The notes under the pieces were generated by a model. That model worked only from the letters and a program-made list of their open reading frames with translations. It ran no database searches and had not been told where the DNA came from. Source: Echinicola pacifica DSM 19836 (lineage in GTDB: Bacteria; Bacteroidota; Bacteroidia; Cytophagales; Cyclobacteriaceae). From it: 64,000 nucleotides of DNA. The translations under genes were made by a program, and so were the position numbers. The stretch spans positions 969,099 to 1,033,098 of the forward strand of contig NZ_KB890739.1 in the NCBI RefSeq assembly GCF_000373245.1, read 5' to 3'. This document shows, piece after piece, positions 1 through 64,000 of the stretch. Numbering within the stretch: the first letter of the stretch is position 1; each line of letters opens with the position of its first letter.

Positions 1-2
1 AG

Positions 3-2360
3 CGGGTGTTGGACCTTGACTTTTCTCTGCAACAGCCAGATTTTGGGATGGCGATCGATTGGAATGGATGGATCTATCAGACCAGCAACAGAGGACGGTC
101 CTGGCAGCGAATAGGGGAGTTTGGACAGAACTATAAGGATATCGGCATTGACCCCAATGATCCTGAGGCCTTCTCCAAAGGCTGGTACGCTGAGCAGCGT
201 GGCACCCGGCACAGTGAGCTAGCGGTGGACCCCACCAATGACCAAGTGTGGTATGTGGGTGCGGGGGATTTTTGGAATGTGAAAAGTAATCATCGCTCGC
301 AGGCGAAGCCCCATGGGGAGCCACTGAAATATGCCGCCTATGGGTATATCTGGAAAACGGTGGACCAGGGAAAAACTTGGCAAAAGATCACCAAGGGAAT
401 TCCGGAAACCACCGAAGTTGGCAAAATAATCGTCAACCCCAGGCATGCTGATAGCCTGGTGATGGCCACCAATATGGGCTTGATGCTCAGTGCAGACGGA
501 GGCATGAGCTGGACTGATGGGGGAGAGGGCTTGCCACATAACCTTCCCCGGGACCTTACTTCCTATTATGATGAGGCCTCAGGGGAATTTATCCTGTACC
601 TGCTGGAGCAGACGGTCTATACCCCTGCGGGAGAGACGGTATATTCCGAAGGCGGAGTATATCGAAGTGCCGATGGTGGCAAGACCTGGGCGTCCATAAG
701 CGGAAATTTATCCTTTGACCTCTCCGCAATGGATTACCCTGCTGAGTTGGATCGGTATCATCGCAGCATGGCCCATTGGTTTGGGATCAGCAAGCAGGAA
801 TCCAAAGCGCGCTTTAGCCAATTGCCGCAGGCCATAATGCCGGTGTACAATAGGATAGTGGTAAGTCCACTGGACAAGGATGAGCTGTATATAAGTTATA
901 ATAAAAAGCATGATTTCAGCTTCGGTCCTGGCGACGTATGGAGAAGCCTAGACGGTGGCCGGTCCTGGAAGGTGGTGACGCGCCACGGTACTTATTGGGA
1001 AAAAGGCAGCGACGAGGCGTATTGGTCAGAGCGCTCCAATCCCAGTGAGCCGAATATAGATTTTGCCCATCTCGAGGAGTATATGAAGAGCAGCTCAGAG
1101 AGCTCCGGAAATCGCATGATGGAGATCAATTCACTAGGTGAGCTGTTTGTCGGCATAGACCAGCAGACGCTGAAGTCCACCGATAAGGGCGAGTCCTGGA
1201 AGCAGATCGATGATGATGAGACCAGCCCAGACTCTGGCCACTGGATCGGGAGAGGAGGAAGTAATCTTCCGGGTAGATATATGCTGCTCGAGACGGGGAT
1301 TACTGAGCGGAGGCTGCTGAGCAGTGGCGAGCATGGCCTCTGGCAGACGGTGGCAGCGATCGACTGGCCAGATCCCCAGGCGGTGGCAGTACAGCAGATC
1401 GAAGGTCAGGTTCATCCTCATGGAGCACATTCCGTATCCACCGTGGCTGTCCATCCCCAGGATCCAAATATCATCTATATTCTGTCTTGGCGACAGGATC
1501 ATAGAGGCAAGCTGAGGAGGACCCTTGATGGAGGAAAAACCTGGGAGAATATTGCCAGCATCTTTGATGCCGACAATAATGGTTGGGAAGGCCTGGCCGC
1601 CCAAAATTCTCTGCTAATAGACCCCCAAAAGCCCGACAATATGTACTTCTGTGCCACCAAAAACATGATTTCTGAGGTAGGCGCCGGCAATGGCCCTAAA
1701 CTCAGCAAAGGAGGCTATGGTTTTTATAAATCCACCGATGGAGGATACACCTGGACCCTCTCCAATGCCGGACTGCCGGCGGATGCGAGTGTCCGCAGGT
1801 TGATGCTGGATCCCGCAGATCCTAAGCAGATCTATGCCGCAGTCAATAGCCAAAATGGAGGCTTATACAAATCGGTCGATCAGGGTGATAGCTGGGAGAA
1901 GCAGACTATTCCCGCTCAGATCCAGTCCGTCAATAATGTATTTATCGACAGGAATACACAGGCTATTTTCCTGTCCACCGGCCGACGGACAGGCAGCTAT
2001 GAAGAGGGAGGGGTGTGGAAGTCCTCCGACCAGGGACAGACCTGGCAGCAGCTATTCAAAGCTCCCTTTGTATGGCAGGCAGAAAGCTCCCCTGTCAATC
2101 CGGACCTGATAGTGATCAGTGTGGCTGGACAGGCGGTGAGCATGGCGGATGACTTCATGAACCCCGGCATCTACCTCTCCACAGATGCGGGAGCCTCATG
2201 GACCAAGATCAATAAGGGACTTGGTCAGCCGGACAAAATCGTGGATGTGAAGCCTGATCCCTATAACGAAAATATCCTCTGGTGTGCCTCCTGGGGCGCT
2301 GGATGGTATATCACTTACCTGAATGGATACCAAGGCTCCTGGCTCCCTTCGGGAAAATAG
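3..2360 (+). CDS. BNR/sortilin-type beta-propeller protein (5' end missing)
   Basis: The reading frame is open from the left edge, so the gene begins upstream; the GTG at position 6 is probably internal. The visible 785 or so residues contain many BNR/VPS10-type repeats of the form S-x-D-x-G-x-[ST]-W (for example SADGGKTW, STDGGYTW, SSDQGQTW), spread over the whole length as expected for one or two seven-bladed propellers. GH74 xyloglucanases and so-called exo-sialidase/BNR proteins share this fold. I see no diagnostic catalytic motif, so no activity is assigned. It ends 68 bp before a sulfatase on the same strand and is probably co-transcribed with it, which suggests a role in glycan binding or processing. 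Family confidence is high, function low. Confidence 0.75.
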   Translation, partial: RVLDLDFSLQQPDFGMAIDWNGWIYQTSNRGRSWQRIGEFGQNYKDIGIDPNDPEAFSKGWYAEQRGTRHSELAVDPTNDQVWYVGAGDFWNVKSNHRSQAKPHGEPLKYAAYGYIWKTVDQGKTWQKITKGIPETTEVGKIIVNPRHADSLVMATNMGLMLSADGGMSWTDGGEGLPHNLPRDLTSYYDEASGEFILYLLEQTVYTPAGETVYSEGGVYRSADGGKTWASISGNLSFDLSAMDYPAELDRYHRSMAHWFGISKQESKARFSQLPQAIMPVYNRIVVSPLDKDELYISYNKKHDFSFGPGDVWRSLDGGRSWKVVTRHGTYWEKGSDEAYWSERSNPSEPNIDFAHLEEYMKSSSESSGNRMMEINSLGELFVGIDQQTLKSTDKGESWKQIDDDETSPDSGHWIGRGGSNLPGRYMLLETGITERRLLSSGEHGLWQTVAAIDWPDPQAVAVQQIEGQVHPHGAHSVSTVAVHPQDPNIIYILSWRQDHRGKLRRTLDGGKTWENIASIFDADNNGWEGLAAQNSLLIDPQKPDNMYFCATKNMISEVGAGNGPKLSKGGYGFYKSTDGGYTWTLSNAGLPADASVRRLMLDPADPKQIYAAVNSQNGGLYKSVDQGDSWEKQTIPAQIQSVNNVFIDRNTQAIFLSTGRRTGSYEEGGVWKSSDQGQTWQQLFKAPFVWQAESSPVNPDLIVISVAGQAVSMADDFMNPGIYLSTDAGASWTKINKGLGQPDKIVDVKPDPYNENILWCASWGAGWYITYLNGYQGSWLPSGK

Positions 2361-2428
2361 ATTGACCTCGGTTGGAAGAATTTTCTTTGCCGCAGGCCAG
2401 ATAAATACACACTAAACTCCTCATTACG

Positions 2429-4231
2429 ATGAAAATCAACCTTGGCTTAAGCCTATTTATCCTCCTTCTTCTCCCTCAGGGGAGCTATGCTCAGCAGAAA
2501 GAAGAGCAGCCTAATGTGCTATGGATCCTTACGGATGACCAGCGATATGATGCGATTCAGGCCTTTAATGAGATTCTAAGCGGTCAGGAGATGAGTGAAT
2601 TGGGCTATGTGGAGTCTCCTAATGTGGATCGGCTGGTGGCGGAAGGGACCACTTTTATCAATACTTACTGTCAGGCGGCGGCCTGCGCCCCATCGAGGGC
2701 TTCCATGCATTTTGGACGCTATCCCTTCAAGTCTGGGGTGTATGAGTTTGAATACCATAATACTATGGCGGCACACGTGAGCCCCACCTTGCCGGAGCAG
2801 ATGGAGGCGATGGGCTACCAGACCTTGCATATCGGAAAGCTGGGAGTGCGGCTGAAGACCCTGGAAAACCAGCGTATGGTCAATGCGGCGATTTACCAGA
2901 CGAGCATCGACTCAAAGCTGCTTGCGAAAGAGGGACTTTGCGAATGGGGTAAAGATTGGATATATGAGGTGGACGGGCAGAAATTTTCTCCTCCACTGAA
3001 GAGTATAGAGTTTTTTGTTAGCCCTTCGGGCCAAATTGAATATTGCTCCAACGAGCTGGAGGATAGGCTCCCCGAGCGGGCTGGTACCACTGCAGCAACG
3101 GTGGAGAAGTATGATTTGCTGCGTCATTATAATGAAAAGAAAGGAAAATCGGATGAGTCGGGAATGATACTCGCCGGGGTTAGCCCGCGCCCCGCCGGAT
3201 ATACTCGAGATGGGTATTATGTCCAAGCTTTACAACAGTTCCTGACTCACCCCAATACTGATTTTGAGATGGGCAAATTATCCTTTCAGGGTGTGGATAG
3301 TTCCAAGCCTTTGTTTTGTCATATTGGTTTTGACTTTCCCCATACCCCAGTCCTGCCACCGGAAGATTATAGGAAGCGGTTTGCGCAGCATCAGTATCAG
3401 GTCCCGGACTTTAGTGAGGAGGAGTGGGAGCAGCTTCCAGCACAGCTGAAGAAGCAGGTGGCCAACGGCTATTCGGATCACTTCACCGCGGAAGAAAAGC
3501 AAAAAATGATTCAGGATTACTATGCTTTTTGCGCGTATGGGGATGCCTTGGTGGGGCAGGCAGTGGAGGATTTTGTGGATTATAGCGAGTCCAATGGCCA
3601 GGAATGGATGATCGTCTATGTCTGCGGGGATCATGGCTGGAAGCTGAATGATCATGGTTCGGTATCAAAATTTACTCCCTGGGAGGTGGATACTCATAAT
3701 CCCATCGTGGTGGTCTCCTCGGATCAGAAGGCTTTTCCTCCGGGGAAGGTGGTTTATGATTTTACGGAATTTGTGGATATCGCCCCCACCATCATGGCAG
3801 CTGGGGGAGCGGATTTATCAGCCACAGCCTATGGCTATCTGGATGGCTATGACCTATCGCTGATAGAGAAGGGGCAGGTAAGTCCACGCTCTTATGTGCT
3901 GGGAGAAAATCATGCTGTCACTGGCCCGCGTGCGTTTATTCGTACCAAGGACTATGTCTTTTCGATGCAAAGCCGCCCCGATAAGGTGCGAGGAAATCAG
4001 ATGGACTGGGCCCAAAATGCCTCCTATGAGGAGCTGGACCCCGCGCTATACCATACCAGTGCTGATCCGAAAGAGCTTCATAATCTGGCCTTTGAGGCGG
4101 AGTATCAGCAGATAGCGATGGAACTTAAAGAAATCCTACTCTCCGAGGTACTTGGTGAGGATAGGGTGGAGGTAAATTGGGGGCAGGATGCCCGGGGAAC
4201 AGAAGTCTATACCCTCAGCCAGCAGAAGTAG
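2429..4231 (+). CDS. Secreted S1-family sulfatase
   Basis: This is a 600-residue formylglycine-dependent sulfatase. A signal peptide ([18 protein letters not shown]...YAQ) precedes the metal-binding start of the fold, [10 protein letters not shown]. The modification motif is CAPSR (C-x-P-S-R) in [18 protein letters not shown], whose Cys would become formylglycine. Later metal/sulfate-site segments are IGFDFPHTP and [13 protein letters not shown]. The iduronate-2-sulfatase-like layout suggests an exo-acting enzyme, but substrate cannot be read from the sequence. In this galactan locus a galactose-sulfate ester is the natural guess (inference). It lies between the BNR protein and a second sulfatase on the same strand. 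Confidence 0.9.
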
Positions 4232-4288
4232 TCGAATTGTTCTCGGCCGATTGTATCAATTTTGCCCCAAAACCTTAGCAATAATCCT

Positions 4289-6070
4289 ATGAAAAATCAG
4301 CTTCTTTTTGGCTTTCTGATTGCGGCACTAGTTCTTCAGCGGAGCTTCGCTCAAAGTACTGCCTTTGCGCCAAATGTGATCCTTATTCTTACCGATGATC
4401 AGGGGATTGGGGATTTGGCTTGCCACGGAAACCCATGGATCAATACGCCGAATATAGATGCATTTTATGAGGAGGCGGTGCGGATGACCGATTTTCATGT
4501 CAGTCCAATGTGCACTCCGACGCGGGCAGCGATCATGACCGGGCAGTACCCGATTCATAATGGGGCCTGGGCGACCTACAAAGGCCGGGATATGCTGGCC
4601 GCTTCGCAGCAGACGATGGCGGATATTTTTCTGGCAAATGGCTATCAAACCGCCTTATTTGGTAAATGGCATTTAGGGGACAATTATCCCTCTAGACCTA
4701 CGGACAGTGGCTTTGGCTATGCCGTGCACCATAAAGCGGGCGGGGTAAATGAACTTTCCGATTATTGGGGTAATAGCTATTTTGACGATGTGTATTATGT
4801 GAATAATACCCCCACAGCCTTTGAAGGGTACTGCACGGATGTATGGTTTGAGGAGGCGATGAAGTATATGAAACAACAAAAGGAGGATCCATTTTTCGTG
4901 TATCTGGCCACCAATGCGCCTCATTCCCCATTTTATGTGGATGAAAAATACTCCGATCCTTATAAGCCCTTGGAGGAAGCCGGAAAAATCGTTGATGCTA
5001 ATTTCTATGGAATGATCAGCAATTTGGATGAGAATTTCGGGAAATTACGAGAATTTCTATCCAGCGAAGGCTTGGCGGAGAACACCATTATCATCTATAT
5101 GACGGACAATGGCAGCTCTGCGGGAATCAGTGCAGATGGCAAAACGGGCTATAATATGGGGCTGAGGGGTAAAAAAGGTAGCCCCAGCGAGGGAGGACAT
5201 CGGGTGCCGTTTTTTATCCACTGGCCCCAAGCGGGCATACTAGGAGGTAAGGACCTGGCAGCACCCGCCCAGCATGTGGACTTGATCCCTACCTTAGCCT
5301 CGCTATGTGACTTAGATATTCCCGATGATCAGGCCTTGGATGGGATGGATTTTTCTCCTTTATTATTAGCAGAAGAACAACAGCTCCCTCCGCGAAATCT
5401 ATTCATTCATCACAGGCAAGACTGGCGCCCTCCTCATGCCCTGCAAGGGACCTGCATCATCAATGGAGCTTGGAGGCTGGTCAATGGGACGGAACTGTAT
5501 GATATCGAGCAGGACCGCATGCAACTAAAGGATCTTTCGGCCAGTCATCCTGAGCAGCTAGAGGAGATGCTAGAGGCCAATGCGTTATTTATTGAGGAAG
5601 CTCGCGAGACGGATGAATACCAGCAGCTGCCCGTGGTGGTGATTGGTCATCCTGCTCAGGAAGAAATCACCCTGACCATTCAGCATGCTATCGGCGAGGA
5701 TCAGGGAATATGGATGACCGAGCAGGTCGCCGCAGGAATGAAAAATACTAATAATACCCATGCGCTGGAAGTGGCGAGTAGCGGCACATATATCATCTCC
5801 TTGCGCAGATGGCCCATGGAATGCCCCGGCCCGATCTGGGGGATACCCGCCCATAATCCCAAAGGGCGGATGAATTACCAAACCATCCATCCCCAAAAAG
5901 CTTCCATCAGAATTGCCAATCAAATCCATGAAAAAGAGATTGTAGGAACAGAGGAGGCGGTAGAATTTAGATTGCAGCTCGAGAAGGGGAAAACCTTACT
6001 GGTCAACGATTTTCTGGAAGGAGATGAGCGCTATGGAGTCTATTATACCTATATCAGTAAGGTCGATTGA
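4289..6070 (+). CDS. Secreted S1-family arylsulfatase with C-terminal extension
   Basis: About 593 residues from the ATG at 4289. That start gives a clean signal peptide (MKNQLLFGFLIAALVLQRSFAQ); an in-frame TTG at 4262 would add nine residues and is less likely. The formylglycine motif is CTPTR in SPMCTPTRAAIMTGQYP. The LILTDDQG start and the GKWHLGD and MTDNGSS segments are typical of arylsulfatase A-like S1 enzymes. After the sulfatase core, roughly the last 140 residues form a separate beta-rich region (from about 'VVVIGHPAQEE') that many characterised sulfatases lack and that could be a carbohydrate-binding or accessory domain. It is 57 bp downstream of the previous sulfatase and is the last plus-strand gene before the convergent P450 operon. 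Confidence 0.9.
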   Translation: MKNQLLFGFLIAALVLQRSFAQSTAFAPNVILILTDDQGIGDLACHGNPWINTPNIDAFYEEAVRMTDFHVSPMCTPTRAAIMTGQYPIHNGAWATYKGRDMLAASQQTMADIFLANGYQTALFGKWHLGDNYPSRPTDSGFGYAVHHKAGGVNELSDYWGNSYFDDVYYVNNTPTAFEGYCTDVWFEEAMKYMKQQKEDPFFVYLATNAPHSPFYVDEKYSDPYKPLEEAGKIVDANFYGMISNLDENFGKLREFLSSEGLAENTIIIYMTDNGSSAGISADGKTGYNMGLRGKKGSPSEGGHRVPFFIHWPQAGILGGKDLAAPAQHVDLIPTLASLCDLDIPDDQALDGMDFSPLLLAEEQQLPPRNLFIHHRQDWRPPHALQGTCIINGAWRLVNGTELYDIEQDRMQLKDLSASHPEQLEEMLEANALFIEEARETDEYQQLPVVVIGHPAQEEITLTIQHAIGEDQGIWMTEQVAAGMKNTNNTHALEVASSGTYIISLRRWPMECPGPIWGIPAHNPKGRMNYQTIHPQKASIRIANQIHEKEIVGTEEAVEFRLQLEKGKTLLVNDFLEGDERYGVYYTYISKVD

Positions 6071-6192
6071 GGTGGGATTGGCCTTGTCACCTGAACCTCG
6101 CTCCTAAACTTCTTTCCACTTTTTCTGCCCATGAAGGCAGAGTACAAGAGGAAATCCTGTCCTAAAGAAAATCAGTCTCTATGGCCAAGGAT

Positions 6193-7413
6193 TTATTTAG
6201 AGAGGGGAACTTCAGGGTTTGCCAGGAGCTCTTTATCGAGTAGGCGATCTTCCTTCATGTATTTGGTTCCCAGCACATAGGCCTTGGCATTATTGATGGC
6301 ATCCACGGCCAGCAGTCGAGTTCCTTCAAAATACCATACGCTTAGCTTACGGTCGTTATCCAGCTCCCGGCGGACCACTAGATTATCATATCCTTGATTT
6401 ATCCCTACCATTTGCAGCTTGGTATCATACTGATCTGACCAAAACCAAGGCAAGGCTTCATAGGAGAGAGATTGTCCCATGATGTTTTTTGCGATCAATT
6501 TGGCCTGATCCACGGCATTTTGGACGCTTTCTATCCTTACCAATCGCCTGTATCGGGGATGGATAAAGCTACAGCAATCCCCAAGGGCATAAATATCGGC
6601 TATGGAGCTTTGACAGTGATCATCGATGAGAATGCCGGAATCGGTGGTTAGCCCTGCTTCCTGAGCAAGCCGCACTGCGGGGCGCACCCCGATGCCGAAG
6701 ATGGCCAGGTCGGCCACCTTGGTGGATCCATCCGTAAAAATCATAGTTACCCGATTCCCTGTTTCAGAAACAGAGCTGAGTGTTTTGCCCGGGAATAGTT
6801 GTACCCCATGGGCTTGGTGAAGGGCGCTGAAATAGTCAGCCGTCGGCTGGGCGGCTACACGGGAGAGGATCCTCTCTTCACGCTCATATAGGCTGACGGG
6901 ATGGCCTAGCTTGCGCAAAGATGCGGCGGTTTCTAGCCCAATAAATCCTGCACCGATGATGGCGATTTCGGGATTTTGCAGGGATTTTAACCTTTCTTTG
7001 ATGGCGACCACATCCGCAGCTGTCCTCAGGGTGTATAGGTTTTTCGCTTCCTCGATACCTGGCAGGGAAGGCATTATAGCCTTGGCACCAGTGGCCAGGA
7101 CGACTTGGTCATAGGGAAGTATTTCCCCCGTGTCCAGCACAATTGTTTTGGACTCCGGGAGGATCCGGAGGACTCGTTTACCCAAGTGTAAATTGATGTT
7201 TTCGGAGCTATAGCTCTCCTCCGCCCAGAGGCTGTACTGGCTTATGGGTAGGTCTTCATTGAGGAAGGTTTTGGAGAGGGGAGGCCGGTGGTAAGGGAGG
7301 TTTGGGTCGGCATCGATCAGGTCGATACTGCCTTGATAGCCTTCCTTGCGCAGGGCAAAGGCACAATTGACGCCACCGTGGCTGGCACCGATGATGATAC
7401 ACTTTTGATTCAT
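6193..7413 (-). CDS. FAD-dependent ferredoxin reductase of the P450 system
   Basis: This 406-residue pyridine-nucleotide-disulfide-type oxidoreductase resembles putidaredoxin reductase. The first dinucleotide motif lies at residues 5-12 (IIIGASHGG) and the second at about 150 (AIIGAGFIGLE). ATG...A and GIGVRPA-type segments and YALGDCC (FAD-binding Asp) are present. It would pass electrons from NAD(P)H to the adjacent ferredoxin. It is the third gene of a minus-strand operon in the order P450, ferredoxin, reductase, with an 87 bp gap to the ferredoxin. The same gene set is known beside algal-galactan PULs in marine Flavobacteriia, where it supports oxidative demethylation of 6-O-methyl-D-galactose. 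I infer the same role here. Confidence 0.9.
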   Translation of the reverse strand: MNQKCIIIGASHGGVNCAFALRKEGYQGSIDLIDADPNLPYHRPPLSKTFLNEDLPISQYSLWAEESYSSENINLHLGKRVLRILPESKTIVLDTGEILPYDQVVLATGAKAIMPSLPGIEEAKNLYTLRTAADVVAIKERLKSLQNPEIAIIGAGFIGLETAASLRKLGHPVSLYEREERILSRVAAQPTADYFSALHQAHGVQLFPGKTLSSVSETGNRVTMIFTDGSTKVADLAIFGIGVRPAVRLAQEAGLTTDSGILIDDHCQSSIADIYALGDCCSFIHPRYRRLVRIESVQNAVDQAKLIAKNIMGQSLSYEALPWFWSDQYDTKLQMVGINQGYDNLVVRRELDNDRKLSVWYFEGTRLLAVDAINNAKAYVLGTKYMKEDRLLDKELLANPEVPLSK

Positions 7414-7500
7414 GAGACTATATATTTTACCTTTTTGGTAGAGGATGTTAGAGTGGTTCCTGCTCCTGAGGAAAGTACGAGATGGAGGGTGGTTTGAGAG

Positions 7501-7809
7501 TTAGTTGGCCACCGTAACGATAAGGCCTTCTGGCGCATCCTGGACCTTCACCTGACAGGCAAGCCGACTGGTATCGCTCACATTATCCTCCAGCTCCAGC
7601 ATCTCCAATTCTATTTCGGAGGCGGCAGGAAGCTGCTCAAAGTGGTCCGGGTGAATGTGAATATGGCAGGTAGCGCAGCTGCAGACTCCGCCGCAGTCCC
7701 CGTCGATTCCAGAGATCCTATTGGCTTTGGCGAGCTCCATGAGGCTTCCACTTTCGGCAGAGAGTTCATAGCGCTCTTGGTTTTGGGTGATGAATATTAT
7801 TTGACTCAT
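7501..7809 (-). CDS. [2Fe-2S] ferredoxin, adrenodoxin type
   Basis: This 102-residue plant/adrenodoxin-fold ferredoxin has cluster ligands Cys39, Cys45 and Cys48 in the C-x5-C-x2-C motif (CGGVCSCATC) and the fourth at Cys85 (LACQV). An additional Cys43 sits inside the loop. The size and the CQV ending of the cluster region match bacterial P450 redox partners such as putidaredoxin. It is encoded 42 bp after the P450 stop and 87 bp before the reductase start, so a single transcript is likely. It is the electron shuttle between reductase and P450. Confidence 0.92.
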   Translation of the reverse strand: MSQIIFITQNQERYELSAESGSLMELAKANRISGIDGDCGGVCSCATCHIHIHPDHFEQLPAASEIELEMLELEDNVSDTSRLACQVKVQDAPEGLIVTVAN

Positions 7810-7851
7810 TGGTATATAGTTTTATTGACTTAAATAAAGTTTTCTCAGTAA

Positions 7852-9003
7852 TTAAGAAAAGGAAAGATGGATCTGATCATAGCCCACTTTTCGCTGAAAT
7901 TCTCCCCAATCTTCAATATTTTCCTTTGCTTCAAGCAGTGATATTTTGATGTCATCCTCCGCTAATACCTGAAGTAGTGTCCGCAATACCTGTCGGGCAT
8001 GGGTGGCACCCAGGCATTTATGAATTCCAAAGCCAAAGCCCACATGAGGGTTTAGCTGTCGCTCAAGGTTGATTTCATTAGGATTTTCGAAGGTATTTGG
8101 ATCCCGATTGGCGGAGGCCCAGCAGAGTGATACCCGGCTGTCGGCCTTTACGGCATGTTCACAGATTTCGGTATCTGCAGTGACCACTCTACCCATATGG
8201 GTAAGGGGCGAAAAGTACCGCACCAGTTCTTCCACGGCGGTGGTGATGATCGCTGGGTTTGCCTTTACCGCAGGCAGCACCTGAGGTTTTGAGGCAATAT
8301 AAGCAAGGGTGTTGGTGACAGCATTGATTACAGTATCTCGTCCACCCGCAAAGGTCAAAATCATTACGCCCCGTACTTCTTCTTTGGTGAATTTGCGGCC
8401 ATCGATTTCACTATTCAACAATATGCTATAGAGGTCTTCGCCGGGCGATTCTTCTGCTTTCAGGATTTGTCGATCGATATAGCTATAGAGTATCTCAGCT
8501 TTGTCGCCATCCACGGCGCTGTCCTCACTTCTGAATACATGAGTACCCCAGGATATCCATGTTTCTGCCTCAGCATAAGGGATATTTAGTAATAAGGTTA
8601 AGGCCCTGGATTGCAGTTTCAAGGAAAACTCCGAAACGGCCTCTACGGAACTTTTGGCCTTCACCTCTGATAGTAATTCTCTGATGATGGCTGCTATAGC
8701 TTGCTGGTAATCAGTGTTTTCAGGTCTCCGAAACCAGTCCTCCAGAACTGAGCGGTACTTCCCGTGCAATGGAGGATCCACCTCAAAAGGTATCTGCCTT
8801 GTGTCTCGAATGCTTACTTCGGAGGGAACGACGATCCTTCCGGGTTTTGCTCCCGACTGAAAGGTTTTGACATCTTTGGCGGTTTTTCGTACATCCTTGA
8901 GCCTCAGTAGCATCATTACATCATCCTCCTGATCCTGTACAGTGCCAAATCCCTTGGCCTCTCTCTCTCCCTCGAAGGGGTCTGGAATCCCAAATTTCTC
9001 CAT
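7852..9003 (-). CDS. Cytochrome P450, probable 6-O-methyl-galactose demethylase (CYP236-like)
   Basis: This soluble bacterial class I P450 has 383 residues. The heme-ligand loop is FGFGIHKCLG with Cys near residue 331. The I-helix oxygen-activation motif is AGGRDT at about 219-224, and the ExxR salt bridge is EELVR at about 259-262. There is no signal peptide, so it works in the cytoplasm. P450s of this kind with adjacent ferredoxin and reductase, next to agaran/porphyran genes, were shown in marine Flavobacteriia to remove the methyl group of 6-O-methyl-D-galactose, yielding galactose and formaldehyde. The substrate assignment here rests on that context plus the divergent formaldehyde-oxidising operon; it is not visible in the sequence itself. 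It is the first gene of the operon. Confidence 0.85.
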   Translation of the reverse strand: MEKFGIPDPFEGEREAKGFGTVQDQEDDVMMLLRLKDVRKTAKDVKTFQSGAKPGRIVVPSEVSIRDTRQIPFEVDPPLHGKYRSVLEDWFRRPENTDYQQAIAAIIRELLSEVKAKSSVEAVSEFSLKLQSRALTLLLNIPYAEAETWISWGTHVFRSEDSAVDGDKAEILYSYIDRQILKAEESPGEDLYSILLNSEIDGRKFTKEEVRGVMILTFAGGRDTVINAVTNTLAYIASKPQVLPAVKANPAIITTAVEELVRYFSPLTHMGRVVTADTEICEHAVKADSRVSLCWASANRDPNTFENPNEINLERQLNPHVGFGFGIHKCLGATHARQVLRTLLQVLAEDDIKISLLEAKENIEDWGEFQRKVGYDQIHLSFS

Positions 9004-9050
9004 TGCTTTTATAGTTTATCGCTCAATAATTACTTGATGTCCTAAGGAAT

Positions 9051-9082
9051 GAAAATAATCCTATAAACATGCTCACTACAAA
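9051..9082 (-). promoter_or_regulatory. Candidate Bacteroidota promoter of the P450 operon
   Basis: On the minus strand a TTTG (-33-like, 9079-9082) is followed after 21 bases by TATTTTC (9051-9057), one mismatch from the Bacteroidota -7 element TAnnTTTG. It lies about 50 bases upstream of the P450 start. Suggestive only. Confidence 0.35.
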
Positions 9083-9550
9083 TTTGAGAAGTACTGCGTC
9101 CTTATTCATCCTTTATTTTGATGATTTTATACTCTATTATGTAAGGTATAGAGTATAGTAATTGGATTAAATGACAAAAAAGAATACTATGCATTAGGCA
9201 AAAGGGGATATTTAGTTTTGGATGCGGGTAGTATTTGCGGCTTATTCAGGGGGCACACCTTTGAGTATAGGCTTTGAGAATGGATGCGAGTTTCATGTGA
9301 TTATCTATACCAAAGGTAGAAAAGGATTGCATTTTATACATCCCAACTATCCTCCCCTGAGGGGAAGGGACTTGGGAGATATTTGGTGGGAGTGTATAAT
9401 CTATATTATTAAGAAAAAATCTAGGGCTGTTATTTTGAAGGAGGAAAATTTTAGTTTGTGCACTTTTTGCCCCTTTAGGCGTGGAGTCGATGATTCGGTT
9501 GGGGTAATGGACGATCAGTTTTATTGATAACTAATGACAAAGGTGAAAAA
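9083..9550. other. Intergenic region between AraC gene and P450 operon
   Basis: About 470 bases without a convincing gene. A 101-codon plus-strand frame (9222-9527) has no recognisable domain and low-complexity, repeat-like composition. The region probably carries control sequences for the P450 operon; no clear operator repeats were seen. Confidence 0.4.
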
Positions 9551-10393
9551 CTAGATTTTTTGGAACATTTTTCGAAATTCCAAGGGGCTATGCTTTTTAA
9601 ACTTTTTAAATTGCTTATAAAAGAAGGCTAAGCTTTCGTAGCCGCAGTCATAGGCTATTTCGGTCATCTGCTTATCTGTTTCCAGTACCAATCGGCTTGC
9701 TATATTAATTCGGTATTCGTTTAGGAAAACAAAAAAGGGCTTATGCCAGGTTTTGCTAAAAAACCTTGAAAAGGATTGCTCACTCATATGCAGATGGCCA
9801 GCCACATCCGCAAGTTTGATTTTCTCGTGAAAGTGATTTTTCACATAGTTCTGAACCTTTTGGAGTCGGTCGGTGGTGGCTGAAGACAGATCATATGAAT
9901 AGGATGCCCCCGCCAATACCTCAAACTTCACCTCGGTAGCCAGATAATGCAATAGCTCCACCATTCGCAGGTATTTCTCAGTTTTAGAGGAATTTAGCAC
10001 CTTAAACATCCCCTCAGTCACGGCTTTTCGGTATTCTGGAAGGAGGTATAATCCCCTCTGGGCCTGATGACATAGCTGCCTGATGTCCTTAAACCAGGGC
10101 TGATCGGCAATGATTTCCTCCCTCCATTGCAGAACCAGCGACTTGCTGGAATGACCGGCCACAGAATTGTTTTTCCAGCAATGCGGGATATTAGTTCCCA
10201 AAAGCACCAAATCCCCCGGTAGATAATCGGAGATATTATTGCCCACATACCTTATTCCACTGCTCTCTATAATGAGGGTAAGCTCCATCTCCGGATGAAA
10301 ATGATAAGGAGCATCAAAATCACCTTTATGATACACAAAGGAGCGTACAGGATCCTGGTCTTCCAGGAGGACTTTTTCGAGTATGGCTTTCAT
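9551..10393 (-). CDS. AraC-family regulator with cupin sensor domain
   Basis: This 280-residue protein has an N-terminal cupin-like sensor (about residues 1-150, with the HFHPEMELTLI motif). Its C-terminal double helix-turn-helix AraC domain (about 185-280) has the hallmark MTEIAYDCGYESLAFFYKQFKK and the first helix LADVAGHLHMSEQSFSRFF. It lies between the minus-strand P450 operon and the plus-strand ADH operon, 166 bp from the ADH start and divergent from it. It is therefore the natural local regulator of the demethylation/formaldehyde module, perhaps sensing a methylated sugar or a galactose derivative (inference). Confidence 0.9.
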   Translation of the reverse strand: MKAILEKVLLEDQDPVRSFVYHKGDFDAPYHFHPEMELTLIIESSGIRYVGNNISDYLPGDLVLLGTNIPHCWKNNSVAGHSSKSLVLQWREEIIADQPWFKDIRQLCHQAQRGLYLLPEYRKAVTEGMFKVLNSSKTEKYLRMVELLHYLATEVKFEVLAGASYSYDLSSATTDRLQKVQNYVKNHFHEKIKLADVAGHLHMSEQSFSRFFSKTWHKPFFVFLNEYRINIASRLVLETDKQMTEIAYDCGYESLAFFYKQFKKFKKHSPLEFRKMFQKI

Positions 10394-10559
10394 GATTATG
10401 CTAAAATGCTAATTTATTTCCTAAAATATAAAATATCGTGACATAATAGAGTGGTATTAGGTCAAGATAAGTGAAGTTTAAGCAGAAGTTCCTTGGCAAA
10501 TTTGTAATACTGTCCATTTTTCAGGATGGTGAATTAATAGAAGTAAACACAATTTAGCT

Positions 10560-11687
10560 ATGAACAAAAATTTTATATCCTCCCGAGCGGCTATTGCAGA
10601 TGGCAAGGGAGCATTTACCATTGAGGAGATAGCGGTGGCTAGCCCACTAGCGGATGAGGTGCTGGTAAAGGTCAAAGCAGCGGGACTCTGCCATACTGAT
10701 CATGATTCACTGACTTGGGGTAAGCCCATCATTATGGGCCATGAGGGAGCAGGCTTAGTCGTGGAAGTAGGGGAGAATGTAAAGCATCTAAAGGCGGGGG
10801 ATGCGGTGCTCTTAAACTGGGCCACACCCTGCATGCACTGTTTCCAATGCCAGGAAGGCAATCAGCATATTTGTGAGAATAATTCACCCGTCACCGCAGG
10901 AGGCAATGGCTATACGCCTGGCCATGCGCATTTGGATGGGAGTACCTGGAAGGGGGAGCCGATTGAGCGATCCTTTAATATAGGGACCTTGTCGGAATAT
11001 ACGCTGGTGAAGGCTAGCGCCTGTGTGAAGATCGATATAGCCATTCCTTTTGCAGCGGCCAGTATCCTGAGCTGTGGCGTGATGACTGGCTATGGCTCCG
11101 TGGTGAATGCGGCGCGACTTAAACCGGGCTCTTCGGCGGTGGTTTTGGGTGCTGGAGGAGTAGGGCTGAATGTCATTCAGGCCTGCCGGATAGCGGGTGC
11201 CTCCCGTATCATAGCGGTGGACATAAATAGCGAGCGGCTGAAGATGGCGAGAGCTTTTGGTGCCACAGAGCTGATCCTGGCGGATAAAGAGGATAGAGGT
11301 CTGTCAGGAGTAGCTGAGCAAGTTAAAGGAATGACCGCTGGCCGAGGTGCCGATTATGCCTTTGAGTGCACCGCTATCCCTGCGCTAGGAGCAGCCCCGC
11401 TAGCCATGGTGAGAAATGCCGGAGTGGCCGTTCAGGTGAGCGGAATAGAGGAGGAGATCACGGTGGATATGCGCTTATTTGAATGGGATAAAATATATAT
11501 TAATCCACTTTATGGGCAATGTAGGCCAGAAATTGACTTTCCCAAATTATTTGATCTCTACCAAAAAGGTGATCTGATGCTCGAGGAAATGGTGACCACC
11601 ACCTATCCCTTGCAAGATCTAGGTCAGGCTTTTGAGGATATGCTAGCCGGCAAAAATGCCAAGGGAGTAATTGTTTTTGAATCATGA
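10560..11687 (+). CDS. Zinc-dependent alcohol/formaldehyde dehydrogenase
   Basis: This is a 375-residue medium-chain dehydrogenase. Catalytic zinc ligands are Cys44 (GLCHTDHDS) and His61-Glu62 (GHEGAG), with a third Cys in ILSCGV near residue 175. Structural zinc ligands are Cys91, Cys94, Cys97 and Cys105 (C-x2-C-x2-C-x7-C). The NAD-binding motif is GAGGVGLNVIQA. It resembles class III/thiol-dependent formaldehyde dehydrogenases. Its stop overlaps the start of the esterase gene by four bases (ATGA), so the two are translationally coupled. With the P450 next door, oxidation of formaldehyde or its thiol adduct is the best hypothesis. General alcohol oxidation cannot be excluded, because the family is broad. 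Confidence 0.85.
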   Translation: MNKNFISSRAAIADGKGAFTIEEIAVASPLADEVLVKVKAAGLCHTDHDSLTWGKPIIMGHEGAGLVVEVGENVKHLKAGDAVLLNWATPCMHCFQCQEGNQHICENNSPVTAGGNGYTPGHAHLDGSTWKGEPIERSFNIGTLSEYTLVKASACVKIDIAIPFAAASILSCGVMTGYGSVVNAARLKPGSSAVVLGAGGVGLNVIQACRIAGASRIIAVDINSERLKMARAFGATELILADKEDRGLSGVAEQVKGMTAGRGADYAFECTAIPALGAAPLAMVRNAGVAVQVSGIEEEITVDMRLFEWDKIYINPLYGQCRPEIDFPKLFDLYQKGDLMLEEMVTTTYPLQDLGQAFEDMLAGKNAKGVIVFES

Positions 11688-12511
11688 AGAAATCAGCATT
11701 TAGAACTACGGAGATTTCCGAAGAACATATTTCAGCCGAAGGCTTAAGGTTTATCACCATCAAAAGCCCGCATCTGCAAGGCCGCGGGGATCTGTGTGTG
11801 TATATTCCCCGAGGCGTCAACACCGAAAATCTACCCATGGTGACGCTGCTGCATGGTGTCTATGGAAGTGCATGGGTCTGGGCCTTGAAAGGAGGCGCTC
11901 ATCTGACCTTGCAGCGCCTGGTGGACGAAGGAAAAGTACAGCCTATGGGCCTGTTGATGCCTTCAGATGGGCTTTGGGGAGATGGTTCGGCTTATCTTCC
12001 ACATCATCAGCGGGATTTTATGTCCTGGATCGCCGAGGACCTGCCTACGGCCGCCATGGAGAATTTCCCCGCTTTCAGTCCTGCGTCGCCTAGATTTATC
12101 TCAGGTCTGTCGATGGGGGGATTTGGAGCGCTGGTGGTGGGAGGACATCATGCTAGTCGATATCAGGGAATATCCGCGCACAGCGCCATCACCGATCTGG
12201 AGCAGATGGCGGATTTCGTGGAAGAATCGTGGCTGGAAATGAAGAAAGCCAGTGATTTTGGGAATGCTTTTCAGGTACTAAGCAGGGCAGGGAAAAACCT
12301 GCCACCGCTGAGATTTGACTGTGGAAAGGACGATGATCTCGCTGAGGCCAATCGTCTGCTGAGCAGGCAGCTACAGGAAGCAGGCATTGCACATGCTTTT
12401 GAGGAATTTCCTGGCGCCCATGAATGGAGCTATTGGAATAGGCATTTAGAGGATACTTTAGTATTTTTCGACCAGATCATCCAAGATGCTGACACCAAAT
12501 CAAAACATTGA
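11684..12511 (+). CDS. Esterase-D-like alpha/beta hydrolase, possible S-formyl-thiol hydrolase
   Basis: This 275-residue cytoplasmic alpha/beta hydrolase is of the putative-esterase family that includes S-formylglutathione hydrolase. The nucleophile elbow is GLSMGG with Ser143, the likely acid is in FDCGKDDD (about 212), and the His is in PGAHEWSYW (about 245). LLHGVYGS forms the oxyanion region. Coupling to the dehydrogenase through a 4-base overlap mirrors the FrmA/FrmB arrangement, in which the hydrolase releases formate from the formyl-thioester. Bacteroidota often lack glutathione, so the thiol may be another one or the enzyme may hydrolyse sugar esters instead. Confidence in family is high, in substrate moderate. 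Confidence 0.85.
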   Translation: MKKSAFRTTEISEEHISAEGLRFITIKSPHLQGRGDLCVYIPRGVNTENLPMVTLLHGVYGSAWVWALKGGAHLTLQRLVDEGKVQPMGLLMPSDGLWGDGSAYLPHHQRDFMSWIAEDLPTAAMENFPAFSPASPRFISGLSMGGFGALVVGGHHASRYQGISAHSAITDLEQMADFVEESWLEMKKASDFGNAFQVLSRAGKNLPPLRFDCGKDDDLAEANRLLSRQLQEAGIAHAFEEFPGAHEWSYWNRHLEDTLVFFDQIIQDADTKSKH

Positions 12512-12575
12512 TCAGCCTATAAAGGTTATCCAAAAAGAATAAGCGCTGGCAGTAACAAGGGCATAATCACCAATT

Positions 12576-14885
12576 ATGGAAGTGGAGAAAATCAGAAAAG
12601 TATCGTTTACAGGACCTATAATGCCCGATGGAGGAAGTTTTGGGAGTCCTAAAGTTTACGCAGCAGGTATTCCTGCGGTGAAGGTGGCCCTGGAGCATGC
12701 CTTAAAAGAAATGGGCTTAAAGCGATCTGTGCTGACCCTCTCCAAACTTAATCAGCAGGAGGGGATAGACTGCCCAGGCTGTGCCTGGCCAGATCCCGAA
12801 AAGCGAAGCCCCTTAGGGGAGTTTTGCGAAAATGGAGTGAAAGCCATCGCTGAGGAGGCCACCAATCAGCGTGTAGATCCGGCTTTTTTTGAGAAATATT
12901 CTGTCGAAGAAATGGCCTCTTGGTCTGACTATCAGATTGGCAAGAGTGGAAGGATCACCCATCCTATGGTCCTTCGGCCAGGTTCTTTGCACTACCAGGC
13001 CATATCCTGGGCAGAGGCTTTTGACCTTATTGCCGAGGAGCTACACGGTTTGGACCATCCTGATGAAGCTGTTTTTTATACCTCAGGAAGGTCAAGTAAT
13101 GAAGCTGCATTTCTATATGGCTTGTTTATCAGGGCCTTTGGAACTAATAATATGCCCGATTGCTCGAATATGTGTCATGAATCCTCAGGCGTTGCCCTTA
13201 CCGAAACTCTGGGGATCGGCAAGGGATCGGTGACTTTGGAGGATATGTACCTCGCGGATGTGGTCATGATCCTGGGACAAAACCCCGGCACCAATCACCC
13301 CAGGATGCTGTCTGCTCTAGAGAAATGTAAGGGGAATGGAGGCAAAATAATCTCCATAAACCCACTTAAAGAAGCGGGTTTGGTGCGATTTAAGAATCCT
13401 CAGGAAATCATTGGGATGATCGGGCAGGGCACAGGTCTCACCGACCTGTATCTTCAGGTGAAGATCAATCAGGATGTCGCTTTATTAAAATTGATCCTAA
13501 AAAAACTATATCATAAAGAACTACAGGAATCAGGGATTTTTGATTGGGAATTTATCCAGGAAAAGACCCAGGGAGTAGAGGCTTTTTTGGAGGACCTAAA
13601 AAGATATTCTTCCGAGGAGCTGCTGCGTTCCTGCGGGCTGGATGAGGAGCAGGTGGATGAGGCAGTGGAAATCATTGCGGCCGGCAAAAAGCTGATCATC
13701 TGCTGGGCGATGGGGCTTACTCAACATAAAAATGGGGTGGACAATATTCAGGAATGTGTCAATTTACTCCTGCTAAAAGGCAGTATAGGAAAGCCAGGCG
13801 CGGGCACCTGCCCCGTTCGCGGCCATAGCAATGTGCAGGGGGATCGCACGGTGGGGATTACCCACCATGTTTCACCACGTCTCAATGCGGCATACCAAAG
13901 GGTGTTTAATTTTATCCCTCCCACCAAGGTAGGCTTGGACGTGGTGCATGCGATACAGGCCATGCATGAGAAGAAGGCGAAAATTTTTGTAGCCTTGGGA
14001 GGCAATTTCCTTTCGGCTGCCAGCGATACTCACTATACAGGTGCCGCCCTGCAAAACTGCCGCCTCACGGTTCAGATTAGCACTAAGCTGAATAGAAGTC
14101 ATCTGGTGACTGGCAAAACAGCCTTGATCCTGCCCTCCCTGGGCCGCACAGAACAGGACCTGGAAGGAGGAGCCAAAAGGTATATTACAGTAGAAAATAG
14201 CATGGGCAGAGTACATCGCTCTCAGGGGAGGCTGCAGCCGGCTTCAGACCAACTCAAAAGTGAACCAGCGATCATCGCCACTATGGCCAAGGCCTATTTC
14301 AAAGATACTGGAAGCATCGATTGGGAGGCATTAGGAGAAGATTATGATCTGATTCGGGAAAAAATAGCCCAGGTATTTGGAGGATTTGAGGACTATTCAG
14401 AGCGATCGGCAGGGGCAGGTTTCGACTTGCCCAACAATTCCCGGGAAGCAGATTTTTCCTCCTTGCCGGGAGGCAAAGCCCATTTTACCCGTTGCCAGCT
14501 ACCCAATCATCAGCTGACCAATGCCAAATACCTACTGATGAGCATACGGTCTCATGATCAGTTTAATACGACCATCTATGGCCTAAATGACCGGTATCGT
14601 GGCGTGAAAATGGAGCGTAGAGTGCTATTTATGAACCCGCAGGATGTCGCAGAAGAAGGCCTGAAGAAGATGGATGTCGTTGATCTCATAAGTAAGTACG
14701 ATGGCCAAATTCGTAAAGCCGAGAACTTCCTGATATTCCCCTATGACATCCCTCAAGGAAACCTGGCGGCCTATTTCCCCGAAACCAATGTACTGGTGCC
14801 CATCCATCATTTTGCAGACAAAAGCCATACCCCGATCAGCAAATCAATAGAGGTAGATATCCTCCCCAAACCCAATTCCCAATAG
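12576..14885 (+). CDS. FdhF/YdeP-family molybdopterin oxidoreductase (formate dehydrogenase-like)
   Basis: This 769-residue member of the Mo/W-bisPGD oxidoreductase superfamily has an N-terminal cysteine cluster at Cys66, Cys69 (CPGCAWPDP) and Cys84, the short YdeP-type arrangement. The predicted metal ligand is a Cys in SNMCHESSG (about residue 200), so it is a cysteine and not a selenocysteine enzyme. QNPGTNHPRML and LLKGSIGKPGAGTCPVRGHSNVQGD-type segments are typical cofactor-binding regions; no Tat signal is visible. It lies 64 bp after the esterase and is likely in the same operon. Formate oxidation to CO2 would finish formaldehyde detoxification. YdeP proteins are poorly characterised, so formate as substrate is an inference from context. 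Confidence 0.82.
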   Translation: MEVEKIRKVSFTGPIMPDGGSFGSPKVYAAGIPAVKVALEHALKEMGLKRSVLTLSKLNQQEGIDCPGCAWPDPEKRSPLGEFCENGVKAIAEEATNQRVDPAFFEKYSVEEMASWSDYQIGKSGRITHPMVLRPGSLHYQAISWAEAFDLIAEELHGLDHPDEAVFYTSGRSSNEAAFLYGLFIRAFGTNNMPDCSNMCHESSGVALTETLGIGKGSVTLEDMYLADVVMILGQNPGTNHPRMLSALEKCKGNGGKIISINPLKEAGLVRFKNPQEIIGMIGQGTGLTDLYLQVKINQDVALLKLILKKLYHKELQESGIFDWEFIQEKTQGVEAFLEDLKRYSSEELLRSCGLDEEQVDEAVEIIAAGKKLIICWAMGLTQHKNGVDNIQECVNLLLLKGSIGKPGAGTCPVRGHSNVQGDRTVGITHHVSPRLNAAYQRVFNFIPPTKVGLDVVHAIQAMHEKKAKIFVALGGNFLSAASDTHYTGAALQNCRLTVQISTKLNRSHLVTGKTALILPSLGRTEQDLEGGAKRYITVENSMGRVHRSQGRLQPASDQLKSEPAIIATMAKAYFKDTGSIDWEALGEDYDLIREKIAQVFGGFEDYSERSAGAGFDLPNNSREADFSSLPGGKAHFTRCQLPNHQLTNAKYLLMSIRSHDQFNTTIYGLNDRYRGVKMERRVLFMNPQDVAEEGLKKMDVVDLISKYDGQIRKAENFLIFPYDIPQGNLAAYFPETNVLVPIHHFADKSHTPISKSIEVDILPKPNSQ

Positions 14886-15253
14886 CCTGGGCCAAAATAC
14901 GGGTTGGAGTATGAATTAAAAGAGGCAATATGAGCTAGATGAAGAAAGGGTAAGGGGGGATAGTTTTAAAGTTTAGCTGGCAGTTTTATAATGCTGCTGT
15001 CTAGGGTAGCAGCCTCCCTTTTACTTGCTGCAGTCTTCGATCTCACCCTAGCGGTGTAATGCTTCTGCCTCAAAACAGCCTGATATTCATTAAGTTTCAG
15101 CCCTCATTCTGATAACTAATGCATAATGCTGGCTAAAAGGGGGGACTATGGACGAATGGAGGGTGAAAATTTAAATCATTCATTATTTCCAAAGGAGCGG
15201 GGATTGGGTTGATTTTTTGGACAATACCGAGTGCATCACATATAACCTGATTT
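14886..15253. other. Gene-free intergenic region
   Basis: About 370 bases between convergent genes. I see no coding frame, RNA gene or strong terminator hairpin. Confidence 0.5.
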
Positions 15254-16207
15254 TCATTCCACCTTGCTACTGATGCCTATCAGTTCTTTTTGAAGCAGCT
15301 TGTTTTCAATTTCCAGCAACTGGACTTTTTTATTCAAATCGATTACATATAAGGTTAATTCCTCGATTTTCTGTAGAAGCGTGGCATCCATTTTCCCAAG
15401 TTCAATACCATTTTCTATCACCTCTTTTTCACTAGGTACATCTGGCAGATGCTTGTGCTGTATTATAAAAAGTTCGACCTCTTGAAGTGAAGGAAGGGAG
15501 TAATTATCATTAAACACAAAATCCGACCAACTGCTGGATTCTACTTTTACCTCCCGGGCGCCTATAGAGCCATGTACTGCCAATTTATGGGAGCCCATTG
15601 ATGTGGTACCTATCCCGATTTGATTAGAGGTGTTGATGGTGAAAACCTGGGACTTATTAGAGTAATTATAAAAGATAAAACTCCCGGAATTGATAGGATA
15701 GTTGGAGATAAATCCCCATTTGTTCTCATTGGCATTCATAAACCGAATTACGGATGCATTTGCGGTGGAACTGGTATTGATATGAATGTCTGAGTTCTCG
15801 TTGGGGGCAGACTTTACCTCTAAACGCGCGCTAGGATTGGTAGTGCCTATCCCTACATTTTTGGTAATATAGTGTGAAAAGATAGAAATATATTTTTCAT
15901 CTTGTGCTCCCAAAGGCAAAGTAGGCCCCTCCATACCAGCCCCAATACCAAAACCAGTAGGAAGTGTTACTAAGTCAACATAGGAGTTATGCCGTCCTAT
16001 TCGGATTCCAGTCATGGTATCGGTACTTAAAGAGTGAAAGCGGGAAATGTATTTAGTGTCAGAATGGACCGATAAGGGCATATCAGGTGTTGCGACATTT
16101 ATTCCAACATTATCGGTGGTAATAATAGAGCTGCCTTTGTCGGTCCATTGGGCAAAGGATGGCAATGAAATCACTGTAAGGAGCGAAGTAATAATTAGTA
16201 GTTTCAT
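15254..16207 (-). CDS. Secreted tail-fibre-like repeat protein
   Basis: This 317-residue protein has a signal peptide (MKLLIITSLLTVISLPSFAQ). Its beta-rich middle carries repeated motifs of the form N-[VI]-G-I-[GN] (DNVGINVATP, KNVGIGTTNPSARLEV, NQIGIGTT), seen in tail-fibre and adhesin-like proteins. The C-terminus follows the Bacteroidota-typical pattern HKHLPDVPSEKE...LGKMDATLLQKIEELTLY and a short coiled coil. Proteins of this family are common and mostly of unknown function. It is in tandem with a paralogue 11 bp away; the pair probably forms a surface-associated or secreted fibre. The name only describes sequence style. Confidence 0.75.
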   Translation of the reverse strand: MKLLIITSLLTVISLPSFAQWTDKGSSIITTDNVGINVATPDMPLSVHSDTKYISRFHSLSTDTMTGIRIGRHNSYVDLVTLPTGFGIGAGMEGPTLPLGAQDEKYISIFSHYITKNVGIGTTNPSARLEVKSAPNENSDIHINTSSTANASVIRFMNANENKWGFISNYPINSGSFIFYNYSNKSQVFTINTSNQIGIGTTSMGSHKLAVHGSIGAREVKVESSSWSDFVFNDNYSLPSLQEVELFIIQHKHLPDVPSEKEVIENGIELGKMDATLLQKIEELTLYVIDLNKKVQLLEIENKLLQKELIGISSKVE

Positions 16208-16218
16208 AGGGTGTATTT

Positions 16219-17226
16219 TTAGTTTGAAAGTAAGGCGGTGAGAATCTCTTCCAGCTTTGTAATCTTTTGTTCTAGCATTTCCATCTTTTTCTCCGTGGCC
16301 TTTAAAGTCTGATTTTCTACTTTGAGCGCATCCAATTCGTCTTGTTGTTGAATGGTGTGGAGGGTAAGTTCTTCAATCTTTTTCAGGAGCCTCATATCCA
16401 TGTCTCCAAGATCAAAACCGTTTTCGGCAATTTCAGCCGCTGAGGGGATTTCAGGCAGGTGTTTGTGTTCTTGAATATAGGCTTTCGTGTCTTTAATAGT
16501 TCTCAAATTATAACTCTCTTCGAATACATAGTCTGGGACAGTTATATCGGTTTTGACTTTAACTTCCTTGGCAAGGATATTTCCATTAACAGATAGCTTA
16601 GCGATAGGATCAGACATTCCAATCCCAACATTACCTGAATTTTCACCGGCATAGGGGATCGTTAAGACCTCTTTATCGGTACCGTTAAGCCTGGTTCTTA
16701 AAGTGAATTTATCAGTGATACCGTTTAGAGATAAGCGTACTCCGTGAGAGGAAGGCCCTTCATAAATATTGATATACGCTTGTTCTTCCAAATTAAATTC
16801 CCTAGACCCTATGCGCATGCCCGATGACGAAATGTCCAATGATTCTAAAGGGGAGTTGGTGCCTATACCTACCTGACCATTACCGTCGTCCACAATCACC
16901 TTTTTCCATTTTTGCCAGGTACTATTGGTGTGAAACCTAAGCCACATCTCCTGCCGGTTTAGGCCAAAAGCCAGCTGGGCATCATACCTGGAGTCTGCAA
17001 ACTGCGTTTGAAACATCGTCCACCAGTTTTGTTCATTGGGCCAATTATTTAATGTCGTTGGGCCCATAGTGGAATTTCGCCATACCGCAGTGGCTTCTCC
17101 AATTGCATTATTTGCATCATTGCCAGGAATAGTTACCTTCATTTTTACTGGAATATCCTGAGCATAAGATATATGACTATATAAGATTGTCAGTAAGAAG
17201 AGAATGAAGTAGTTGTATTTTTTCAT
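16219..17226 (-). CDS. Secreted tail-fibre-like repeat protein (paralogue)
   Basis: This 335-residue protein has a signal peptide (MKKYNYFILFLLTILYSHISYAQ). An N-terminal segment resembles the phage-derived 'pyocin knob/tail fibre' style (NNWPNEQNWWTMFQTQFADSRYDAQLAF, then MWLRFHTNSTWQKWKKV). It has the QVGIGTNSP and NVGIGMSDP repeats, and its C-terminus HKHLPEIPSAAEI...MRLLKKIEELTLH plus a coiled coil is shared with the downstream gene. It is the first gene of the pair. An AT-rich non-coding stretch lies upstream and should hold its promoter. Function unknown; attachment or a decoy fibre is possible. Confidence 0.75.
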   Translation of the reverse strand: MKKYNYFILFLLTILYSHISYAQDIPVKMKVTIPGNDANNAIGEATAVWRNSTMGPTTLNNWPNEQNWWTMFQTQFADSRYDAQLAFGLNRQEMWLRFHTNSTWQKWKKVIVDDGNGQVGIGTNSPLESLDISSSGMRIGSREFNLEEQAYINIYEGPSSHGVRLSLNGITDKFTLRTRLNGTDKEVLTIPYAGENSGNVGIGMSDPIAKLSVNGNILAKEVKVKTDITVPDYVFEESYNLRTIKDTKAYIQEHKHLPEIPSAAEIAENGFDLGDMDMRLLKKIEELTLHTIQQQDELDALKVENQTLKATEKKMEMLEQKITKLEEILTALLSN

Positions 17227-17229
17227 AGT

Positions 17230-18902
17230 TGTCTTTAATTAATTGAATAGTGTCCTATTGTTTGATAGAAAGAATTATGATAATAGTCTTTACCCCACAT
17301 GGCTTTCTATCTTGCACCATTGCACCTACCTATACAATATCGATAGGACCATTTCCTCGGCAATTGATTTCACGAAATTCAGAAAGGCCAAATGAATAAA
17401 GATTCTTGTGCCACCTTAGTTAAATAGTTTTTTAGTGGTTGATTTTTATTATTTCAATAGTGAAATTCTATATAGTGTAGGTATAAAAATAAATTGGTAT
17501 ATGAATAAGGTAAAATGTATTTTGTAATAATTGATAAATGGAATTGGTTTTAAAAATAAATATTATTATTTAAAATAAAAGTTATTTTGATGAAATTAAT
17601 TTTAAAATTTGATTTTTTTTGAGTGGTTGATTAGAGGTTCTGGTTTTATTAATAATGTATGATGGAATTATGATGTATAAATATGAATTGAGCTAAAATA
17701 TGGGTTAGTGGCAATGTGATTTTTATATTTATTCTTAAATTATATTTGATATAAGACAGGTTTTGAGATAATATCAATAGAATTTTAGATTATAAAAATA
17801 ATGCTAATATAGCTTCATGATAAAAGGAGGGAGTAGAAATACAGTTAGAGATAGGCTTTAGCCTTAAGAAAGACTTCTATCCTTGCTTTCGAAAGTGTTG
17901 ATTTGGTATCCAAAATATTTGACAATCAGTATAGACCTACTTTCTAGTGACAGAATAGAGTAATGGATCATAGATCTAATGAAGTCATGAATCAAATCCC
18001 TATGTTGAACCTGTTTTTAAGTAGTTTATGTATTTTTTTTAAATTTTCACCTTGTTTTTAATAAAATTCATGATTTTTTATAAATAGGTAGCTATATAAA
18101 AAAAACAGCTTTTATAGTGCTCACAAAGAGAGGTTATGATGGTAAAAAAAAATAGTTTTGAAGGTAAAAAAAAATCAATTGGTTAGGAATGATTTACAGT
18201 TATGTCAAGTCCACACATGAGTTCGGATTTATCTTTGAACAAAATATAATCAATATTGAAATTATTTTCCCACACCTCCCTAAAATTTATCTAGTCAATT
18301 AGTACCAGTTTTAAGTCTGAAAAGAATGGTCTTAGTTAATGTTTGCATTAATAGACGCAAATAAATGGTAAAAATGCATTATTGATTTCTGATTTTATTT
18401 TTTGATGGATTTTAATATTTTATTTAAACTTTTGTTTTAATTTTTTTTTTTATATTTTTGATAACGATATGAGTTTTAAGATTTGTATCAATTTGTTAGG
18501 TTTGTGTCTATTGTTTTTAAGTGGATCTAAGGTTAATGCGGTAGTGTGAAATATTTAATAAGTTTATCTGTTTGGGTCAATTGGTGATTTTGCAATGGAA
18601 TGAGAGGTTTAATCTTTAAATAATTACCGTTTATTTTCCTGATCAATTTAAAAAGTATACAGAAATATTAACGCTTTTATAAACCAAGAAAAACAAATCT
18701 TAAAATATAATAATTATCTAAGTTCTTTGCTAAAAGAAAATATTAATGGAATGCAAGACAAAAATATTTTAAAGAAAAAGTATTTTAGTAATACCTCATT
18801 ATTGAACATGGAAGAGCTAGTACTTTTAAACTGAAACCAAAACTAAATATTAATTAATCTTGTGAAAAAAAACTCAGAACAACATATCCTAGAAATTTAA
18901 TT
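17230..18902. other. Long AT-rich non-coding region
   Basis: About 1.67 kb with very high A+T and many homopolymer runs (for example two neighbouring GGTA9-10 tracts near 18142 and 18163). It has no open frame of useful length on either strand. It marks the left border of the accessory region. I see no RNA gene or clear repeat array. Confidence 0.6.
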
Positions 18903-19967
18903 ATGAAAGCATTTAATTTCGGACATAAAAATATCCTGAAAAGAATACTAATATATACAATCTATTTAACTTTAACGATTTCCACTTGTTTTTCACAAAG
19001 TGTACTAAGCCATGAGAGAGAAGTAGCGAGTCCTGAAAATTATAATTTTGTAGATATTGAATTCGATAATGAGGAGGAAGGTTTTACACTATCGGGTACT
19101 TTGATAACACCAAAATCCAAATTTGATAAAATATTAGTTATTGTCCCAGGTACTGGTAAAGATGGAAGGAATAGTCATTTTAAACTAGTAGATAGTTTAT
19201 TACAAAACAATGTAGCAGTATATAGGTATGACGAGAGAGGCGTTGGTAAATCTCAAGGGAAATACTCTAACCTATATCTATTTTCCAATATAAGAAAGTA
19301 CAATGACTTGTATTATTGCTTAAACAAATTGCGTGAAATCGATGAAATTAAAGAAAAAAAAATTGGAGTACTAGGCCACAGTGAGGGAGGATTGGCTTCT
19401 ATTGAAGCATATGAAAAGGGTGCACAAATTGATTTTTTCATACAGTGGGCAGTACCTATTAAACCTTATGATACTGTTAGATTTCAATATGAAAAAGGAT
19501 CCAATAAGGGATTTTTTAAAACTTTAAAAATCCCCTCTGATAGACATGCGGAATTTATCGATCTAGTCAATACTACTATCCAATTAAATAAGTATGAAAA
19601 AAATTCAAAAATCAGGAAAGTAATTGATAAAGCAGCAAAATCTTCGGGTTTCAACAAAGGGGATTATCAAGAGTACTTATCCAGCACCCTATTTATAAGT
19701 TTGCTTAAAAAAGATTATGAAGCAACATATAAAAATATAGAAAGTCCAGTATTTTATATAATAGGCTCAATGGATGAAATAGTAGACCCAATCAAAAACA
19801 CACAAATTTTAAGAGAAATTAAAAATAACAATATTGATATTTGTGTTATGCCCAACTTATACCATATGCTTAGTAAGGAGAAATTCAGTGAACCAGGGCC
19901 CAAAGTATACTTAATTGAAGACGAGGCCAATAGTAAAATAATCCAATGGATCACAAAATCTTTTTAA
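18903..19967 (+). CDS. Secreted alpha/beta hydrolase
   Basis: This 354-residue serine hydrolase has an N-terminal hydrophobic signal/anchor (about residues 12-32, ending CFSQ). The nucleophile elbow is GHSEGG (LGVLGHSEGGLAS, about residue 160), with upstream VVPGTGKDGR as the oxyanion region and YDERGVGKS typical of the prolyl-oligopeptidase/dienelactone-hydrolase clan. The candidate catalytic Asp is in GSMDEIVDP and the His in NLYHMLSKE. Codon use and base composition are much more AT-rich than in the PUL genes, matching the flanking accessory DNA. It has no operon partners; substrate unknown. Confidence 0.8.
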   Translation: MKAFNFGHKNILKRILIYTIYLTLTISTCFSQSVLSHEREVASPENYNFVDIEFDNEEEGFTLSGTLITPKSKFDKILVIVPGTGKDGRNSHFKLVDSLLQNNVAVYRYDERGVGKSQGKYSNLYLFSNIRKYNDLYYCLNKLREIDEIKEKKIGVLGHSEGGLASIEAYEKGAQIDFFIQWAVPIKPYDTVRFQYEKGSNKGFFKTLKIPSDRHAEFIDLVNTTIQLNKYEKNSKIRKVIDKAAKSSGFNKGDYQEYLSSTLFISLLKKDYEATYKNIESPVFYIIGSMDEIVDPIKNTQILREIKNNNIDICVMPNLYHMLSKEKFSEPGPKVYLIEDEANSKIIQWITKSF

Positions 19968-20475
19968 ACCTAACCTAATAACGAATTATGAAATTCTAAC
20001 TAAAAATAGAATTATACAATAAGAGAATATAAATAAATTGGAGAAAGCCGAAAATCCATTTAAGAGTAGGCGCCATTTAGGGCAAAATAAGCCAGAGGAC
20101 TGGCGATTTTCAACAATGAGCGCTTTTTGTTATGAGGTAAGCATCTTGCGACCACTTGATGAGAGTCGGACATTTTTGATTAGTTCTTCGATCATTTTGT
20201 TCCTAGTTTAGGCAACAAAACCAGTCCAGTTATTTAAGCAGTTAGGAACAGGTTGTTTATTATCATCCTGATGGTGCAATTAATTACACCGAGGTTTACA
20301 ACAAAAAAGGAAAGCTTAAGAAAACAATAAATGAATAGAATGAAAAATCCTGGTATTGTCCAGGCTTTTTTGCTTTATAAAGCAGCTATATTTTTATTAA
20401 AGAAGTCCTGGAACTTCTTTTTAATCAGCATGGTATCAATCATTTTAAAAATCACATTCTGACATCATCTTCGTG
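19968..20475. other. Degenerate intergenic stretch with a short coding remnant
   Basis: About 500 bases without an intact gene. A C-terminal-looking remnant ends at 20338 (frame reading YYHPDGAINYTEVYNKKGK...). A weak hairpin follows at 20349-20364 with a T run. Nothing else is recognisable. Confidence 0.4.
20349..20371 (+). terminator. Weak rho-independent terminator
   Basis: The stem CCTGG/CCAGG with a 6-base loop is followed by CTTTTTT. It sits just after a short coding remnant that ends at 20338. Confidence 0.35.
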
Positions 20476-20735
20476 CTAATTGATCAATATTAATTGTTGG
20501 GTCAATGGTTCATCTTCAGTTACCACTTCAGGGATGCCTTCTTCGAGATTGATAAGCTGGTCAGTAGTCATGGTAAATAGTTTAGCCAATTTGTAAAGAG
20601 CTTCAATAGAGAGCTGTCGTTAACCATTTTCGATTTTATTGTAGTTGGACTGATCCAGACCTACTACCTGCTTTCGCAGCATACCATTTTCTTCCCTGGC
20701 CTTCTTAATATTCTATCCGATCAGGATTATAAAAC
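20476..20735 (-). pseudogene. Xre-family HTH regulator, broken by two nonsense codons
   Basis: Read on the minus strand, the frame gives ILIG-stop-NIKKAREENGMLRKQ, then LDQSNYNKIENG-stop-RQLSIEALYKLAKLF, then a C-terminal tail ending at 20476. This is the classical Xre/Cro helix-turn-helix, with the recognition segment QSNYNKIENG. A TAG at 20713-20715 replaces what is usually Gln, and a TAA at 20620-20622 replaces the residue after NG. The gene is cut off at 20735, where an RHS fragment begins on the other strand. It is inactive as read. Confidence 0.7.
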
Positions 20736-21708
20736 TTAGATATGTGTATATTGATGTACCTTGGCACACAGGCCTATCAAATGAAACTGGATCCCGCATT
20801 GAAGTGTTTTTCGATGATTTTAAAGTAAGTCATGAAAACAGCCTGATCGTGCAGAAGGATGATTTTATCCTTTCGGCCCCAGCTTTAACTCGTATACAAG
20901 GCCGGGTTCAGTGGGGCAGAAGTACCTTTATCAGGGCAAGGATCGCCAGGAACTGACAGGCTGGGATGACTTTGGAGCGAGGATGTATGACCCCGCTATA
21001 GGTAGGTGGGGAGTTGTGGATCCGATGGCGGAAATCTATCAGGCGTTCAGTCCTTACAATTATACGTTGAATAACCCTATAAAACTGATTGACCCCGATG
21101 GGATGTGGCCGGATAGTCCTATTCCTGTGAGTAATCCTTTTATAAGAGCGATGTTTGATCCTGAAGTATTGCAACATATTGAATCAGCCAGGTCAAGTGC
21201 ATCAAATATCTTCACTGGAAGTATTAAAATAGGTGAAAAGGCAGGTCCAGGAATAAGTGGGTCGGTAACGTTGGGGCCTGTAAAGGGAGATATTGATTTA
21301 GGTACGGTCAGTGTTGGCTTAAGCACAAATGTTTCCAATGGAGGAGAGCTTGAGGGCAATGCCAATATAACAGTTGGAGATGCTTCAGCTTCTTTAAGTG
21401 TAAAAGATACAAAACTGGAAGGGACTGCCAGTGCTTTTGAAGTGAATGCGGACTATTCATCTTCAGAAGGGATCGATGTTTCAGCAGAAGGGTTAAAATT
21501 AGATGGAAGTTTCAACGAAGGGACAACTGGGGTTGAAGCAACCAATGAGGACCTAACAATTGGGGGAGAGGCGAAAATAGGCAAAGTAGTTAAAGTTGGG
21601 GGATCCATTAGTTTAGGAGATGTTTATGATACCGTAAAAAGTACTGCTGAAGCGACAGGAGCATATTTAGAGGCTTTAAGGAATGAGTTTTCAGAATCCT
21701 TATATTAG
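20736..21708 (+). pseudogene. RHS-repeat core fragment with beta-repeat C-terminal tip, frameshifted
   Basis: This is a 5'-truncated piece of an RHS/YD-repeat protein. The first part (RYVYIDVPWHTG...FFDDFKVSHENSLIVQKDDF) should continue into YPFGPSFNSYTRPGSVGQKYLYQGKDRQELTGWDDFGARMYDPAIGRW, but the T4 run at 20863-20866 lacks one T and shifts the frame. The downstream part, open from 20911, carries the RHS-associated core (DFGARMYDPAIGRWGVVDPMAE, LIDPDGMWP). A Gly/Ser-rich beta-repeat tip of about 200 residues with no family I recognise follows. The tip is followed after two bases by a small membrane protein, the usual position of an immunity gene. Confidence 0.75.
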
Positions 21709-21710
21709 AA

Positions 21711-22055
21711 ATGGAGAATGTTAAATTGAAGGTTATGCGTAGTACCAAGGAGCTAATTAAATCATTGAGCACAAAAAGCCTATTTAAACTTATAGGGATT
21801 TGTTGTTCCGCTTTCTATATTCCCGTGGCCATCATTATGGCATTTTTGGCGTTAGCTGGAATAGTTCCAGCTAACCTGAATGGACGGGAATTGACGGGAT
21901 TCTTAGGGTTTATTGTTCCTTTGTTTACAGCCCCAATATTTATAGCAATCCTAACCGTTGCTCATTGGGCTGTTTTAGCCATAGGGCTGGCCATAGCCAA
22001 GTATTGGTTTAGGAAACGGGAAGATAAAATAAAAGGAAACTCTGTTCAGATTTAA
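21711..22055 (+). CDS. Small membrane protein, candidate immunity protein
   Basis: This 114-residue protein has two or three predicted transmembrane helices (about 28-52, 63-85 and 86-102) and a basic C-terminus. The start ATG is two bases after the stop of the RHS tip, so the two are translationally coupled. This position and size fit an immunity protein against the adjacent tip (inference); no family motif is recognised. Its 3' end overlaps the end of a convergent broken gene by a few bases. Confidence 0.6.
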   Translation: MENVKLKVMRSTKELIKSLSTKSLFKLIGICCSAFYIPVAIIMAFLALAGIVPANLNGRELTGFLGFIVPLFTAPIFIAILTVAHWAVLAIGLAIAKYWFRKREDKIKGNSVQI

Positions 22056-22477
22056 TTGAGGGACTTGGATGAGTCCACAAGCTCATCAAGTAAATCGTCA
22101 TCAAACAGGAAGTTTTGTGCCTTCCAATTATTGTCGGGGTTGTAAAAGATAAAAGTAAACCTGATAGGTTGGAGATCGTATTTCATTACATATGAATATA
22201 AAATCACTGAATCTCCAACTTTCTTAGTGGCAATAAGTTCATTACCATGAAATTCCCCTAATAATTTAATAGAGCGAGTTAATTGATTTTTTTAAATTTT
22301 CTATTTGGGAAGATGATGTATCGGATAACTTATTAGTGGAAAAAAGGTAGTCCAAAGCTTCCGAAGCTTTATTCTTTTCAAACATGGAGAAAAAATTATC
22401 AACAATTTTTTCAGGAGAATCCTGTGCTTGGCAAGTAAATGAAAAAGGCGATTGATAGAATTATAAGGTAGATGATA
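22052..22477 (-). pseudogene. Secreted protein of unknown family, broken by two homopolymer frameshifts
   Basis: On the minus strand a hydrophobic leader (LIILSIAF) continues as SFTCQAQDSPEKIVDNFFSM, then QIENLK, then TRSIKLLGEFHGNELIATKK and QPIRFTFIFYNPDNNW to the stop at 22052. Two extra bases break it: a T5 run (22442-22446) where T4 would keep frame, and an A7 run (plus-strand T7 at 22287-22293) where A6 would. Rejoined, it resembles a common small secreted Bacteroidota protein of about 135-150 residues. No start codon is visible; the 5' end stops at the junction with the next toxin fragment. Confidence 0.65.
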
Positions 22478-22701
22478 TTGAAGGTGCAGGTAATGTTCAT
22501 TCTGAAGTAGGAAATGTTGCGACTTCTCACGGAAATGCTTCATTTACTAGAGAGGTTGGAGCGTTTCTTTTTGCGGTATCAAGCGGTGATGGTGACAAGA
22601 CAAAGACTGTAGAGGCGTTTAAGAAAAAGATGGAGGAGCTGGGAATTGAATTTACTTTTAAGAGAAATAATGATAAGAGTTGTTCTTCTTGTGCTTGTTA
22701 A
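22459..22701 (+). pseudogene. Toxin-tip C-terminal fragment
   Basis: An open frame of about 81 codons with no start (KVDDIEGAGNVHSEVGN...) ends in a cysteine-rich tail KSCSSCAC. It overlaps the next gene by 32 bases. I do not recognise the domain. Its position and its overlap with a membrane protein suggest the end of a displaced RHS tip whose delivery part has been lost. Confidence 0.5.
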
Positions 22702-22951
22702 TGTGGCATTGTTTGCTGGGTTAAGAATATTAAGTGTTTTGATGTCTTTCTTGTTTGGCATTGGAGCAAGTGCTTCAAGCGAAAAGTATACGGACTATAT
22801 TCTGATTCTAGCATTAATTATTCAACTGCTGACAATATGGTTCCTCTATAATAGAGGTAAATTCATTAAGAATGGGTTGGAGTTTGCAATACTAATTCTG
22901 ATACCCATGGTATTGTTCGTGTTAGGATATTTTAATATGATACCGTTTTAA
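22670..22951 (+). CDS. Small membrane protein, candidate immunity protein
   Basis: This 93-residue protein (from the ATG at 22670; an upstream TTG at 22646 is less likely) has about three transmembrane helices (residues 2-35, 44-61 and 70-90). It starts inside the 3' end of the preceding toxin fragment, a typical toxin/immunity overlap. No known family is recognised. A hairpin terminator follows at 22996-23019. Confidence 0.55.
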   Translation: MIRVVLLVLVNVALFAGLRILSVLMSFLFGIGASASSEKYTDYILILALIIQLLTIWFLYNRGKFIKNGLEFAILILIPMVLFVLGYFNMIPF

Positions 22952-22983
22952 ATTTATTGTCCTTGTTGAGAGAGATGAATAAA

Positions 22984-23176
22984 TCAAACATCTTGAAGGA
23001 CACCCTTGCGTGTGTCCTTTAGTTTTTTCTTGCCTACAAAGGCATCAAGTATAGTGAAGATGGTTTTACGCTCATCATCAGAAAGGTTTTCCATCAAGCG
23101 TATTTTTTTCATCAATATTTTATCGTAAGAGTTCACCTCCTGAATCGTATTGGTAGTGAATAGTTCAGCTAATTCT
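22984..23176 (-). pseudogene. C-terminal fragment of an Xre-type antitoxin/regulator
   Basis: The minus-strand frame reads ELAELFTTNTIQEVNSYDK, then MENLSDDERKTIFTILDAFVGKKKL..., and stops at 22984. This is the C-terminal pattern of Bacteroidota Xre-family regulators, whose HTH part is missing. It is cut at 23176, where an RHS fragment begins. Confidence 0.55.
22996..23026 (+). terminator. Rho-independent terminator
   Basis: AAGGACAC/GTGTCCTT form a stem around an 8-base loop, followed by AGTTTTTT. It is placed after the membrane immunity candidate and lies within the 3' end of the minus-strand Xre remnant. Confidence 0.5.
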
Positions 23177-23201
23177 ACACCAAGAGCCGGAGAATTCCCA
23201 T

Positions 23202-25061
23202 GTGGAATCCAAGCAGTTCAAACAGTACGAGCAGGCTACGAAAATAGGGGAGCCACTGTTTGACCACACAGACTCCAAGGAAAGCCAATATGCCATGCGT
23301 CTCAGCGGTGGCCAGGGAGAGAATATCGGCATAGCCCGATCGGTAAGCGTTTTACCTGGAGATACAGTAAGAATGCGGGTATTCGGCAAATACCTGGATC
23401 TAGACAAAAAGAAAATGAATCCGGCGGTAATGGCCCTGGTGTCTTCGATGACAGGGGCGAATGCCGCATCGGGCATCGATGGAGGAGCAGCTTCCGCTGC
23501 AGCCAGGTCCATGGAAAATGCCAGTCCCTTTGCCGGAATGCTGGGCAGCAAGGACAATGATGGGGAGGCACCGCCCTCTTACCTAAACTACCTCTTCTTC
23601 GATAAGGACCATAACTACAAGCACGGAGGCTATGTGCAGATGAGCGAGGCGGCACGGGAAGATGGGACCAATGTCGCCCATGAAGAACTTTTTCAAGAAG
23701 TGGTCGCAGAAGAGCCGGGGTATTATTATATTTATACCAGTAATGACAGTCCGACTGCGTCGGAAGCGTTCTTTGATGATTTCAGTGTGCAGGTAGCAGA
23801 AGGGCCGGTGATCCAGATGACGGACTATTATCCGTATGGATTGATAGCCGAAAACTGGGTTAGGGAAGGGGAAGCGTTTACGAAGGAACTGTTCCAGTCC
23901 AAGACCCTTGATGATAAGACAGGCTGGTACGATTTTCATGCTCGGCAATATGACCCGGCATTGGGAAGGTGGTTTGCGGTGGATCCGCAGAACCAGTTTA
24001 TGAGTCCATACCTGGCCATGGGGAATAATCCTGTAATGGGGATTGATCCCGACGGTGAGTTTGTATTTAGTGCAATACTCCCAGGAGTGGGAACAATAAT
24101 CGATGCGGCATTGTGGGGAGCTGTACTTGGAGCGGGATCCTCAGCAGCAATGTATGCTACCTCCACTGCAATTTCAGGAAGACAATGGGACTGGGGACAG
24201 TTCGGAAGTCAGGTTGGTAGGGGAGCTGCCTTGGGAGGTTTATCTGCAGGGGCGAGCCTAGGTTTTTCCGCTGGGTTGAATGCTTTAGGTGTGGGAGTTC
24301 AGGCGTCCAATACAATTGGAGGTGCAATGGGTTCGCTTACAAGTACTTTTGCGGGTGAAGGAATGCCTAGCAATCCACTGGAATGGGCGCGAGCACTTGG
24401 AGGTGCTGCATTGAGCGGTAATGCCATGGCCAATGCGAACCCTCTAGGCTTGTCTCAAGGCTATGATGCCACTGCGGTAGATTATGATCAGTTTTACTTG
24501 GGAGGGAACTATGTTGATTTAGCTCCTCAAACCATTTCTTCTCTTAAAGGATTTGATGCAGCTGATTGGCATAAACTCTTAGCCAGTGGGCTCAATCCTG
24601 TAGCTGGTGGGGTATATGGAGCACATGAGGCATTTGCCAGTAATCCTTTCGGTGGGGCGATATTGAGCATTCCTGAGATGGTTGGAGGGGAGATGGTGTT
24701 CAGTGCGGCAATTAGAGGGGTAAGGGCTTTGTCTGCCGCTAAGGGGGTAAATCCATTTGGTCTTAGAGGTGGTTATGGTGTTTTTGGAAAAAACGGGCTG
24801 AAAATAGGGAATTATAAAATAGAAGCCCTTTATGCCAACCCAGCAGCTGGTTCAAGAGCTGGAACTATATTTTTTGCTAAGCAGATGAAACCAGGTGGAG
24901 CGTTATGGAGATGGGATTATGGAAAGTTGCATTCAACTGGTAAAATGGGGTTACATTCAAGTGTAAGATTCCATTGGAACGGGGTGAAGTATGGTAGTGC
25001 AGCTCAAAGAACATGGTATCCATCATCTTTCAAGGCACCATTTTTTAATCCAATCAAATAA
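23202..25061 (+). CDS. RHS-associated core protein fragment with C-terminal toxin tip
   Basis: The 619-residue frame starts at GTG 23202 and is open back to about 23178, where it joins an unrelated fragment, so it is a 5'-truncated RHS protein. It contains the pre-core region, the core (WYDFHARQYDPALGRWFAVDPQNQF, NPVMGIDPDGEF) and a Gly/Ala-rich linker. The C-terminal tip (about the last 90 residues) has WRWDYGKLH and RFHWNGVKYGSAAQRTWYP. Conserved His/Arg/Trp residues suggest an enzyme-like toxin, but I do not know its activity. The adjacent downstream gene is a candidate immunity gene. Without its own secretion leader and repeats it is probably not delivered, though it could be a recombination donor. 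Confidence 0.75.
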   Translation: MESKQFKQYEQATKIGEPLFDHTDSKESQYAMRLSGGQGENIGIARSVSVLPGDTVRMRVFGKYLDLDKKKMNPAVMALVSSMTGANAASGIDGGAASAAARSMENASPFAGMLGSKDNDGEAPPSYLNYLFFDKDHNYKHGGYVQMSEAAREDGTNVAHEELFQEVVAEEPGYYYIYTSNDSPTASEAFFDDFSVQVAEGPVIQMTDYYPYGLIAENWVREGEAFTKELFQSKTLDDKTGWYDFHARQYDPALGRWFAVDPQNQFMSPYLAMGNNPVMGIDPDGEFVFSAILPGVGTIIDAALWGAVLGAGSSAAMYATSTAISGRQWDWGQFGSQVGRGAALGGLSAGASLGFSAGLNALGVGVQASNTIGGAMGSLTSTFAGEGMPSNPLEWARALGGAALSGNAMANANPLGLSQGYDATAVDYDQFYLGGNYVDLAPQTISSLKGFDAADWHKLLASGLNPVAGGVYGAHEAFASNPFGGAILSIPEMVGGEMVFSAAIRGVRALSAAKGVNPFGLRGGYGVFGKNGLKIGNYKIEALYANPAAGSRAGTIFFAKQMKPGGALWRWDYGKLHSTGKMGLHSSVRFHWNGVKYGSAAQRTWYPSSFKAPFFNPIK

Positions 25062-25068
25062 AATAGTA

Positions 25069-25572
25069 ATGGATATTAAAACTCATAAGAATGAAAATAA
25101 TCAACTCCTTTCTATAAAAGGAGTTGATTATGATTATCAAAGCAAACAGTTTATTTTGAAGTTATTGAATAAACTTATTCAGTTTGCGGGTAATGTTTTG
25201 ATTCAGTTGAGAAGAAATAATTATGAAGATTCATCAATAGATAAATTAAAAAAAGAAGGTGTATCACTTGGTGTAAAGAGCTTGAAAGTTGATTCAAATT
25301 TATTTGAAATTTCATTCAATTTTAATGCTGCTAAATCGAAAGAAGAATTACTACCTTTAATAGTTGATTTGTGGTATTGTTTTCAGCAGCCAGTATATTA
25401 TTTTTTCACAAATGAAGAAAGGTTAGAATATAACAATGAGATTTTACTAAATAATAATTTATCATGGAAAGAAGTTGTTGATTTATCAAACTCATATGTG
25501 ATGTTTAAAGGAGCGGAAGAGGATGTTATATGGATAGGCAAAAGTGATGAATTGGAATTTGATTTAGAGTGA
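25069..25572 (+). CDS. Candidate immunity protein
   Basis: This 167-residue soluble acidic/polar protein begins at the ATG at 25069, seven bases after the toxin-tip stop; an upstream in-frame ATG at 24991 lies inside the toxin gene and is rejected. It has no signal peptide, so it is cytoplasmic, which suits a toxin acting in the cytoplasm. No known family motif is recognised. It is probably co-transcribed with the tip. Confidence 0.6.
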   Translation: MDIKTHKNENNQLLSIKGVDYDYQSKQFILKLLNKLIQFAGNVLIQLRRNNYEDSSIDKLKKEGVSLGVKSLKVDSNLFEISFNFNAAKSKEELLPLIVDLWYCFQQPVYYFFTNEERLEYNNEILLNNNLSWKEVVDLSNSYVMFKGAEEDVIWIGKSDELEFDLE

Positions 25573-25890
25573 AATTGCCGCTAAGACGAGTACGCAGGGT
25601 GGATTGAATCTTTTCAAATGGGGCGCACCTCAAACTGGTAAAAATGTTGGATGGAAGACAGGGGATTATATGCTCCACTTGCCAAATAAAGGAACTTAAA
25701 CTGGAAAGCGAACTATGGAGCTTTAAGAAGAGAGATGGGGTTAGGTAAACCCATTTTTGATTCGTATCGAACAACAGGTGGAAACCTGATTCCTACGAAA
25801 GGGTTCTTGAATGCGGAAAGGTCAATCCTTCAAGGTAGAGGATGGATTTATAACCCAAGTAAAGGGGCATGGATGCCACCAGGATTTTAA
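25571..25890 (+). pseudogene. RHS toxin tip fragment with frameshift
   Basis: The first frame reads EIAAKTSTQGGLNLFKWGAP, then GWKTGDYMLHLPNKGT, and stops. Shifted by one base, it continues NWKANYGALRREMGLGKPIFDSYRTTGG, then FLNAERSILQGRGWIYNPSKGAWMPPGF to 25890. Together they match a tip common in Bacteroidota RHS proteins (GDYxLxLPxxG...NWKxNxxxLRxEMxxGKPIxDSYR...AERxxLxxRGWxYN). A break near 25690 shifts the frame. No start or delivery part is present; its immunity gene downstream is intact. Confidence 0.75.
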
Positions 25891-25892
25891 AT

Positions 25893-25899
25893 AAGGAGG
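25893..25899 (+). promoter_or_regulatory. Strong Shine-Dalgarno sequence
   Basis: AAGGAGG lies 10 bases before the ATG at 25909. Such a full SD is unusual in Bacteroidota and supports that start. It lies just after the toxin fragment's stop. Confidence 0.6.
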
Positions 25900-25908
25900 T
25901 TATAGCAC

Positions 25909-26445
25909 ATGGAATTCAATAAACTTATATCTGAAAAACTTCACCCATTATTCATAGAGAATGGGTTTAAACTAACTGAGCAATCAAAGCATATTGTTAA
26001 TTATGAATCGGGTAGTTTGGTTGTTGCAATGGTTCATAACCCACGTGAGAACTCAAATACTCTATGGATTGGTAGAGACGGTTTTCAAGAAGTTGAAATT
26101 GACAATCAAGTAATGAAGGAGTTTTTTAACTCTGATTTGAAACTTTGTAACCTTCCTCAAGAGACTTTTGTAAACAATGTATTCTTGTTTTTTGTAGGGG
26201 ACGGAGAAGGTTTAATAAAAGGAAATGAATCTGATGTAATTAGTCTTGAAAAGTTCAGCGAGAGAAGAAGTAGTGAATACACGGAAAGCCTAATAAATAA
26301 ACAATCTTTGGAGGCAGCTAACAAAGCGTGGAAAGAAGGAAATTACACAGATGTTATCAGGCATTTGAAAAAGGTAGATGAAGAGAGTTTACCAACCTCT
26401 TTCAAGCAGAAATATAAAATTGCACAAAAGCGATTAAGTAATTAA
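25909..26445 (+). CDS. Candidate immunity protein of the frameshifted RHS tip
   Basis: This is a 178-residue soluble protein without a signal peptide. The C-terminal part (residues 130-175) is helical with a TPR-like spacing (AANKAWKEGNYTDVIRHLKKVDEE). It follows the broken tip by 18 bases, has a strong SD and is followed by a good terminator, so it is expressible as a unit. The adjacent broken tip is its likely partner. The gene is intact while its toxin is not, as expected if protection is still selected. Confidence 0.65.
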   Translation: MEFNKLISEKLHPLFIENGFKLTEQSKHIVNYESGSLVVAMVHNPRENSNTLWIGRDGFQEVEIDNQVMKEFFNSDLKLCNLPQETFVNNVFLFFVGDGEGLIKGNESDVISLEKFSERRSSEYTESLINKQSLEAANKAWKEGNYTDVIRHLKKVDEESLPTSFKQKYKIAQKRLSN

Positions 26446-26806
26446 ATCAAAGCCATCCTTCGGGGTGGCTTTTTTATTGAATAGCGACACTATCCCTGAA
26501 TAGCTTTTAGCTTCACATTGTTAATAATAGCATCTAGAATGTAGAGAGAGACATTGCTTATTCAGTTCAGGAAATATTGAAATATCATTTAGCTGTCTCA
26601 TCATAGAAGGGTCTTTGAGCAGTTCTCTATCCTTAGTCTCCCCAAGCAAATAGCCACGATCCGGTCTATGACCGACCTGTCCAGCTCCAGTCTGTTTTCC
26701 CCACCTCGTTGTTCTGCCAACTGTGCTGCGGAACCTTTCAAGTTGAGTTTCCAACTCAATACCTTATCCCCATGCTTGTAAGGCCATGGCAGGTACATAA
26801 AGGTAG
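26446..26806. other. Degenerate stretch between immunity gene and duplicated RHS core
   Basis: This contains a terminator (26451-26475) and a low-confidence minus-strand remnant (about 26530-26790) open in two different frames (SAAQLAEQRGGENRLELDRSV in one, GYLLGETKDRELLKDPSMM in the next). That suggests a frameshifted gene I cannot name. Confidence 0.35.
26451..26475 (+). terminator. Rho-independent terminator
   Basis: The stem AGCCATCC/GGGTGGCT with TTCG loop is followed by a run of T. It ends the immunity transcript. Confidence 0.75.
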
Positions 26807-26989
26807 GAAGAACTTTTTCAAGAAGTGGTCGCAGAAGAACCGGGGTATTATTATATTTATACCAGTAATGACAGTCCGACTGCGTCGGAAGCGTTCTTTG
26901 ATGATTTCAGTGTGCAGGTAGCTGAAGGGCCGGTGATCCAGATGACGGACTATTATCCGTATGGATTGATAGCCGAAAACTGGGTTAGG
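26807..26989 (+). repeat. Second copy of an RHS-core segment
   Basis: 183 bases match 23682-23864 with only two differences that I can find (one in the AGAGCC/AGAACC context, one in GTAGCAG/GTAGCTG). It encodes the same core segment (EELFQEVVAEEPGYYYIYTSND...AENWVR) but is cut off at both ends and stops soon after. Confidence 0.9.
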
Positions 26990-27470
26990 AGCAATTGCTA
27001 ATGCAGGAGATATTTTGGCTGGCTTCCAACCAAGCGAAGTACAACTTAACACAGAAAATTCTGACGCTATTGGGCATAGCGCATTGACTAAAGTAAGAGA
27101 AACCAACCCTCATAATTCTTTTGTATCAGATGGCCCTGACCCAGGAGGGAAATGGATATTCAATCCATTTAAGTTTAATAAGGGAACAAATGACTGGAAA
27201 AATAATGTAGATGCTGGTGGGGATGTTTCAAAGGTTACGGTTAAGGGGATTAATCTAAGGATTGCTAAATACGGAGCGGGGCTTGATAAAAGTGTTAAAT
27301 ACAATTTATACTGTAGTAGTTGTGTTAATCATACGGCAAGGGCTTTAACCATTGCTGGCGCACCCTCAATCGGAATCCATCTGTTTATATTGAATGCTCA
27401 AATGTACATGAGAAGTATAGGAGCAAGACCATCATTATTTTCATATCATTTGCACAATAGTTATAGATAA
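26988..27470 (+). pseudogene. RHS toxin tip with CSSCVNHTxxAL motif, detached from its core
   Basis: The frame (about 160 codons, GAIANAGDILAGFQPSEV...) begins where the duplicated core segment ends, but in a different frame: the core frame runs into a stop at 26999. So the fusion is not translated as one protein, although an ATG at 27015 is possible. The tip has SDAIGHSALTKVRET at its start and NLYCSSCVNHTARAL near the end, with a Cys and a His suggestive of a papain-like or amidase fold (inference). It ends one base before a secreted immunity candidate. Confidence 0.65.
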
Positions 27471-27471
27471 T

Positions 27472-27975
27472 ATGGTAAAGTCATTTTTAGCAATATTATT
27501 AATGGGATTGCTATCCTATAATAATCAACTGGAAGAAATTTATATTGGGAAATCTTTTTCTTGGAAGGTTTATTATGACCCAACTAAATCACAGCCTATT
27601 GTAGAAATAAGTGGAATTAAGTATGGTTATCTTGACCACCTTCAACGTGAAAACGAGACTCTAGCAAAGAGTGAAATAGGTGAGTTGTATATTAGAGGGG
27701 ATGATATGTATTATAAGAATGCAGCACTAAAAATTAATGTTAAGCTTAAGAAGAAAAGCTACTCATCGGAGATCGACAATCAAAGATTGAAGGTTTTTGA
27801 AATCAATGCATTTAATGAAATCTCAAGCCTTAAAGACTCGTTGAAAGTTGGTGATTATAAATTTGATTGGCAGGTAAAGGAAGATTACATCTTTTATCGA
27901 GACACCGACACTATTCCTGATAACTACGAGCCGAGTTACAAAAAGAAATTTTACAGCAATTTGAAGCCCGACTAG
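27472..27975 (+). CDS. Candidate exported immunity protein
   Basis: This 167-residue protein starts one base after the toxin-tip stop. The N-terminus MVKSFLAILLMGLLSYNN looks like a signal peptide, so the protein is exported or membrane-anchored. That would suit a toxin acting in the periplasm, such as a cell-wall amidase or peptidase (inference consistent with the Cys/His motif of the tip). The rest is beta-rich without a known family. Its stop lies within the loop of the terminator hairpin. Confidence 0.6.
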   Translation: MVKSFLAILLMGLLSYNNQLEEIYIGKSFSWKVYYDPTKSQPIVEISGIKYGYLDHLQRENETLAKSEIGELYIRGDDMYYKNAALKINVKLKKKSYSSEIDNQRLKVFEINAFNEISSLKDSLKVGDYKFDWQVKEDYIFYRDTDTIPDNYEPSYKKKFYSNLKPD

Positions 27976-27987
27976 TTCGGGCTTTTT
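27965..27987 (+). terminator. Rho-independent terminator
   Basis: The stem AGCCCGA/TCGGGCT with 5-base loop is followed by T5. It includes the immunity gene's stop codon. Confidence 0.75.
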
Positions 27988-27988
27988 A

Positions 27989-28160
27989 CTACCTCTCTGT
28001 CCACTTCTTCGGATCGAGGTAGGTATGGAAAACAGCCCTTACGGTTACGGTTTTATCATCTTCATTGATCGTGGAGTGGATCATATGTATCCGTCCGATT
28101 CCCTGAAATTCCAAGCACAATTCCTATGGGTTCCTCGGACGGATACTATTAAAATACCTC
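27989..28160 (-). pseudogene. RelE/ParE toxin C-terminal remnant
   Basis: On the minus strand the frame reads IRPRNP-stop-ELCLEFQGIGRIHMIHSTINEDD, then VRAVFHTYLDPKKWTER and a stop at 27989. This matches the C-terminus of small RelE/ParE-type toxins. The upstream half is absent and a TAG interrupts what is left. Confidence 0.55.
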
Positions 28161-28200
28161 CAACAAAAGTAGATATTATCAGACCTAAAGATATTAACCA

Positions 28201-28825
28201 ATGACAGAGAGAGAATTTTTAAAAATTGAGGTATTGAAACTTCTTAATGAGAAGATAAAGCCTTTTGATTTTAAGTTACTAAGGTCTGCGTGTGAGTTTT
28301 TACAAAAAACAGAATTTGGATGGAATAAATATCAAATTGTTTTTCTAGTCCGGGAAAATGGTGGTTGGGAACTTAAGCCAAGTTTATTGATACGTTTTGA
28401 TGTTGTTGAAGATATTTTTCACCGTATTTCAGAATTTGATAAGAAATATCAAAAAGGCACACCAACAATAGGCACTGCGATAGAAGATATGGACAATTAT
28501 AAAGGAATTAATGCAAGATTTGAATTAACAAATGAAAATCAAATTAATAGTATCGTAGATAATTTATTTGATTTGTTTGAAAATGTTGCGTTGCCTTTTT
28601 TTGTGAAGTTTGACAACTTGTCTGCAATTGACGAGCAACTTAATTAAAATATAAATGACACATCGCTTACAGGTGATATTTTTAAGGGGACAAAATCGTT
28701 AATAATCGCAAAATTGACGAAAAGGAGTGATTTTGATGAACTTAAGAATGTTTATCATTCTTACTATAAATGTTTTGCTGATGGCTTTTATTTGCCTGAG
28801 TATTTAAGGTTAAAGGAATTATTAA
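28201..28825 (+). pseudogene. Orphan immunity-like gene, nonsense codon and IS insertion
   Basis: The first 148 codons (MTEREFLKIEVLKLLNEKIK...) end at a TAA at 28645-28647. The same frame continues past it (NINDTSLTGDIFKGTKSL, then YKCFADGFYLPEYLRLKELL) until an insertion sequence begins at 28826. A matching C-terminal frame (NKYLRSAKDYLRKIYGKYMGE) resumes at 30110-30175 just after the IS. I infer a gene of about 230 codons, first stopped by a nonsense codon or cut by the IS. No family is recognised; the position suggests an immunity or antitoxin-like protein without its toxin. Confidence 0.55.
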
Positions 28826-28850
28826 GGCTCTATAGGATTTGTAGTGGGTA
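28826..28850 (+). repeat. Left terminal inverted repeat of the IS
   Basis: GGCTCTATAGGATTTGTAGT is its start. It pairs with the reverse complement of 30085-30109, with the outer 7 and inner 9 bases identical. Confidence 0.75.
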
Positions 28851-28887
28851 ATATACAACTAAACTAGTAATAGATTAATTTTGCTAG

Positions 28888-30105
28888 ATGAACAGTACGC
28901 AGATTTTCGAGATGGCTTTGGGGTTGGAAAAGCCTTGGTTTATTACAAAGGTTGATATGGTTAAGCCAGAGTCTGGTGGTCAGGGACAACTTGACATTTA
29001 ACTTGATTTTGAAAAGGGATTTAAGTTTCCTGGGGGGAAAACCCATGATACGGTGGAGCGCACTTGGCAGCATCTTAACTTTTTTCAGCATACTTGTTTC
29101 CTTCATGCCAGAGTGCCTCGAGTTCAGACATCAGAGGGAAGCACCCGAATGGTCAACGTTTCGTGGGCTCGTCCCGAAATTGGATTTACCTTGCTGTTTG
29201 AAGCATTCAGCATGCTACTGATCGAATCGGAAATGCCTGTAAGTAAAGCGGCTGATATCATGGATGTGTATCCGCAGCGTTTATGGAATGTGTTTTCTTA
29301 CTGGATTGGAAAAGCTCACCAAAACGATTGCCAGTCTGAGACCACGGTTTTGGGAATTGATGAGACCTCCTCAAAAAAAGGCCATAACTACGTGACAGTA
29401 GCAGTAGACATGGACGAAAGAAGAGTCATTTATGCAGTCCCCGGAAAGGGAGCAGACACCATCGATGCTATTGCCGGACATCTTGAATCGAAAGGATGCA
29501 AGCGGGAACAAATCAAACAAACGTGTATAGATATGTCGCCTGCGTTCATCTCAGGCATCCTGCATAACTTCAAGAAGGCATCGATAACATTCGATAAGTT
29601 CCATGTGGTCAAGATTATCAATGAAGCCATGGATAAGGTGAGAAAGCTGGAAAGGAATGAGTTTGCAATGCTGAAAGGATACAAATACACCTTTATGAAA
29701 AGCGATAACAAGCTCAGTGAACAAGCCAAGGAAGCAAAATATGATATCCTGACCCTATTGCCCAACATAGCCAATGCGTACAGGCTCAAAGAGCTCTTTG
29801 CTGAATTCTGGACATTCAAAACCAAAGAGGAAGCGGGAGCATACCTGTCCTATTGGTGCGATTTAGTAGAGGAATCAAAAATATTCCCTTTCATAAAAGC
29901 TGCTAAAAGCCTAAAAGCTCATTGGTTCGGAATCGTCAACTACTCGGAAACAAACCTAAACAACGGTATCTTGGAAGGTATCAACTCTAAAATACAACTA
30001 GCAAAAAAAAGAGCACGAGGTTACAGAAATATCAACAACTTTATCAATATGATTTACTTCATTGCTGGCAAACTCAAATTCGACTACCCACTATATTCCA
30101 CTTAG
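28888..30105 (+). pseudogene. ISL3-family transposase with early in-frame stop
   Basis: The natural start is ATG 28888 (MNSTQIFEMALGLEKPWFITKV), but codon 38 is TAA (28999-29001, context GQLDI-stop-LDFEKGFKFPG). The frame then continues to 30105. The remaining body is a full ISL3 DDE transposase: LGIDETSSKKGHNYVTV (first Asp), DMSPAFISGI (second Asp) and GILEGINSKIQLAKKRARGYRN (Glu). An internal start at 29053 would give a 350-residue product missing the N-terminal region. The element is therefore probably inactive, unless the stop is a sequencing error or is read through. Confidence 0.8.
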
Positions 30106-30109
30106 AGCC
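30085..30109 (-). repeat. Right terminal inverted repeat of the IS
   Basis: Read on the minus strand it begins GGCTCTAAGTGG and ends ATAGTGGGTA. It overlaps the end of the transposase frame. Confidence 0.75.
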
Positions 30110-30198
30110 AATAAATATTTGCGATCGGCTAAGGATTATTTGAGAAAAATCTACGGAAAGTACATGGGGGAATAAAATAAAGATTACTAAGAAGTAAG

Positions 30199-30720
30199 CT
30201 AATGAGTGTTTTTCAAGCTTAATAGACGATTGTGAAAATTTTCTAAACTTGAAAGTATATTTTCTAATATATTGATATCGACTACTTCTAGGTTGCTAAT
30301 CTTTAATGATATTTTGTTAGGCTCTATTTCAATATTTGTTTCATTTTTGTTGAATAATGAGATTGTAGGTTCATTATTCAAAGTTTTTTTAAGTAAGTCA
30401 TTTTTGGGCTCGCAAATAATTTTGCCAGAAAGAGGGAAGAAAAAGTTCATGATTGAATGGGCTCTTTTGATGGTGTATTTTTGATCGCTAATCGTTTCCT
30501 CTTCTTCAAGTATAATTGTCAGTTTATTAGTTTTGTTATTATAGCTGGCAGTATGCGATCTTACTTCCTCAAAATTAAGGGAATAACTACTGTTGTTAGC
30601 AGAGAAATCAAATGATATAATATGCCTTTCTCCTGTTAAGAATTTTTTTTCTGATTCGTTTAGAGTTGTGCCATTTTTTTTAGCAAAATAAGCAAGGGAA
30701 TCAAAGGATTTTCTATCCAT
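30199..30720 (-). CDS. Hypothetical protein
   Basis: 173 residues, soluble, without signal peptide or recognised domain. It has a beta-rich middle and a helical C-terminus (ILENILSSLENFHNRLLSL). Size, AT-rich composition and position beside the toxin/immunity remnants fit an orphan immunity or small regulatory protein, but nothing specific supports that. Confidence 0.5.
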   Translation of the reverse strand: MDRKSFDSLAYFAKKNGTTLNESEKKFLTGERHIISFDFSANNSSYSLNFEEVRSHTASYNNKTNKLTIILEEEETISDQKYTIKRAHSIMNFFFPLSGKIICEPKNDLLKKTLNNEPTISLFNKNETNIEIEPNKISLKISNLEVVDINILENILSSLENFHNRLLSLKNTH

Positions 30721-31251
30721 AAGTTTCTTGTATTTGTAGTGATAATAAGTTTGAGTGTTAATGTTAAGAGGTAGTATATGATTTTTTCTTCAACTTCACT
30801 AACTGCTTGTAATAATCTATACTTCTAGAAGAACCTAGGAATATAGAGGGGCTTAGACTTCAAGGGCCTGAAGAAAAGGTTGAATATGCAGAGGGTAAGA
30901 TCAAGTATACAGAGCCGACCCGAGTCGATAGGGGGGTAGGGCATTTTGGCATGGCCTGAGAGAGAGATAATTATGGCCAGAAACATTTATACCAGACCAA
31001 AACACATTTGAAGCAGAAATCTGAAGGGATTTAGGAGAACTTTAGTGCCGTTGTAGAAATAGTATTGCAACGCAAAACAATAATAAACCTAAAATTTCCG
31101 ATGATCTATGTACTATCCATCTAGCTTCCGAAAGCGGGTCTATCGCGGCTTTCTTGAAATCAAAAGGCTGATTTATAATAGCAAACCCATTATGATGGCT
31201 CCCGAGATGTGCGTCATTCCACTGGAAGGCCAGGGCAGTATCACTGCAACT
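30721..31251. other. Intergenic with a coding remnant before the GH16 genes
   Basis: A frame from about 30819 to 30959 (EEPRNIEGLRLQGPEEKVEYA...RGVGHFGMA, then stop) looks like the C-terminal end of a lost protein. I cannot identify it. The rest up to the GH16 start holds no clear gene. It marks the right border of the accessory region. Confidence 0.4.
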
Positions 31252-32241
31252 ATGGAGGGATTGGCCAAGCCAGCGCTTCCTGCATCTCTAAAACATACCA
31301 GGCTCTCACTTTCTATCATATTAGCGGTACTTTCTGTTTCCTGCACTAGCCAGGCGGAGCCTACCTCTGTGGATAGCTCCGCAGATCAAAGAATTATTTC
31401 CCCTAGCTTCTTACCGGGACAGGATCCTTTGAATTCTACTGCCTCATGGTCCCTGGTCGGAGACCTGTCGGATGAATTTGATCAGCGGGATTCCCGATCT
31501 TCATCCGGATTGAATGTCGATAAATGGACCAATGGCCCCACAGAATATTTCCCCTGGCAGGGATCCACCCAATGCCTTTTTAGCCCATCCACTGTGCAGG
31601 TCGATCAGGTGCTGGCCGGAGCAGCGACCATCACTGTACAGCAGCTAGCCGAAAAGCAAGGGGATAGGGAATATGCCGGGGGAATCATCCGATCCACCGC
31701 CACTGCCAAGCCGGGCATGTATATGGAAGCGCGCATGCGCGCTAATAAGACACAGATGTCTTCCTCTTTTTGGCTGATCAATGTGCGGAAATACATAGAG
31801 GAGGAATGCAAGCGTACTACCGAACTGGATATTCAGGAAAGTGTGGGCCAGCGTGGACCTCTAGCCGAGGAATGGTCCACCCATTGGGATCAGATGATGC
31901 ATAGCAATGTCCTCAATCGGGAAACCACCGAAGCCTGCTCGCCACTCGAAAATGCTAGAAATCAAAACAAAAAATTGCTCAGCCAATTAGCATCAGAGGA
32001 TTTCCAGGTGTTTGGCTGCTGGTGGAAGGATCCCAATACCTTCATCTTCTTCCTAAATGGCGAAGAAGTGTACCAGCTTCATCCCAAAAGTGGAGAATTT
32101 ATCTTCCCCATGTTTATCACGCTTTCCAGCAATGTCTATGACTGGAACAAATACCCCAAGGACCAGGAAGGAATGGCTGGCTTCAGCGAAATCGATCGAT
32201 CCACGGCCATCGACTGGGTGCGGACCTGGTCGGTCAATTGA
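31252..32241 (+). CDS. Lipoprotein GH16 galactanase (porphyranase/agarase type)
   Basis: I start this at ATG 31252, giving a lipoprotein signal LSLSIILAVLSVSC; an upstream in-frame ATG at 31108 would add 48 residues with no signal character. The mature enzyme is a beta-jelly-roll GH16. Its catalytic motif is TELDIQESVG, with nucleophile and acid/base Glu in the E-x-D-x-x-E form found in agarases, porphyranases and kappa-carrageenases. SSSFWL and DWVRTW are other typical segments. As a surface lipoprotein it would cut the polymer outside the cell. The subfamily cannot be fixed by eye; porphyranase-like is favoured by the P450 module. It is paired with a second GH16 immediately downstream. Confidence 0.88.
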   Translation: MEGLAKPALPASLKHTRLSLSIILAVLSVSCTSQAEPTSVDSSADQRIISPSFLPGQDPLNSTASWSLVGDLSDEFDQRDSRSSSGLNVDKWTNGPTEYFPWQGSTQCLFSPSTVQVDQVLAGAATITVQQLAEKQGDREYAGGIIRSTATAKPGMYMEARMRANKTQMSSSFWLINVRKYIEEECKRTTELDIQESVGQRGPLAEEWSTHWDQMMHSNVLNRETTEACSPLENARNQNKKLLSQLASEDFQVFGCWWKDPNTFIFFLNGEEVYQLHPKSGEFIFPMFITLSSNVYDWNKYPKDQEGMAGFSEIDRSTAIDWVRTWSVN

Positions 32242-32310
32242 AATGATGAATTAATACTCGCAGCTATTTTAACAATAAAACCTAAACAATAGAACCAGAA
32301 AAAAAACACA

Positions 32311-33306
32311 ATGAAAAAATACACCAAATTGACATGGAATATCCCCTTCCTGACCAAGCTATGGAGGGGGAGGAATTTTAGCTTTGCCACATCTTTTGTC
32401 CTGATGGCCACCTGCTCAGTGGCATGCACCTCAGCAGCGGATGAAGGTCCTGAAATCACAGAGGACTATGATTCTGCGCACCTTACCCTAGCCACGGGTC
32501 CTTACTTCCTTCCTGGCGAGGATATTACCCCCGCAGGAAAGTCATGGGCTAAAGTGGAGAATATGTCCGACGAATTTGATGCCGCCACCATCAACACCAG
32601 TAAATGGCAGTTGGACCCTGTCGGGAACGGTTGGAACTGGATTGGAAGACCTCCGGGCTTATTTCAGCCCGAAAATGTATCCATCGAAAATGGCAAAATG
32701 ACCATCACCGTAGGCGAGCTCGATCAGCCCCAGACCATTAATGGGAATGAATTCTTATACAAAGGAGCCATCGTAAGGTCCATCAACCCAGGACAAGTGG
32801 GCTGGTATTATGAAACAAAGATGAAGGCCAACAAAACGGAAATGTCATCGACATTTTGGCTGATGACTAAATATGATTGTGAGAAAAAACTGGAATTGGA
32901 CATTCAGGAATGTGTAGGCGTGGTATCCCCACAAGCCGCCACCTGGGTCAATGGCTGGGACAAAATCTTCCACTCCAACTGCATCCACCGCCAGACCACC
33001 TGCGTGGACCATTATCAGCTCCAAAATTCAATTAAACCCTTCACCGAAAATCATCAAAGATACTTCGTCTATGCCGCATGGTGGAAGTCAAAGGATGAAG
33101 TGCAGTTTTTCCTTGATGGTAAATATGCCTACTCTATCCATCCTGAAGTGGACTGGGATATGCCCGCTTATCTGCAGATGGCCATCGAAACGTACGACTG
33201 GAATCCCGTACCTGCTGATGGGGGAGCTGTCGCCAGCGCCCCTTTGGCAGAACGGAAAACTCAGTATGAGTGGATAAGAACGTGGAAGTTGGAACCCACC
33301 CAATGA
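32311..33306 (+). CDS. Lipoprotein GH16 galactanase (paralogue)
   Basis: This 331-residue GH16 has lipobox SVAC (residues 36-39, MATCSVACTSAADEG). Its catalytic motif is LELDIQECVG, and substrate-cleft segments WNWIGRPPGLFQPENVS and MSSTFWLMTKYD recur in marine beta-porphyranase/agarase sequences. It shares a common plan with the upstream enzyme (FLPGED/FLPGQD near the start, WIRTWK/WVRTWS at the end) but has diverged clearly, so the two probably differ in cleavage-site preference. There is a 69 bp gap to the upstream gene, so one transcript is likely. Confidence 0.88.
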   Translation: MKKYTKLTWNIPFLTKLWRGRNFSFATSFVLMATCSVACTSAADEGPEITEDYDSAHLTLATGPYFLPGEDITPAGKSWAKVENMSDEFDAATINTSKWQLDPVGNGWNWIGRPPGLFQPENVSIENGKMTITVGELDQPQTINGNEFLYKGAIVRSINPGQVGWYYETKMKANKTEMSSTFWLMTKYDCEKKLELDIQECVGVVSPQAATWVNGWDKIFHSNCIHRQTTCVDHYQLQNSIKPFTENHQRYFVYAAWWKSKDEVQFFLDGKYAYSIHPEVDWDMPAYLQMAIETYDWNPVPADGGAVASAPLAERKTQYEWIRTWKLEPTQ

Positions 33307-33649
33307 TTTGATCTCATCTCACCGGGTAGCTTGCTGCGATGCCCGGTGATTTCTATTCTCCTAATTCCCCCCTCCTGAGCTTTCACCTAAAAAGAAATCC
33401 TCTCGTTGGCTCTCCCCAAAAAAGAAATGAAACCCTACCACTATAACCATTCCCCTTAGAAGAAATTAGTTTATCCTTTGAGGGGATTTCTTAGGATTAA
33501 TAAAATAGGTGATGGAATAGCATACTTTTAACACAAAATAGGAAAAGCACCTCCGTCTTATTTTTATCAATATTGTAACTGGAAAACCAATACTTCTTCC
33601 ATGAAGGATGCATTTCCCATTCCTTGCAAATCCAAAATTATACTTTACC
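33307..33649. other. Intergenic region between GH16 and GH2 genes
   Basis: About 340 bases. No gene was seen beyond the alternative N-terminal extension of the GH2 frame. It probably contains the GH2 promoter; no clear terminator was identified. Confidence 0.4.
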
Positions 33650-36220
33650 ATGCGATATCTTTCGAGTTTTTCTATCTCCGTTTGGCTTGGACTAGGCTTG
33701 ATACTGACAGCGGTATTTGCCCCGGCTTTTACCTGCCATGCCCAGTCCTCCCGTACCGAGGATTTCAACGGGAACTGGTTTTTTAAACTCTCCTATGAAG
33801 ATCAATTGACAGAATCGGCCTCAGAAGATCAGGGCTGGAGAGCCGTTCATTTGCCTCATGATTGGAGTGTGGAGGAGGCCTTTGATACACTGAATTTGGA
33901 AGGGGCTACGGGTTATCTTCCCGGAGGGATCGGCTGGTACAAGAAAACCCTACGCTCCCCAGAATCCTCAGATACCAAAACTTATATTCTATTTGACGGA
34001 GTCTATAATCATAGCAATACCTATATCAACGGTAAGCTTCTGGGCTATCATCCCTATGGCTATTCCCCGTTTTACTATGACCTAAGTCCCCACCTGAAGC
34101 CTGGTGGCAAGGAAAACACGATCACCGTAAAAGTGGATCGCACACGGTATGCCGATAGCAGATGGTATCCGGGTTCGGGGATTTACAGGAATGTAAAACT
34201 AATCCAGACTGGAAAGCTGCATATTCCTGTGTGGGGGGTATTTGTCAGCAGTCCCGAGGTCAGCGCTGATGCTGCCACTCTGGGCATCAGTATAGACCTG
34301 ACCAATGAATATGCAGAAGCTAAGGAGGCCTCTCTTCAGGCGACGATTATCGATGCCCATGGCACTAAGGTGGCACAGGCTGCCTACCCAGTGGCCATTG
34401 CTGCGGGTGATCAACTTAGCTTAAATCAGGAGATGAAACTTGCAAACCCAAGGATCTGGCAGCTCGATAGGCCCGAATTATATACCCTTAAGCTGCAGCT
34501 GATGCTGGGAGATAGGGTCGAGGATGTTTATTCAACGCGGTTTGGGATCAGAACCTTCCGATTTGATGCAGATGAGGGATTTTTCCTGAATGGCAAGAAT
34601 ACCAAAATCAAAGGGGTATGTCTCCATCATGATGGGGGCACGGTGGGGGCAGCAGTCCCCAAAGACCTATGGCGCAGGAGACTCGCCAAGCTAAAAGAGG
34701 CGGGATGCAATGCCATTCGCATCGCTCATAATCCTGGCGCTGAGGAGCTGCTGGAGCTATGTGATGAGATGGGCTTTTTGGTTCAAGATGAGTTTTTCGA
34801 TGAATGGGATTACCCCAAAGATAAGCGATGGAATATGGACGAGCAGCATGATGATGCGATCAGCCGAGGCTCATCGGAGTATTTCCATGAGTTCGGCGAG
34901 GCAGACCTGAAGGCCACCATCCTCGCTCATAGAAATCACGCTTCGATTTTCCAGTGGTCCATAGGCAACGAAATAGAATGGACCTATCCCAGGAATAAAT
35001 TGTCCACCGGATTTTGGGATGCTGACGCGGGTGGTAATTACTTTTGGAATCCCACCAGGCTAAGTCCGGAGCAGATTAAGGCGCGGTATGATTCCCTTCC
35101 TGCTCCTGCTTATACCATCGGCGCCACTGCCCAGCAGCTGGCCGCATGGACCAGGTCGCTCGACACCACGCGGGTGGTGGTGGCCAACTGCATCTTGCCA
35201 TCCGCAAGTTATATCAGTGGATATGCAGATGCCTTGGACGTGATAGGATTCAGTTACCGCCGGGTGATGTATGACTATGGTCATGAGCATTTTCCCGACT
35301 TACCCATATTAGGAACCGAAAACCTTCCCCAGTGGCATGAGTGGAAAGCGGTAATGGAAAGACCTTTTGTGGCCGGTGTATTTTTATGGACGGGTGTGGA
35401 CTATATGGGTGAAAGCCACCACCGGGAAGGAAGCACCGCCCGAAGGTCCCGAGGAGTGAAAAGCGGGTTGCTCGACTATGCAGGGTTCGAAAAAAGATCT
35501 TATTATATGATGAAATCCCTCTGGACAGATGCTCCGACCTTATCGATCAGCAGCCAGCTGCTTTCTAAAACGGCCTTCCGATATGACACTGATAGTCATG
35601 AGGTAGAGGAGAAAGTAAAAGGTGCCTGGGAAAAGTCGATCTGGTATTGGCCGGAGACCAATGAACATTGGAATTATCAAAAGGGCGACAGCATCGTGGT
35701 GGAAGCCATCAGCAATATGGAGCAGCTGGAGCTACTTCTCAATGGCCATTCGTATGGGGTCAAGGAACTCGAGGCTTTTCCCGATCGGATATACAAATGG
35801 CTGGTGCCATATCAGGAAGGAGAGCTGATCGTACGGGGAAGCAGAGCGGGCGAGCTCGTCCAGTCTTCCCTCCTGAGCGCAGGTCCCGCCAACGCTATCC
35901 AGCTCGAGGCAGACCAAAAATACCTCGAGGCGGATGGCTATGAGCTCAGCCATATAATAGCGAAAATATATGATGCACAGGGCAGACCCGTAAGGTATGA
36001 AGAGGAAGAATTGACCATCGAGCTGAGCGGACCCGCAAGGGTGCTGGGGCTGGATAATGGGAGCCCCTATAACTTCCGCTCCAAAAACTCAAAGAGCCTA
36101 CTTACCGAGAATGGCCGTGCGCTTATCATCCTGCAAAGCCTCAAAGGCCAAAGAGGTACGGTACAATTAAAAGTCTCCGCAAAGGGCTATTCCAATACGA
36201 TCACCTTATATTGTCAATAA
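33650..36220 (+). CDS. GH2 beta-galactosidase (secreted)
   Basis: About 856 residues from ATG 33650, chosen because it gives a signal peptide ending FTCHAQ (a start at 33608 would add 14 residues). The GH2 architecture is complete: sugar-binding jelly roll (GVYNHSNTYINGKLLGYHPYG), immunoglobulin-like domains, a TIM barrel and C-terminal DUF4982-like domains. The acid/base Glu is in QWSIGNEIEW and the nucleophile in ILGTENLPQW. In a galactan PUL it would remove beta-linked D-galactose from oligosaccharides in the periplasm. The symporter gene follows 66 bp later. Confidence 0.88.
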   Translation: MRYLSSFSISVWLGLGLILTAVFAPAFTCHAQSSRTEDFNGNWFFKLSYEDQLTESASEDQGWRAVHLPHDWSVEEAFDTLNLEGATGYLPGGIGWYKKTLRSPESSDTKTYILFDGVYNHSNTYINGKLLGYHPYGYSPFYYDLSPHLKPGGKENTITVKVDRTRYADSRWYPGSGIYRNVKLIQTGKLHIPVWGVFVSSPEVSADAATLGISIDLTNEYAEAKEASLQATIIDAHGTKVAQAAYPVAIAAGDQLSLNQEMKLANPRIWQLDRPELYTLKLQLMLGDRVEDVYSTRFGIRTFRFDADEGFFLNGKNTKIKGVCLHHDGGTVGAAVPKDLWRRRLAKLKEAGCNAIRIAHNPGAEELLELCDEMGFLVQDEFFDEWDYPKDKRWNMDEQHDDAISRGSSEYFHEFGEADLKATILAHRNHASIFQWSIGNEIEWTYPRNKLSTGFWDADAGGNYFWNPTRLSPEQIKARYDSLPAPAYTIGATAQQLAAWTRSLDTTRVVVANCILPSASYISGYADALDVIGFSYRRVMYDYGHEHFPDLPILGTENLPQWHEWKAVMERPFVAGVFLWTGVDYMGESHHREGSTARRSRGVKSGLLDYAGFEKRSYYMMKSLWTDAPTLSISSQLLSKTAFRYDTDSHEVEEKVKGAWEKSIWYWPETNEHWNYQKGDSIVVEAISNMEQLELLLNGHSYGVKELEAFPDRIYKWLVPYQEGELIVRGSRAGELVQSSLLSAGPANAIQLEADQKYLEADGYELSHIIAKIYDAQGRPVRYEEEELTIELSGPARVLGLDNGSPYNFRSKNSKSLLTENGRALIILQSLKGQRGTVQLKVSAKGYSNTITLYCQ

Positions 36221-36286
36221 TAAAACACTAAAACCCAACTGTCTGCTGCCCTAGCTGCATCGCGGAGAGGATAACCAACCAAAACT

Positions 36287-37930
36287 ATGGACTTCACTAC
36301 ATTAGATATAATAATTTTCACTGGCTACTGCCTCCTGATTATAGGGATGGGGCTCTTCGTGTCCAGAGAGAAAAAGGGCCATGAAAAGAATGCTCAGGAT
36401 TATTTCCTGGCCAGCAAGGCCCTACCTTGGTGGGCCGTGGGCGCCTCCTTGATAGCCTCCAATATATCAGCCGAGCAGTTTATCGGCATGTCAGGCTCTG
36501 GCTATGCGCTGGGCTTGGCCATATCCACTTATGAGTGGATGGCTGCGGCCACACTGCTGGTGGTGGGGGTCTTCTTTTTACCCATTTATCTCAAAGAGGG
36601 GATTTATACCATGCCTCAGTTTCTGCATAGGCGCTATGACAGCAGGGTGCGATTGGTGATGGCGGTATTTTGGTTGATGATCTATGTGTTCGTAAATCTC
36701 ACCTCGGTATTGTACCTGGGCGCTTTGAGCCTGGAGACGATTATGGGCGTGCCCCTGCCGTACGGGATTGGAGGCTTAGCCTTATTTGCGATGATATATT
36801 CCATCTATGGAGGGCTGAAGGCCGTGGCATGGACGGATGTGGTGCAGGTAGTGTTTTTGGTGGCTGGGGGCTTGGCCACCACCTATCTGGCGCTTAGTCT
36901 GGTGGGAGAGGGGAGTGCCTGGGATGGCATCACCTTGCTGAAAGCCGAGGCTCCAAAGCACTTCTCGATGATCGTCCAAAAGGGCGAATTGATGATTCCT
37001 GATGGGGCTGGCGGCTTTAGAGATGCCTATATGGACCTGCCTGGCTTGAGTGTTTTGATAGGTAGTATGTGGATTATCAATTTGACTTATTGGGGATGTA
37101 ATCAATACATTACTCAGCGGGCTTTGGCGGCCAAAAGCCTCAATGAAGCCCAGAAGGGGATGGTCTTTGCTGGCTTTTTGAAGCTGCTGATGCCTCTTAT
37201 TGTGGTGGTTCCTGGAATCGCAGCCTATGTGATCGTGGAGAAGGGGATCGATATTAGCTTCATCGACTCGATGAAGGATGGTGCCGGGGGCTTGATTAAG
37301 TCAGACCGAGCTTACCCCACCTTATTGCAGCTACTGCCCACAGGACTGAAGGGCCTGGCTTTTGCGGCCTTGACGGCGGCGATTGTGTCTTCTTTGGCCT
37401 CTATGGCCAATAGCACCTCAACCATATTTACCATCGATATTTACCGCGCCTATATCAATAAGGGCATCTCGGAGGTGAAGCAGGTGCAGGTGGGCAGGAT
37501 TACCACCTTGGTGGCCTTCATCATCGCCGCTCTCGTGGCCCCACAGCTGCAGAACCTGGATCAGGCATTCCAATATATTCAGGAATATACGGGATTCGTT
37601 TCCCCAGGCGTATTTGCCATATTTATCTTTGGTTTCTTCTGGAAGAAAACTACCTCCGATGCCGCCTTGGCAGCCGCAGTGCTCACCATTCCTCTGTCAG
37701 CCGTATTCAAATTCCTCACCCCAAACCTCCCCTTTATCGACAGGATGGGCGTCGTGTTTTTGATCCTCGCCGTGATGATGATCGTCATTAGCTTGATCCA
37801 AGGCAAAGGAAAAGACAGCGAAAAAGCCATTACTATTGATGCTAGCTTATTTAAAACCAGCTATGGATTTAAGTGGGGAGCCGCATTTATTGTCCTCGCA
37901 CTTATCATTCTTTACGCCGTATTTTGGTAA
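36287..37930 (+). CDS. Sodium:solute symporter (SSS family), sugar type
   Basis: This 547-residue integral membrane protein has about 14 predicted helices. SSS signatures include WWAVGASLIASNISAEQFIGMSGSGYA and the GGLKAVAWTDVVQ and SSLASMANSTSTIFTIDIY segments. It resembles SGLT-like sugar transporters of Bacteroidota PULs. It would carry a monosaccharide (galactose, anhydrogalactose or a methylated galactose; inference) across the inner membrane. It is co-directional with GH2 and is followed by a large perfect inverted repeat. Confidence 0.88.
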   Translation: MDFTTLDIIIFTGYCLLIIGMGLFVSREKKGHEKNAQDYFLASKALPWWAVGASLIASNISAEQFIGMSGSGYALGLAISTYEWMAAATLLVVGVFFLPIYLKEGIYTMPQFLHRRYDSRVRLVMAVFWLMIYVFVNLTSVLYLGALSLETIMGVPLPYGIGGLALFAMIYSIYGGLKAVAWTDVVQVVFLVAGGLATTYLALSLVGEGSAWDGITLLKAEAPKHFSMIVQKGELMIPDGAGGFRDAYMDLPGLSVLIGSMWIINLTYWGCNQYITQRALAAKSLNEAQKGMVFAGFLKLLMPLIVVVPGIAAYVIVEKGIDISFIDSMKDGAGGLIKSDRAYPTLLQLLPTGLKGLAFAALTAAIVSSLASMANSTSTIFTIDIYRAYINKGISEVKQVQVGRITTLVAFIIAALVAPQLQNLDQAFQYIQEYTGFVSPGVFAIFIFGFFWKKTTSDAALAAAVLTIPLSAVFKFLTPNLPFIDRMGVVFLILAVMMIVISLIQGKGKDSEKAITIDASLFKTSYGFKWGAAFIVLALIILYAVFW

Positions 37931-37963
37931 TCTTGGCCGGGGGCCAAAATTAATAACCTTGAT

Positions 37964-38014
37964 AATGAATTTATAGTGATCAGGATGTGTATTCCTGATC
38001 ACTATAAATTCATT
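37964..38014. repeat. Perfect 22-bp inverted repeat with 7-base loop
   Basis: Left arm 37964-37985 and right arm 37993-38014 are exact reverse complements; each arm contains TTATAGTGATCAGGA or its complement. It lies 34 bp after the symporter stop. There is no T run, so it is not a classical terminator; it could be a bidirectional terminator, an mRNA-stabilising hairpin or a mobile-element end. Confidence 0.85.
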
Positions 38015-38930
38015 TCCTACTCTACCCAATCTTCCAGAGAATAAATTATAGGATACTTAACCCTAATAATGCATTTGGAATCGTAATGAGGGCGGAAACT
38101 TCTAGAAGAATTAGGCTGTTTGGAATTAGAAGCCGAGCACCGCTATGTCGAAATCGGAACAGCAACGAAGCGAATGGTTTTGGAGAAGTGTCAGGCCGTA
38201 ATTGATAGGCTAATGAATATTTCGGATTTAGTATTCCCTGCACTCAATAAGCGCCCAAACATAGCCGGCTTCAGGTTTTTTTTCCTTCCTAAAGAATCCC
38301 TGATTTTCTCGATAGGAAGTATTTCCTACCGCTTTCCTAAGTGATCCTTATCCGTAAGCTGGATGGAATTGGAATAAGCACTATCTAATAGAGTGGCAGG
38401 TTTCTAGCGGCCTATTGGTCTTGCATTCCAAAACCTGCTTATAGCATGAGCCCTGCATTACATAGAAGCGGAGGGCTAAGGGACTGATGAAAGAGATTCC
38501 ATTATTTATAAGGATATGAAGAAAGCATGCGATGAAATGTCATCGAGATTAAGTTTCCTGTTTATCCCTACTACCACTCCCGGCAGCACTGCATCTAGTG
38601 CCATGGAGCTGCTGAAATCGATAGGAATGAGTGGCGGTGCCATTACAATAACCCCCTAATACCAGCAGAAGTCAAGTAACATATGGAGCTTGTGCTTATG
38701 CATTCATCCCTGAAATGGTACGGCTAACACGGGGGATAATAGCCTTTAGCTATTGCCAGACATATTTTTTGGGCAAAAACATTTGTGTCAGTTCTAAAGA
38801 CATATGATATAATGTATAGGGATTAGGAAATTTACCTTTATCAAACAGGATTGCGTTTTATTGGACCTAAAAAGCCGATGCACTTCTGGAGAGATAAATA
38901 AATACATAAACCTAATTAACCAAATTCAGT
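38015..38930. other. Long intergenic region upstream of SusC
   Basis: About 900 bases. It has two weak coding-like remnants on the plus strand (38107-38344, reading ELEAEHRYVEIGTATKRMVLE; and 38516-38659, reading MKKACDEMSSRLSFLFIP). Neither is identifiable. The SusC promoter should be in the last 150 bases; no unambiguous TAnnTTTG element was found. Confidence 0.4.
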
Positions 38931-41900
38931 ATGAAAAAAGCTCTACGCACCTTTTGGGTGTTAGCTGCTGGAAAGGGCAAACACTTGCTTATTTTCCCTC
39001 TGTGCTTGATGGCCATGGTCAGCTATGGCCAGAAAATTACCATCACTGGTCAAGTCACTTCTGCTGCCGATGGGCAGACACTCCCAATTGTAAATGTTTT
39101 GGAAAAAGGCAGCACCAATGGCACCGTTACCGATATGGATGGAAGCTATTCCATTCAGGTGAGCGGAGCTCAGGCGGTCCTTGTATATAGCTCCATCGGT
39201 TATCTGGCCAAGGAAGTGCCAGTAGGTAATCAGACGGCTATAAATGTCACCTTGGAAGAGGACGTCAAGTCCCTCGATGAGGTCGTGGTTATAGGCTATG
39301 GCTCCCAAAAGAAAAGTGATCTTACGGGTTCTGTAGGTACTGTTTCCTCCGAGGAAATCAACAAATACACCAATGCCGATGCCACTCAGGCCATACAGGG
39401 TCGAGTGCCCGGCGTAAGAGTGGATGCCAATGGAGGCGCCCCAGGCGCCAATTCCATCGTGACCATCCGAGGTGCTGGTACCTTGTCAGACTCTGGTCCA
39501 TTATATGTGATCGATGGGATGCTTACCAATAGCATGAATATGCTAAACCCAGCAGATATCGAGTCCATAAGTGTGCTAAAAGATGCCTCTGCCAGTGCGA
39601 TATACGGTTCTCGTGCCGCCAACGGCGTGATCATCGTCACCACCAAAAAAGGAAAGAAAGGCGAAATCAAAGTGGATACCGATTTCAGCTATGGATGGCA
39701 AAAGGCCACCAACACCATTGACTGGGCCACGGCCACGCAGTATGCGGCCATCCGTAACCAGGCTAATGATAATGATGGCACACCTAGAGCTGCCGCCAAC
39801 GACAGCCAGTTTAACCCGAATATCAATAGCGATATCCAGGCAGCCAGTCTGCGCGTAGCACCAATTTTCAATGGTAACGTCCGCATCTCTGGCGGTGGAG
39901 ACAATGCCACCTTTAGCATCTCCGCAAACCACCTCGATCAGGTAGGCATCATCCAGGAGTCTGACTATACCCGTACTAATATCCGGGCCAACTCGACTTT
40001 CACCAAAGGGAAGTTTAAACTTGAGGAGACCATCGGTTTGACACGCACAGTGAATAACCCGAACAACTATTTCAATCAGGAAAGAGACCTCCTGCCGACT
40101 ATTCCTATCTATGATGAAAACGGCAATTTTACGGCTTCTTCTATGCCTGATGGCAGTACCACGATCTATGGAGTGGGTAATATCACCAACTCCCTGGGCC
40201 TCGCCTCTGTGGAGGATCGTACGGTGACCAGAAATAGTGTGTTGGGGAATATCGCGGCTTCCTATGAGATCATCGAGGGGCTTACCTATAAGCTGAACCT
40301 CGGTCTCGACCAGTACAGCCAAAATAACTATACCTTCACCCCTACATTCTTCTTCAATGCCACTCTTCTAGGCAGGCAGGACTTTGCAGAGTTGAGAGAA
40401 ACCAATACCAATTACCTGTCTGCACTTGCAGAAAATACCCTGAATTTCTCCAGAGTTTTTGGGGATCACTCCCTGAATGTACTGGCGGGATATACCAGCC
40501 AAAAGACCCATTCACGCTCTTTAGGTATCGTGGCGACGGGGTTTCCGAATAATGAGGTGAGGGTGGCTTCCGCCGCTGAGAATAGAGCCCAAGCTCCTTC
40601 CAGAGATATCACCACGGGTCTCCGCTCTTATTTTGGACGTATCAATTATAATTATAAAAGCCGATACCTGTTGACCACGACTATTCGTCGGGATGGCTCC
40701 TCCCTTTTTAGAGAGGGATTACGATGGGGGACTTTTCCTTCCGTTGCCTTGGGCTGGAATATCAGTGAGGAAGCTTTTATGGAAAAAATCACCTTCCTGT
40801 CAGACCTGAAACTGAGAGCTAGTTATGGAGAATTAGGCTCAAACAACGTGGACGCGTATGCGATTGATCCAGAAATGAACCTCTTCAGTGAGGCCATACT
40901 GGGAGAAGGTCAGGTAAGAGTGCCGGGTACCTCCATTACCAAGCCTGTCAACCGTGATATCCGCTGGGAAACCACCAAGACCACCGATATCGGGCTGGAG
41001 TTTAGCATGCTGGATAATAGCCTGCAGTTCACCATGGATTATTTCGTGAAGAAATCCGAGGACATTCTCCTCAGTATTACCGTGCCTAGATATACAGGCA
41101 TGGACGGTAGGGTGCCTAGTAATGTGGCAACGATCGAAAACCGTGGTTTTGAGTTTAGCACCAATTATAACAGAACCATTGGCGAGGTGAATCTTAATTT
41201 GGCTGCCAACTTCACCGTATTGGAAAATGAGGTGACTGCGATAGGGATTCCTGATCCTATCTATGGCGGTGGATACAGCTCCAATGGCCTCAGTGCTACG
41301 CTTACTGACGTGGGCCAGCCTGTGGCTTCCTTCTTTGGGTATAAGGTGCTCGGCATATATCAGTCAGATGATGAGGCCCTGCAGGATGGACGTACGGATG
41401 GCGCAAAAGCGGGAGATCTGAAATTTCAGGATAGCAATGGCGACGGTCAGCTGACCGAAGATGACCGGGTTTATCTGGGAAGTTCTATTCCTGATTTTGA
41501 ATATGGCTTTAATGTCAATGCGACCTGGAAAAACTTCGATATGAGCATGTTCTTCAATGGCGTTTCCGGAAACAAAATTCTAAATGGTAACCTATACCGC
41601 GGGTATTTTGACACTGAAGGAAACTACCTGGCCGATGCGATGAATGCCTGGACACCTGACAATACCGATACCGATGTGCCAAGGATGACGCTTTTGGACT
41701 TTGGGTACAATAGAAGAATGTCTGATTATGTATTGGAAAGCGGCTCATACTTTAGACTGAGGAACTTGCAGATTGGCTATACCTTGCCAGATGCCCTTAC
41801 AGAGAAGCTTCAGATCAACCGATTGAGACTTTATACCTCACTGCAAAATGTATTTACCCTTACCAAATATACTGGGTACTATCCAGTGGTGGGCCGTGGA

Positions 41901-42005
41901 AGCAGGGACAGAGGATCTGATCAGGATATCTTTAACCAAGGAGTGGATGAAAGCGCTTATCCTACCCCAAGAACCTATCAGATAGGACTTCAGATATCAT
42001 TTTAA
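38931..42005 (+). CDS. SusC-like TonB-dependent receptor
   Basis: This 1024-residue outer-membrane transporter starts with an N-terminal signal region and a carboxypeptidase-D-like domain (ITITGQVTSAADGQTLPIVNV...DGSYSI). The TonB-box/plug follows (LDEVVVIGYGSQKKSDLTGSVGTVS, then AIQGRVPGVRVDANGG, then IRGAGTLSDSGPLYVIDGM), and then a 22-strand barrel ending RTYQIGLQISF. It lacks the extra N-terminal STN signalling domain. With the SusD 19 bp downstream it forms the SusCD complex that imports oligosaccharides. Its length is normal. Confidence 0.95.
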   Translation: MKKALRTFWVLAAGKGKHLLIFPLCLMAMVSYGQKITITGQVTSAADGQTLPIVNVLEKGSTNGTVTDMDGSYSIQVSGAQAVLVYSSIGYLAKEVPVGNQTAINVTLEEDVKSLDEVVVIGYGSQKKSDLTGSVGTVSSEEINKYTNADATQAIQGRVPGVRVDANGGAPGANSIVTIRGAGTLSDSGPLYVIDGMLTNSMNMLNPADIESISVLKDASASAIYGSRAANGVIIVTTKKGKKGEIKVDTDFSYGWQKATNTIDWATATQYAAIRNQANDNDGTPRAAANDSQFNPNINSDIQAASLRVAPIFNGNVRISGGGDNATFSISANHLDQVGIIQESDYTRTNIRANSTFTKGKFKLEETIGLTRTVNNPNNYFNQERDLLPTIPIYDENGNFTASSMPDGSTTIYGVGNITNSLGLASVEDRTVTRNSVLGNIAASYEIIEGLTYKLNLGLDQYSQNNYTFTPTFFFNATLLGRQDFAELRETNTNYLSALAENTLNFSRVFGDHSLNVLAGYTSQKTHSRSLGIVATGFPNNEVRVASAAENRAQAPSRDITTGLRSYFGRINYNYKSRYLLTTTIRRDGSSLFREGLRWGTFPSVALGWNISEEAFMEKITFLSDLKLRASYGELGSNNVDAYAIDPEMNLFSEAILGEGQVRVPGTSITKPVNRDIRWETTKTTDIGLEFSMLDNSLQFTMDYFVKKSEDILLSITVPRYTGMDGRVPSNVATIENRGFEFSTNYNRTIGEVNLNLAANFTVLENEVTAIGIPDPIYGGGYSSNGLSATLTDVGQPVASFFGYKVLGIYQSDDEALQDGRTDGAKAGDLKFQDSNGDGQLTEDDRVYLGSSIPDFEYGFNVNATWKNFDMSMFFNGVSGNKILNGNLYRGYFDTEGNYLADAMNAWTPDNTDTDVPRMTLLDFGYNRRMSDYVLESGSYFRLRNLQIGYTLPDALTEKLQINRLRLYTSLQNVFTLTKYTGYYPVVGRGSRDRGSDQDIFNQGVDESAYPTPRTYQIGLQISF

Positions 42006-42024
42006 CCCATAGAAAAGTAGAAAG

Positions 42025-43584
42025 ATGAAATTATATATTAATAAAAAAGTAGCCGCTTTGACTTTGGGGATGTCATTGGTCTTCATCTCGGGCTGTGACA
42101 AGGACCTGTTGGATCAGACCAACCCCAATGCCATCACTCCAGATACCTTCTGGAGAAATGCGGATGATGCCAAGAAGGCCATCGTCGGGGCTTATAGTCC
42201 CTTCTCTGATATTTGGTACTATAGCCGCATGGAGATTTTTGCCTCCGATTATCGCGATGATATTGTCAATGGATTTGGCACCTCGGACCGTACTAACCCC
42301 GGGCGATTTGAAGGAACCGCCATCGGCAATGTGAACCTTTGGGTATGGACCACAGTATGGAAGATCATCTCCCGTTCCAATGAGGTGATCGCCAATGTGC
42401 CGGCAATAGAAATGAATGAAGAGGATAAGAAGAATATTATTGGCGAAGCCCATTTCTTACGCGCCCTGAATTACTTCAATGCCGTCAACAACTGGCTGAA
42501 TATCCCTCTGATTACAGAGCCAATAGCCTCTATAGAAGCCGCGAAGGAAGTGACTCAGGCAGCTCCGGAATTGGTCTGGGAACAGATCATTACCGACCTC
42601 AAGAAGGCCCAGGAAATGCTTCCATCCAGCTGGGGACCTGCCAATATCGGCCGGGCTACCTCGGGTGCTGCCACCGCCATGCTGGGCAAAGCCTACCTAT
42701 ATACCAAGGACTATTCCTCCGCAAGCGCTGAGTTTGCAAAGATCATGGACGGTCAGTATCAATTGACAGATAACTATGCCGATAACTTTAGCTCTTTTTC
42801 TGAGAATAACGAGGAGTCCATCTTCGAAATCCAGTTTACCCTCGACGATAACCGAGGCTGGGGAGGCGATGCTGCCGGGATAGGCAGAACCAATTCCTTT
42901 ACTCCCGATCTCGCGCCTCAGGGCTTCACCGGCCAGGATGGAATGCGGATCAATGACTGGGTGCTGGACCTGTTCCTAGACGAAAGAACGGTGAATGGGC
43001 AGATTGACCCGAGGGCTTTTAATACGCTTTTCTGGAGAACTGATGAGACCACCAGCTATGAGGGCGAGGTACTTCAATCTTCCATCTATAGCGGTAAGAA
43101 GTATAATGAGGTCTATGGACCGGATGAAAATAGGGTGTTTGGCAAGAAATACCTCGGACTGGATGAGGGCGTGACCACTTCCAATTTTCAGGAGTCACCA
43201 AATAACCTTCGCCTTATTCGCTATGCGGACGTATTGCTGATGTATGCCGAGGCTGAGCTTATGGCCAATGGCGGAACTGCCACTCAGGCGGCTGTAAATG
43301 CTGTAAACCTCGTGAGAGCCCGAGCAGATATGCCTGCCTTTGGCCTCAATATGTCCCTTCAAGATGTCATAGACGAGCGTGTAAAAGAACTGTCCCTAGA
43401 GAGAGTTCGGTATTTTGACCTGCTCCGCTGGGGATTGGTGAAAGAGAAAATCGTGGATACCCCGGGGATAAAATCCGAAAGCGGTGGTACCGGCGCCTAT
43501 CGTCCTGGTAGAGAATACCTGGACTTGCCACAGAATGAATTTAATAATAACTCGAACCTGAAACATAATCCAGGCTACGAATAA
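42025..43584 (+). CDS. SusD-like glycan-binding lipoprotein
   Basis: This 519-residue RagB/SusD-family protein has lipobox at Cys near residue 26 (FISGCDKDLLDQTNPNAITPDTFW), then the TPR-like helical core (AYSPFSDIWYYSR, HFLRALNYFNAVN). It ends with the family-typical RLIRYADVLLMYAEAELM, ERVRYFDLLRW and NPGYE. It lids the preceding SusC and binds the imported glycan at the cell surface. The pair defines the locus as a PUL. A strong terminator follows. Confidence 0.95.
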   Translation: MKLYINKKVAALTLGMSLVFISGCDKDLLDQTNPNAITPDTFWRNADDAKKAIVGAYSPFSDIWYYSRMEIFASDYRDDIVNGFGTSDRTNPGRFEGTAIGNVNLWVWTTVWKIISRSNEVIANVPAIEMNEEDKKNIIGEAHFLRALNYFNAVNNWLNIPLITEPIASIEAAKEVTQAAPELVWEQIITDLKKAQEMLPSSWGPANIGRATSGAATAMLGKAYLYTKDYSSASAEFAKIMDGQYQLTDNYADNFSSFSENNEESIFEIQFTLDDNRGWGGDAAGIGRTNSFTPDLAPQGFTGQDGMRINDWVLDLFLDERTVNGQIDPRAFNTLFWRTDETTSYEGEVLQSSIYSGKKYNEVYGPDENRVFGKKYLGLDEGVTTSNFQESPNNLRLIRYADVLLMYAEAELMANGGTATQAAVNAVNLVRARADMPAFGLNMSLQDVIDERVKELSLERVRYFDLLRWGLVKEKIVDTPGIKSESGGTGAYRPGREYLDLPQNEFNNNSNLKHNPGYE

Positions 43585-43592
43585 ATTATCTT

Positions 43593-43624
43593 AAAGGTGC
43601 TGCTTTTGGAGCAGCACCTTTTAG
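43593..43624 (+). terminator. Strong hairpin after SusD
   Basis: The perfect 12-bp stem AAAGGTGCTGCT/AGCAGCACCTTT has a 5-base loop and is followed by TTT. It probably lowers expression of the downstream FG-GAP and DUF255 genes relative to SusCD, or is an attenuator. Confidence 0.7.
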
Positions 43625-43650
43625 CTTTGCTATAAACCCCCGGATTGCCT

Positions 43651-46600
43651 ATGAACTACGCTTACCCCATCATAACCTTCGGATTATTCTATCTCTTTAC
43701 CGCCTGTACACCAGAAGACAGCCGAGATACCACTAAGGCAGCTTTATTCCAAAAGGTGGCTCCCAGCCATTCCAACGTGGATTTTGCCAATGATATTATA
43801 GAAAACGATACCCTGAATTATTTCAACTTCCCCTACCTCTATATGGGCGGTGGCGTGGCCATTGGGGATATCAATGGGGATGATCTGCCCGATATTTACT
43901 TTACAGGAAATCACCAGGCCAATAAACTTTACCTGAATAAAGGCGATTTTACCTTTGAGGACATCTCACTATCTGCGGGAGTCCAGGGGGATGATCGCTG
44001 GTACACCGGGGCCCTGATGCATGACTTTAATCAGGACGGCTGGCTGGACCTTTACCTATGTGTTTCAGGGAAATCCGGAAATACTGAAAATCAATTATAT
44101 ATCAATAACCAGGACCAAACCTTCACCGAGTCTGCTCGCGAGTATGGCTTGGCGGATAAGGGACATTCGATTCATGCCACCAGCATCGATTATGATCGGG
44201 ATGGACTCATGGACTTGTTTGTGGCCAACTATCCCTTAGTACCTGTAAGCCAGGGCAACCTATTCTATAAGGAGCTGATGGACCAAAATAAACCGGAGGA
44301 CTCCGGACATCTCTATCGAAATACGGGGAAGGGGACTTTTGAGGAGCTGAGCGCCGAAGCAGGAGTTCAGCGATTTGGCCTGACACTGGGCCTGATGGCG
44401 GCGGATTTTAATGGAGACGGTTGGGATGACCTTTACCTTTCTAATGACTTTAATGTACCGGATTACCTCTATATCAATCAAAATGATGGCACCTTCCGTG
44501 AGCAGCTCCAGGCCTCCATGGCACAGACGAGCATGTTTGGGATGGGGATAGATGCGGCGGATTTCAATCGTGATGGCTTATTGGATTTGGTGCAGGTGGA
44601 TATGACCCCCGAGGATCACCTGCGCTCCAAAACCAATATGGCCAGCATGAGCCCGAGGACTTTTTATGAAGCCATTCAGCTGGGTTTTCATCATCAATAT
44701 ATGCAGAATAGCCTGCAGCTAAACAATGGTACCGATCAGGGCATACCTGTTTTTAGCAATATTGCAAGGTATGCAGGGCTGGCGACCACCGACTGGAGCT
44801 GGGCACCGCTGATGGCCGACCTAGACAATGACGGCTGGATGGACCTTTTTATTACCAATGGCATGAAAAGAGATGTCAATAATAATGACGTGAATCAGGA
44901 ATTCGACAATCAATCTTTTTTTGGAAATGACCTCGTCCTTGATATCAACAAACTTCCGAGTACGCCCATTTCCAACTATGCCTTTCAAAATATCAATGGG
45001 CTGGACTTTCAGAAGGTCACCAGCGAATGGGGTCTGGATCATCCCGGCTTTTCCAATGGCCTGGCTTATGCCGATTTGGATGCAGATGGACAGCTGGATT
45101 TGGTGATCAATAACCTTAGTGAAGCAGCATCTATTTACAAAAACACCGGCAATGAATCCCGATTTTTAAGGGTCAAACTCCAGGGGCCAAGCTCAAACTC
45201 CTCAGGAATAGGAGCCAAAGTTTGGCTTTACAGTCAGGGAAAGATACAATACCAACAGCTCAATCCATCACGGGGCTTCCAGTCTAGCGTGGAGCCGATC
45301 TTACATTTTGGACTCGGGGCAGCAGCAGTGGACTCCCTCCTCGTGCAGTGGCCTGATGGCAATACTCAAAGCCTAAAAAACACGCCCATCAATCAGCTGC
45401 TTCTCCTGAAACATCAGGAGTCAACAGCACACAAAGCAAGCAGCAAAGCGCCGCAGCCATGGTTTGAGGACATCACGGAGTCGGCAAATATAGACTTTCT
45501 GCATCAGGAAGATGCCTATGATGACTTTCAGTATGAGCCCTTATTACCTCATCGCAATTCGCAGATGGGACCAGCGCTGGCAGCGGCAGATGTCAATGGC
45601 GATGGGCTGGATGACTTCTATATCGGCAATGGAGCAGGATTTTCCAGCCAGCTATATATGCAAAATACCCAAGGGAAATTTGATCTGGTGGAGGGGCCTT
45701 GGCAGGCGGATAGCGCCTATGAGGATACCGGGGCGATATGGCTGGATGCCGATGGCGACGGCGACCTCGACCTGTACGTGGTGAGTGGAGGCAATGATAA
45801 CAGCAAGCCCGGGGAATTCTTCCAGGACCGATTGTATATGCAGACATCCGCAGGATTTATAAAACACAGGCATGCTACCCTGGCCACCCGGGGTATTAGT
45901 GGGCAGGTGGTCCAGCCCTTCGATTATGAGGGCGATGGCGACCTGGACCTGTTCATTCCTGGCAGGATAGTGCCTGGCAAATATCCCAATGCCGCTCCCA
46001 GCGTTTTCCTGATCAATCAAGGCGGTCAGGATCAGCATTTACAGTATATTGCCTTGGAGGAGTCTCTTGGACTTGGGGAGCTAGGTCTGGTGACCGATGT
46101 GCAGGTGGAGGATTTTACCGGCAATGGCAGGCAGGACCTGCTGCTGGTGGGAGAATGGATGAATATCAGCCTATACGAAAATACACCAAGCGGCTGGGTG
46201 GACCTCTCCGCGGATAAGGGGCTGAAGGATAGCCGAGGATGGTGGAATTGTATTCAGGAAACCGACCTGGATCAGGATGGAAAGAAGGATTATATCATAG
46301 GAAACCTAGGGTTGAATTATAAATATAAGACTAGCAAAAAGTCTCCATTCACCATTTATGCCAATGATTTTGATGAGAATGGCAGCCAAGATATCGTGCT
46401 GAGCTATGAGAAGAAGGGCAAGCTACTTCCGGTAAGGGGAAGGGAATGTTCCTCTCAGCAGGTGCCCGCTATCGCCAAGCGATTTGAGACCTACGAGGCT
46501 TTTGCTAATGCCAGCCTGGAGGAGATCTATGGAAAGAATATGTTGGAGAATTCCCTGCATTATGAGGTGAATACCTTCCGGTCTATTTGGCTACACCGCG

Positions 46601-46953
46601 ATGATAAGGGTGGGTTTGTACTAAGTGATTTGCCGGAGGCAATGCAACTGTCCGCTATCCGGACCATGGTGCCTCTCCAGCTCAATTCGGACCAGATTAT
46701 GGATTATATTGCAGCAGGAAACCTGTACCAGTCGGAGGTGGAGACTCCCCGCAATGATGCAGGAATAGGAACGGTGATGGTGGGCCAGGGTGATGGAAGT
46801 TTGGAAGCGATTCCTGCCTCCCAAACCGGGCTTTTCATAAGAGGAGAGGTGAGCAATACTGCGAGCTTGAATATGGCTGGAGGAGGCAAAGCAATCGTCT
46901 TTGCCATCAATTCGGGGAAATGTAAAGTGCTGAAGGTAATCGGGGAACGATAA
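43651..46953 (+). CDS. FG-GAP/VCBS repeat lipoprotein with ASPIC/UnbV domain
   Basis: About 1100 residues (ATG 43651; a TTG at 43645 is unlikely). A lipobox lies at FTACTPEDS. Ca-binding FG-GAP/VCBS repeats (DINGDDLPDIYFTGN, DFNQDGWLDLYL, DLDNDGWMDLFI, DVNGDGLDDFYI, EGDGDLDLFIPG) form integrin-like propellers. A central ASPIC/UnbV domain (about 510-600, LRVKLQGPSSNSSGIGAKVW...GLGAAAVDSLLVQWPDG) is present. It is probably surface-exposed and may bind glycan or help assembly; many marine PULs have such a gene. Its stop overlaps the next start by one base. Confidence 0.9.
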   Translation: MNYAYPIITFGLFYLFTACTPEDSRDTTKAALFQKVAPSHSNVDFANDIIENDTLNYFNFPYLYMGGGVAIGDINGDDLPDIYFTGNHQANKLYLNKGDFTFEDISLSAGVQGDDRWYTGALMHDFNQDGWLDLYLCVSGKSGNTENQLYINNQDQTFTESAREYGLADKGHSIHATSIDYDRDGLMDLFVANYPLVPVSQGNLFYKELMDQNKPEDSGHLYRNTGKGTFEELSAEAGVQRFGLTLGLMAADFNGDGWDDLYLSNDFNVPDYLYINQNDGTFREQLQASMAQTSMFGMGIDAADFNRDGLLDLVQVDMTPEDHLRSKTNMASMSPRTFYEAIQLGFHHQYMQNSLQLNNGTDQGIPVFSNIARYAGLATTDWSWAPLMADLDNDGWMDLFITNGMKRDVNNNDVNQEFDNQSFFGNDLVLDINKLPSTPISNYAFQNINGLDFQKVTSEWGLDHPGFSNGLAYADLDADGQLDLVINNLSEAASIYKNTGNESRFLRVKLQGPSSNSSGIGAKVWLYSQGKIQYQQLNPSRGFQSSVEPILHFGLGAAAVDSLLVQWPDGNTQSLKNTPINQLLLLKHQESTAHKASSKAPQPWFEDITESANIDFLHQEDAYDDFQYEPLLPHRNSQMGPALAAADVNGDGLDDFYIGNGAGFSSQLYMQNTQGKFDLVEGPWQADSAYEDTGAIWLDADGDGDLDLYVVSGGNDNSKPGEFFQDRLYMQTSAGFIKHRHATLATRGISGQVVQPFDYEGDGDLDLFIPGRIVPGKYPNAAPSVFLINQGGQDQHLQYIALEESLGLGELGLVTDVQVEDFTGNGRQDLLLVGEWMNISLYENTPSGWVDLSADKGLKDSRGWWNCIQETDLDQDGKKDYIIGNLGLNYKYKTSKKSPFTIYANDFDENGSQDIVLSYEKKGKLLPVRGRECSSQQVPAIAKRFETYEAFANASLEEIYGKNMLENSLHYEVNTFRSIWLHRDDKGGFVLSDLPEAMQLSAIRTMVPLQLNSDQIMDYIAAGNLYQSEVETPRNDAGIGTVMVGQGDGSLEAIPASQTGLFIRGEVSNTASLNMAGGGKAIVFAINSGKCKVLKVIGER

Positions 46954-49100
46954 TGAGAGTAAGAAGAGTAAGTTTTGAATATTACAGAAATAATCGGTTT
47001 TTGCTGCTGCTGATAGGGGCACTTGGGCTATGGGGATGTGCGAGGAATTCCTCTCAGAGTCCACCGCTCAATGCGCTTTCTGAGGCGATCAGTCCCTATC
47101 TGCGGCAGCATGCAGATAATCCAGTCCTGTGGCAAGAGTGGTCCGATAAGGCACTGCAGCAGGCTGCGGATGAAAATAAGCTGCTCGTAATCAGCATAGG
47201 CTATGCCTCCTGCCACTGGTGTCATGTGATGGAGGAGGAGACCTTTATGGATAGCACCGCCGCTGCAGTGATGAATACTCACTTTGTCGCCTTGAAGATA
47301 GACCGTGAAGAACGCCCGGATATAGACCAGATCTATACCAAGGCCGCCGTCCTGCTCAATGGCTCCAGTGGATGGCCACTCAATATCATCGCTCTGCCAG
47401 ATGGTCGCCCGCTGGCCGCAGTCACCTACCTTCCTACCGACCGCTGGATTCAGCTGCTGGACCGCGCCAGCCAACTGTATCGTGATAATCCCAATGCGCT
47501 CTTGGAGCAGGCGAATAGCATTGCCGAAGGCGTGAAAAAATCGGAACCCCTCCCCCTGGAAGGTCAGGGTGCCGAGCAGAATGCCGATGATTACCTGGGC
47601 TTTTATAGCAGTCTTAGCCCAGCCTTTGATCCTATAAATGGCGGACTTAGGGAAGAACAGAAGTTCCCACGAGTCGCCCTATGGCAGGCCCTGCTGGAAT
47701 ATGGGGCCTATACCCAAAACCCCTCTGCCTTGGAGGCAGTGGAGCGCAACCTAAAGGCGATGGCTAGCGGAGGAATATACGATCATGTAGGCGGTGGATT
47801 CGCACGATATACCACGGATGCCCAATGGCATATCCCTCATTTTGAGAAGATGCTTTATGATAATGCCCAGCTCCTGAGCCTCTATGCGCGGGCGCAGCGG
47901 TATTATGATGAGCCTGTATATGAGGAACTTATCCGGCAGACGAGTACCTTCATGACCACCCATTTCCGTTCCCCCCAGGGGGGGTATTATGCTTCTTTCA
48001 ATGCCGTCTCGGAAGATGGAGAAGGAAAATACTATACCTGGACCAAAGCGGACCTGGAAGACCTCCTCGATGAGGAGCAGCAGCAGGTGTTTTTTGAGTT
48101 GTATGCAGTGACAGAAGGTGGCAATTGGAAGGATGGCGAAAATGTCATTTACCAGAAACATAGCAGAGAGGAAGCGGCCATATCCTTGGGCATTAGCCAG
48201 CCAAGGGTCAAGGAGCTAATGGCGGATGCCAAAAAGCTGCTGAATAAGGAGCGAGAGAAAAGGAAGGCCCCATCCATAGATGATAAGGTGATCACCGGCT
48301 GGAATGCGATGATGCTGAAGGCATTTACAGAAGTGTATCAAAGTACTGGCGAGGAGGAGACGATGCAGCAGGCCCTGGACCTGGCGGAGTTTATCAGCGA
48401 AAACCTGCAGCAGGATAGCGGGGAATTATCGAGGGTCTTTCACCCGGATTATGGGAATTCTGGCCAGGGTTTTCTGGATGATTATGCCCACTGGATCGAT
48501 GCGCTGATCAGCCTGTATCAGACCAGCCTAGACAAGAAGTGGCTGGATCTGGCCCTGAAGACCAGCGACTATGTCCTGAGAAATTTCAGTCAGGAGGATT
48601 CTCCTATGTTTACCTATTCTGCGATTTCTAAGCAAGCACTGTATGCCTCTGATGTGCCCCTCTATGATGCGGATACCCCATCTCCAAATGCTCTGATGGC
48701 ACATAACCTCAGTCTGCTCGGCACCCTCTATGAGCGTAAGGAGCTCCTGCAAAAATCCCGGGATATGCTAGCAGCCATGGACTTCCATGCCCCGGCTTAT
48801 GCCACAGGTATCGCTAGCTGGTGGCAGCTGCTGGGAGCCCATTCCTTAGGCCTAAATGAGGTGGCCATCTTGGGCTCTGAAGCCCAAACGAAGCTGAAAA
48901 GTATGCAGAAAAGCTACCTGCCTTTTACCTTGTTCCTGGGGGGAGATACCGAAAACCTGCCCCTGCTCCAACAAAAGCGGGTCGCTGGGAAAACGATGAT
49001 TTATGTCTGTCGAAATAAAACTTGCAAGCTCCCCGTTGAACTCCCGCAACAGGCTGTAAGTCAAATCAGGAGTGAAAATAGCCCACAATTGTTTAAGTAA
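46953..49100 (+). CDS. DUF255 thioredoxin-domain protein, lipoprotein version
   Basis: This 715-residue protein is of the DUF255/YyaL/spermatogenesis-associated-protein-20 family. A thioredoxin-like N-terminal domain (about 45-190) has a CHWC active site (residues 88-91, YASCHWCHVMEEETF), followed by an (alpha/alpha)6-barrel like cellobiose 2-epimerases (KFPRVALWQALLEYG, GGIYDHVGGGFARYTTDAQWHIPHFEKMLYDNAQLL). A lipoprotein signal (LGLWGCARNSS, Cys about residue 29) makes it exported, unlike the usual cytoplasmic members. The 1-base overlap with the FG-GAP gene indicates translational coupling. A sugar-isomerising or redox role in the envelope is possible but untested. Confidence 0.85.
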   Translation: MRVRRVSFEYYRNNRFLLLLIGALGLWGCARNSSQSPPLNALSEAISPYLRQHADNPVLWQEWSDKALQQAADENKLLVISIGYASCHWCHVMEEETFMDSTAAAVMNTHFVALKIDREERPDIDQIYTKAAVLLNGSSGWPLNIIALPDGRPLAAVTYLPTDRWIQLLDRASQLYRDNPNALLEQANSIAEGVKKSEPLPLEGQGAEQNADDYLGFYSSLSPAFDPINGGLREEQKFPRVALWQALLEYGAYTQNPSALEAVERNLKAMASGGIYDHVGGGFARYTTDAQWHIPHFEKMLYDNAQLLSLYARAQRYYDEPVYEELIRQTSTFMTTHFRSPQGGYYASFNAVSEDGEGKYYTWTKADLEDLLDEEQQQVFFELYAVTEGGNWKDGENVIYQKHSREEAAISLGISQPRVKELMADAKKLLNKEREKRKAPSIDDKVITGWNAMMLKAFTEVYQSTGEEETMQQALDLAEFISENLQQDSGELSRVFHPDYGNSGQGFLDDYAHWIDALISLYQTSLDKKWLDLALKTSDYVLRNFSQEDSPMFTYSAISKQALYASDVPLYDADTPSPNALMAHNLSLLGTLYERKELLQKSRDMLAAMDFHAPAYATGIASWWQLLGAHSLGLNEVAILGSEAQTKLKSMQKSYLPFTLFLGGDTENLPLLQQKRVAGKTMIYVCRNKTCKLPVELPQQAVSQIRSENSPQLFK

Positions 49101-49267
49101 TAATTGAATAATATTAGTAAATATATCAGGTTGAAATTTATTCAAATGCTATATTGCTTCCGCATCCACCAATAGTGCTTAGGCGGTTTTTCCGCTAGAA
49201 TATTGGATGTTTTCTTTAGGAGATTTCCGGAAGACAGCCACCCAAAACATAACCCAAAATATACGCA

Positions 49268-52200
49268 ATGAAATTGCTGAAGATACTATTTACCCTTTCC
49301 CTAAGCTGCGGCATATTCTTCTCAGGACATGCACAGTATCAGGATATTAATTTTGAGCATCTCACCACCGAGGAGGGCTTGTCTCAAAACGACGTAAATG
49401 CTATTGCCCAGGACAAGAATGGCTTTATGTGGTTTGGCACACATGATGGGCTAAACAAATATGATGGCTATAATTTTCAGGTCTTCCAGTCGGATCCCAA
49501 TGACAGTACTTCGATCAGTAGTAATCTTATTTTTGCGCTAGCGGAAGATCCGAGAGGGTATCTATGGGTCGGTACCACGGGCAACGGCATCAGCTTATTG
49601 GACATTAGCAAGGAGAAATTTAAGCGTTTCTATCATAAGCCCGGGGGGCTCAATACCATTAATAATAACTATATCACTCAAATACTGGTGTCCAGTGCTT
49701 CAGAAGTATGGGTAGGTTCCCAAAATGGGCTAAACCTCATCTATTCTGAGGACATGAAGAACTTCAGCATAGAGTCGTTTTTGTCGGTGGAAGAGGGCAA
49801 TCTGACGGTGCAGTCCATCTATGAAGATCGCCAAAACACGATCTGGATTGGTACCTCACAGGGCCTCTATTATATGGATCGCAAGGAAGGCCGGTACACG
49901 GCCATGCCGGTGAAGAAATTTGAAGGATTGCTGGTCCGATCAATAAGCGAAAATTCTAAAGGCCAGCTATTAGTCAATGCTACCAATAGGATTTTTATCA
50001 AAGAGGGCATCGACTTTGTCCCTACCGTATCGGGCAATTACCTTTCCCTTACTTCAGATGGAAAGGGAAGAATCTGGGCTGGGTCTAGCTCGGGGATCAA
50101 TCTCCTCTCGGAGCAAGAAAAAGCACCATTCTTCAAATTGGAAAATGAATTTACCGTACATGTGGAGGACCATGGAAGCATCAACAAAAACAATGTGAGA
50201 TGCATCTATCGAGGGACTTCGGGGATCATGTGGATCGGCACCAATGGGGGCGGGGTCAATAAGGTGAATTTGGAGAAAAAGGGCTTCCGCGTGTACCGCA
50301 AGAATGTAAAGGAAGGGAGCATCAGCTATGACAAAATCCGGGCGATCTTTGAGGATTCTAAGAATGTCCTATGGATAGGCACCGAGGGTGGAGGCTTAAA
50401 TGTGGACTGGAATAATGCGGTGGGCGATCGCTACGAGTCATTTACCCATTATAAAAACACCATTAACAGCATCTTCAGCATTGCGGAGACGGTGCTGGAG
50501 GATAAGCGAATAATTTGGATCGGCTCAGAAGATCAGAGCTTGTCCAGTGTGATTTTTGATAAAGCTGGCAATAGCACTGTGGACCTGGATTTTGGTCAGC
50601 GGCATAATATAAAAGGGGCGGTATTTGCGATCTGTAGTGACCGAAATAATACCATCTGGGTGGGCACCTATCACCAAGGCTTATATCGGCTTATCCCCAA
50701 AGGTAATGGGGATTATGAGGTGAGGAATTTCACCGAAAAAGATGGGCTTTCCCTTCATATGATCCGAAGTTTATTGCAGGATAAACAAGGAAATCTATGG
50801 GTGGGAACGGGCAAGGGGTTGAATAAAATCAGCTATGAGGAGCTCTATAAGCCCAATCCGACTATCGAGGTATTTAAGAATATCCCTGGAGATGACAATT
50901 CCCTCGCTTATGATTATATCCTTGACTTGTATGAAACCCGTGAGGGGCAGATATGGGTGGGCACCTTTGGTGGTGGCCTCAATAGGCTGATCGTGGATGG
51001 CAATGGTAAGTATTCTTTTAAGTCATTCAAAGAGGCGGACGGTCTTTCCAATAATGTCGTCAAAGGCATCCTGGAGGATAATGATGGGTATATTTGGGTG
51101 TCCACCAATAAGGGGCTGAATAAATTTGACCCCTATGGTGGGGAGTTCAAGACCTATGATGTCACGGACGGGCTTCAGAGCAATGAGTTCAGTGAGCTGG
51201 CCGCTTTCAAGCGCCATGATGGGGAGATGCTCTTTGGGGGTGTCAACGGCTTCAATGCCTTCTACCCGGAGAAGATCAGGGACAACCCTTTTAGACCAAA
51301 AGTCGCCATTACCGATTTTCAGATTTTCAATAAATCTGTCCCTTTGAATGTGCCATTTAATGGTCGGGTGATCCTAGACAAAGCTGTATATGAAAGCGAT
51401 GAGATCCATCTGAAGTACTGGGAAAATAATTTCACCTTTGAATTTGCCGCCTTACACTATGCCGCGCCTAGCAAAAACCGGTACCGCTATAAGTTGGAGG
51501 GCTTTGACCATACGTGGACAGAAACCAGCGCTGAGCGGCGATTTGCCTCTTATACTAATATCGGGCATGGCGCCTATAAGCTGATGGTGCAGGCCGCCAA
51601 TAATGATGGACTGTGGAACGAGCAGGAGGTGGCCAGCATTAAGGTGATTGTCGCTCCACCATTTTGGCTGACTTGGTGGGCCTATATTATTTACGCCCTC
51701 ATGTTCAGCGGATTGCTTTATGGCGTGAGGAAATATACCTTGATAGGAATCCACAAAAAGCACCAACTGGAGGTGGAGCACCTTACCATGGAAAAAACGG
51801 AGGAACTCCATCAGATGAAGCTTCGTTTTTTTACTAATATAAGCCATGAGTTCAGAACTCCACTCACGCTGATCCTCGGGCCACTGGAGCAGCTGCTGAA
51901 GTATAGCGGTGAATACAGTGCCACCGAAAGGAGCCGAATGTATGTCCTCATGCAGAAAAATGCCCGGCTATTGCTCAAATTGATCAATCAGCTGATGGAC
52001 TTCAGGAAGATCGATCAGGGTAAAATGAAGCTATACCTTATAGAAGAAAATATCAGCAAATTTGTGGAGGACCTAGCGGAGCCTTTCCAGCTGATCGCCT
52101 CCAGCAAGGACATTTCCTTTGAGGTGGAGGTGCCGGATCAGGAGATCATCGGCCTGCTGGATCGGGATAAGGTCGAAAAAATCCTCTATAATTTATTGTC

Positions 52201-53431
52201 CAATGCTTTTAAATTTACCCCGAAGGGGGGGACAGTCACGCTAAAAATAGAGCGAAACCGAAACAGCAAGCTGGCAGGCGGGGATACAGTGGTCATAGCA
52301 GTACAGGATACCGGTGTGGGGATCCCCGAAGATCGTGTGGGGAAGGTTTTTGAGCGTTTTTTTCAGGCCAATGAGAAGGGATCTTCCTCCATGGGTACTG
52401 GTATTGGTCTGTCTTATACCAAATCGCTGGTGGAGATGCACCAAGGGGCCATTACCTTTGTGAGCAAGCACAAGCAAGGAACGACCTTTTGGGTAGAGCT
52501 TCCACTGAGCAAAAAGGCCTATAAAGACTTCGAATTGGCGATTTTGGATGGACAGACGGGATTCGATTTGCTGCCTGAGCGCTGGGTGGACGTGGACCTG
52601 GAGACCGATTATCTAGAAGAAATCCCTGGGAAAGAATCCGAAAACACCAAAAAACAACCTCTCAAGGTGCTGGTGGTGGATGATAACGCTGAGATTAGAA
52701 GTTTTATCCAATCTGCCTTTCATAATCATTTCACCATTCTGGAAGCCATCAATGGAGAGCAGGGGCTGGCCGTCACCGAAAAGGAAAACCCTGATCTTAT
52801 CATCACCGATGTCATGATGCCGGTCATGGATGGGGTGGAATTTTGTGAGAAACTAAAAAATAACATTAAAACCAGTCATATTCCTGTCATCATGCTGACG
52901 GCCAAAAACTCTGAAGATAGTGAGTTGGAAGGCTTGCAGCATGGAGCAGATTTTTACCTGACCAAGCCCTTTGAAATAGAGAAGCTTCTGCTGTCGGTCA
53001 ATAACCTGCTGAAAGGCCGGGAGGCGCTGAGGAAGAGATTTACCAATGAAATCCTGCTTCAGCCTTCAGAAATCACCGTCAACTCCACCGATAATTCATT
53101 CCTGGGACAGGCTATGGAAGTCGTGGAGGCCAATATGGATAATCCGGAATTTACGGTGGAGGAGTTTGTAAAGGAAATGGGTATGAGCAGATCCAAATTG
53201 CACCTGAAGATGAAATCCCTTACCGATCAGTCTGCCAGTGAATTTATCCGTACGGTGCGGCTGAAAAGAGCGGTGCAGCTTATGGAGCAAAGTGATATTT
53301 CTGTCAAGGAAATCATGTACCAGACAGGCTTTAATACCGCCTCTTATTTCTCCAAATGTTTCAAAAAGCAATTCGGCGTTTCACCTACCGAATACCTAAA
53401 CACTAGAAATATCAAGGAAAAGTCCGCATGA
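49268..53431 (+). CDS. Hybrid two-component system sensor/regulator (HTCS)
   Basis: This 1387-residue single-chain sensor/regulator has, in order: signal peptide; two periplasmic reg_prop beta-propellers (about 25-690, repeats of the type GLSQNDVNAIAQDKNGFMWFGTHDGLNKY); a Y_Y_Y domain (about 710-790); a transmembrane helix (about 799-822); HisKA (His near 859 in NISHEFRTPLTL); HATPase (LLSNAFKF, DTGVGIP, GTGIGLS); a receiver domain (DDNAEIRSF; phospho-Asp about 1181 in LIITDVMMP); and a C-terminal AraC HTH (about 1285-1385). It would sense a periplasmic oligosaccharide and activate the SusCD and enzyme genes on either side. It lies between the SusCD block and the second enzyme block and appears complete. 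Confidence 0.95.
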   Translation: MKLLKILFTLSLSCGIFFSGHAQYQDINFEHLTTEEGLSQNDVNAIAQDKNGFMWFGTHDGLNKYDGYNFQVFQSDPNDSTSISSNLIFALAEDPRGYLWVGTTGNGISLLDISKEKFKRFYHKPGGLNTINNNYITQILVSSASEVWVGSQNGLNLIYSEDMKNFSIESFLSVEEGNLTVQSIYEDRQNTIWIGTSQGLYYMDRKEGRYTAMPVKKFEGLLVRSISENSKGQLLVNATNRIFIKEGIDFVPTVSGNYLSLTSDGKGRIWAGSSSGINLLSEQEKAPFFKLENEFTVHVEDHGSINKNNVRCIYRGTSGIMWIGTNGGGVNKVNLEKKGFRVYRKNVKEGSISYDKIRAIFEDSKNVLWIGTEGGGLNVDWNNAVGDRYESFTHYKNTINSIFSIAETVLEDKRIIWIGSEDQSLSSVIFDKAGNSTVDLDFGQRHNIKGAVFAICSDRNNTIWVGTYHQGLYRLIPKGNGDYEVRNFTEKDGLSLHMIRSLLQDKQGNLWVGTGKGLNKISYEELYKPNPTIEVFKNIPGDDNSLAYDYILDLYETREGQIWVGTFGGGLNRLIVDGNGKYSFKSFKEADGLSNNVVKGILEDNDGYIWVSTNKGLNKFDPYGGEFKTYDVTDGLQSNEFSELAAFKRHDGEMLFGGVNGFNAFYPEKIRDNPFRPKVAITDFQIFNKSVPLNVPFNGRVILDKAVYESDEIHLKYWENNFTFEFAALHYAAPSKNRYRYKLEGFDHTWTETSAERRFASYTNIGHGAYKLMVQAANNDGLWNEQEVASIKVIVAPPFWLTWWAYIIYALMFSGLLYGVRKYTLIGIHKKHQLEVEHLTMEKTEELHQMKLRFFTNISHEFRTPLTLILGPLEQLLKYSGEYSATERSRMYVLMQKNARLLLKLINQLMDFRKIDQGKMKLYLIEENISKFVEDLAEPFQLIASSKDISFEVEVPDQEIIGLLDRDKVEKILYNLLSNAFKFTPKGGTVTLKIERNRNSKLAGGDTVVIAVQDTGVGIPEDRVGKVFERFFQANEKGSSSMGTGIGLSYTKSLVEMHQGAITFVSKHKQGTTFWVELPLSKKAYKDFELAILDGQTGFDLLPERWVDVDLETDYLEEIPGKESENTKKQPLKVLVVDDNAEIRSFIQSAFHNHFTILEAINGEQGLAVTEKENPDLIITDVMMPVMDGVEFCEKLKNNIKTSHIPVIMLTAKNSEDSELEGLQHGADFYLTKPFEIEKLLLSVNNLLKGREALRKRFTNEILLQPSEITVNSTDNSFLGQAMEVVEANMDNPEFTVEEFVKEMGMSRSKLHLKMKSLTDQSASEFIRTVRLKRAVQLMEQSDISVKEIMYQTGFNTASYFSKCFKKQFGVSPTEYLNTRNIKEKSA

Positions 53432-53549
53432 TTGTCTTCGTGAGTAATAGTTTTGGGAATGGGCTCGATAAAAAGGCTTATGCCGGCGTTCTAAAGCATT
53501 TGTGGTACAATCCAAAACATCTGTCTTATAGCCTATATTAGGGATATTT

Positions 53550-53557
53550 TACCTTTG
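53550..53557 (+). promoter_or_regulatory. Candidate Bacteroidota -7 promoter element
   Basis: TACCTTTG matches TAnnTTTG and lies 35 bases upstream of the GH29 start. No matching -33 TTTG was found at the expected spacing. Confidence 0.35.
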
Positions 53558-53591
53558 GTTTACAGAATTAGTATTCATTCGATAGACCAAA

Positions 53592-55184
53592 ATGAAAAAA
53601 ATAACCTTGAATAAATGGGCAGCGAGCACCGCTGGTCTTTTAAATAAGTCAACGTCGGCCTTCTTACTTTTGGCCCTGAGCACAGGCTTCAGCTATGGAC
53701 AGACGGAGAAATATACGGCGGATTGGGAATCGCTCGAAACCTATGAAATCCCCGAATGGTTTCAGGATGCCAAGTTTGGGATTTATGCTCACTGGGGTCC
53801 GGTTTCCTCAGCTTTTGAGGGATCTGACCCGGGCAAGTTTTACCGCGGTTGGCATGGGATGATGATGTATGAAGACGGTGATATCGTCTCTCTCAACGGA
53901 TCTGGAAAGCCAACGAATAATTTCCTGCACCATCAGGAGAAATATGGTGATCCTGCCGAATTTGGCTATAAATATATCATTGAGCAGTTTGACCCTAGTG
54001 GATTTGATGCGGCAGTATGGGCGGAGCTTTTTGAGAAATCAGGAGCAAAGTTTGCCGGACCGGTAGCCATGCACCATGACAATTTTGCGATGTGGGATAG
54101 CAAGGCCACCCGCTGGAATTCCATGAACTATGGAGGGATAGACCCTTCCGCTGCGCTTAAGGAGGAAATCGAAAAGCGGGGAATGAAGTTTATGGGCTCC
54201 TTCCACCATGCATTTACCTGGAAGTATTTTGCCCCGGCACATGCCCATGGCGGTATTGACCCGGAGGATTACGACCTCTATACCAATCCCCACGCGATAG
54301 ATGATGATCATCCGGATAAGGATTTTTATGTCGCCTGGTGGGCCAAGCTGAAAGAATATATCGATACCTATCAGCCCGACCTTATTTGGTTTGACTGGTG
54401 GCTGGAGAATATGGATGAAAAAACCCGGCTGGAATTTTTAGCTTATTATTATAATAAAGCCGCCGAATGGGACAAAGAAGTGGTGGTCGCCTATAAGGAA
54501 AGTACTTTTACCACCAGCACTGCCGTGAAAGATTACGAGCGTGGCAGGCCAAACCAGCCCAAAAACCCTACCTGGCTGACCGATACCTCCCCAGGTGCTT
54601 GGTTTTATCGGCCGGAGGCCCAATTCAAATCTCCAAACGAGCTGATCGATATCCTGGTGGATATTGTCGCAAAAAATGGCATTATGCTTCTCAATGTGCC
54701 CCCAAACCCTGATGGAGCCATTCCCGCAGATATGGTAAACCTCCTGACTCATATGGGCAGCTGGCTGGAGGTGAACGGCGAGGCTATCTACGGAACCCGC
54801 CCTTGGACCGTATTCGGAGAGGGCCCCACAAGACTGCCTGAAGGTGGACATAAAATCGAGAAATTAGCAATCAACTATACCGAGAAGGATATTCGCTATG
54901 TCAGGAAATCCGATCGACTATTCTATGCTATCGTCATGGATACTCCAAAAGGAGAGCTAATCCTCAAGACCCTCAGCACGGATATAGGTGCCCTAAACTC
55001 CAAAATTCTTAATATATCGCTACTCGGAAGCGAGGAAACCCTCAGCTGGACGAGAGATGCCCGCGGCCTCGTAATAGAAAAACCAGACCATTTTCCAACC
55101 GACTATGCCCATTGCTTTAAGATCACCTTGGAGGGATATGCGGAAAATGATATCGGTGGAGCGGTGGAAGCTCATATGGATTAA
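53592..55184 (+). CDS. GH29 alpha-L-fucosidase/alpha-L-galactosidase-like enzyme (secreted)
   Basis: This 530-residue GH29 enzyme has an exported leader (FLLLALSTGFSYGQ), then the TIM barrel starting WFQDAKFGIYAHWGP. The nucleophile region is PDLIWFDWWLEN, in which the Asp after WF is the expected nucleophile. HHDNFAMWDSK is also typical. GH29 members act on alpha-L-fucosides, and some in red-algal galactan loci act on the related alpha-L-galactose. The latter fits porphyran (inference). It is the first gene after the HTCS and has its own candidate promoter. Confidence 0.88.
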   Translation: MKKITLNKWAASTAGLLNKSTSAFLLLALSTGFSYGQTEKYTADWESLETYEIPEWFQDAKFGIYAHWGPVSSAFEGSDPGKFYRGWHGMMMYEDGDIVSLNGSGKPTNNFLHHQEKYGDPAEFGYKYIIEQFDPSGFDAAVWAELFEKSGAKFAGPVAMHHDNFAMWDSKATRWNSMNYGGIDPSAALKEEIEKRGMKFMGSFHHAFTWKYFAPAHAHGGIDPEDYDLYTNPHAIDDDHPDKDFYVAWWAKLKEYIDTYQPDLIWFDWWLENMDEKTRLEFLAYYYNKAAEWDKEVVVAYKESTFTTSTAVKDYERGRPNQPKNPTWLTDTSPGAWFYRPEAQFKSPNELIDILVDIVAKNGIMLLNVPPNPDGAIPADMVNLLTHMGSWLEVNGEAIYGTRPWTVFGEGPTRLPEGGHKIEKLAINYTEKDIRYVRKSDRLFYAIVMDTPKGELILKTLSTDIGALNSKILNISLLGSEETLSWTRDARGLVIEKPDHFPTDYAHCFKITLEGYAENDIGGAVEAHMD

Positions 55185-55345
55185 TGGTGAAGAAATTATT
55201 CTAAAATAGCGCTTTACTTTCTTGAAAATACCTAAGGAGCAATGGGGCTGGGATTATCCTTTTTCTGCGGCAATGAGTCAATAGGAAATGGCTGATCCCG
55301 GACCTCTCCATTAGGATGAACTGAACATTACCCAAAATAATACCC

Positions 55346-57022
55346 ATGAAAATCCGCTCTAAACTTATCCTATTATCGGCCCTACTTTTGGGCCATCTCC
55401 CCATAAGCAGGGCGCAAAATAGCACGCGGCCCAACTTTATCTTCGTGCTCACCGATGACCAGCCTTATGGGTATATGGGCTGCACAGGCAATACGCTGAT
55501 TAAGACTCCGCACCTCGATCGCCTGGCAAATGAAGGCGTGCTTTTTACCAATGCCCACGTGACCAGCGCCATCTGCACGCCCAGTCGAGCCAGCATCCTG
55601 CTCAGTCAGTTTGAGCGTAAGCATGGGGTAAACTTCAATTCGGGTACCAGCATGGCGGAAGAAGCCTGGCAGGACAGCTACCCGATGATTTTCAGATCAG
55701 AGGGGTATTTTACTGGATGGATAGGGAAAAACCACGTTCCCGTAGGGGAAGGTGGCTACTCCAGCGGACTGATGGATTCCTCCTTTGATTTTTGGTATGC
55801 GGGCCATGGACACCTGGGATTTTATCCCAAAGACAGACATGAGATTTTTCAAAATGCTGGCGCAGATACCCAGATTGAAATTATTGATGAAGGCGTGGAT
55901 TACTTCCTCACCAATGGCCAAAAAGTGGATGGCGCTATGCAGTTTCTGAAAGGCCGACCGACTGATAAGCCATTTATGCTTTCGGTATGCTTTAATCTGC
56001 CCCATAGCGCAGGCACCAGCAGTATGAAGATGAGGGAGACGGATGATGATTTGTACAAAAGCAGTTATCGGGATCAGGAAATCCCTCTGCCGGACCATTA
56101 TATCGCCAGGAAGGATATCCAGGAACCTAAGCTACCGGCAGGCCTTCTCCGTGCATCGGATCGCCAGGCTGGATATGACTATGTGGACAATCCGGAAGAT
56201 GAAAAGGAAACTTATATCCGACAGCTGCAGGCCGTCACCGGCATTGATCGCTTTGTGGGACACCTGCGGGAGAAGCTGGAGCAGGAGGGTTTGGCGGACA
56301 ATACCATTATCGTATTCACCTCCGATCACGGTTTATTTATGGGCCAATATGGCCTGGGAGGTAAGGCATTATGCTATGAAGTGACCACCCATGTGCCCAT
56401 GATCTGGTATGATCCTGCACTTTCAGCCGATCAGGCGGGGCAAGCCTCTGAGGCTTTGGTGCAGACGATTGACCTAGCTCCGACCATGCTCGAAAGAGCC
56501 GGGATCGAGGTGCCGGCAAGCTATCAGGGAAAGTCGCTTAAGCCTTTGCTCCAGGGAGCCTCTTCCACCAGAGAATATTTATTTACAGAAAATCTTTGGT
56601 CCACCCAGTTTGGGAATCCTCGCTGCGAGTCGGTACAGGACCAGGAATGGAAATATATACGGTATTATGAAAACTCCACTCTTCCCGCCTCTGCCAAAAT
56701 AGAGGCCGCTAAGGCCTTTGGGCTTCCTGTAAACTCCCTGCTATACACTGTGCATGACCATGATATGGTCCAATATCGGTATTTCGCGGAATCTTATTTG
56801 AGATATGAGCAGCCCGTATATGAGGAGCTATTCCACCTTGCTGAAGACCCCCAGGAAACCAGTAATCTGGTGGACGATCCCCAAGCCAAAGCCGTGCTGG
56901 AGCGCCTAAGGAAGGAATGGGAGCTGCAAATCCGACAGGCAGCTGGTACAGAGAAACCCAAAGTACTGAGATATACCTATGAAGGGGAAATAGAACAAGG
57001 CAGGAATATCAGTTCAAAATAA
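55346..57022 (+). CDS. Secreted S1-family sulfatase
   Basis: This 558-residue sulfatase has a signal peptide (MKIRSKLILLSALLLGHLPISRAQ). The formylglycine motif is CTPSR in AICTPSRASILLSQFERKHG. FVLTDDQPYGYMGC starts the fold, and FTSDHGLFMGQYGLGGKALCYE carries metal and substrate-site residues. The QFERKHG segment after the active site and the overall length resemble S1 sulfatases common in marine PULs. It lies 161 bp after GH29 on the same strand, and its substrate is probably a sulfated galactose unit. Confidence 0.9.
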   Translation: MKIRSKLILLSALLLGHLPISRAQNSTRPNFIFVLTDDQPYGYMGCTGNTLIKTPHLDRLANEGVLFTNAHVTSAICTPSRASILLSQFERKHGVNFNSGTSMAEEAWQDSYPMIFRSEGYFTGWIGKNHVPVGEGGYSSGLMDSSFDFWYAGHGHLGFYPKDRHEIFQNAGADTQIEIIDEGVDYFLTNGQKVDGAMQFLKGRPTDKPFMLSVCFNLPHSAGTSSMKMRETDDDLYKSSYRDQEIPLPDHYIARKDIQEPKLPAGLLRASDRQAGYDYVDNPEDEKETYIRQLQAVTGIDRFVGHLREKLEQEGLADNTIIVFTSDHGLFMGQYGLGGKALCYEVTTHVPMIWYDPALSADQAGQASEALVQTIDLAPTMLERAGIEVPASYQGKSLKPLLQGASSTREYLFTENLWSTQFGNPRCESVQDQEWKYIRYYENSTLPASAKIEAAKAFGLPVNSLLYTVHDHDMVQYRYFAESYLRYEQPVYEELFHLAEDPQETSNLVDDPQAKAVLERLRKEWELQIRQAAGTEKPKVLRYTYEGEIEQGRNISSK

Positions 57023-57056
57023 TGATACCTAGTAGTAACAGACCATACTCCAAGTG

Positions 57057-58451
57057 ATGAATAAGCAATTTACCCAATTATTGACCTTTCTAGCGCTGAC
57101 GCTCAGCCTAAATGCTCATGCACAGCAGCCCAATGTTTTGATTATCGTCTCTGATGATCAGGGTTGGGGAGATGTAGGATTTAATGGCAGCACGGATATT
57201 CCCACTCCCAATCTGGATGCCCTAGCAGCGGATGGAGTGGTGTTTTCTCAGGGCTATGCCTCTCATCCCTATTGCAGCCCCAGTCGGGCGGGCTTACTTT
57301 CCGGGAGATACCAGCAGCGGTTTGGTCACGAAAACAATATTCCCTATGACAGGGTCACCGAGGACGACGGCTTGCCACTTAGCGAGCTGCTGCTATCCGA
57401 GCATCTGGTCAGTCAGGGCTACCATACAGCGGCAATAGGAAAATGGCACCTGGGGGATCATGAGAAATTTTGGCCCATCAACAGAGGCTTTGAGGAATGG
57501 TTTGGATTTTATGGTGGAGGCATGAGCTACTGGGGAGATACCGGAAATAAATCAGCCGATCATGGCGTCCTGAGGAATGGAGAGATAGTTCCTTTGGGAG
57601 AACTTAGCTATTTGACCGATGACTTCACCACGGCGGCGATAGAGTATATTGATGATTTTGCGCAGGAGGAAGAGCCATTTTTTATGTATCTGGCCTATAA
57701 TGCTCCCCATGCGCCGATACAGGCCCCGCAAAAATACCTGGATCAGGTCAGCCATATTGAAGATGGCGAAAGAGCTGCCTATGCCGCTATGGTAGTGGGC
57801 ATGGATGACGGCATAGGAAGAGTCATCCAAAAACTGAAAGATACCGGCGAATATGCCAACACCTTGATTTTCTTCTATAGTGATAATGGCGCGCATATCC
57901 ATGGAGCCAGCAGCGCACCCTTTCGCGGTCATAAGGGGATGATGTTTGAAGGGGGCATACGCGTTCCCTTCCTCTTTACCTGGCCTGAGGGAATAGCTGG
58001 TAATCAGGTATATGATCATCCAATATCAGCCCTGGATATATTCCCAACGGTCATCGAGGCGGCAGGGATCAAGTCTCCAGATAAAAAATTGGATGGGGTA
58101 AATATCCTTCCCTATATGAGGGGCATAGCAGAAAAACCGCATCGTGTATTGTATTGGAGGTATTCGGATGGCGCCGGCTATGCCGTGAGGGATGGAAATT
58201 ACAAAATGGTTTACTCTGGATATAAGGAGGAATACTTCCTTTTCGATATGGAAGAAGATCCCTTTGAGCATACCGACCTCAAAACCTTGTTTCCAGAAAA
58301 ACTCCATAGCCTGCAGCAACTCTATAGCGCCTGGAACGAGAATACTGTTCCTGCAAAATGGTATGATCCTCATGCCGAAAATGTATTGAAGGAGGAGGCT
58401 GAGCGCCAAAATTATATTAACAAAGCCAAAGGAGGGGAGCGCAAAAAATGA
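57057..58451 (+). CDS. Secreted S1-family arylsulfatase
   Basis: This 464-residue protein (ATG 57057; a GTG at 57054 adds one residue) has a signal peptide ending NAHAQ. The formylglycine motif is CSPSR in SHPYCSPSRAGLLSGRYQQRFGHE; GKWHLGDH and YSDNGAHIHG are typical S1 segments. It is compact, with no C-terminal extension. Its stop overlaps the GH28 start by four bases (ATGA), so desulfation and GH28 cleavage are translationally coupled, presumably acting on the same oligosaccharide. Confidence 0.9.
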   Translation: MNKQFTQLLTFLALTLSLNAHAQQPNVLIIVSDDQGWGDVGFNGSTDIPTPNLDALAADGVVFSQGYASHPYCSPSRAGLLSGRYQQRFGHENNIPYDRVTEDDGLPLSELLLSEHLVSQGYHTAAIGKWHLGDHEKFWPINRGFEEWFGFYGGGMSYWGDTGNKSADHGVLRNGEIVPLGELSYLTDDFTTAAIEYIDDFAQEEEPFFMYLAYNAPHAPIQAPQKYLDQVSHIEDGERAAYAAMVVGMDDGIGRVIQKLKDTGEYANTLIFFYSDNGAHIHGASSAPFRGHKGMMFEGGIRVPFLFTWPEGIAGNQVYDHPISALDIFPTVIEAAGIKSPDKKLDGVNILPYMRGIAEKPHRVLYWRYSDGAGYAVRDGNYKMVYSGYKEEYFLFDMEEDPFEHTDLKTLFPEKLHSLQQLYSAWNENTVPAKWYDPHAENVLKEEAERQNYINKAKGGERKK

Positions 58452-59839
58452 AAATGATTTTTTTACTTTTCCTCTTTTTAAGCCAGAGCCTCAGTTTTGC
58501 CGGGGATTTTAATGTGATGGATTTTGGGGCTAAGGCCGATGGACAGACCCTGGACACCAAAGCCGTCCAGGCAGCGATAGACCAGTGCCATGCGTCTGGC
58601 GGTGGACGGGTGCTTATTCCGGCCGGCAAGACCGTGATGGTGGGTACTCTGTTTATGAAAAGCCATATCACCCTATACTTGGAGCGTGGATCCACACTGC
58701 TAGGCAGCCCGGCTATCGGGGATTATAGCCTCGAAACGCATAAGAATAGGTATAAAAATGAACCTCATATGGATCGCTGTTTGATCTATGCGGAGGATGC
58801 GGAAGATTTTGGGATAGAAGGACCGGGGACGGTGGACGGAAATGGTCATCCCAGGCATTTCAATAAGGAAACAGGCCGCCCCATGCTGATCCGCTTTCTG
58901 AATTGCCGGCAAATAAACCTCAAAGAGGTCAAGCTTATCAATCCTGCGGCCTGGGTTTCTGCCTGGATAAACTGCAAGGATATAGTGGTGGATGGGATAT
59001 CCATTCACAGTCGCGTCAACCACAATGGAGACGGCCTGGACTTCGATGGCTGCACCGATGTACGGGTGGCCAATTCCACCTTTGACACCAGTGATGATTC
59101 CATCTGCCTGCAGGCCTCAGATCCGGACATCCCCTGCACCAATATCACAGTGACCAATTGCACCTTTACCTCCAAATGGGCGGGAATGCGCATAGGCTTA
59201 CTTTCTCGGGGGAACTTCGAATCTGTGACCGTGAGCAATTGCACCTTCCGTGATATTCAGGATGCCGGTCTCAAGATTCAGATGAATGAGGGTGGGACCA
59301 TGAAGAATATGGTTTTTAGCAATCTGGTGATGAAAAATGTCCCAAGACCAGTATTTATGACTTTTGCGCAGCAAAAAGCCGCTGTAGATGCCCCCGAGGA
59401 GATGTATCCTATGGAGCAGATGAAGGGCTTCTTGTTTGACCAGATCATTGTGGATAATGAAGGCCTGGATAAGAATACTGCTTTTTTTGTGACCGGACTT
59501 CCCGGCCATCCCATCCGTGACCTGAGCTTCACTAATATATACTTCGTCCATCCCGGTGGAGGCACTGCCCTTGATGCCCAAAAAGCCAACCTTCCAGAAT
59601 ACACCCTGGATGTGCTGAAAGGCTGGTGGCCGGAGTTTTACCTGGTGGGCACCTTGCCGGCCTCTGCATTTTACTTTCGCCATGTGGAAGGACTTTCCAT
59701 GGACCATATTAATATCCAGATCAAAAACAAGGAGACTCGTTCCGCAGTGGTTTTGGAAGACGTAAAACATGCAGATGTGACTGGCATAAAACAAAATTAT
59801 ATCCCTGTAGAATTGGGGAAAGGCATAGAAATCCGATAA
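58448..59839 (+). CDS. GH28-family glycosidase, atypical active site
   Basis: This 463-residue secreted right-handed beta-helix has signal MKMIFLLFLFLSQSLSFAG. GH28 motifs are NHNGDGLDFDGC (NTD-like position) and FDTSDDSICLQ (the DD pair). The GHG histidine of polygalacturonases is absent (WAGMRIGLLSRG instead), and the R-I-K position reads GLKIQ. A pectin-cleaving role is unlikely in this setting; an exo-glycosidase acting on a galactan side or end sugar is more plausible (inference). It overlaps the sulfatase by 4 bp, and the next GH28 starts 2 bp after its stop. Confidence 0.85.
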   Translation: MKMIFLLFLFLSQSLSFAGDFNVMDFGAKADGQTLDTKAVQAAIDQCHASGGGRVLIPAGKTVMVGTLFMKSHITLYLERGSTLLGSPAIGDYSLETHKNRYKNEPHMDRCLIYAEDAEDFGIEGPGTVDGNGHPRHFNKETGRPMLIRFLNCRQINLKEVKLINPAAWVSAWINCKDIVVDGISIHSRVNHNGDGLDFDGCTDVRVANSTFDTSDDSICLQASDPDIPCTNITVTNCTFTSKWAGMRIGLLSRGNFESVTVSNCTFRDIQDAGLKIQMNEGGTMKNMVFSNLVMKNVPRPVFMTFAQQKAAVDAPEEMYPMEQMKGFLFDQIIVDNEGLDKNTAFFVTGLPGHPIRDLSFTNIYFVHPGGGTALDAQKANLPEYTLDVLKGWWPEFYLVGTLPASAFYFRHVEGLSMDHINIQIKNKETRSAVVLEDVKHADVTGIKQNYIPVELGKGIEIR

Positions 59840-59841
59840 TT

Positions 59842-61242
59842 ATGAATGCTAAGATATTATTATTGATCTACTTCCTCATCCTTCCACAAGGCCTCTGGGC
59901 CGCTGCGGAGGTGTCTGTATTAGAGTATGGAGCCAAGGGTGATGGGAAGACCTTAAACACGATACCCATCCAAAAAGCGATTGATGACCTAGCTCAGCAG
60001 GGCGGAGGAAAAGTGATCATTCCCGCAGGGGAATACGTTTCTGGCACCCTGTTATTGAGGGACAATATCCACTTATTCCTGGCCGAAGGCGCCCAGCTGC
60101 TCGGAAGCCCTGACCCAAGAGACTACCAAAGTATAGATGCCTTCGTGGATGCCACGGGACAGCTTCGAGGCAAATGCCTCATTGGTGCCAAAGGCGTCAA
60201 AAATATAGCCATCACTGGTCAGGGTACTATTGATGGAAGAGGCGAAAATTTCCTTGCTGATCAGCTCAAACCCTGGCTGCAAGACGCAGGCCTTAGCGAT
60301 AAGGAAGTGCAGGATCTGATGGGAGATAGGCCTTTCTTATTGCGCTTTGTGGAGAGTAAAAATATCCTGCTGCAAGGGATTAATATGAGGCAGCCGGCAG
60401 CTTGGACCTGTCATTTTTTCCAGTCTTCCCATATACGGGTGGAGGGAGTCTCCATCTATAGCCATGCGCATAGGAATAACGATGGCATTGACCTGGACTC
60501 CAGCCATCATGTGAGGATCGAAAATAGTAATATAGACACAGGCGACGATGCCATCTGTGTAAAATCCACCAGCCCCGAAGCCACTCACCATGTCAAAGTC
60601 CGCAACTGCCGACTCAAAAGCGATTGGGGAGCCATTAAGTTTGGTACGGAGTCCATGGGGGATTTTCACCATATATCCGTAAAAAACTGCAGCATCCATG
60701 ATACCAAGGGTGGAGGCATAAAAATCCTATCGGTGGATGGTGCAAATATCCATCATATAAGCATCAAGAAGGTCCAAATGGAAAATACGGAAATGCCCAT
60801 TTTTATCCGGTTGGGAGAGCGCCAAAGGACCTATAGGGATGCACCGGCACAGCCGGTCGGAACCATCCGCAAGCTGCTGATCAAGCAAGTGGAGGCCAGC
60901 CTGCGCCCCATTGATTCGCTGCGCGTAAGTCCGCCGACCGCCATCTTTATCACCGGCACTGAAGACCATAATATCGATGCGGTAAAACTAAAAAAGATCA
61001 CCGTTCGCCTGCCGGGTGGTGGTAAATACCATCAGCGTGAGATAGATATTCCGCGTATGCCCGAGCGGTACCCCGAATTTTCCTTTTTCGGAGTACTGCC
61101 TGCCTATGGCCTCGTGGCGAGGAATGTCGATAAGCTGGTGGCGAAGGGAATAGAATTTATCCTGGAAGATCAGGATTTCCGGGAGGCCATCTGGCTACAG
61201 GAGGTCGATAAAAGCACGATTAATCAAAAGAACCATGATTAG
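59842..61242 (+). CDS. GH28-family glycosidase (paralogue)
   Basis: This 466-residue secreted beta-helix enzyme has signal MNAKILLLIYFLILPQGLWAA. Motifs RNNDGIDLDSSH and NIDTGDDAICVKST give three conserved Asp; the segment at the GHG position is SDWGAIKFGTES, again without the His, and then GGGIKIL. It shares the fold plan with the upstream gene but only moderate sequence, so the two may have different substrates or order of action. The end overlaps the next sulfatase start by 8 bases. Confidence 0.87.
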   Translation: MNAKILLLIYFLILPQGLWAAAEVSVLEYGAKGDGKTLNTIPIQKAIDDLAQQGGGKVIIPAGEYVSGTLLLRDNIHLFLAEGAQLLGSPDPRDYQSIDAFVDATGQLRGKCLIGAKGVKNIAITGQGTIDGRGENFLADQLKPWLQDAGLSDKEVQDLMGDRPFLLRFVESKNILLQGINMRQPAAWTCHFFQSSHIRVEGVSIYSHAHRNNDGIDLDSSHHVRIENSNIDTGDDAICVKSTSPEATHHVKVRNCRLKSDWGAIKFGTESMGDFHHISVKNCSIHDTKGGGIKILSVDGANIHHISIKKVQMENTEMPIFIRLGERQRTYRDAPAQPVGTIRKLLIKQVEASLRPIDSLRVSPPTAIFITGTEDHNIDAVKLKKITVRLPGGGKYHQREIDIPRMPERYPEFSFFGVLPAYGLVARNVDKLVAKGIEFILEDQDFREAIWLQEVDKSTINQKNHD

Positions 61243-62791
61243 GAAAACGATTCTACTAAGCGGCTTATTTTTGCAGCTTTTCTCAGGAATTGGCCAGGTA
61301 CAGGGCCGGCAGAAGGCTGATCCTAAGCCCAATGTGCTGATCATCTATACTGATGACCACCGCTATTCCGGCGTTGCAGCGCTGGGAGGTATGCAGGTCC
61401 GCACCCCCAATATGGATCGGCTGATCGAGGATGGGCTGGCTTTTGACAATGCCTTCCTGATGGGCGCATTTACCGGAGCCACCTGCGTGGCCAGCCGGGC
61501 GATGCTGCTTACTGGCAGGAATGTATTTGACCTCAATGGCCAGGGACATACCATTCCTGAGGACCATCCCACCATTGGGGAGGTATTTGGTCAGGCGGGT
61601 TACCAAACCTATATCATTGGCAAATGGCATCAGGATAATGCCTCTTTGGCGAGGTCTTTTCACGGTGGAGCGGCCCTGATGAGCCGAGGGATTTACTGGG
61701 AGGATCATTTTCGGATGCCACTTTGGGACTGGGATCCGCAGGGGAATTATCCTGCGGATAAAGGTTACCTGATCAGAAGAGACCATGAAGGAAGATGGCA
61801 GCGGTCTTCCCTGGAGGGCATGGCACATAGAGGCCCCATTTCCACCGAGGATTTTGGTCCACATACCTCTGAGATTTTTGCCTATGAGGCCAAAAAATTT
61901 CTGGATGAATACCAAAAGGAAGACCCCTTCCTAATGTATTTGGCATTCCATGCCCCCCATGACCCACGCCAGGCGCCACGTGACTTTCTGAATGCCTATC
62001 CACCAGAGCTTATAGACCTTCCGCCATCCTATATGCCTTCGCATGGTTTTGACAATGGACATATGTTCCTCAGGGATGAGGAGCTTGCCCCCTGGCCAAG
62101 GACTAGGGAGCGTATGCAGCAGGAATTGGCGAGTTATTACGCCATTATCAGCCACCTGGATGCTCAGATCGGCAAGGTGGTTAATGCCCTCAAGGCGAAT
62201 GGTCAATATGAAAATACCCTGATAGTGCTCGTGGGAGATAGCGGCCTGGCTGTGGGAAACCATGGGCTGCTGGGCAAGCAAAATATTTATGACGAAGATG
62301 GCATCCATGTGCCATTGGTATTTTCCGGTGGAGCGATCAAGCAAAAGGGCGAAAGAAGAGAGGCCTACGCTTATATCCATGATATTTTTCCCACTATTGC
62401 GGAGCTTGCCGGCCTAAGTATCCCTGGCTCAACCGATGGAAAGAGTCTCGCCAAGGTTATCCTTGGAGAGCAGGAGTCGGTGCGGGATTATACCTATCAT
62501 GCCTACCGGCAATTTCAACGCGCCTACCGAAAAGGAGATATGAAACTTATCGAGTATGTGCGAGCTGGAGATAGCAACAAGCAGCTCGGAGAATATGAAG
62601 CTGGCTCACGAGTGACACAGCTATTTGACCTTAGCAAGGACCCTTGGGAGATCAAAAACCTGGCAATATTTCCTGAATATTTCGAAACCGTGAAGACCAT
62701 GAGGAAAGAAATGAAGGAAAAAGCGGTCTTGCTCAAGGATAATAAAGCTCAGCTCGATGCAGCCTATGACTTTTGGGATTACTTCGAATGA
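61235..62791 (+). CDS. Secreted S1-family sulfatase with CxASR motif
   Basis: This 518-residue sulfatase has a signal peptide (MIRKTILLSGLFLQLFSGIGQ) and a modification motif CVASR in GATCVASRAMLLTGRNVF, an Ala in place of the usual Pro but within the C-x-[PA]-x-R rule. IYTDDHRYSGVAALG opens the fold; AFHAPHDPRQAP and VGDSGLAVGNHG are metal/substrate segments. It starts inside the GH28 stop region (8-bp overlap), so it belongs to the tight operon. The substrate may differ from that of the other sulfatases. Confidence 0.9.
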   Translation: MIRKTILLSGLFLQLFSGIGQVQGRQKADPKPNVLIIYTDDHRYSGVAALGGMQVRTPNMDRLIEDGLAFDNAFLMGAFTGATCVASRAMLLTGRNVFDLNGQGHTIPEDHPTIGEVFGQAGYQTYIIGKWHQDNASLARSFHGGAALMSRGIYWEDHFRMPLWDWDPQGNYPADKGYLIRRDHEGRWQRSSLEGMAHRGPISTEDFGPHTSEIFAYEAKKFLDEYQKEDPFLMYLAFHAPHDPRQAPRDFLNAYPPELIDLPPSYMPSHGFDNGHMFLRDEELAPWPRTRERMQQELASYYAIISHLDAQIGKVVNALKANGQYENTLIVLVGDSGLAVGNHGLLGKQNIYDEDGIHVPLVFSGGAIKQKGERREAYAYIHDIFPTIAELAGLSIPGSTDGKSLAKVILGEQESVRDYTYHAYRQFQRAYRKGDMKLIEYVRAGDSNKQLGEYEAGSRVTQLFDLSKDPWEIKNLAIFPEYFETVKTMRKEMKEKAVLLKDNKAQLDAAYDFWDYFE

Positions 62792-62845
62792 TATTCCCGC
62801 AGGAAAGAAAATACTTTAGATAATGAAAAGAATTGAAGAGAAAAT

Positions 62846-64000
62846 ATGAACACTATTATTAGATATAAAACCCTACTATTACTGCTTTTAAGTAGCTGCC
62901 TAAGTATAATGGCCCTGGGTCAAACGCTACCGGAAGGCTTTCCCAGCACGGATCGCAAAAAAGATAACCTCAACCAAGGATGGAAATTCCACCTTGGCGA
63001 TCCTGATGCCAGTTTTTATGAGCAGGACTTTGACGATGCTTCATGGACGGCTGTCAGCCTTCCTCATACCCTTGAGCTGACCTCATTGGCCTTGGATGGA
63101 TTGCAGGATGAAAAGACCCAGCTGAAGTTTCATAGAAATGTCGGATGGTACCGTAGGAGCCTCTCTGTGCCCAGCGGCAATCAAAAGGTGTTTTTGGAAT
63201 TTGAAGGTGCCCATCAGGTGACGGATTTGTGGGTGAATGGCAAGAAGGTGGGACGAAATCAAATTGGGGGTTATACTCCTTTTGACTTTGACATCACCGA
63301 TTACGTCAACAAGGGGGAGGATAATCAGATCACTCTTTTGGTGGACAACCGACGAAGTGAGGTGGTGCCGCCAGATCCCGGCCCATTTGATTATGTGAAA
63401 TTCAGTGGCCTATACCGCGATGTATACCTGGTGCAGACCCACCCCGTGCATATTGGCTTCAACTGGGAGTCTATCAGTTCGGGGGTGACCATCACCACCC
63501 CAACGGTGGATCCTATTAATAAAAATGCGACTATTAATATCAAGACCAGTGTAAAGAACGAGCAGGAAAATACTGCCGATGTGGAGCTGCTCACCCGAAT
63601 TATAGATGATAAGGGCCTGGTGGTCCTCCGCCTGACGCAGACCCAAAGGATCGAAGCGAAGCAGGAGTTTCAATTTAACCAGATTGGGAGTTTGGAGGAC
63701 CAGGTGCACTTATGGTCGGTGGAGGATCCTTACCTGTACCGCGTTCATTCCACGGTAATAGTGGATGGCAAAGCCGTAGATTTCACAGAGAATAACCTTG
63801 GTCTTCGAAAGTTTGAGTTGGATCCAGTGAGAGGCTTTCTGCTGAATGGCAAGCCGATAAAGCTTCTGGGCTTCAATCGCCACCAGCAGTACCCCTATAT
63901 TGGCGATGCGGTTCCCAATTCGCTGCATTATAAGGACATGCTCCAGTTTAAGGAGTTTGGGTTTAATATTATGCGGACGGCACATTACCCTCAGGATGAC
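62846..64000 (+). CDS. GH2 beta-galactosidase (3' end beyond window)
   Basis: The frame is open from ATG 62846 to the right edge, 385 codons with no stop. It has a signal peptide ending MALGQ, then the GH2 sugar-binding domain (NQGWKFHLGDPDASF; GAHQVTDLWVNGKKVG; GGYTPFDFDITDYVNKG), the immunoglobulin-like domain and the start of the TIM barrel (LLGFNRHQQYPYIGDA, FNIMRTAHYPQDD). The catalytic Glu residues lie outside the window. It is a second GH2 distinct from the one at 33650, suggesting two different beta-linkages or chain-end contexts. Confidence 0.88.
   Translation, partial: MNTIIRYKTLLLLLLSSCLSIMALGQTLPEGFPSTDRKKDNLNQGWKFHLGDPDASFYEQDFDDASWTAVSLPHTLELTSLALDGLQDEKTQLKFHRNVGWYRRSLSVPSGNQKVFLEFEGAHQVTDLWVNGKKVGRNQIGGYTPFDFDITDYVNKGEDNQITLLVDNRRSEVVPPDPGPFDYVKFSGLYRDVYLVQTHPVHIGFNWESISSGVTITTPTVDPINKNATINIKTSVKNEQENTADVELLTRIIDDKGLVVLRLTQTQRIEAKQEFQFNQIGSLEDQVHLWSVEDPYLYRVHSTVIVDGKAVDFTENNLGLRKFELDPVRGFLLNGKPIKLLGFNRHQQYPYIGDAVPNSLHYKDMLQFKEFGFNIMRTAHYPQDD

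Follow-up and report, generated by a model that had tools for sequence, protein, structure and literature searches.

One gene pair, a zinc alcohol dehydrogenase (ADH) and a CE1-like esterase, lies not only beside P450s in Bacteroidota but also beside non-P450 oxygenases, namely PhyH-type proteins and a desaturase-Rieske protein. It is this wider company that is new here; linkage of the ADH to the CYP, its redox partners and the esterase has already been published for marine bacteria (PMC10033563). We give a probability of roughly one half to the following reading: several oxygenases share the pair, which oxidizes a one-carbon product that oxidative O-demethylation releases in masked form. The methyl group on the 6-O-methylgalactose of porphyran would be removed by a class I P450 working with its ferredoxin and reductase, and the ADH would oxidize the masked one-carbon product, rather than free formaldehyde or its adducts with common thiols, to a formate-level ester. 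The esterase would then hydrolyze this ester and, in a subset of lineages, an FdhF-like molybdoenzyme would putatively oxidize the released formate. P450s would not be its only partners: PhyH-type Fe/2OG dioxygenases would use the same unit, as would a desaturase-Rieske oxygenase. We infer all of the catalytic steps in the window, and a pathway is not proven by genes lying close together.

The P450 locus and its gene content

The window is the whole stretch of DNA analyzed, 64,000 nucleotides from Echinicola pacifica DSM 19836. The seven genes of the original prediction (ferredoxin reductase, ferredoxin, P450, AraC, ADH, esterase and FdhF-like) are all present as intact open reading frames where it had placed them, and their Pfam families agree with it (Table 1). 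The ADH and esterase frames overlap by 4 nt at the ADH stop, and 64 nt separate the esterase from the FdhF-like gene. A porphyranase gene with domains PF18040 and PF18206 lies upstream, ending 0.5 kb before the window. Sulfatase 1 is 62% identical to a sulfatase in locus L066 and 53% identical to one adjoining the FdhF-like gene in L095/L096. Copies of the reductase (43–54% identity) adjoin the P450 in most of the Bacteroidota loci compared, and relatives of the AraC regulator are present in many related loci. A promoter scan gave about as many sites as shuffled sequence (14 vs 13.3 expected); terminator-like sites numbered 15 vs 9.3 (sd 2.7) in shuffles and were left out of the argument.

Table 1. 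Genes of the P450 and ADH operons and neighboring sulfatases (positions within the window).
Feature	Position	Strand	Evidence
Sulfatase 1, same polysaccharide locus	2429..4231	+	PF00884 100.8 bits
Sulfatase 2, same polysaccharide locus	4262..6070	+	PF00884 193.9 bits
FAD/NAD ferredoxin reductase (FdR), P450 system	6193..7413	-	Pfam Pyr_redox_2 214.9 bits, Reductase_C 90.4 bits
[2Fe-2S] ferredoxin	7501..7809	-	Fer2 PF00111 32.6 bits; C-GGVCS-C-AT-C (C-x5-C-x2-C)
Cytochrome P450, relative of PDB 6g5o	7852..9003	-	Pfam p450; heme loop FGFGIHKCLG
AraC-type regulator	9551..10393	-	HTH_18 69.7 bits
Zinc ADH, FoADH/ZoADH kind	10560..11687	+	ADH_N/ADH_zinc_N; PDB 8h2a 653.6, 8h2b 644.8 bits
Esterase, GLSMGG nucleophile loop	11684..12511	+	PF00756 76.2 bits
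FdhF/YdeP-type molybdopterin oxidoreductase	12576..14885	+	Molybdopterin/Molydop_binding; TIGR01701 858.1 bits

The P450 matches PDB entry 6g5o at 581.8 bits over 382 residues, with the next entry at 138.1 bits, and is the sole match in its own genome at E 0.001. We take 6g5o to be the CYP236A 6-O-methylgalactose demethylase of Zobellia/Formosa from a 2018 paper. Genes for class I redox partners, a Fer2 ferredoxin and a reductase, adjoin the P450. Because it is close kin to solved enzymes and a porphyranase is adjacent, its role is probably 6-O-methylgalactose demethylation, in keeping with the earlier proposal of such a P450 in a porphyran locus. The resemblance to the CYP236A system extends from sequence (582 bits) to class I partners in one operon and the porphyran setting, whereas the window comes from another lineage, its gene order differs and the demethylase role here is predicted from sequence.

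One ADH–esterase pair beside several kinds of oxygenase

Among 291 genomes of the order, the ADH was found in all 13 that carry the P450 (Fisher p 5e-15, uncorrected for kinship). We then compared 40 genomes chosen by the ADH alone, with loci centered on the P450 for the order's 13 P450 genomes and on the ADH for the other 27; L069 and L094–L097 were excluded as second fetches of genomes already present. The gene near the ADH was a P450 in 19 genomes, a PhyH-type Fe/2OG dioxygenase in 8 (L068 and L081 among them), a desaturase-Rieske protein in 1 (L066) and none of these in 12, one of which sits at a contig end. The esterase was present in 32 of the 40, in 31 of them less than 500 bp from the ADH, and two of the eight genomes without it are at contig ends. 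In 7 of these 9 loci just 1–32 bp separate the PhyH or desaturase gene from the ADH, and Pfam confirmed all six of the nine such genes that were run. On the ADH tree the fewest oxygenase changes came to 6, on a quick tree whose well-supported branches alone force fewer; L117 was omitted from the tree counts, L035 (P450 plus PhyH) was taken as P450, and rows with no oxygenase were left out for the figure of 6.

Demethylation of O-methylated ribose is an established activity within the PhyH family (PMC12709175). The 2'-O-methyl nucleoside demethylases PHYHD1 and FJS described there belong to the same family as the oxygenase that replaces the P450 in relatives; the PhyH genes, in contrast, are found in the relatives rather than in the window, and encode candidate demethylases. 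Among the matches listed in open-licence PMC, neither PhyH/desaturase in polysaccharide loci with demethylation nor porphyran with formate dehydrogenase returned anything beyond PMC10033563, which leaves absence unproven.

The 12 of 40 genomes with no sought oxygenase, together with a branch (f11) in which the pair mostly persists without one, suggest that the role of the pair may be wider. No other oxygenase was counted in these loci, from Pfam on 19 selected neighbors in L070, L076, L078, L079, L109, L110 and L117; L072, L073, L074, L077 and L080 lay outside that scan, with a few neighbors in L073 and L080 inspected visually. A FAD_binding_3 protein (L109:12173-13336, 45 bits) was not counted because methyltransferase and chalcone-synthase-like genes sit alongside it. 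Neither the entire contig of G439 (38 kb) nor 50 kb of G443 matched the P450, PhyH or desaturase queries. Within the stretch compared, a full ADH was missing from 7 of the 28 other P450-selected Bacteroidota loci, some of them at contig ends.

Candidate substrates of the ADH and the esterase

Beyond 8h2a and 8h2b, the nearest PDB relative of the ADH is the class III ADH 8gv3 (210.8 bits). The code 8H2A appears in PMC10033563, which describes FoADH and ZoADH. The window ADH shares with these two enzymes a close sequence match (645–654 bits), the zinc ligands, and linkage to the CYP, redox partners and esterase; it differs in that its operon also carries the FdhF/YdeP-type gene and in that its function is a prediction. 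Catalytic (C44, H61, C172) and structural (C91, C94, C97, C105) zinc ligands are invariant in all 58 full-length ADHs, and so are H45, T46, D49, S50, W53, F139 and Y318, in every oxygenase group (58 kept of 61; L042 and L118 are truncated at contig ends, L117 adjoins one, and all three were dropped). This invariance of the pocket across oxygenase groups fits one common substrate.

The original prediction had read the second operon as a complete formaldehyde-to-CO2 sink, along the classical thiol route: the ADH would oxidize a formaldehyde-thiol adduct, the esterase would act as formyl-thiol hydrolase and the FdhF-like protein would take formate to CO2. We consider this distinctly unlikely, and it is weak at all three steps. 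The ADH scored below the family cut-offs for glutathione-dependent (TIGR02818, 226.5 vs 543.95 bits) and mycothiol-dependent (TIGR03451, 235.3 vs 512.9 bits) formaldehyde dehydrogenases, and below that of the NCBIfam model for the thiol-independent enzyme. In the human enzyme Asp55, Glu57 and Arg114 bind S-hydroxymethylglutathione (PMC6409631); in an alignment read by eye, the corresponding positions of the window ADH are Lys55, deleted and Pro110. FoADH and ZoADH, the two nearest characterized relatives (though not the window protein itself), used formaldehyde neither alone nor with any of eight named thiols, including glutathione, mycothiol, bacillithiol, CoA and cysteine (PMC10033563); ADH inactivity on formaldehyde is an outcome that the original prediction had itself named as refuting it. 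The esterase scored 32.7 bits, far short of the S-formylglutathione hydrolase cut-off of 281.7 (TIGR02821). Its alignment (17 sequences) has 77 invariant columns, among them S143, D217 and H246. Its sequence scores 109 bits with feruloyl esterases and 40 bits with proteins bearing the name S-formylglutathione hydrolase, and the PDB entries closest to it in sequence carry the name feruloyl esterase; the fold of its structure model (pLDDT 87.1) tied between feruloyl/CE1 and S-formylglutathione hydrolase. The pair shares superfamilies and a two-gene logic with class III ADH and S-formylglutathione hydrolase, but falls under both family cut-offs and has lost the adduct-binding residues. That FdhD was not found (see below) also argues against the thiol route. 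Our preferred reading, too, has evidence against it in the inactivity of FoADH and ZoADH on formaldehyde, their taste for aromatic aldehydes and narrow pocket, and the feruloyl esterase kinship of the esterase.

A special form of our preferred reading, with odds that lie within those given above, dispenses with formaldehyde: the ADH would turn the nascent sugar-O-CH2OH hemiacetal into a sugar formate ester, and the CE1-like esterase would release sugar and formate. Yeast ADHs turn the methanol-formaldehyde hemiacetal into methyl formate (PMC12572079), the feruloyl esterase kinship agrees with such a step, and PMC10033563 tried substrate and products separately, its accessible text containing no coupled-P450 or galactose plus formaldehyde test. 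A sugar-bound substrate should nevertheless vary with the neighborhood, which is a porphyran locus here but at L071 and L075 has genes of the GH127 arabinofuranosidase-like kind, while the pocket residues do not; the pocket of FoADH and ZoADH is also described as narrow (PMC10033563). On balance we regard this form as unlikely. To much the same low degree we would credit the ADH with being a reductase that repairs another aldehyde, such as a sugar 6-aldehyde from off-target oxidation, with the esterase and FdhF-like protein unrelated. FoADH and ZoADH reduce aldehydes at up to 64.1 U/mg vs oxidation at no more than 0.49 U/mg and favor aromatic (ring) aldehydes (PMC10033563), and oxygenase exchange would equally fit a common oxidation by-product. 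Such a role leaves the tight ADH–esterase pairing unexplained, and P450s, PhyH proteins and desaturase-Rieske proteins need not yield one off-target aldehyde. That the genes are simply co-regulated neighbors of a polysaccharide locus, with no common pathway, seems highly improbable: the genomes without a sought oxygenase or without the esterase, and the loci without the FdhF-like gene, are in its favor, but it must contend with the repeated exchange of oxygenases beside one ADH–esterase pair and with the published ADH knock-out, which was impaired on 6-O-methylgalactose and unimpaired on galactose (PMC10033563).

The FdhF-like protein and its possible role

The FdhF-like protein exceeds the TIGR01701 FdhF/YdeP cut-off (582.15 bits) and falls below that of TIGR01591 formate dehydrogenase (233.5 vs 666.25 bits). 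Its motifs NMCHESS and VRGHSNVQG, which we take to be the Mo-ligand Cys with the next His and the Arg loop, keep their Cys, His and Arg in 23 of 23 aligned rows (21 genomes). It thus resembles Fdh4A/YdeP/FdhF-type oxidoreductases in family score and active-site residues, and differs in having no adjacent partner subunit gene and in the missing FdhD. FdhD is the maturase, or sulfuration factor, used by formate dehydrogenases. The window's own genome has no match to it (TIGR00129), with moaA over its cut-off, and FdhD was found in 0 of 13 genomes with this FdhF-like subgroup vs 62 of 68 with other FdhF-like proteins. For this count the draw was inferred to be G000–G240. The 13 subgroup misses comprise ten genomes tested by name, G232 as a recorded miss, and G155 and G204 as assumed; of the six among the other 68, G172 and G193 were tested by name and G051, G062, G082 and G207 assumed, the 22.8-bit contig-end fragment of G193 being counted as a miss.

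Of the 13 genomes of the order with the P450, 8 have the FdhF-like gene together with the ADH–esterase pair, compared with none of the 28 other P450-selected Bacteroidota loci. The proposed co-occurrence with the P450 stands for the ADH within the order and fails for the FdhF-like gene as a general partner. Of the proposed single module for demethylation and detoxification, the real association of the ADH and esterase with the P450 is supported; a proven route from formaldehyde to CO2 is not. The FdhF-like molybdoenzyme is an accessory in a subset of lineages, and formate oxidation is its most obvious putative role, with FdhD missing. We also considered the RuMP route as the formaldehyde sink and rejected it for the window's genome, where the best HPS match is 31.6 bits against the TIGR03128 cut-off of 200; HPS is over the cut-off in 1 of the 13 P450 genomes of the order.

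More broadly, and only tentatively, the pair may be a way out for methyl groups that is general and spares formaldehyde: the hemiacetal, or an adduct with some carrier, from any oxygenase (P450, PhyH or desaturase-Rieske) would pass through a formate ester, made by the ADH, to formate, and the FdhD-less FdhF-like protein would be a novel type of partner. Growth on 6-O-methylgalactose would then depend on the ADH even though the enzyme ignores formaldehyde. The analysis brings to light a set of FdhF-like enzymes without the formate dehydrogenase maturation factor, and PhyH and desaturase-Rieske genes emerge from it as candidate sugar O-demethylases that are not P450s. It also makes testable the published puzzle of an ADH needed on a methylated sugar and without a known substrate: if three unrelated oxygenases share one ADH–esterase pair, its substrate should be their common product.

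The P450 cluster and its surroundings

All seven genes of the original prediction are present as open reading frames at the positions and on the strands given, with the domains that had been named for them. The P450 was the sole match of its kind when its genome was searched with a P450 query, and it scored 582 bits against PDB 6g5o, which we take to be a CYP236A demethylase (next-best PDB entry, 138 bits). The window occupies G000:C2:969099-1033098, and the 20 kb upstream of it (L026) encode a SusC-like protein, two GH2 proteins, a sulfatase, two GH43-like proteins and a putative porphyranase. The last is a 697-residue protein with the porphyranase domains PF18040 and PF18206 above cut-offs, and its gene stops roughly 0.5 kb short of the window. 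Given this gene content, the cluster looks like part of a porphyran locus, in line with the setting that had been assumed. A BNR/sortilin-like protein adjoins sulfatases, and the window also holds a second polysaccharide locus.

Features of the window (nucleotide positions counted from its start)
Feature	Position	Strand	Basis or content
BNR/sortilin-like protein	6-2360	+	gene start upstream, in L026
FAD reductase	6193-7413	-	ORF and domain match
Ferredoxin, C-x5-C-x2-C	7501-7809	-	ORF and domain match
P450	7852-9003	-	ORF and domain match
AraC regulator	9551-10393	-	ORF and domain match
Zinc alcohol dehydrogenase (ADH)	10560-11687	+	ORF and domain match
Esterase	11684-12511	+	ORF and domain match
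FdhF/YdeP-type oxidoreductase	12576-14885	+	ORF and domain match
Second polysaccharide locus	33608-62791		GH2, SSF, SusC/SusD, hybrid sensor, GH29, three sulfatases, two GH28 proteins
FG-GAP/UnbV protein	43645-46953		inside second locus
DUF255 thioredoxin-like protein	46953-49100		inside second locus

Exchange of the oxygenase beside ADH and esterase

We sought the ADH in draws from the order (Cytophagales), phylum and class, and compared its neighbourhoods in the resulting 40 genomes. The oxygenase near the ADH was a P450 in 19, a PhyH-family dioxygenase of type A in four and of type B in four, and a desaturase-Rieske protein in one. The remaining 12 loci, of which L117 is shortened by a contig end, showed no such oxygenase; the esterase was found in 32 of the 40. 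In seven of the nine non-P450 cases the oxygenase gene lies 1-32 bp from the ADH, and in the other two 2.0 kb (L071) and 3.6 kb (L075) away. PhyH (PF05721) was confirmed in five of the six non-P450 cases scanned by Pfam, and the desaturase-Rieske locus (L066) encodes an FA_desaturase plus Rieske protein with a separate FAD/NAD/[2Fe-2S] reductase. His boxes and the Rieske motif are present in the latter, and HxD and the distal His in the type A proteins; in three type B proteins the middle letter of HxD fell outside the search pattern, and HAD was read directly in two of these. The ADH-esterase pair is the common partner of three oxygenase classes. Ribose O-demethylation is described for PhyH-family enzymes (PMC12709175).

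Since the L066 sulfatase and BNR protein share 62% and 49% identity with their counterparts in the window, the desaturase-Rieske gene appears to stand in for the P450 within a similar locus. P450 and PhyH occur together in L035. In Labilibacter sediminis a single 827-residue desaturase, Rieske and FAD/NAD reductase protein (L045:13499-15982), which may be a self-sufficient oxygenase, adjoins a P450 set; the ADH was not found within that stretch. The ADH tree requires a minimum of six changes of oxygenase label, on a quick tree with many weak forks whose well-supported branches alone force fewer. Three related genomes (L070, L072, L074) carry the pair without a recognised oxygenase and near a universal-stress-like gene, identified by eye in L070; these contexts hint at a possible general role for the pair.

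The predicted co-occurrence of ADH, esterase and FdhF-like gene beside the P450 held well for the first two genes and only in part for the third. Among 291 genomes of the order, the P450 query matched 13, the ADH query 29 (all 13 P450 genomes included) and the FdhF-like query 112, with a match somewhere in each of the 13. Of the 13 P450 loci, 11 hold the esterase and eight the FdhF-like gene; in a ninth P450 genome (G118) the FdhF-like gene is found close to the beginning of another contig. We also drew 28 Bacteroidota loci by P450 from named genomes (L027-L053 and L055, about 17 Flavobacteriaceae by title). The ADH was present in 21 and the esterase in 19 of those 21, while the FdhF-like gene was found in none of the 28, several of these stretches being cut off where a contig ends. 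Another eleven relatives of the P450 (L054, L056-L065; 42-48% identity) gave no ADH or esterase match within the stretches examined. All eleven are titled Verrucomicrobiota or PVC, two of them Akkermansia muciniphila MAGs, and only L062 had a ferredoxin match.

The FdhF-like protein and possible formaldehyde sinks

The FdhF-like protein scored above the TIGR01701 cut-off and below that of TIGR01591. In 23/23 aligned rows (21 genomes) NMCHESS retains its Cys and His and the VRGHSNVQG loop its Arg, and work on P. putida and M. extorquens has linked FdhF/YdeP proteins to formate (PMC10308882). Of 17 genomes searched for the maturase FdhD, the window's and ten others had no match, five scored over the cut-off and one more held a fragment. 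FdhD was present in none of the 13 genomes of the order counted with an FdhF-like protein at least 65% identical to the window's, in 62 of 68 others having an FdhF-like protein and in six of 164 lacking one (the makeup of this genome draw is inferred). R. capsulatus formate dehydrogenase produced without FdhD and FdsC is reported as inactive, sulfide plus reductant restoring activity in vitro (PMC12140954). MoaA was above cut-off in 10/10 genomes searched, the window's included, so a molybdoenzyme can be made, and formate oxidation is a candidate role for the FdhF-like protein. FdhF-like proteins of the FdhD-less subgroup lie near a recurring gene set, matched by length, in L084, L085 and L086 (by Pfam, in L084 alone: SSF transporter, GH88-like, old-yellow-enzyme-like, SDR and nitroreductase), a context that may point to the subgroup's substrate.

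HPS, the synthase of RuMP formaldehyde fixation, reached at best 31.6 bits in the window's genome (cut-off 200). Among P450 genomes it exceeded the cut-off in one of 13 from the order (29 genomes searched) and in one of six others (11 searched), which differs from the account of Zobellia in PMC10033563. BshC was above cut-off in 16/17 genomes.

The proposed substrate of the ADH

The ADH scored 654 and 645 bits against PDB 8h2a and 8h2b (next-best entry, 211), and a term count places the code 8H2A in PMC10033563. That paper describes, for several marine bacteria, similar arrangements of CYP, redox partners, esterase and ADH, and in Zobellia deletion of the ADH or the CYP impaired growth on 6-O-methylgalactose and not on galactose. 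By its account, both ADHs studied (ZoADH and FoADH) mainly reduced ring aldehydes, had no dismutase activity and did not use formaldehyde, either alone or with glutathione, mycothiol, bacillithiol, cysteine, CoA, ergothioneine, 2-mercaptoimidazole or 4-mercaptophenol; its authors leave an unidentified thiol as a possibility. The proposal that the P450 frees formaldehyde for a dedicated sink is partly supported: the porphyran locus and the P450-ADH-esterase linkage stand, but formaldehyde as the ADH substrate does not fit these two enzymes. The window's ADH scored under the cut-off of all three formaldehyde dehydrogenase models matched. Asp55, Glu57 and Arg114 of human class III ADH contact S-hydroxymethylglutathione (PMC6409631), and they align with Lys55, a deletion and Pro110 (the human chain used is numbered one higher than in the literature). 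Among 58 full-length ADHs, only K, R or M occurs in column 55 and only P or A in column 110, and the Zn ligands, H45, T46, D49, S50, W53, F139 and Y318 are invariant.

In demethylation, the product that the three oxygenase classes could share would be a hydroxymethyl ether or formaldehyde. Because the free aldehyde and its common thiol adducts are unused, we favour a masked one-carbon compound as the ADH substrate, a reading in which we infer all catalytic steps. The compound would be either the adduct of an unknown carrier or the hemiacetal; yeast ADHs producing methyl formate are a precedent for the latter (PMC12572079). GH127-like genes at L071 and L075 suggest different sugars, and pocket residues that are invariant across such loci speak for the carrier adduct over the sugar hemiacetal. 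The 12 ADH loci without an oxygenase and the enzymes' preference for reduction count against a masked one-carbon substrate. The P450-ADH-esterase linkage was already published; new here are the exchange of the oxygenase beside the ADH-esterase pair, which is the main result, and an FdhF-like partner that occurs without FdhD. The terms 'molybd' and 'dioxygenase' are absent from the main text of PMC10033563.
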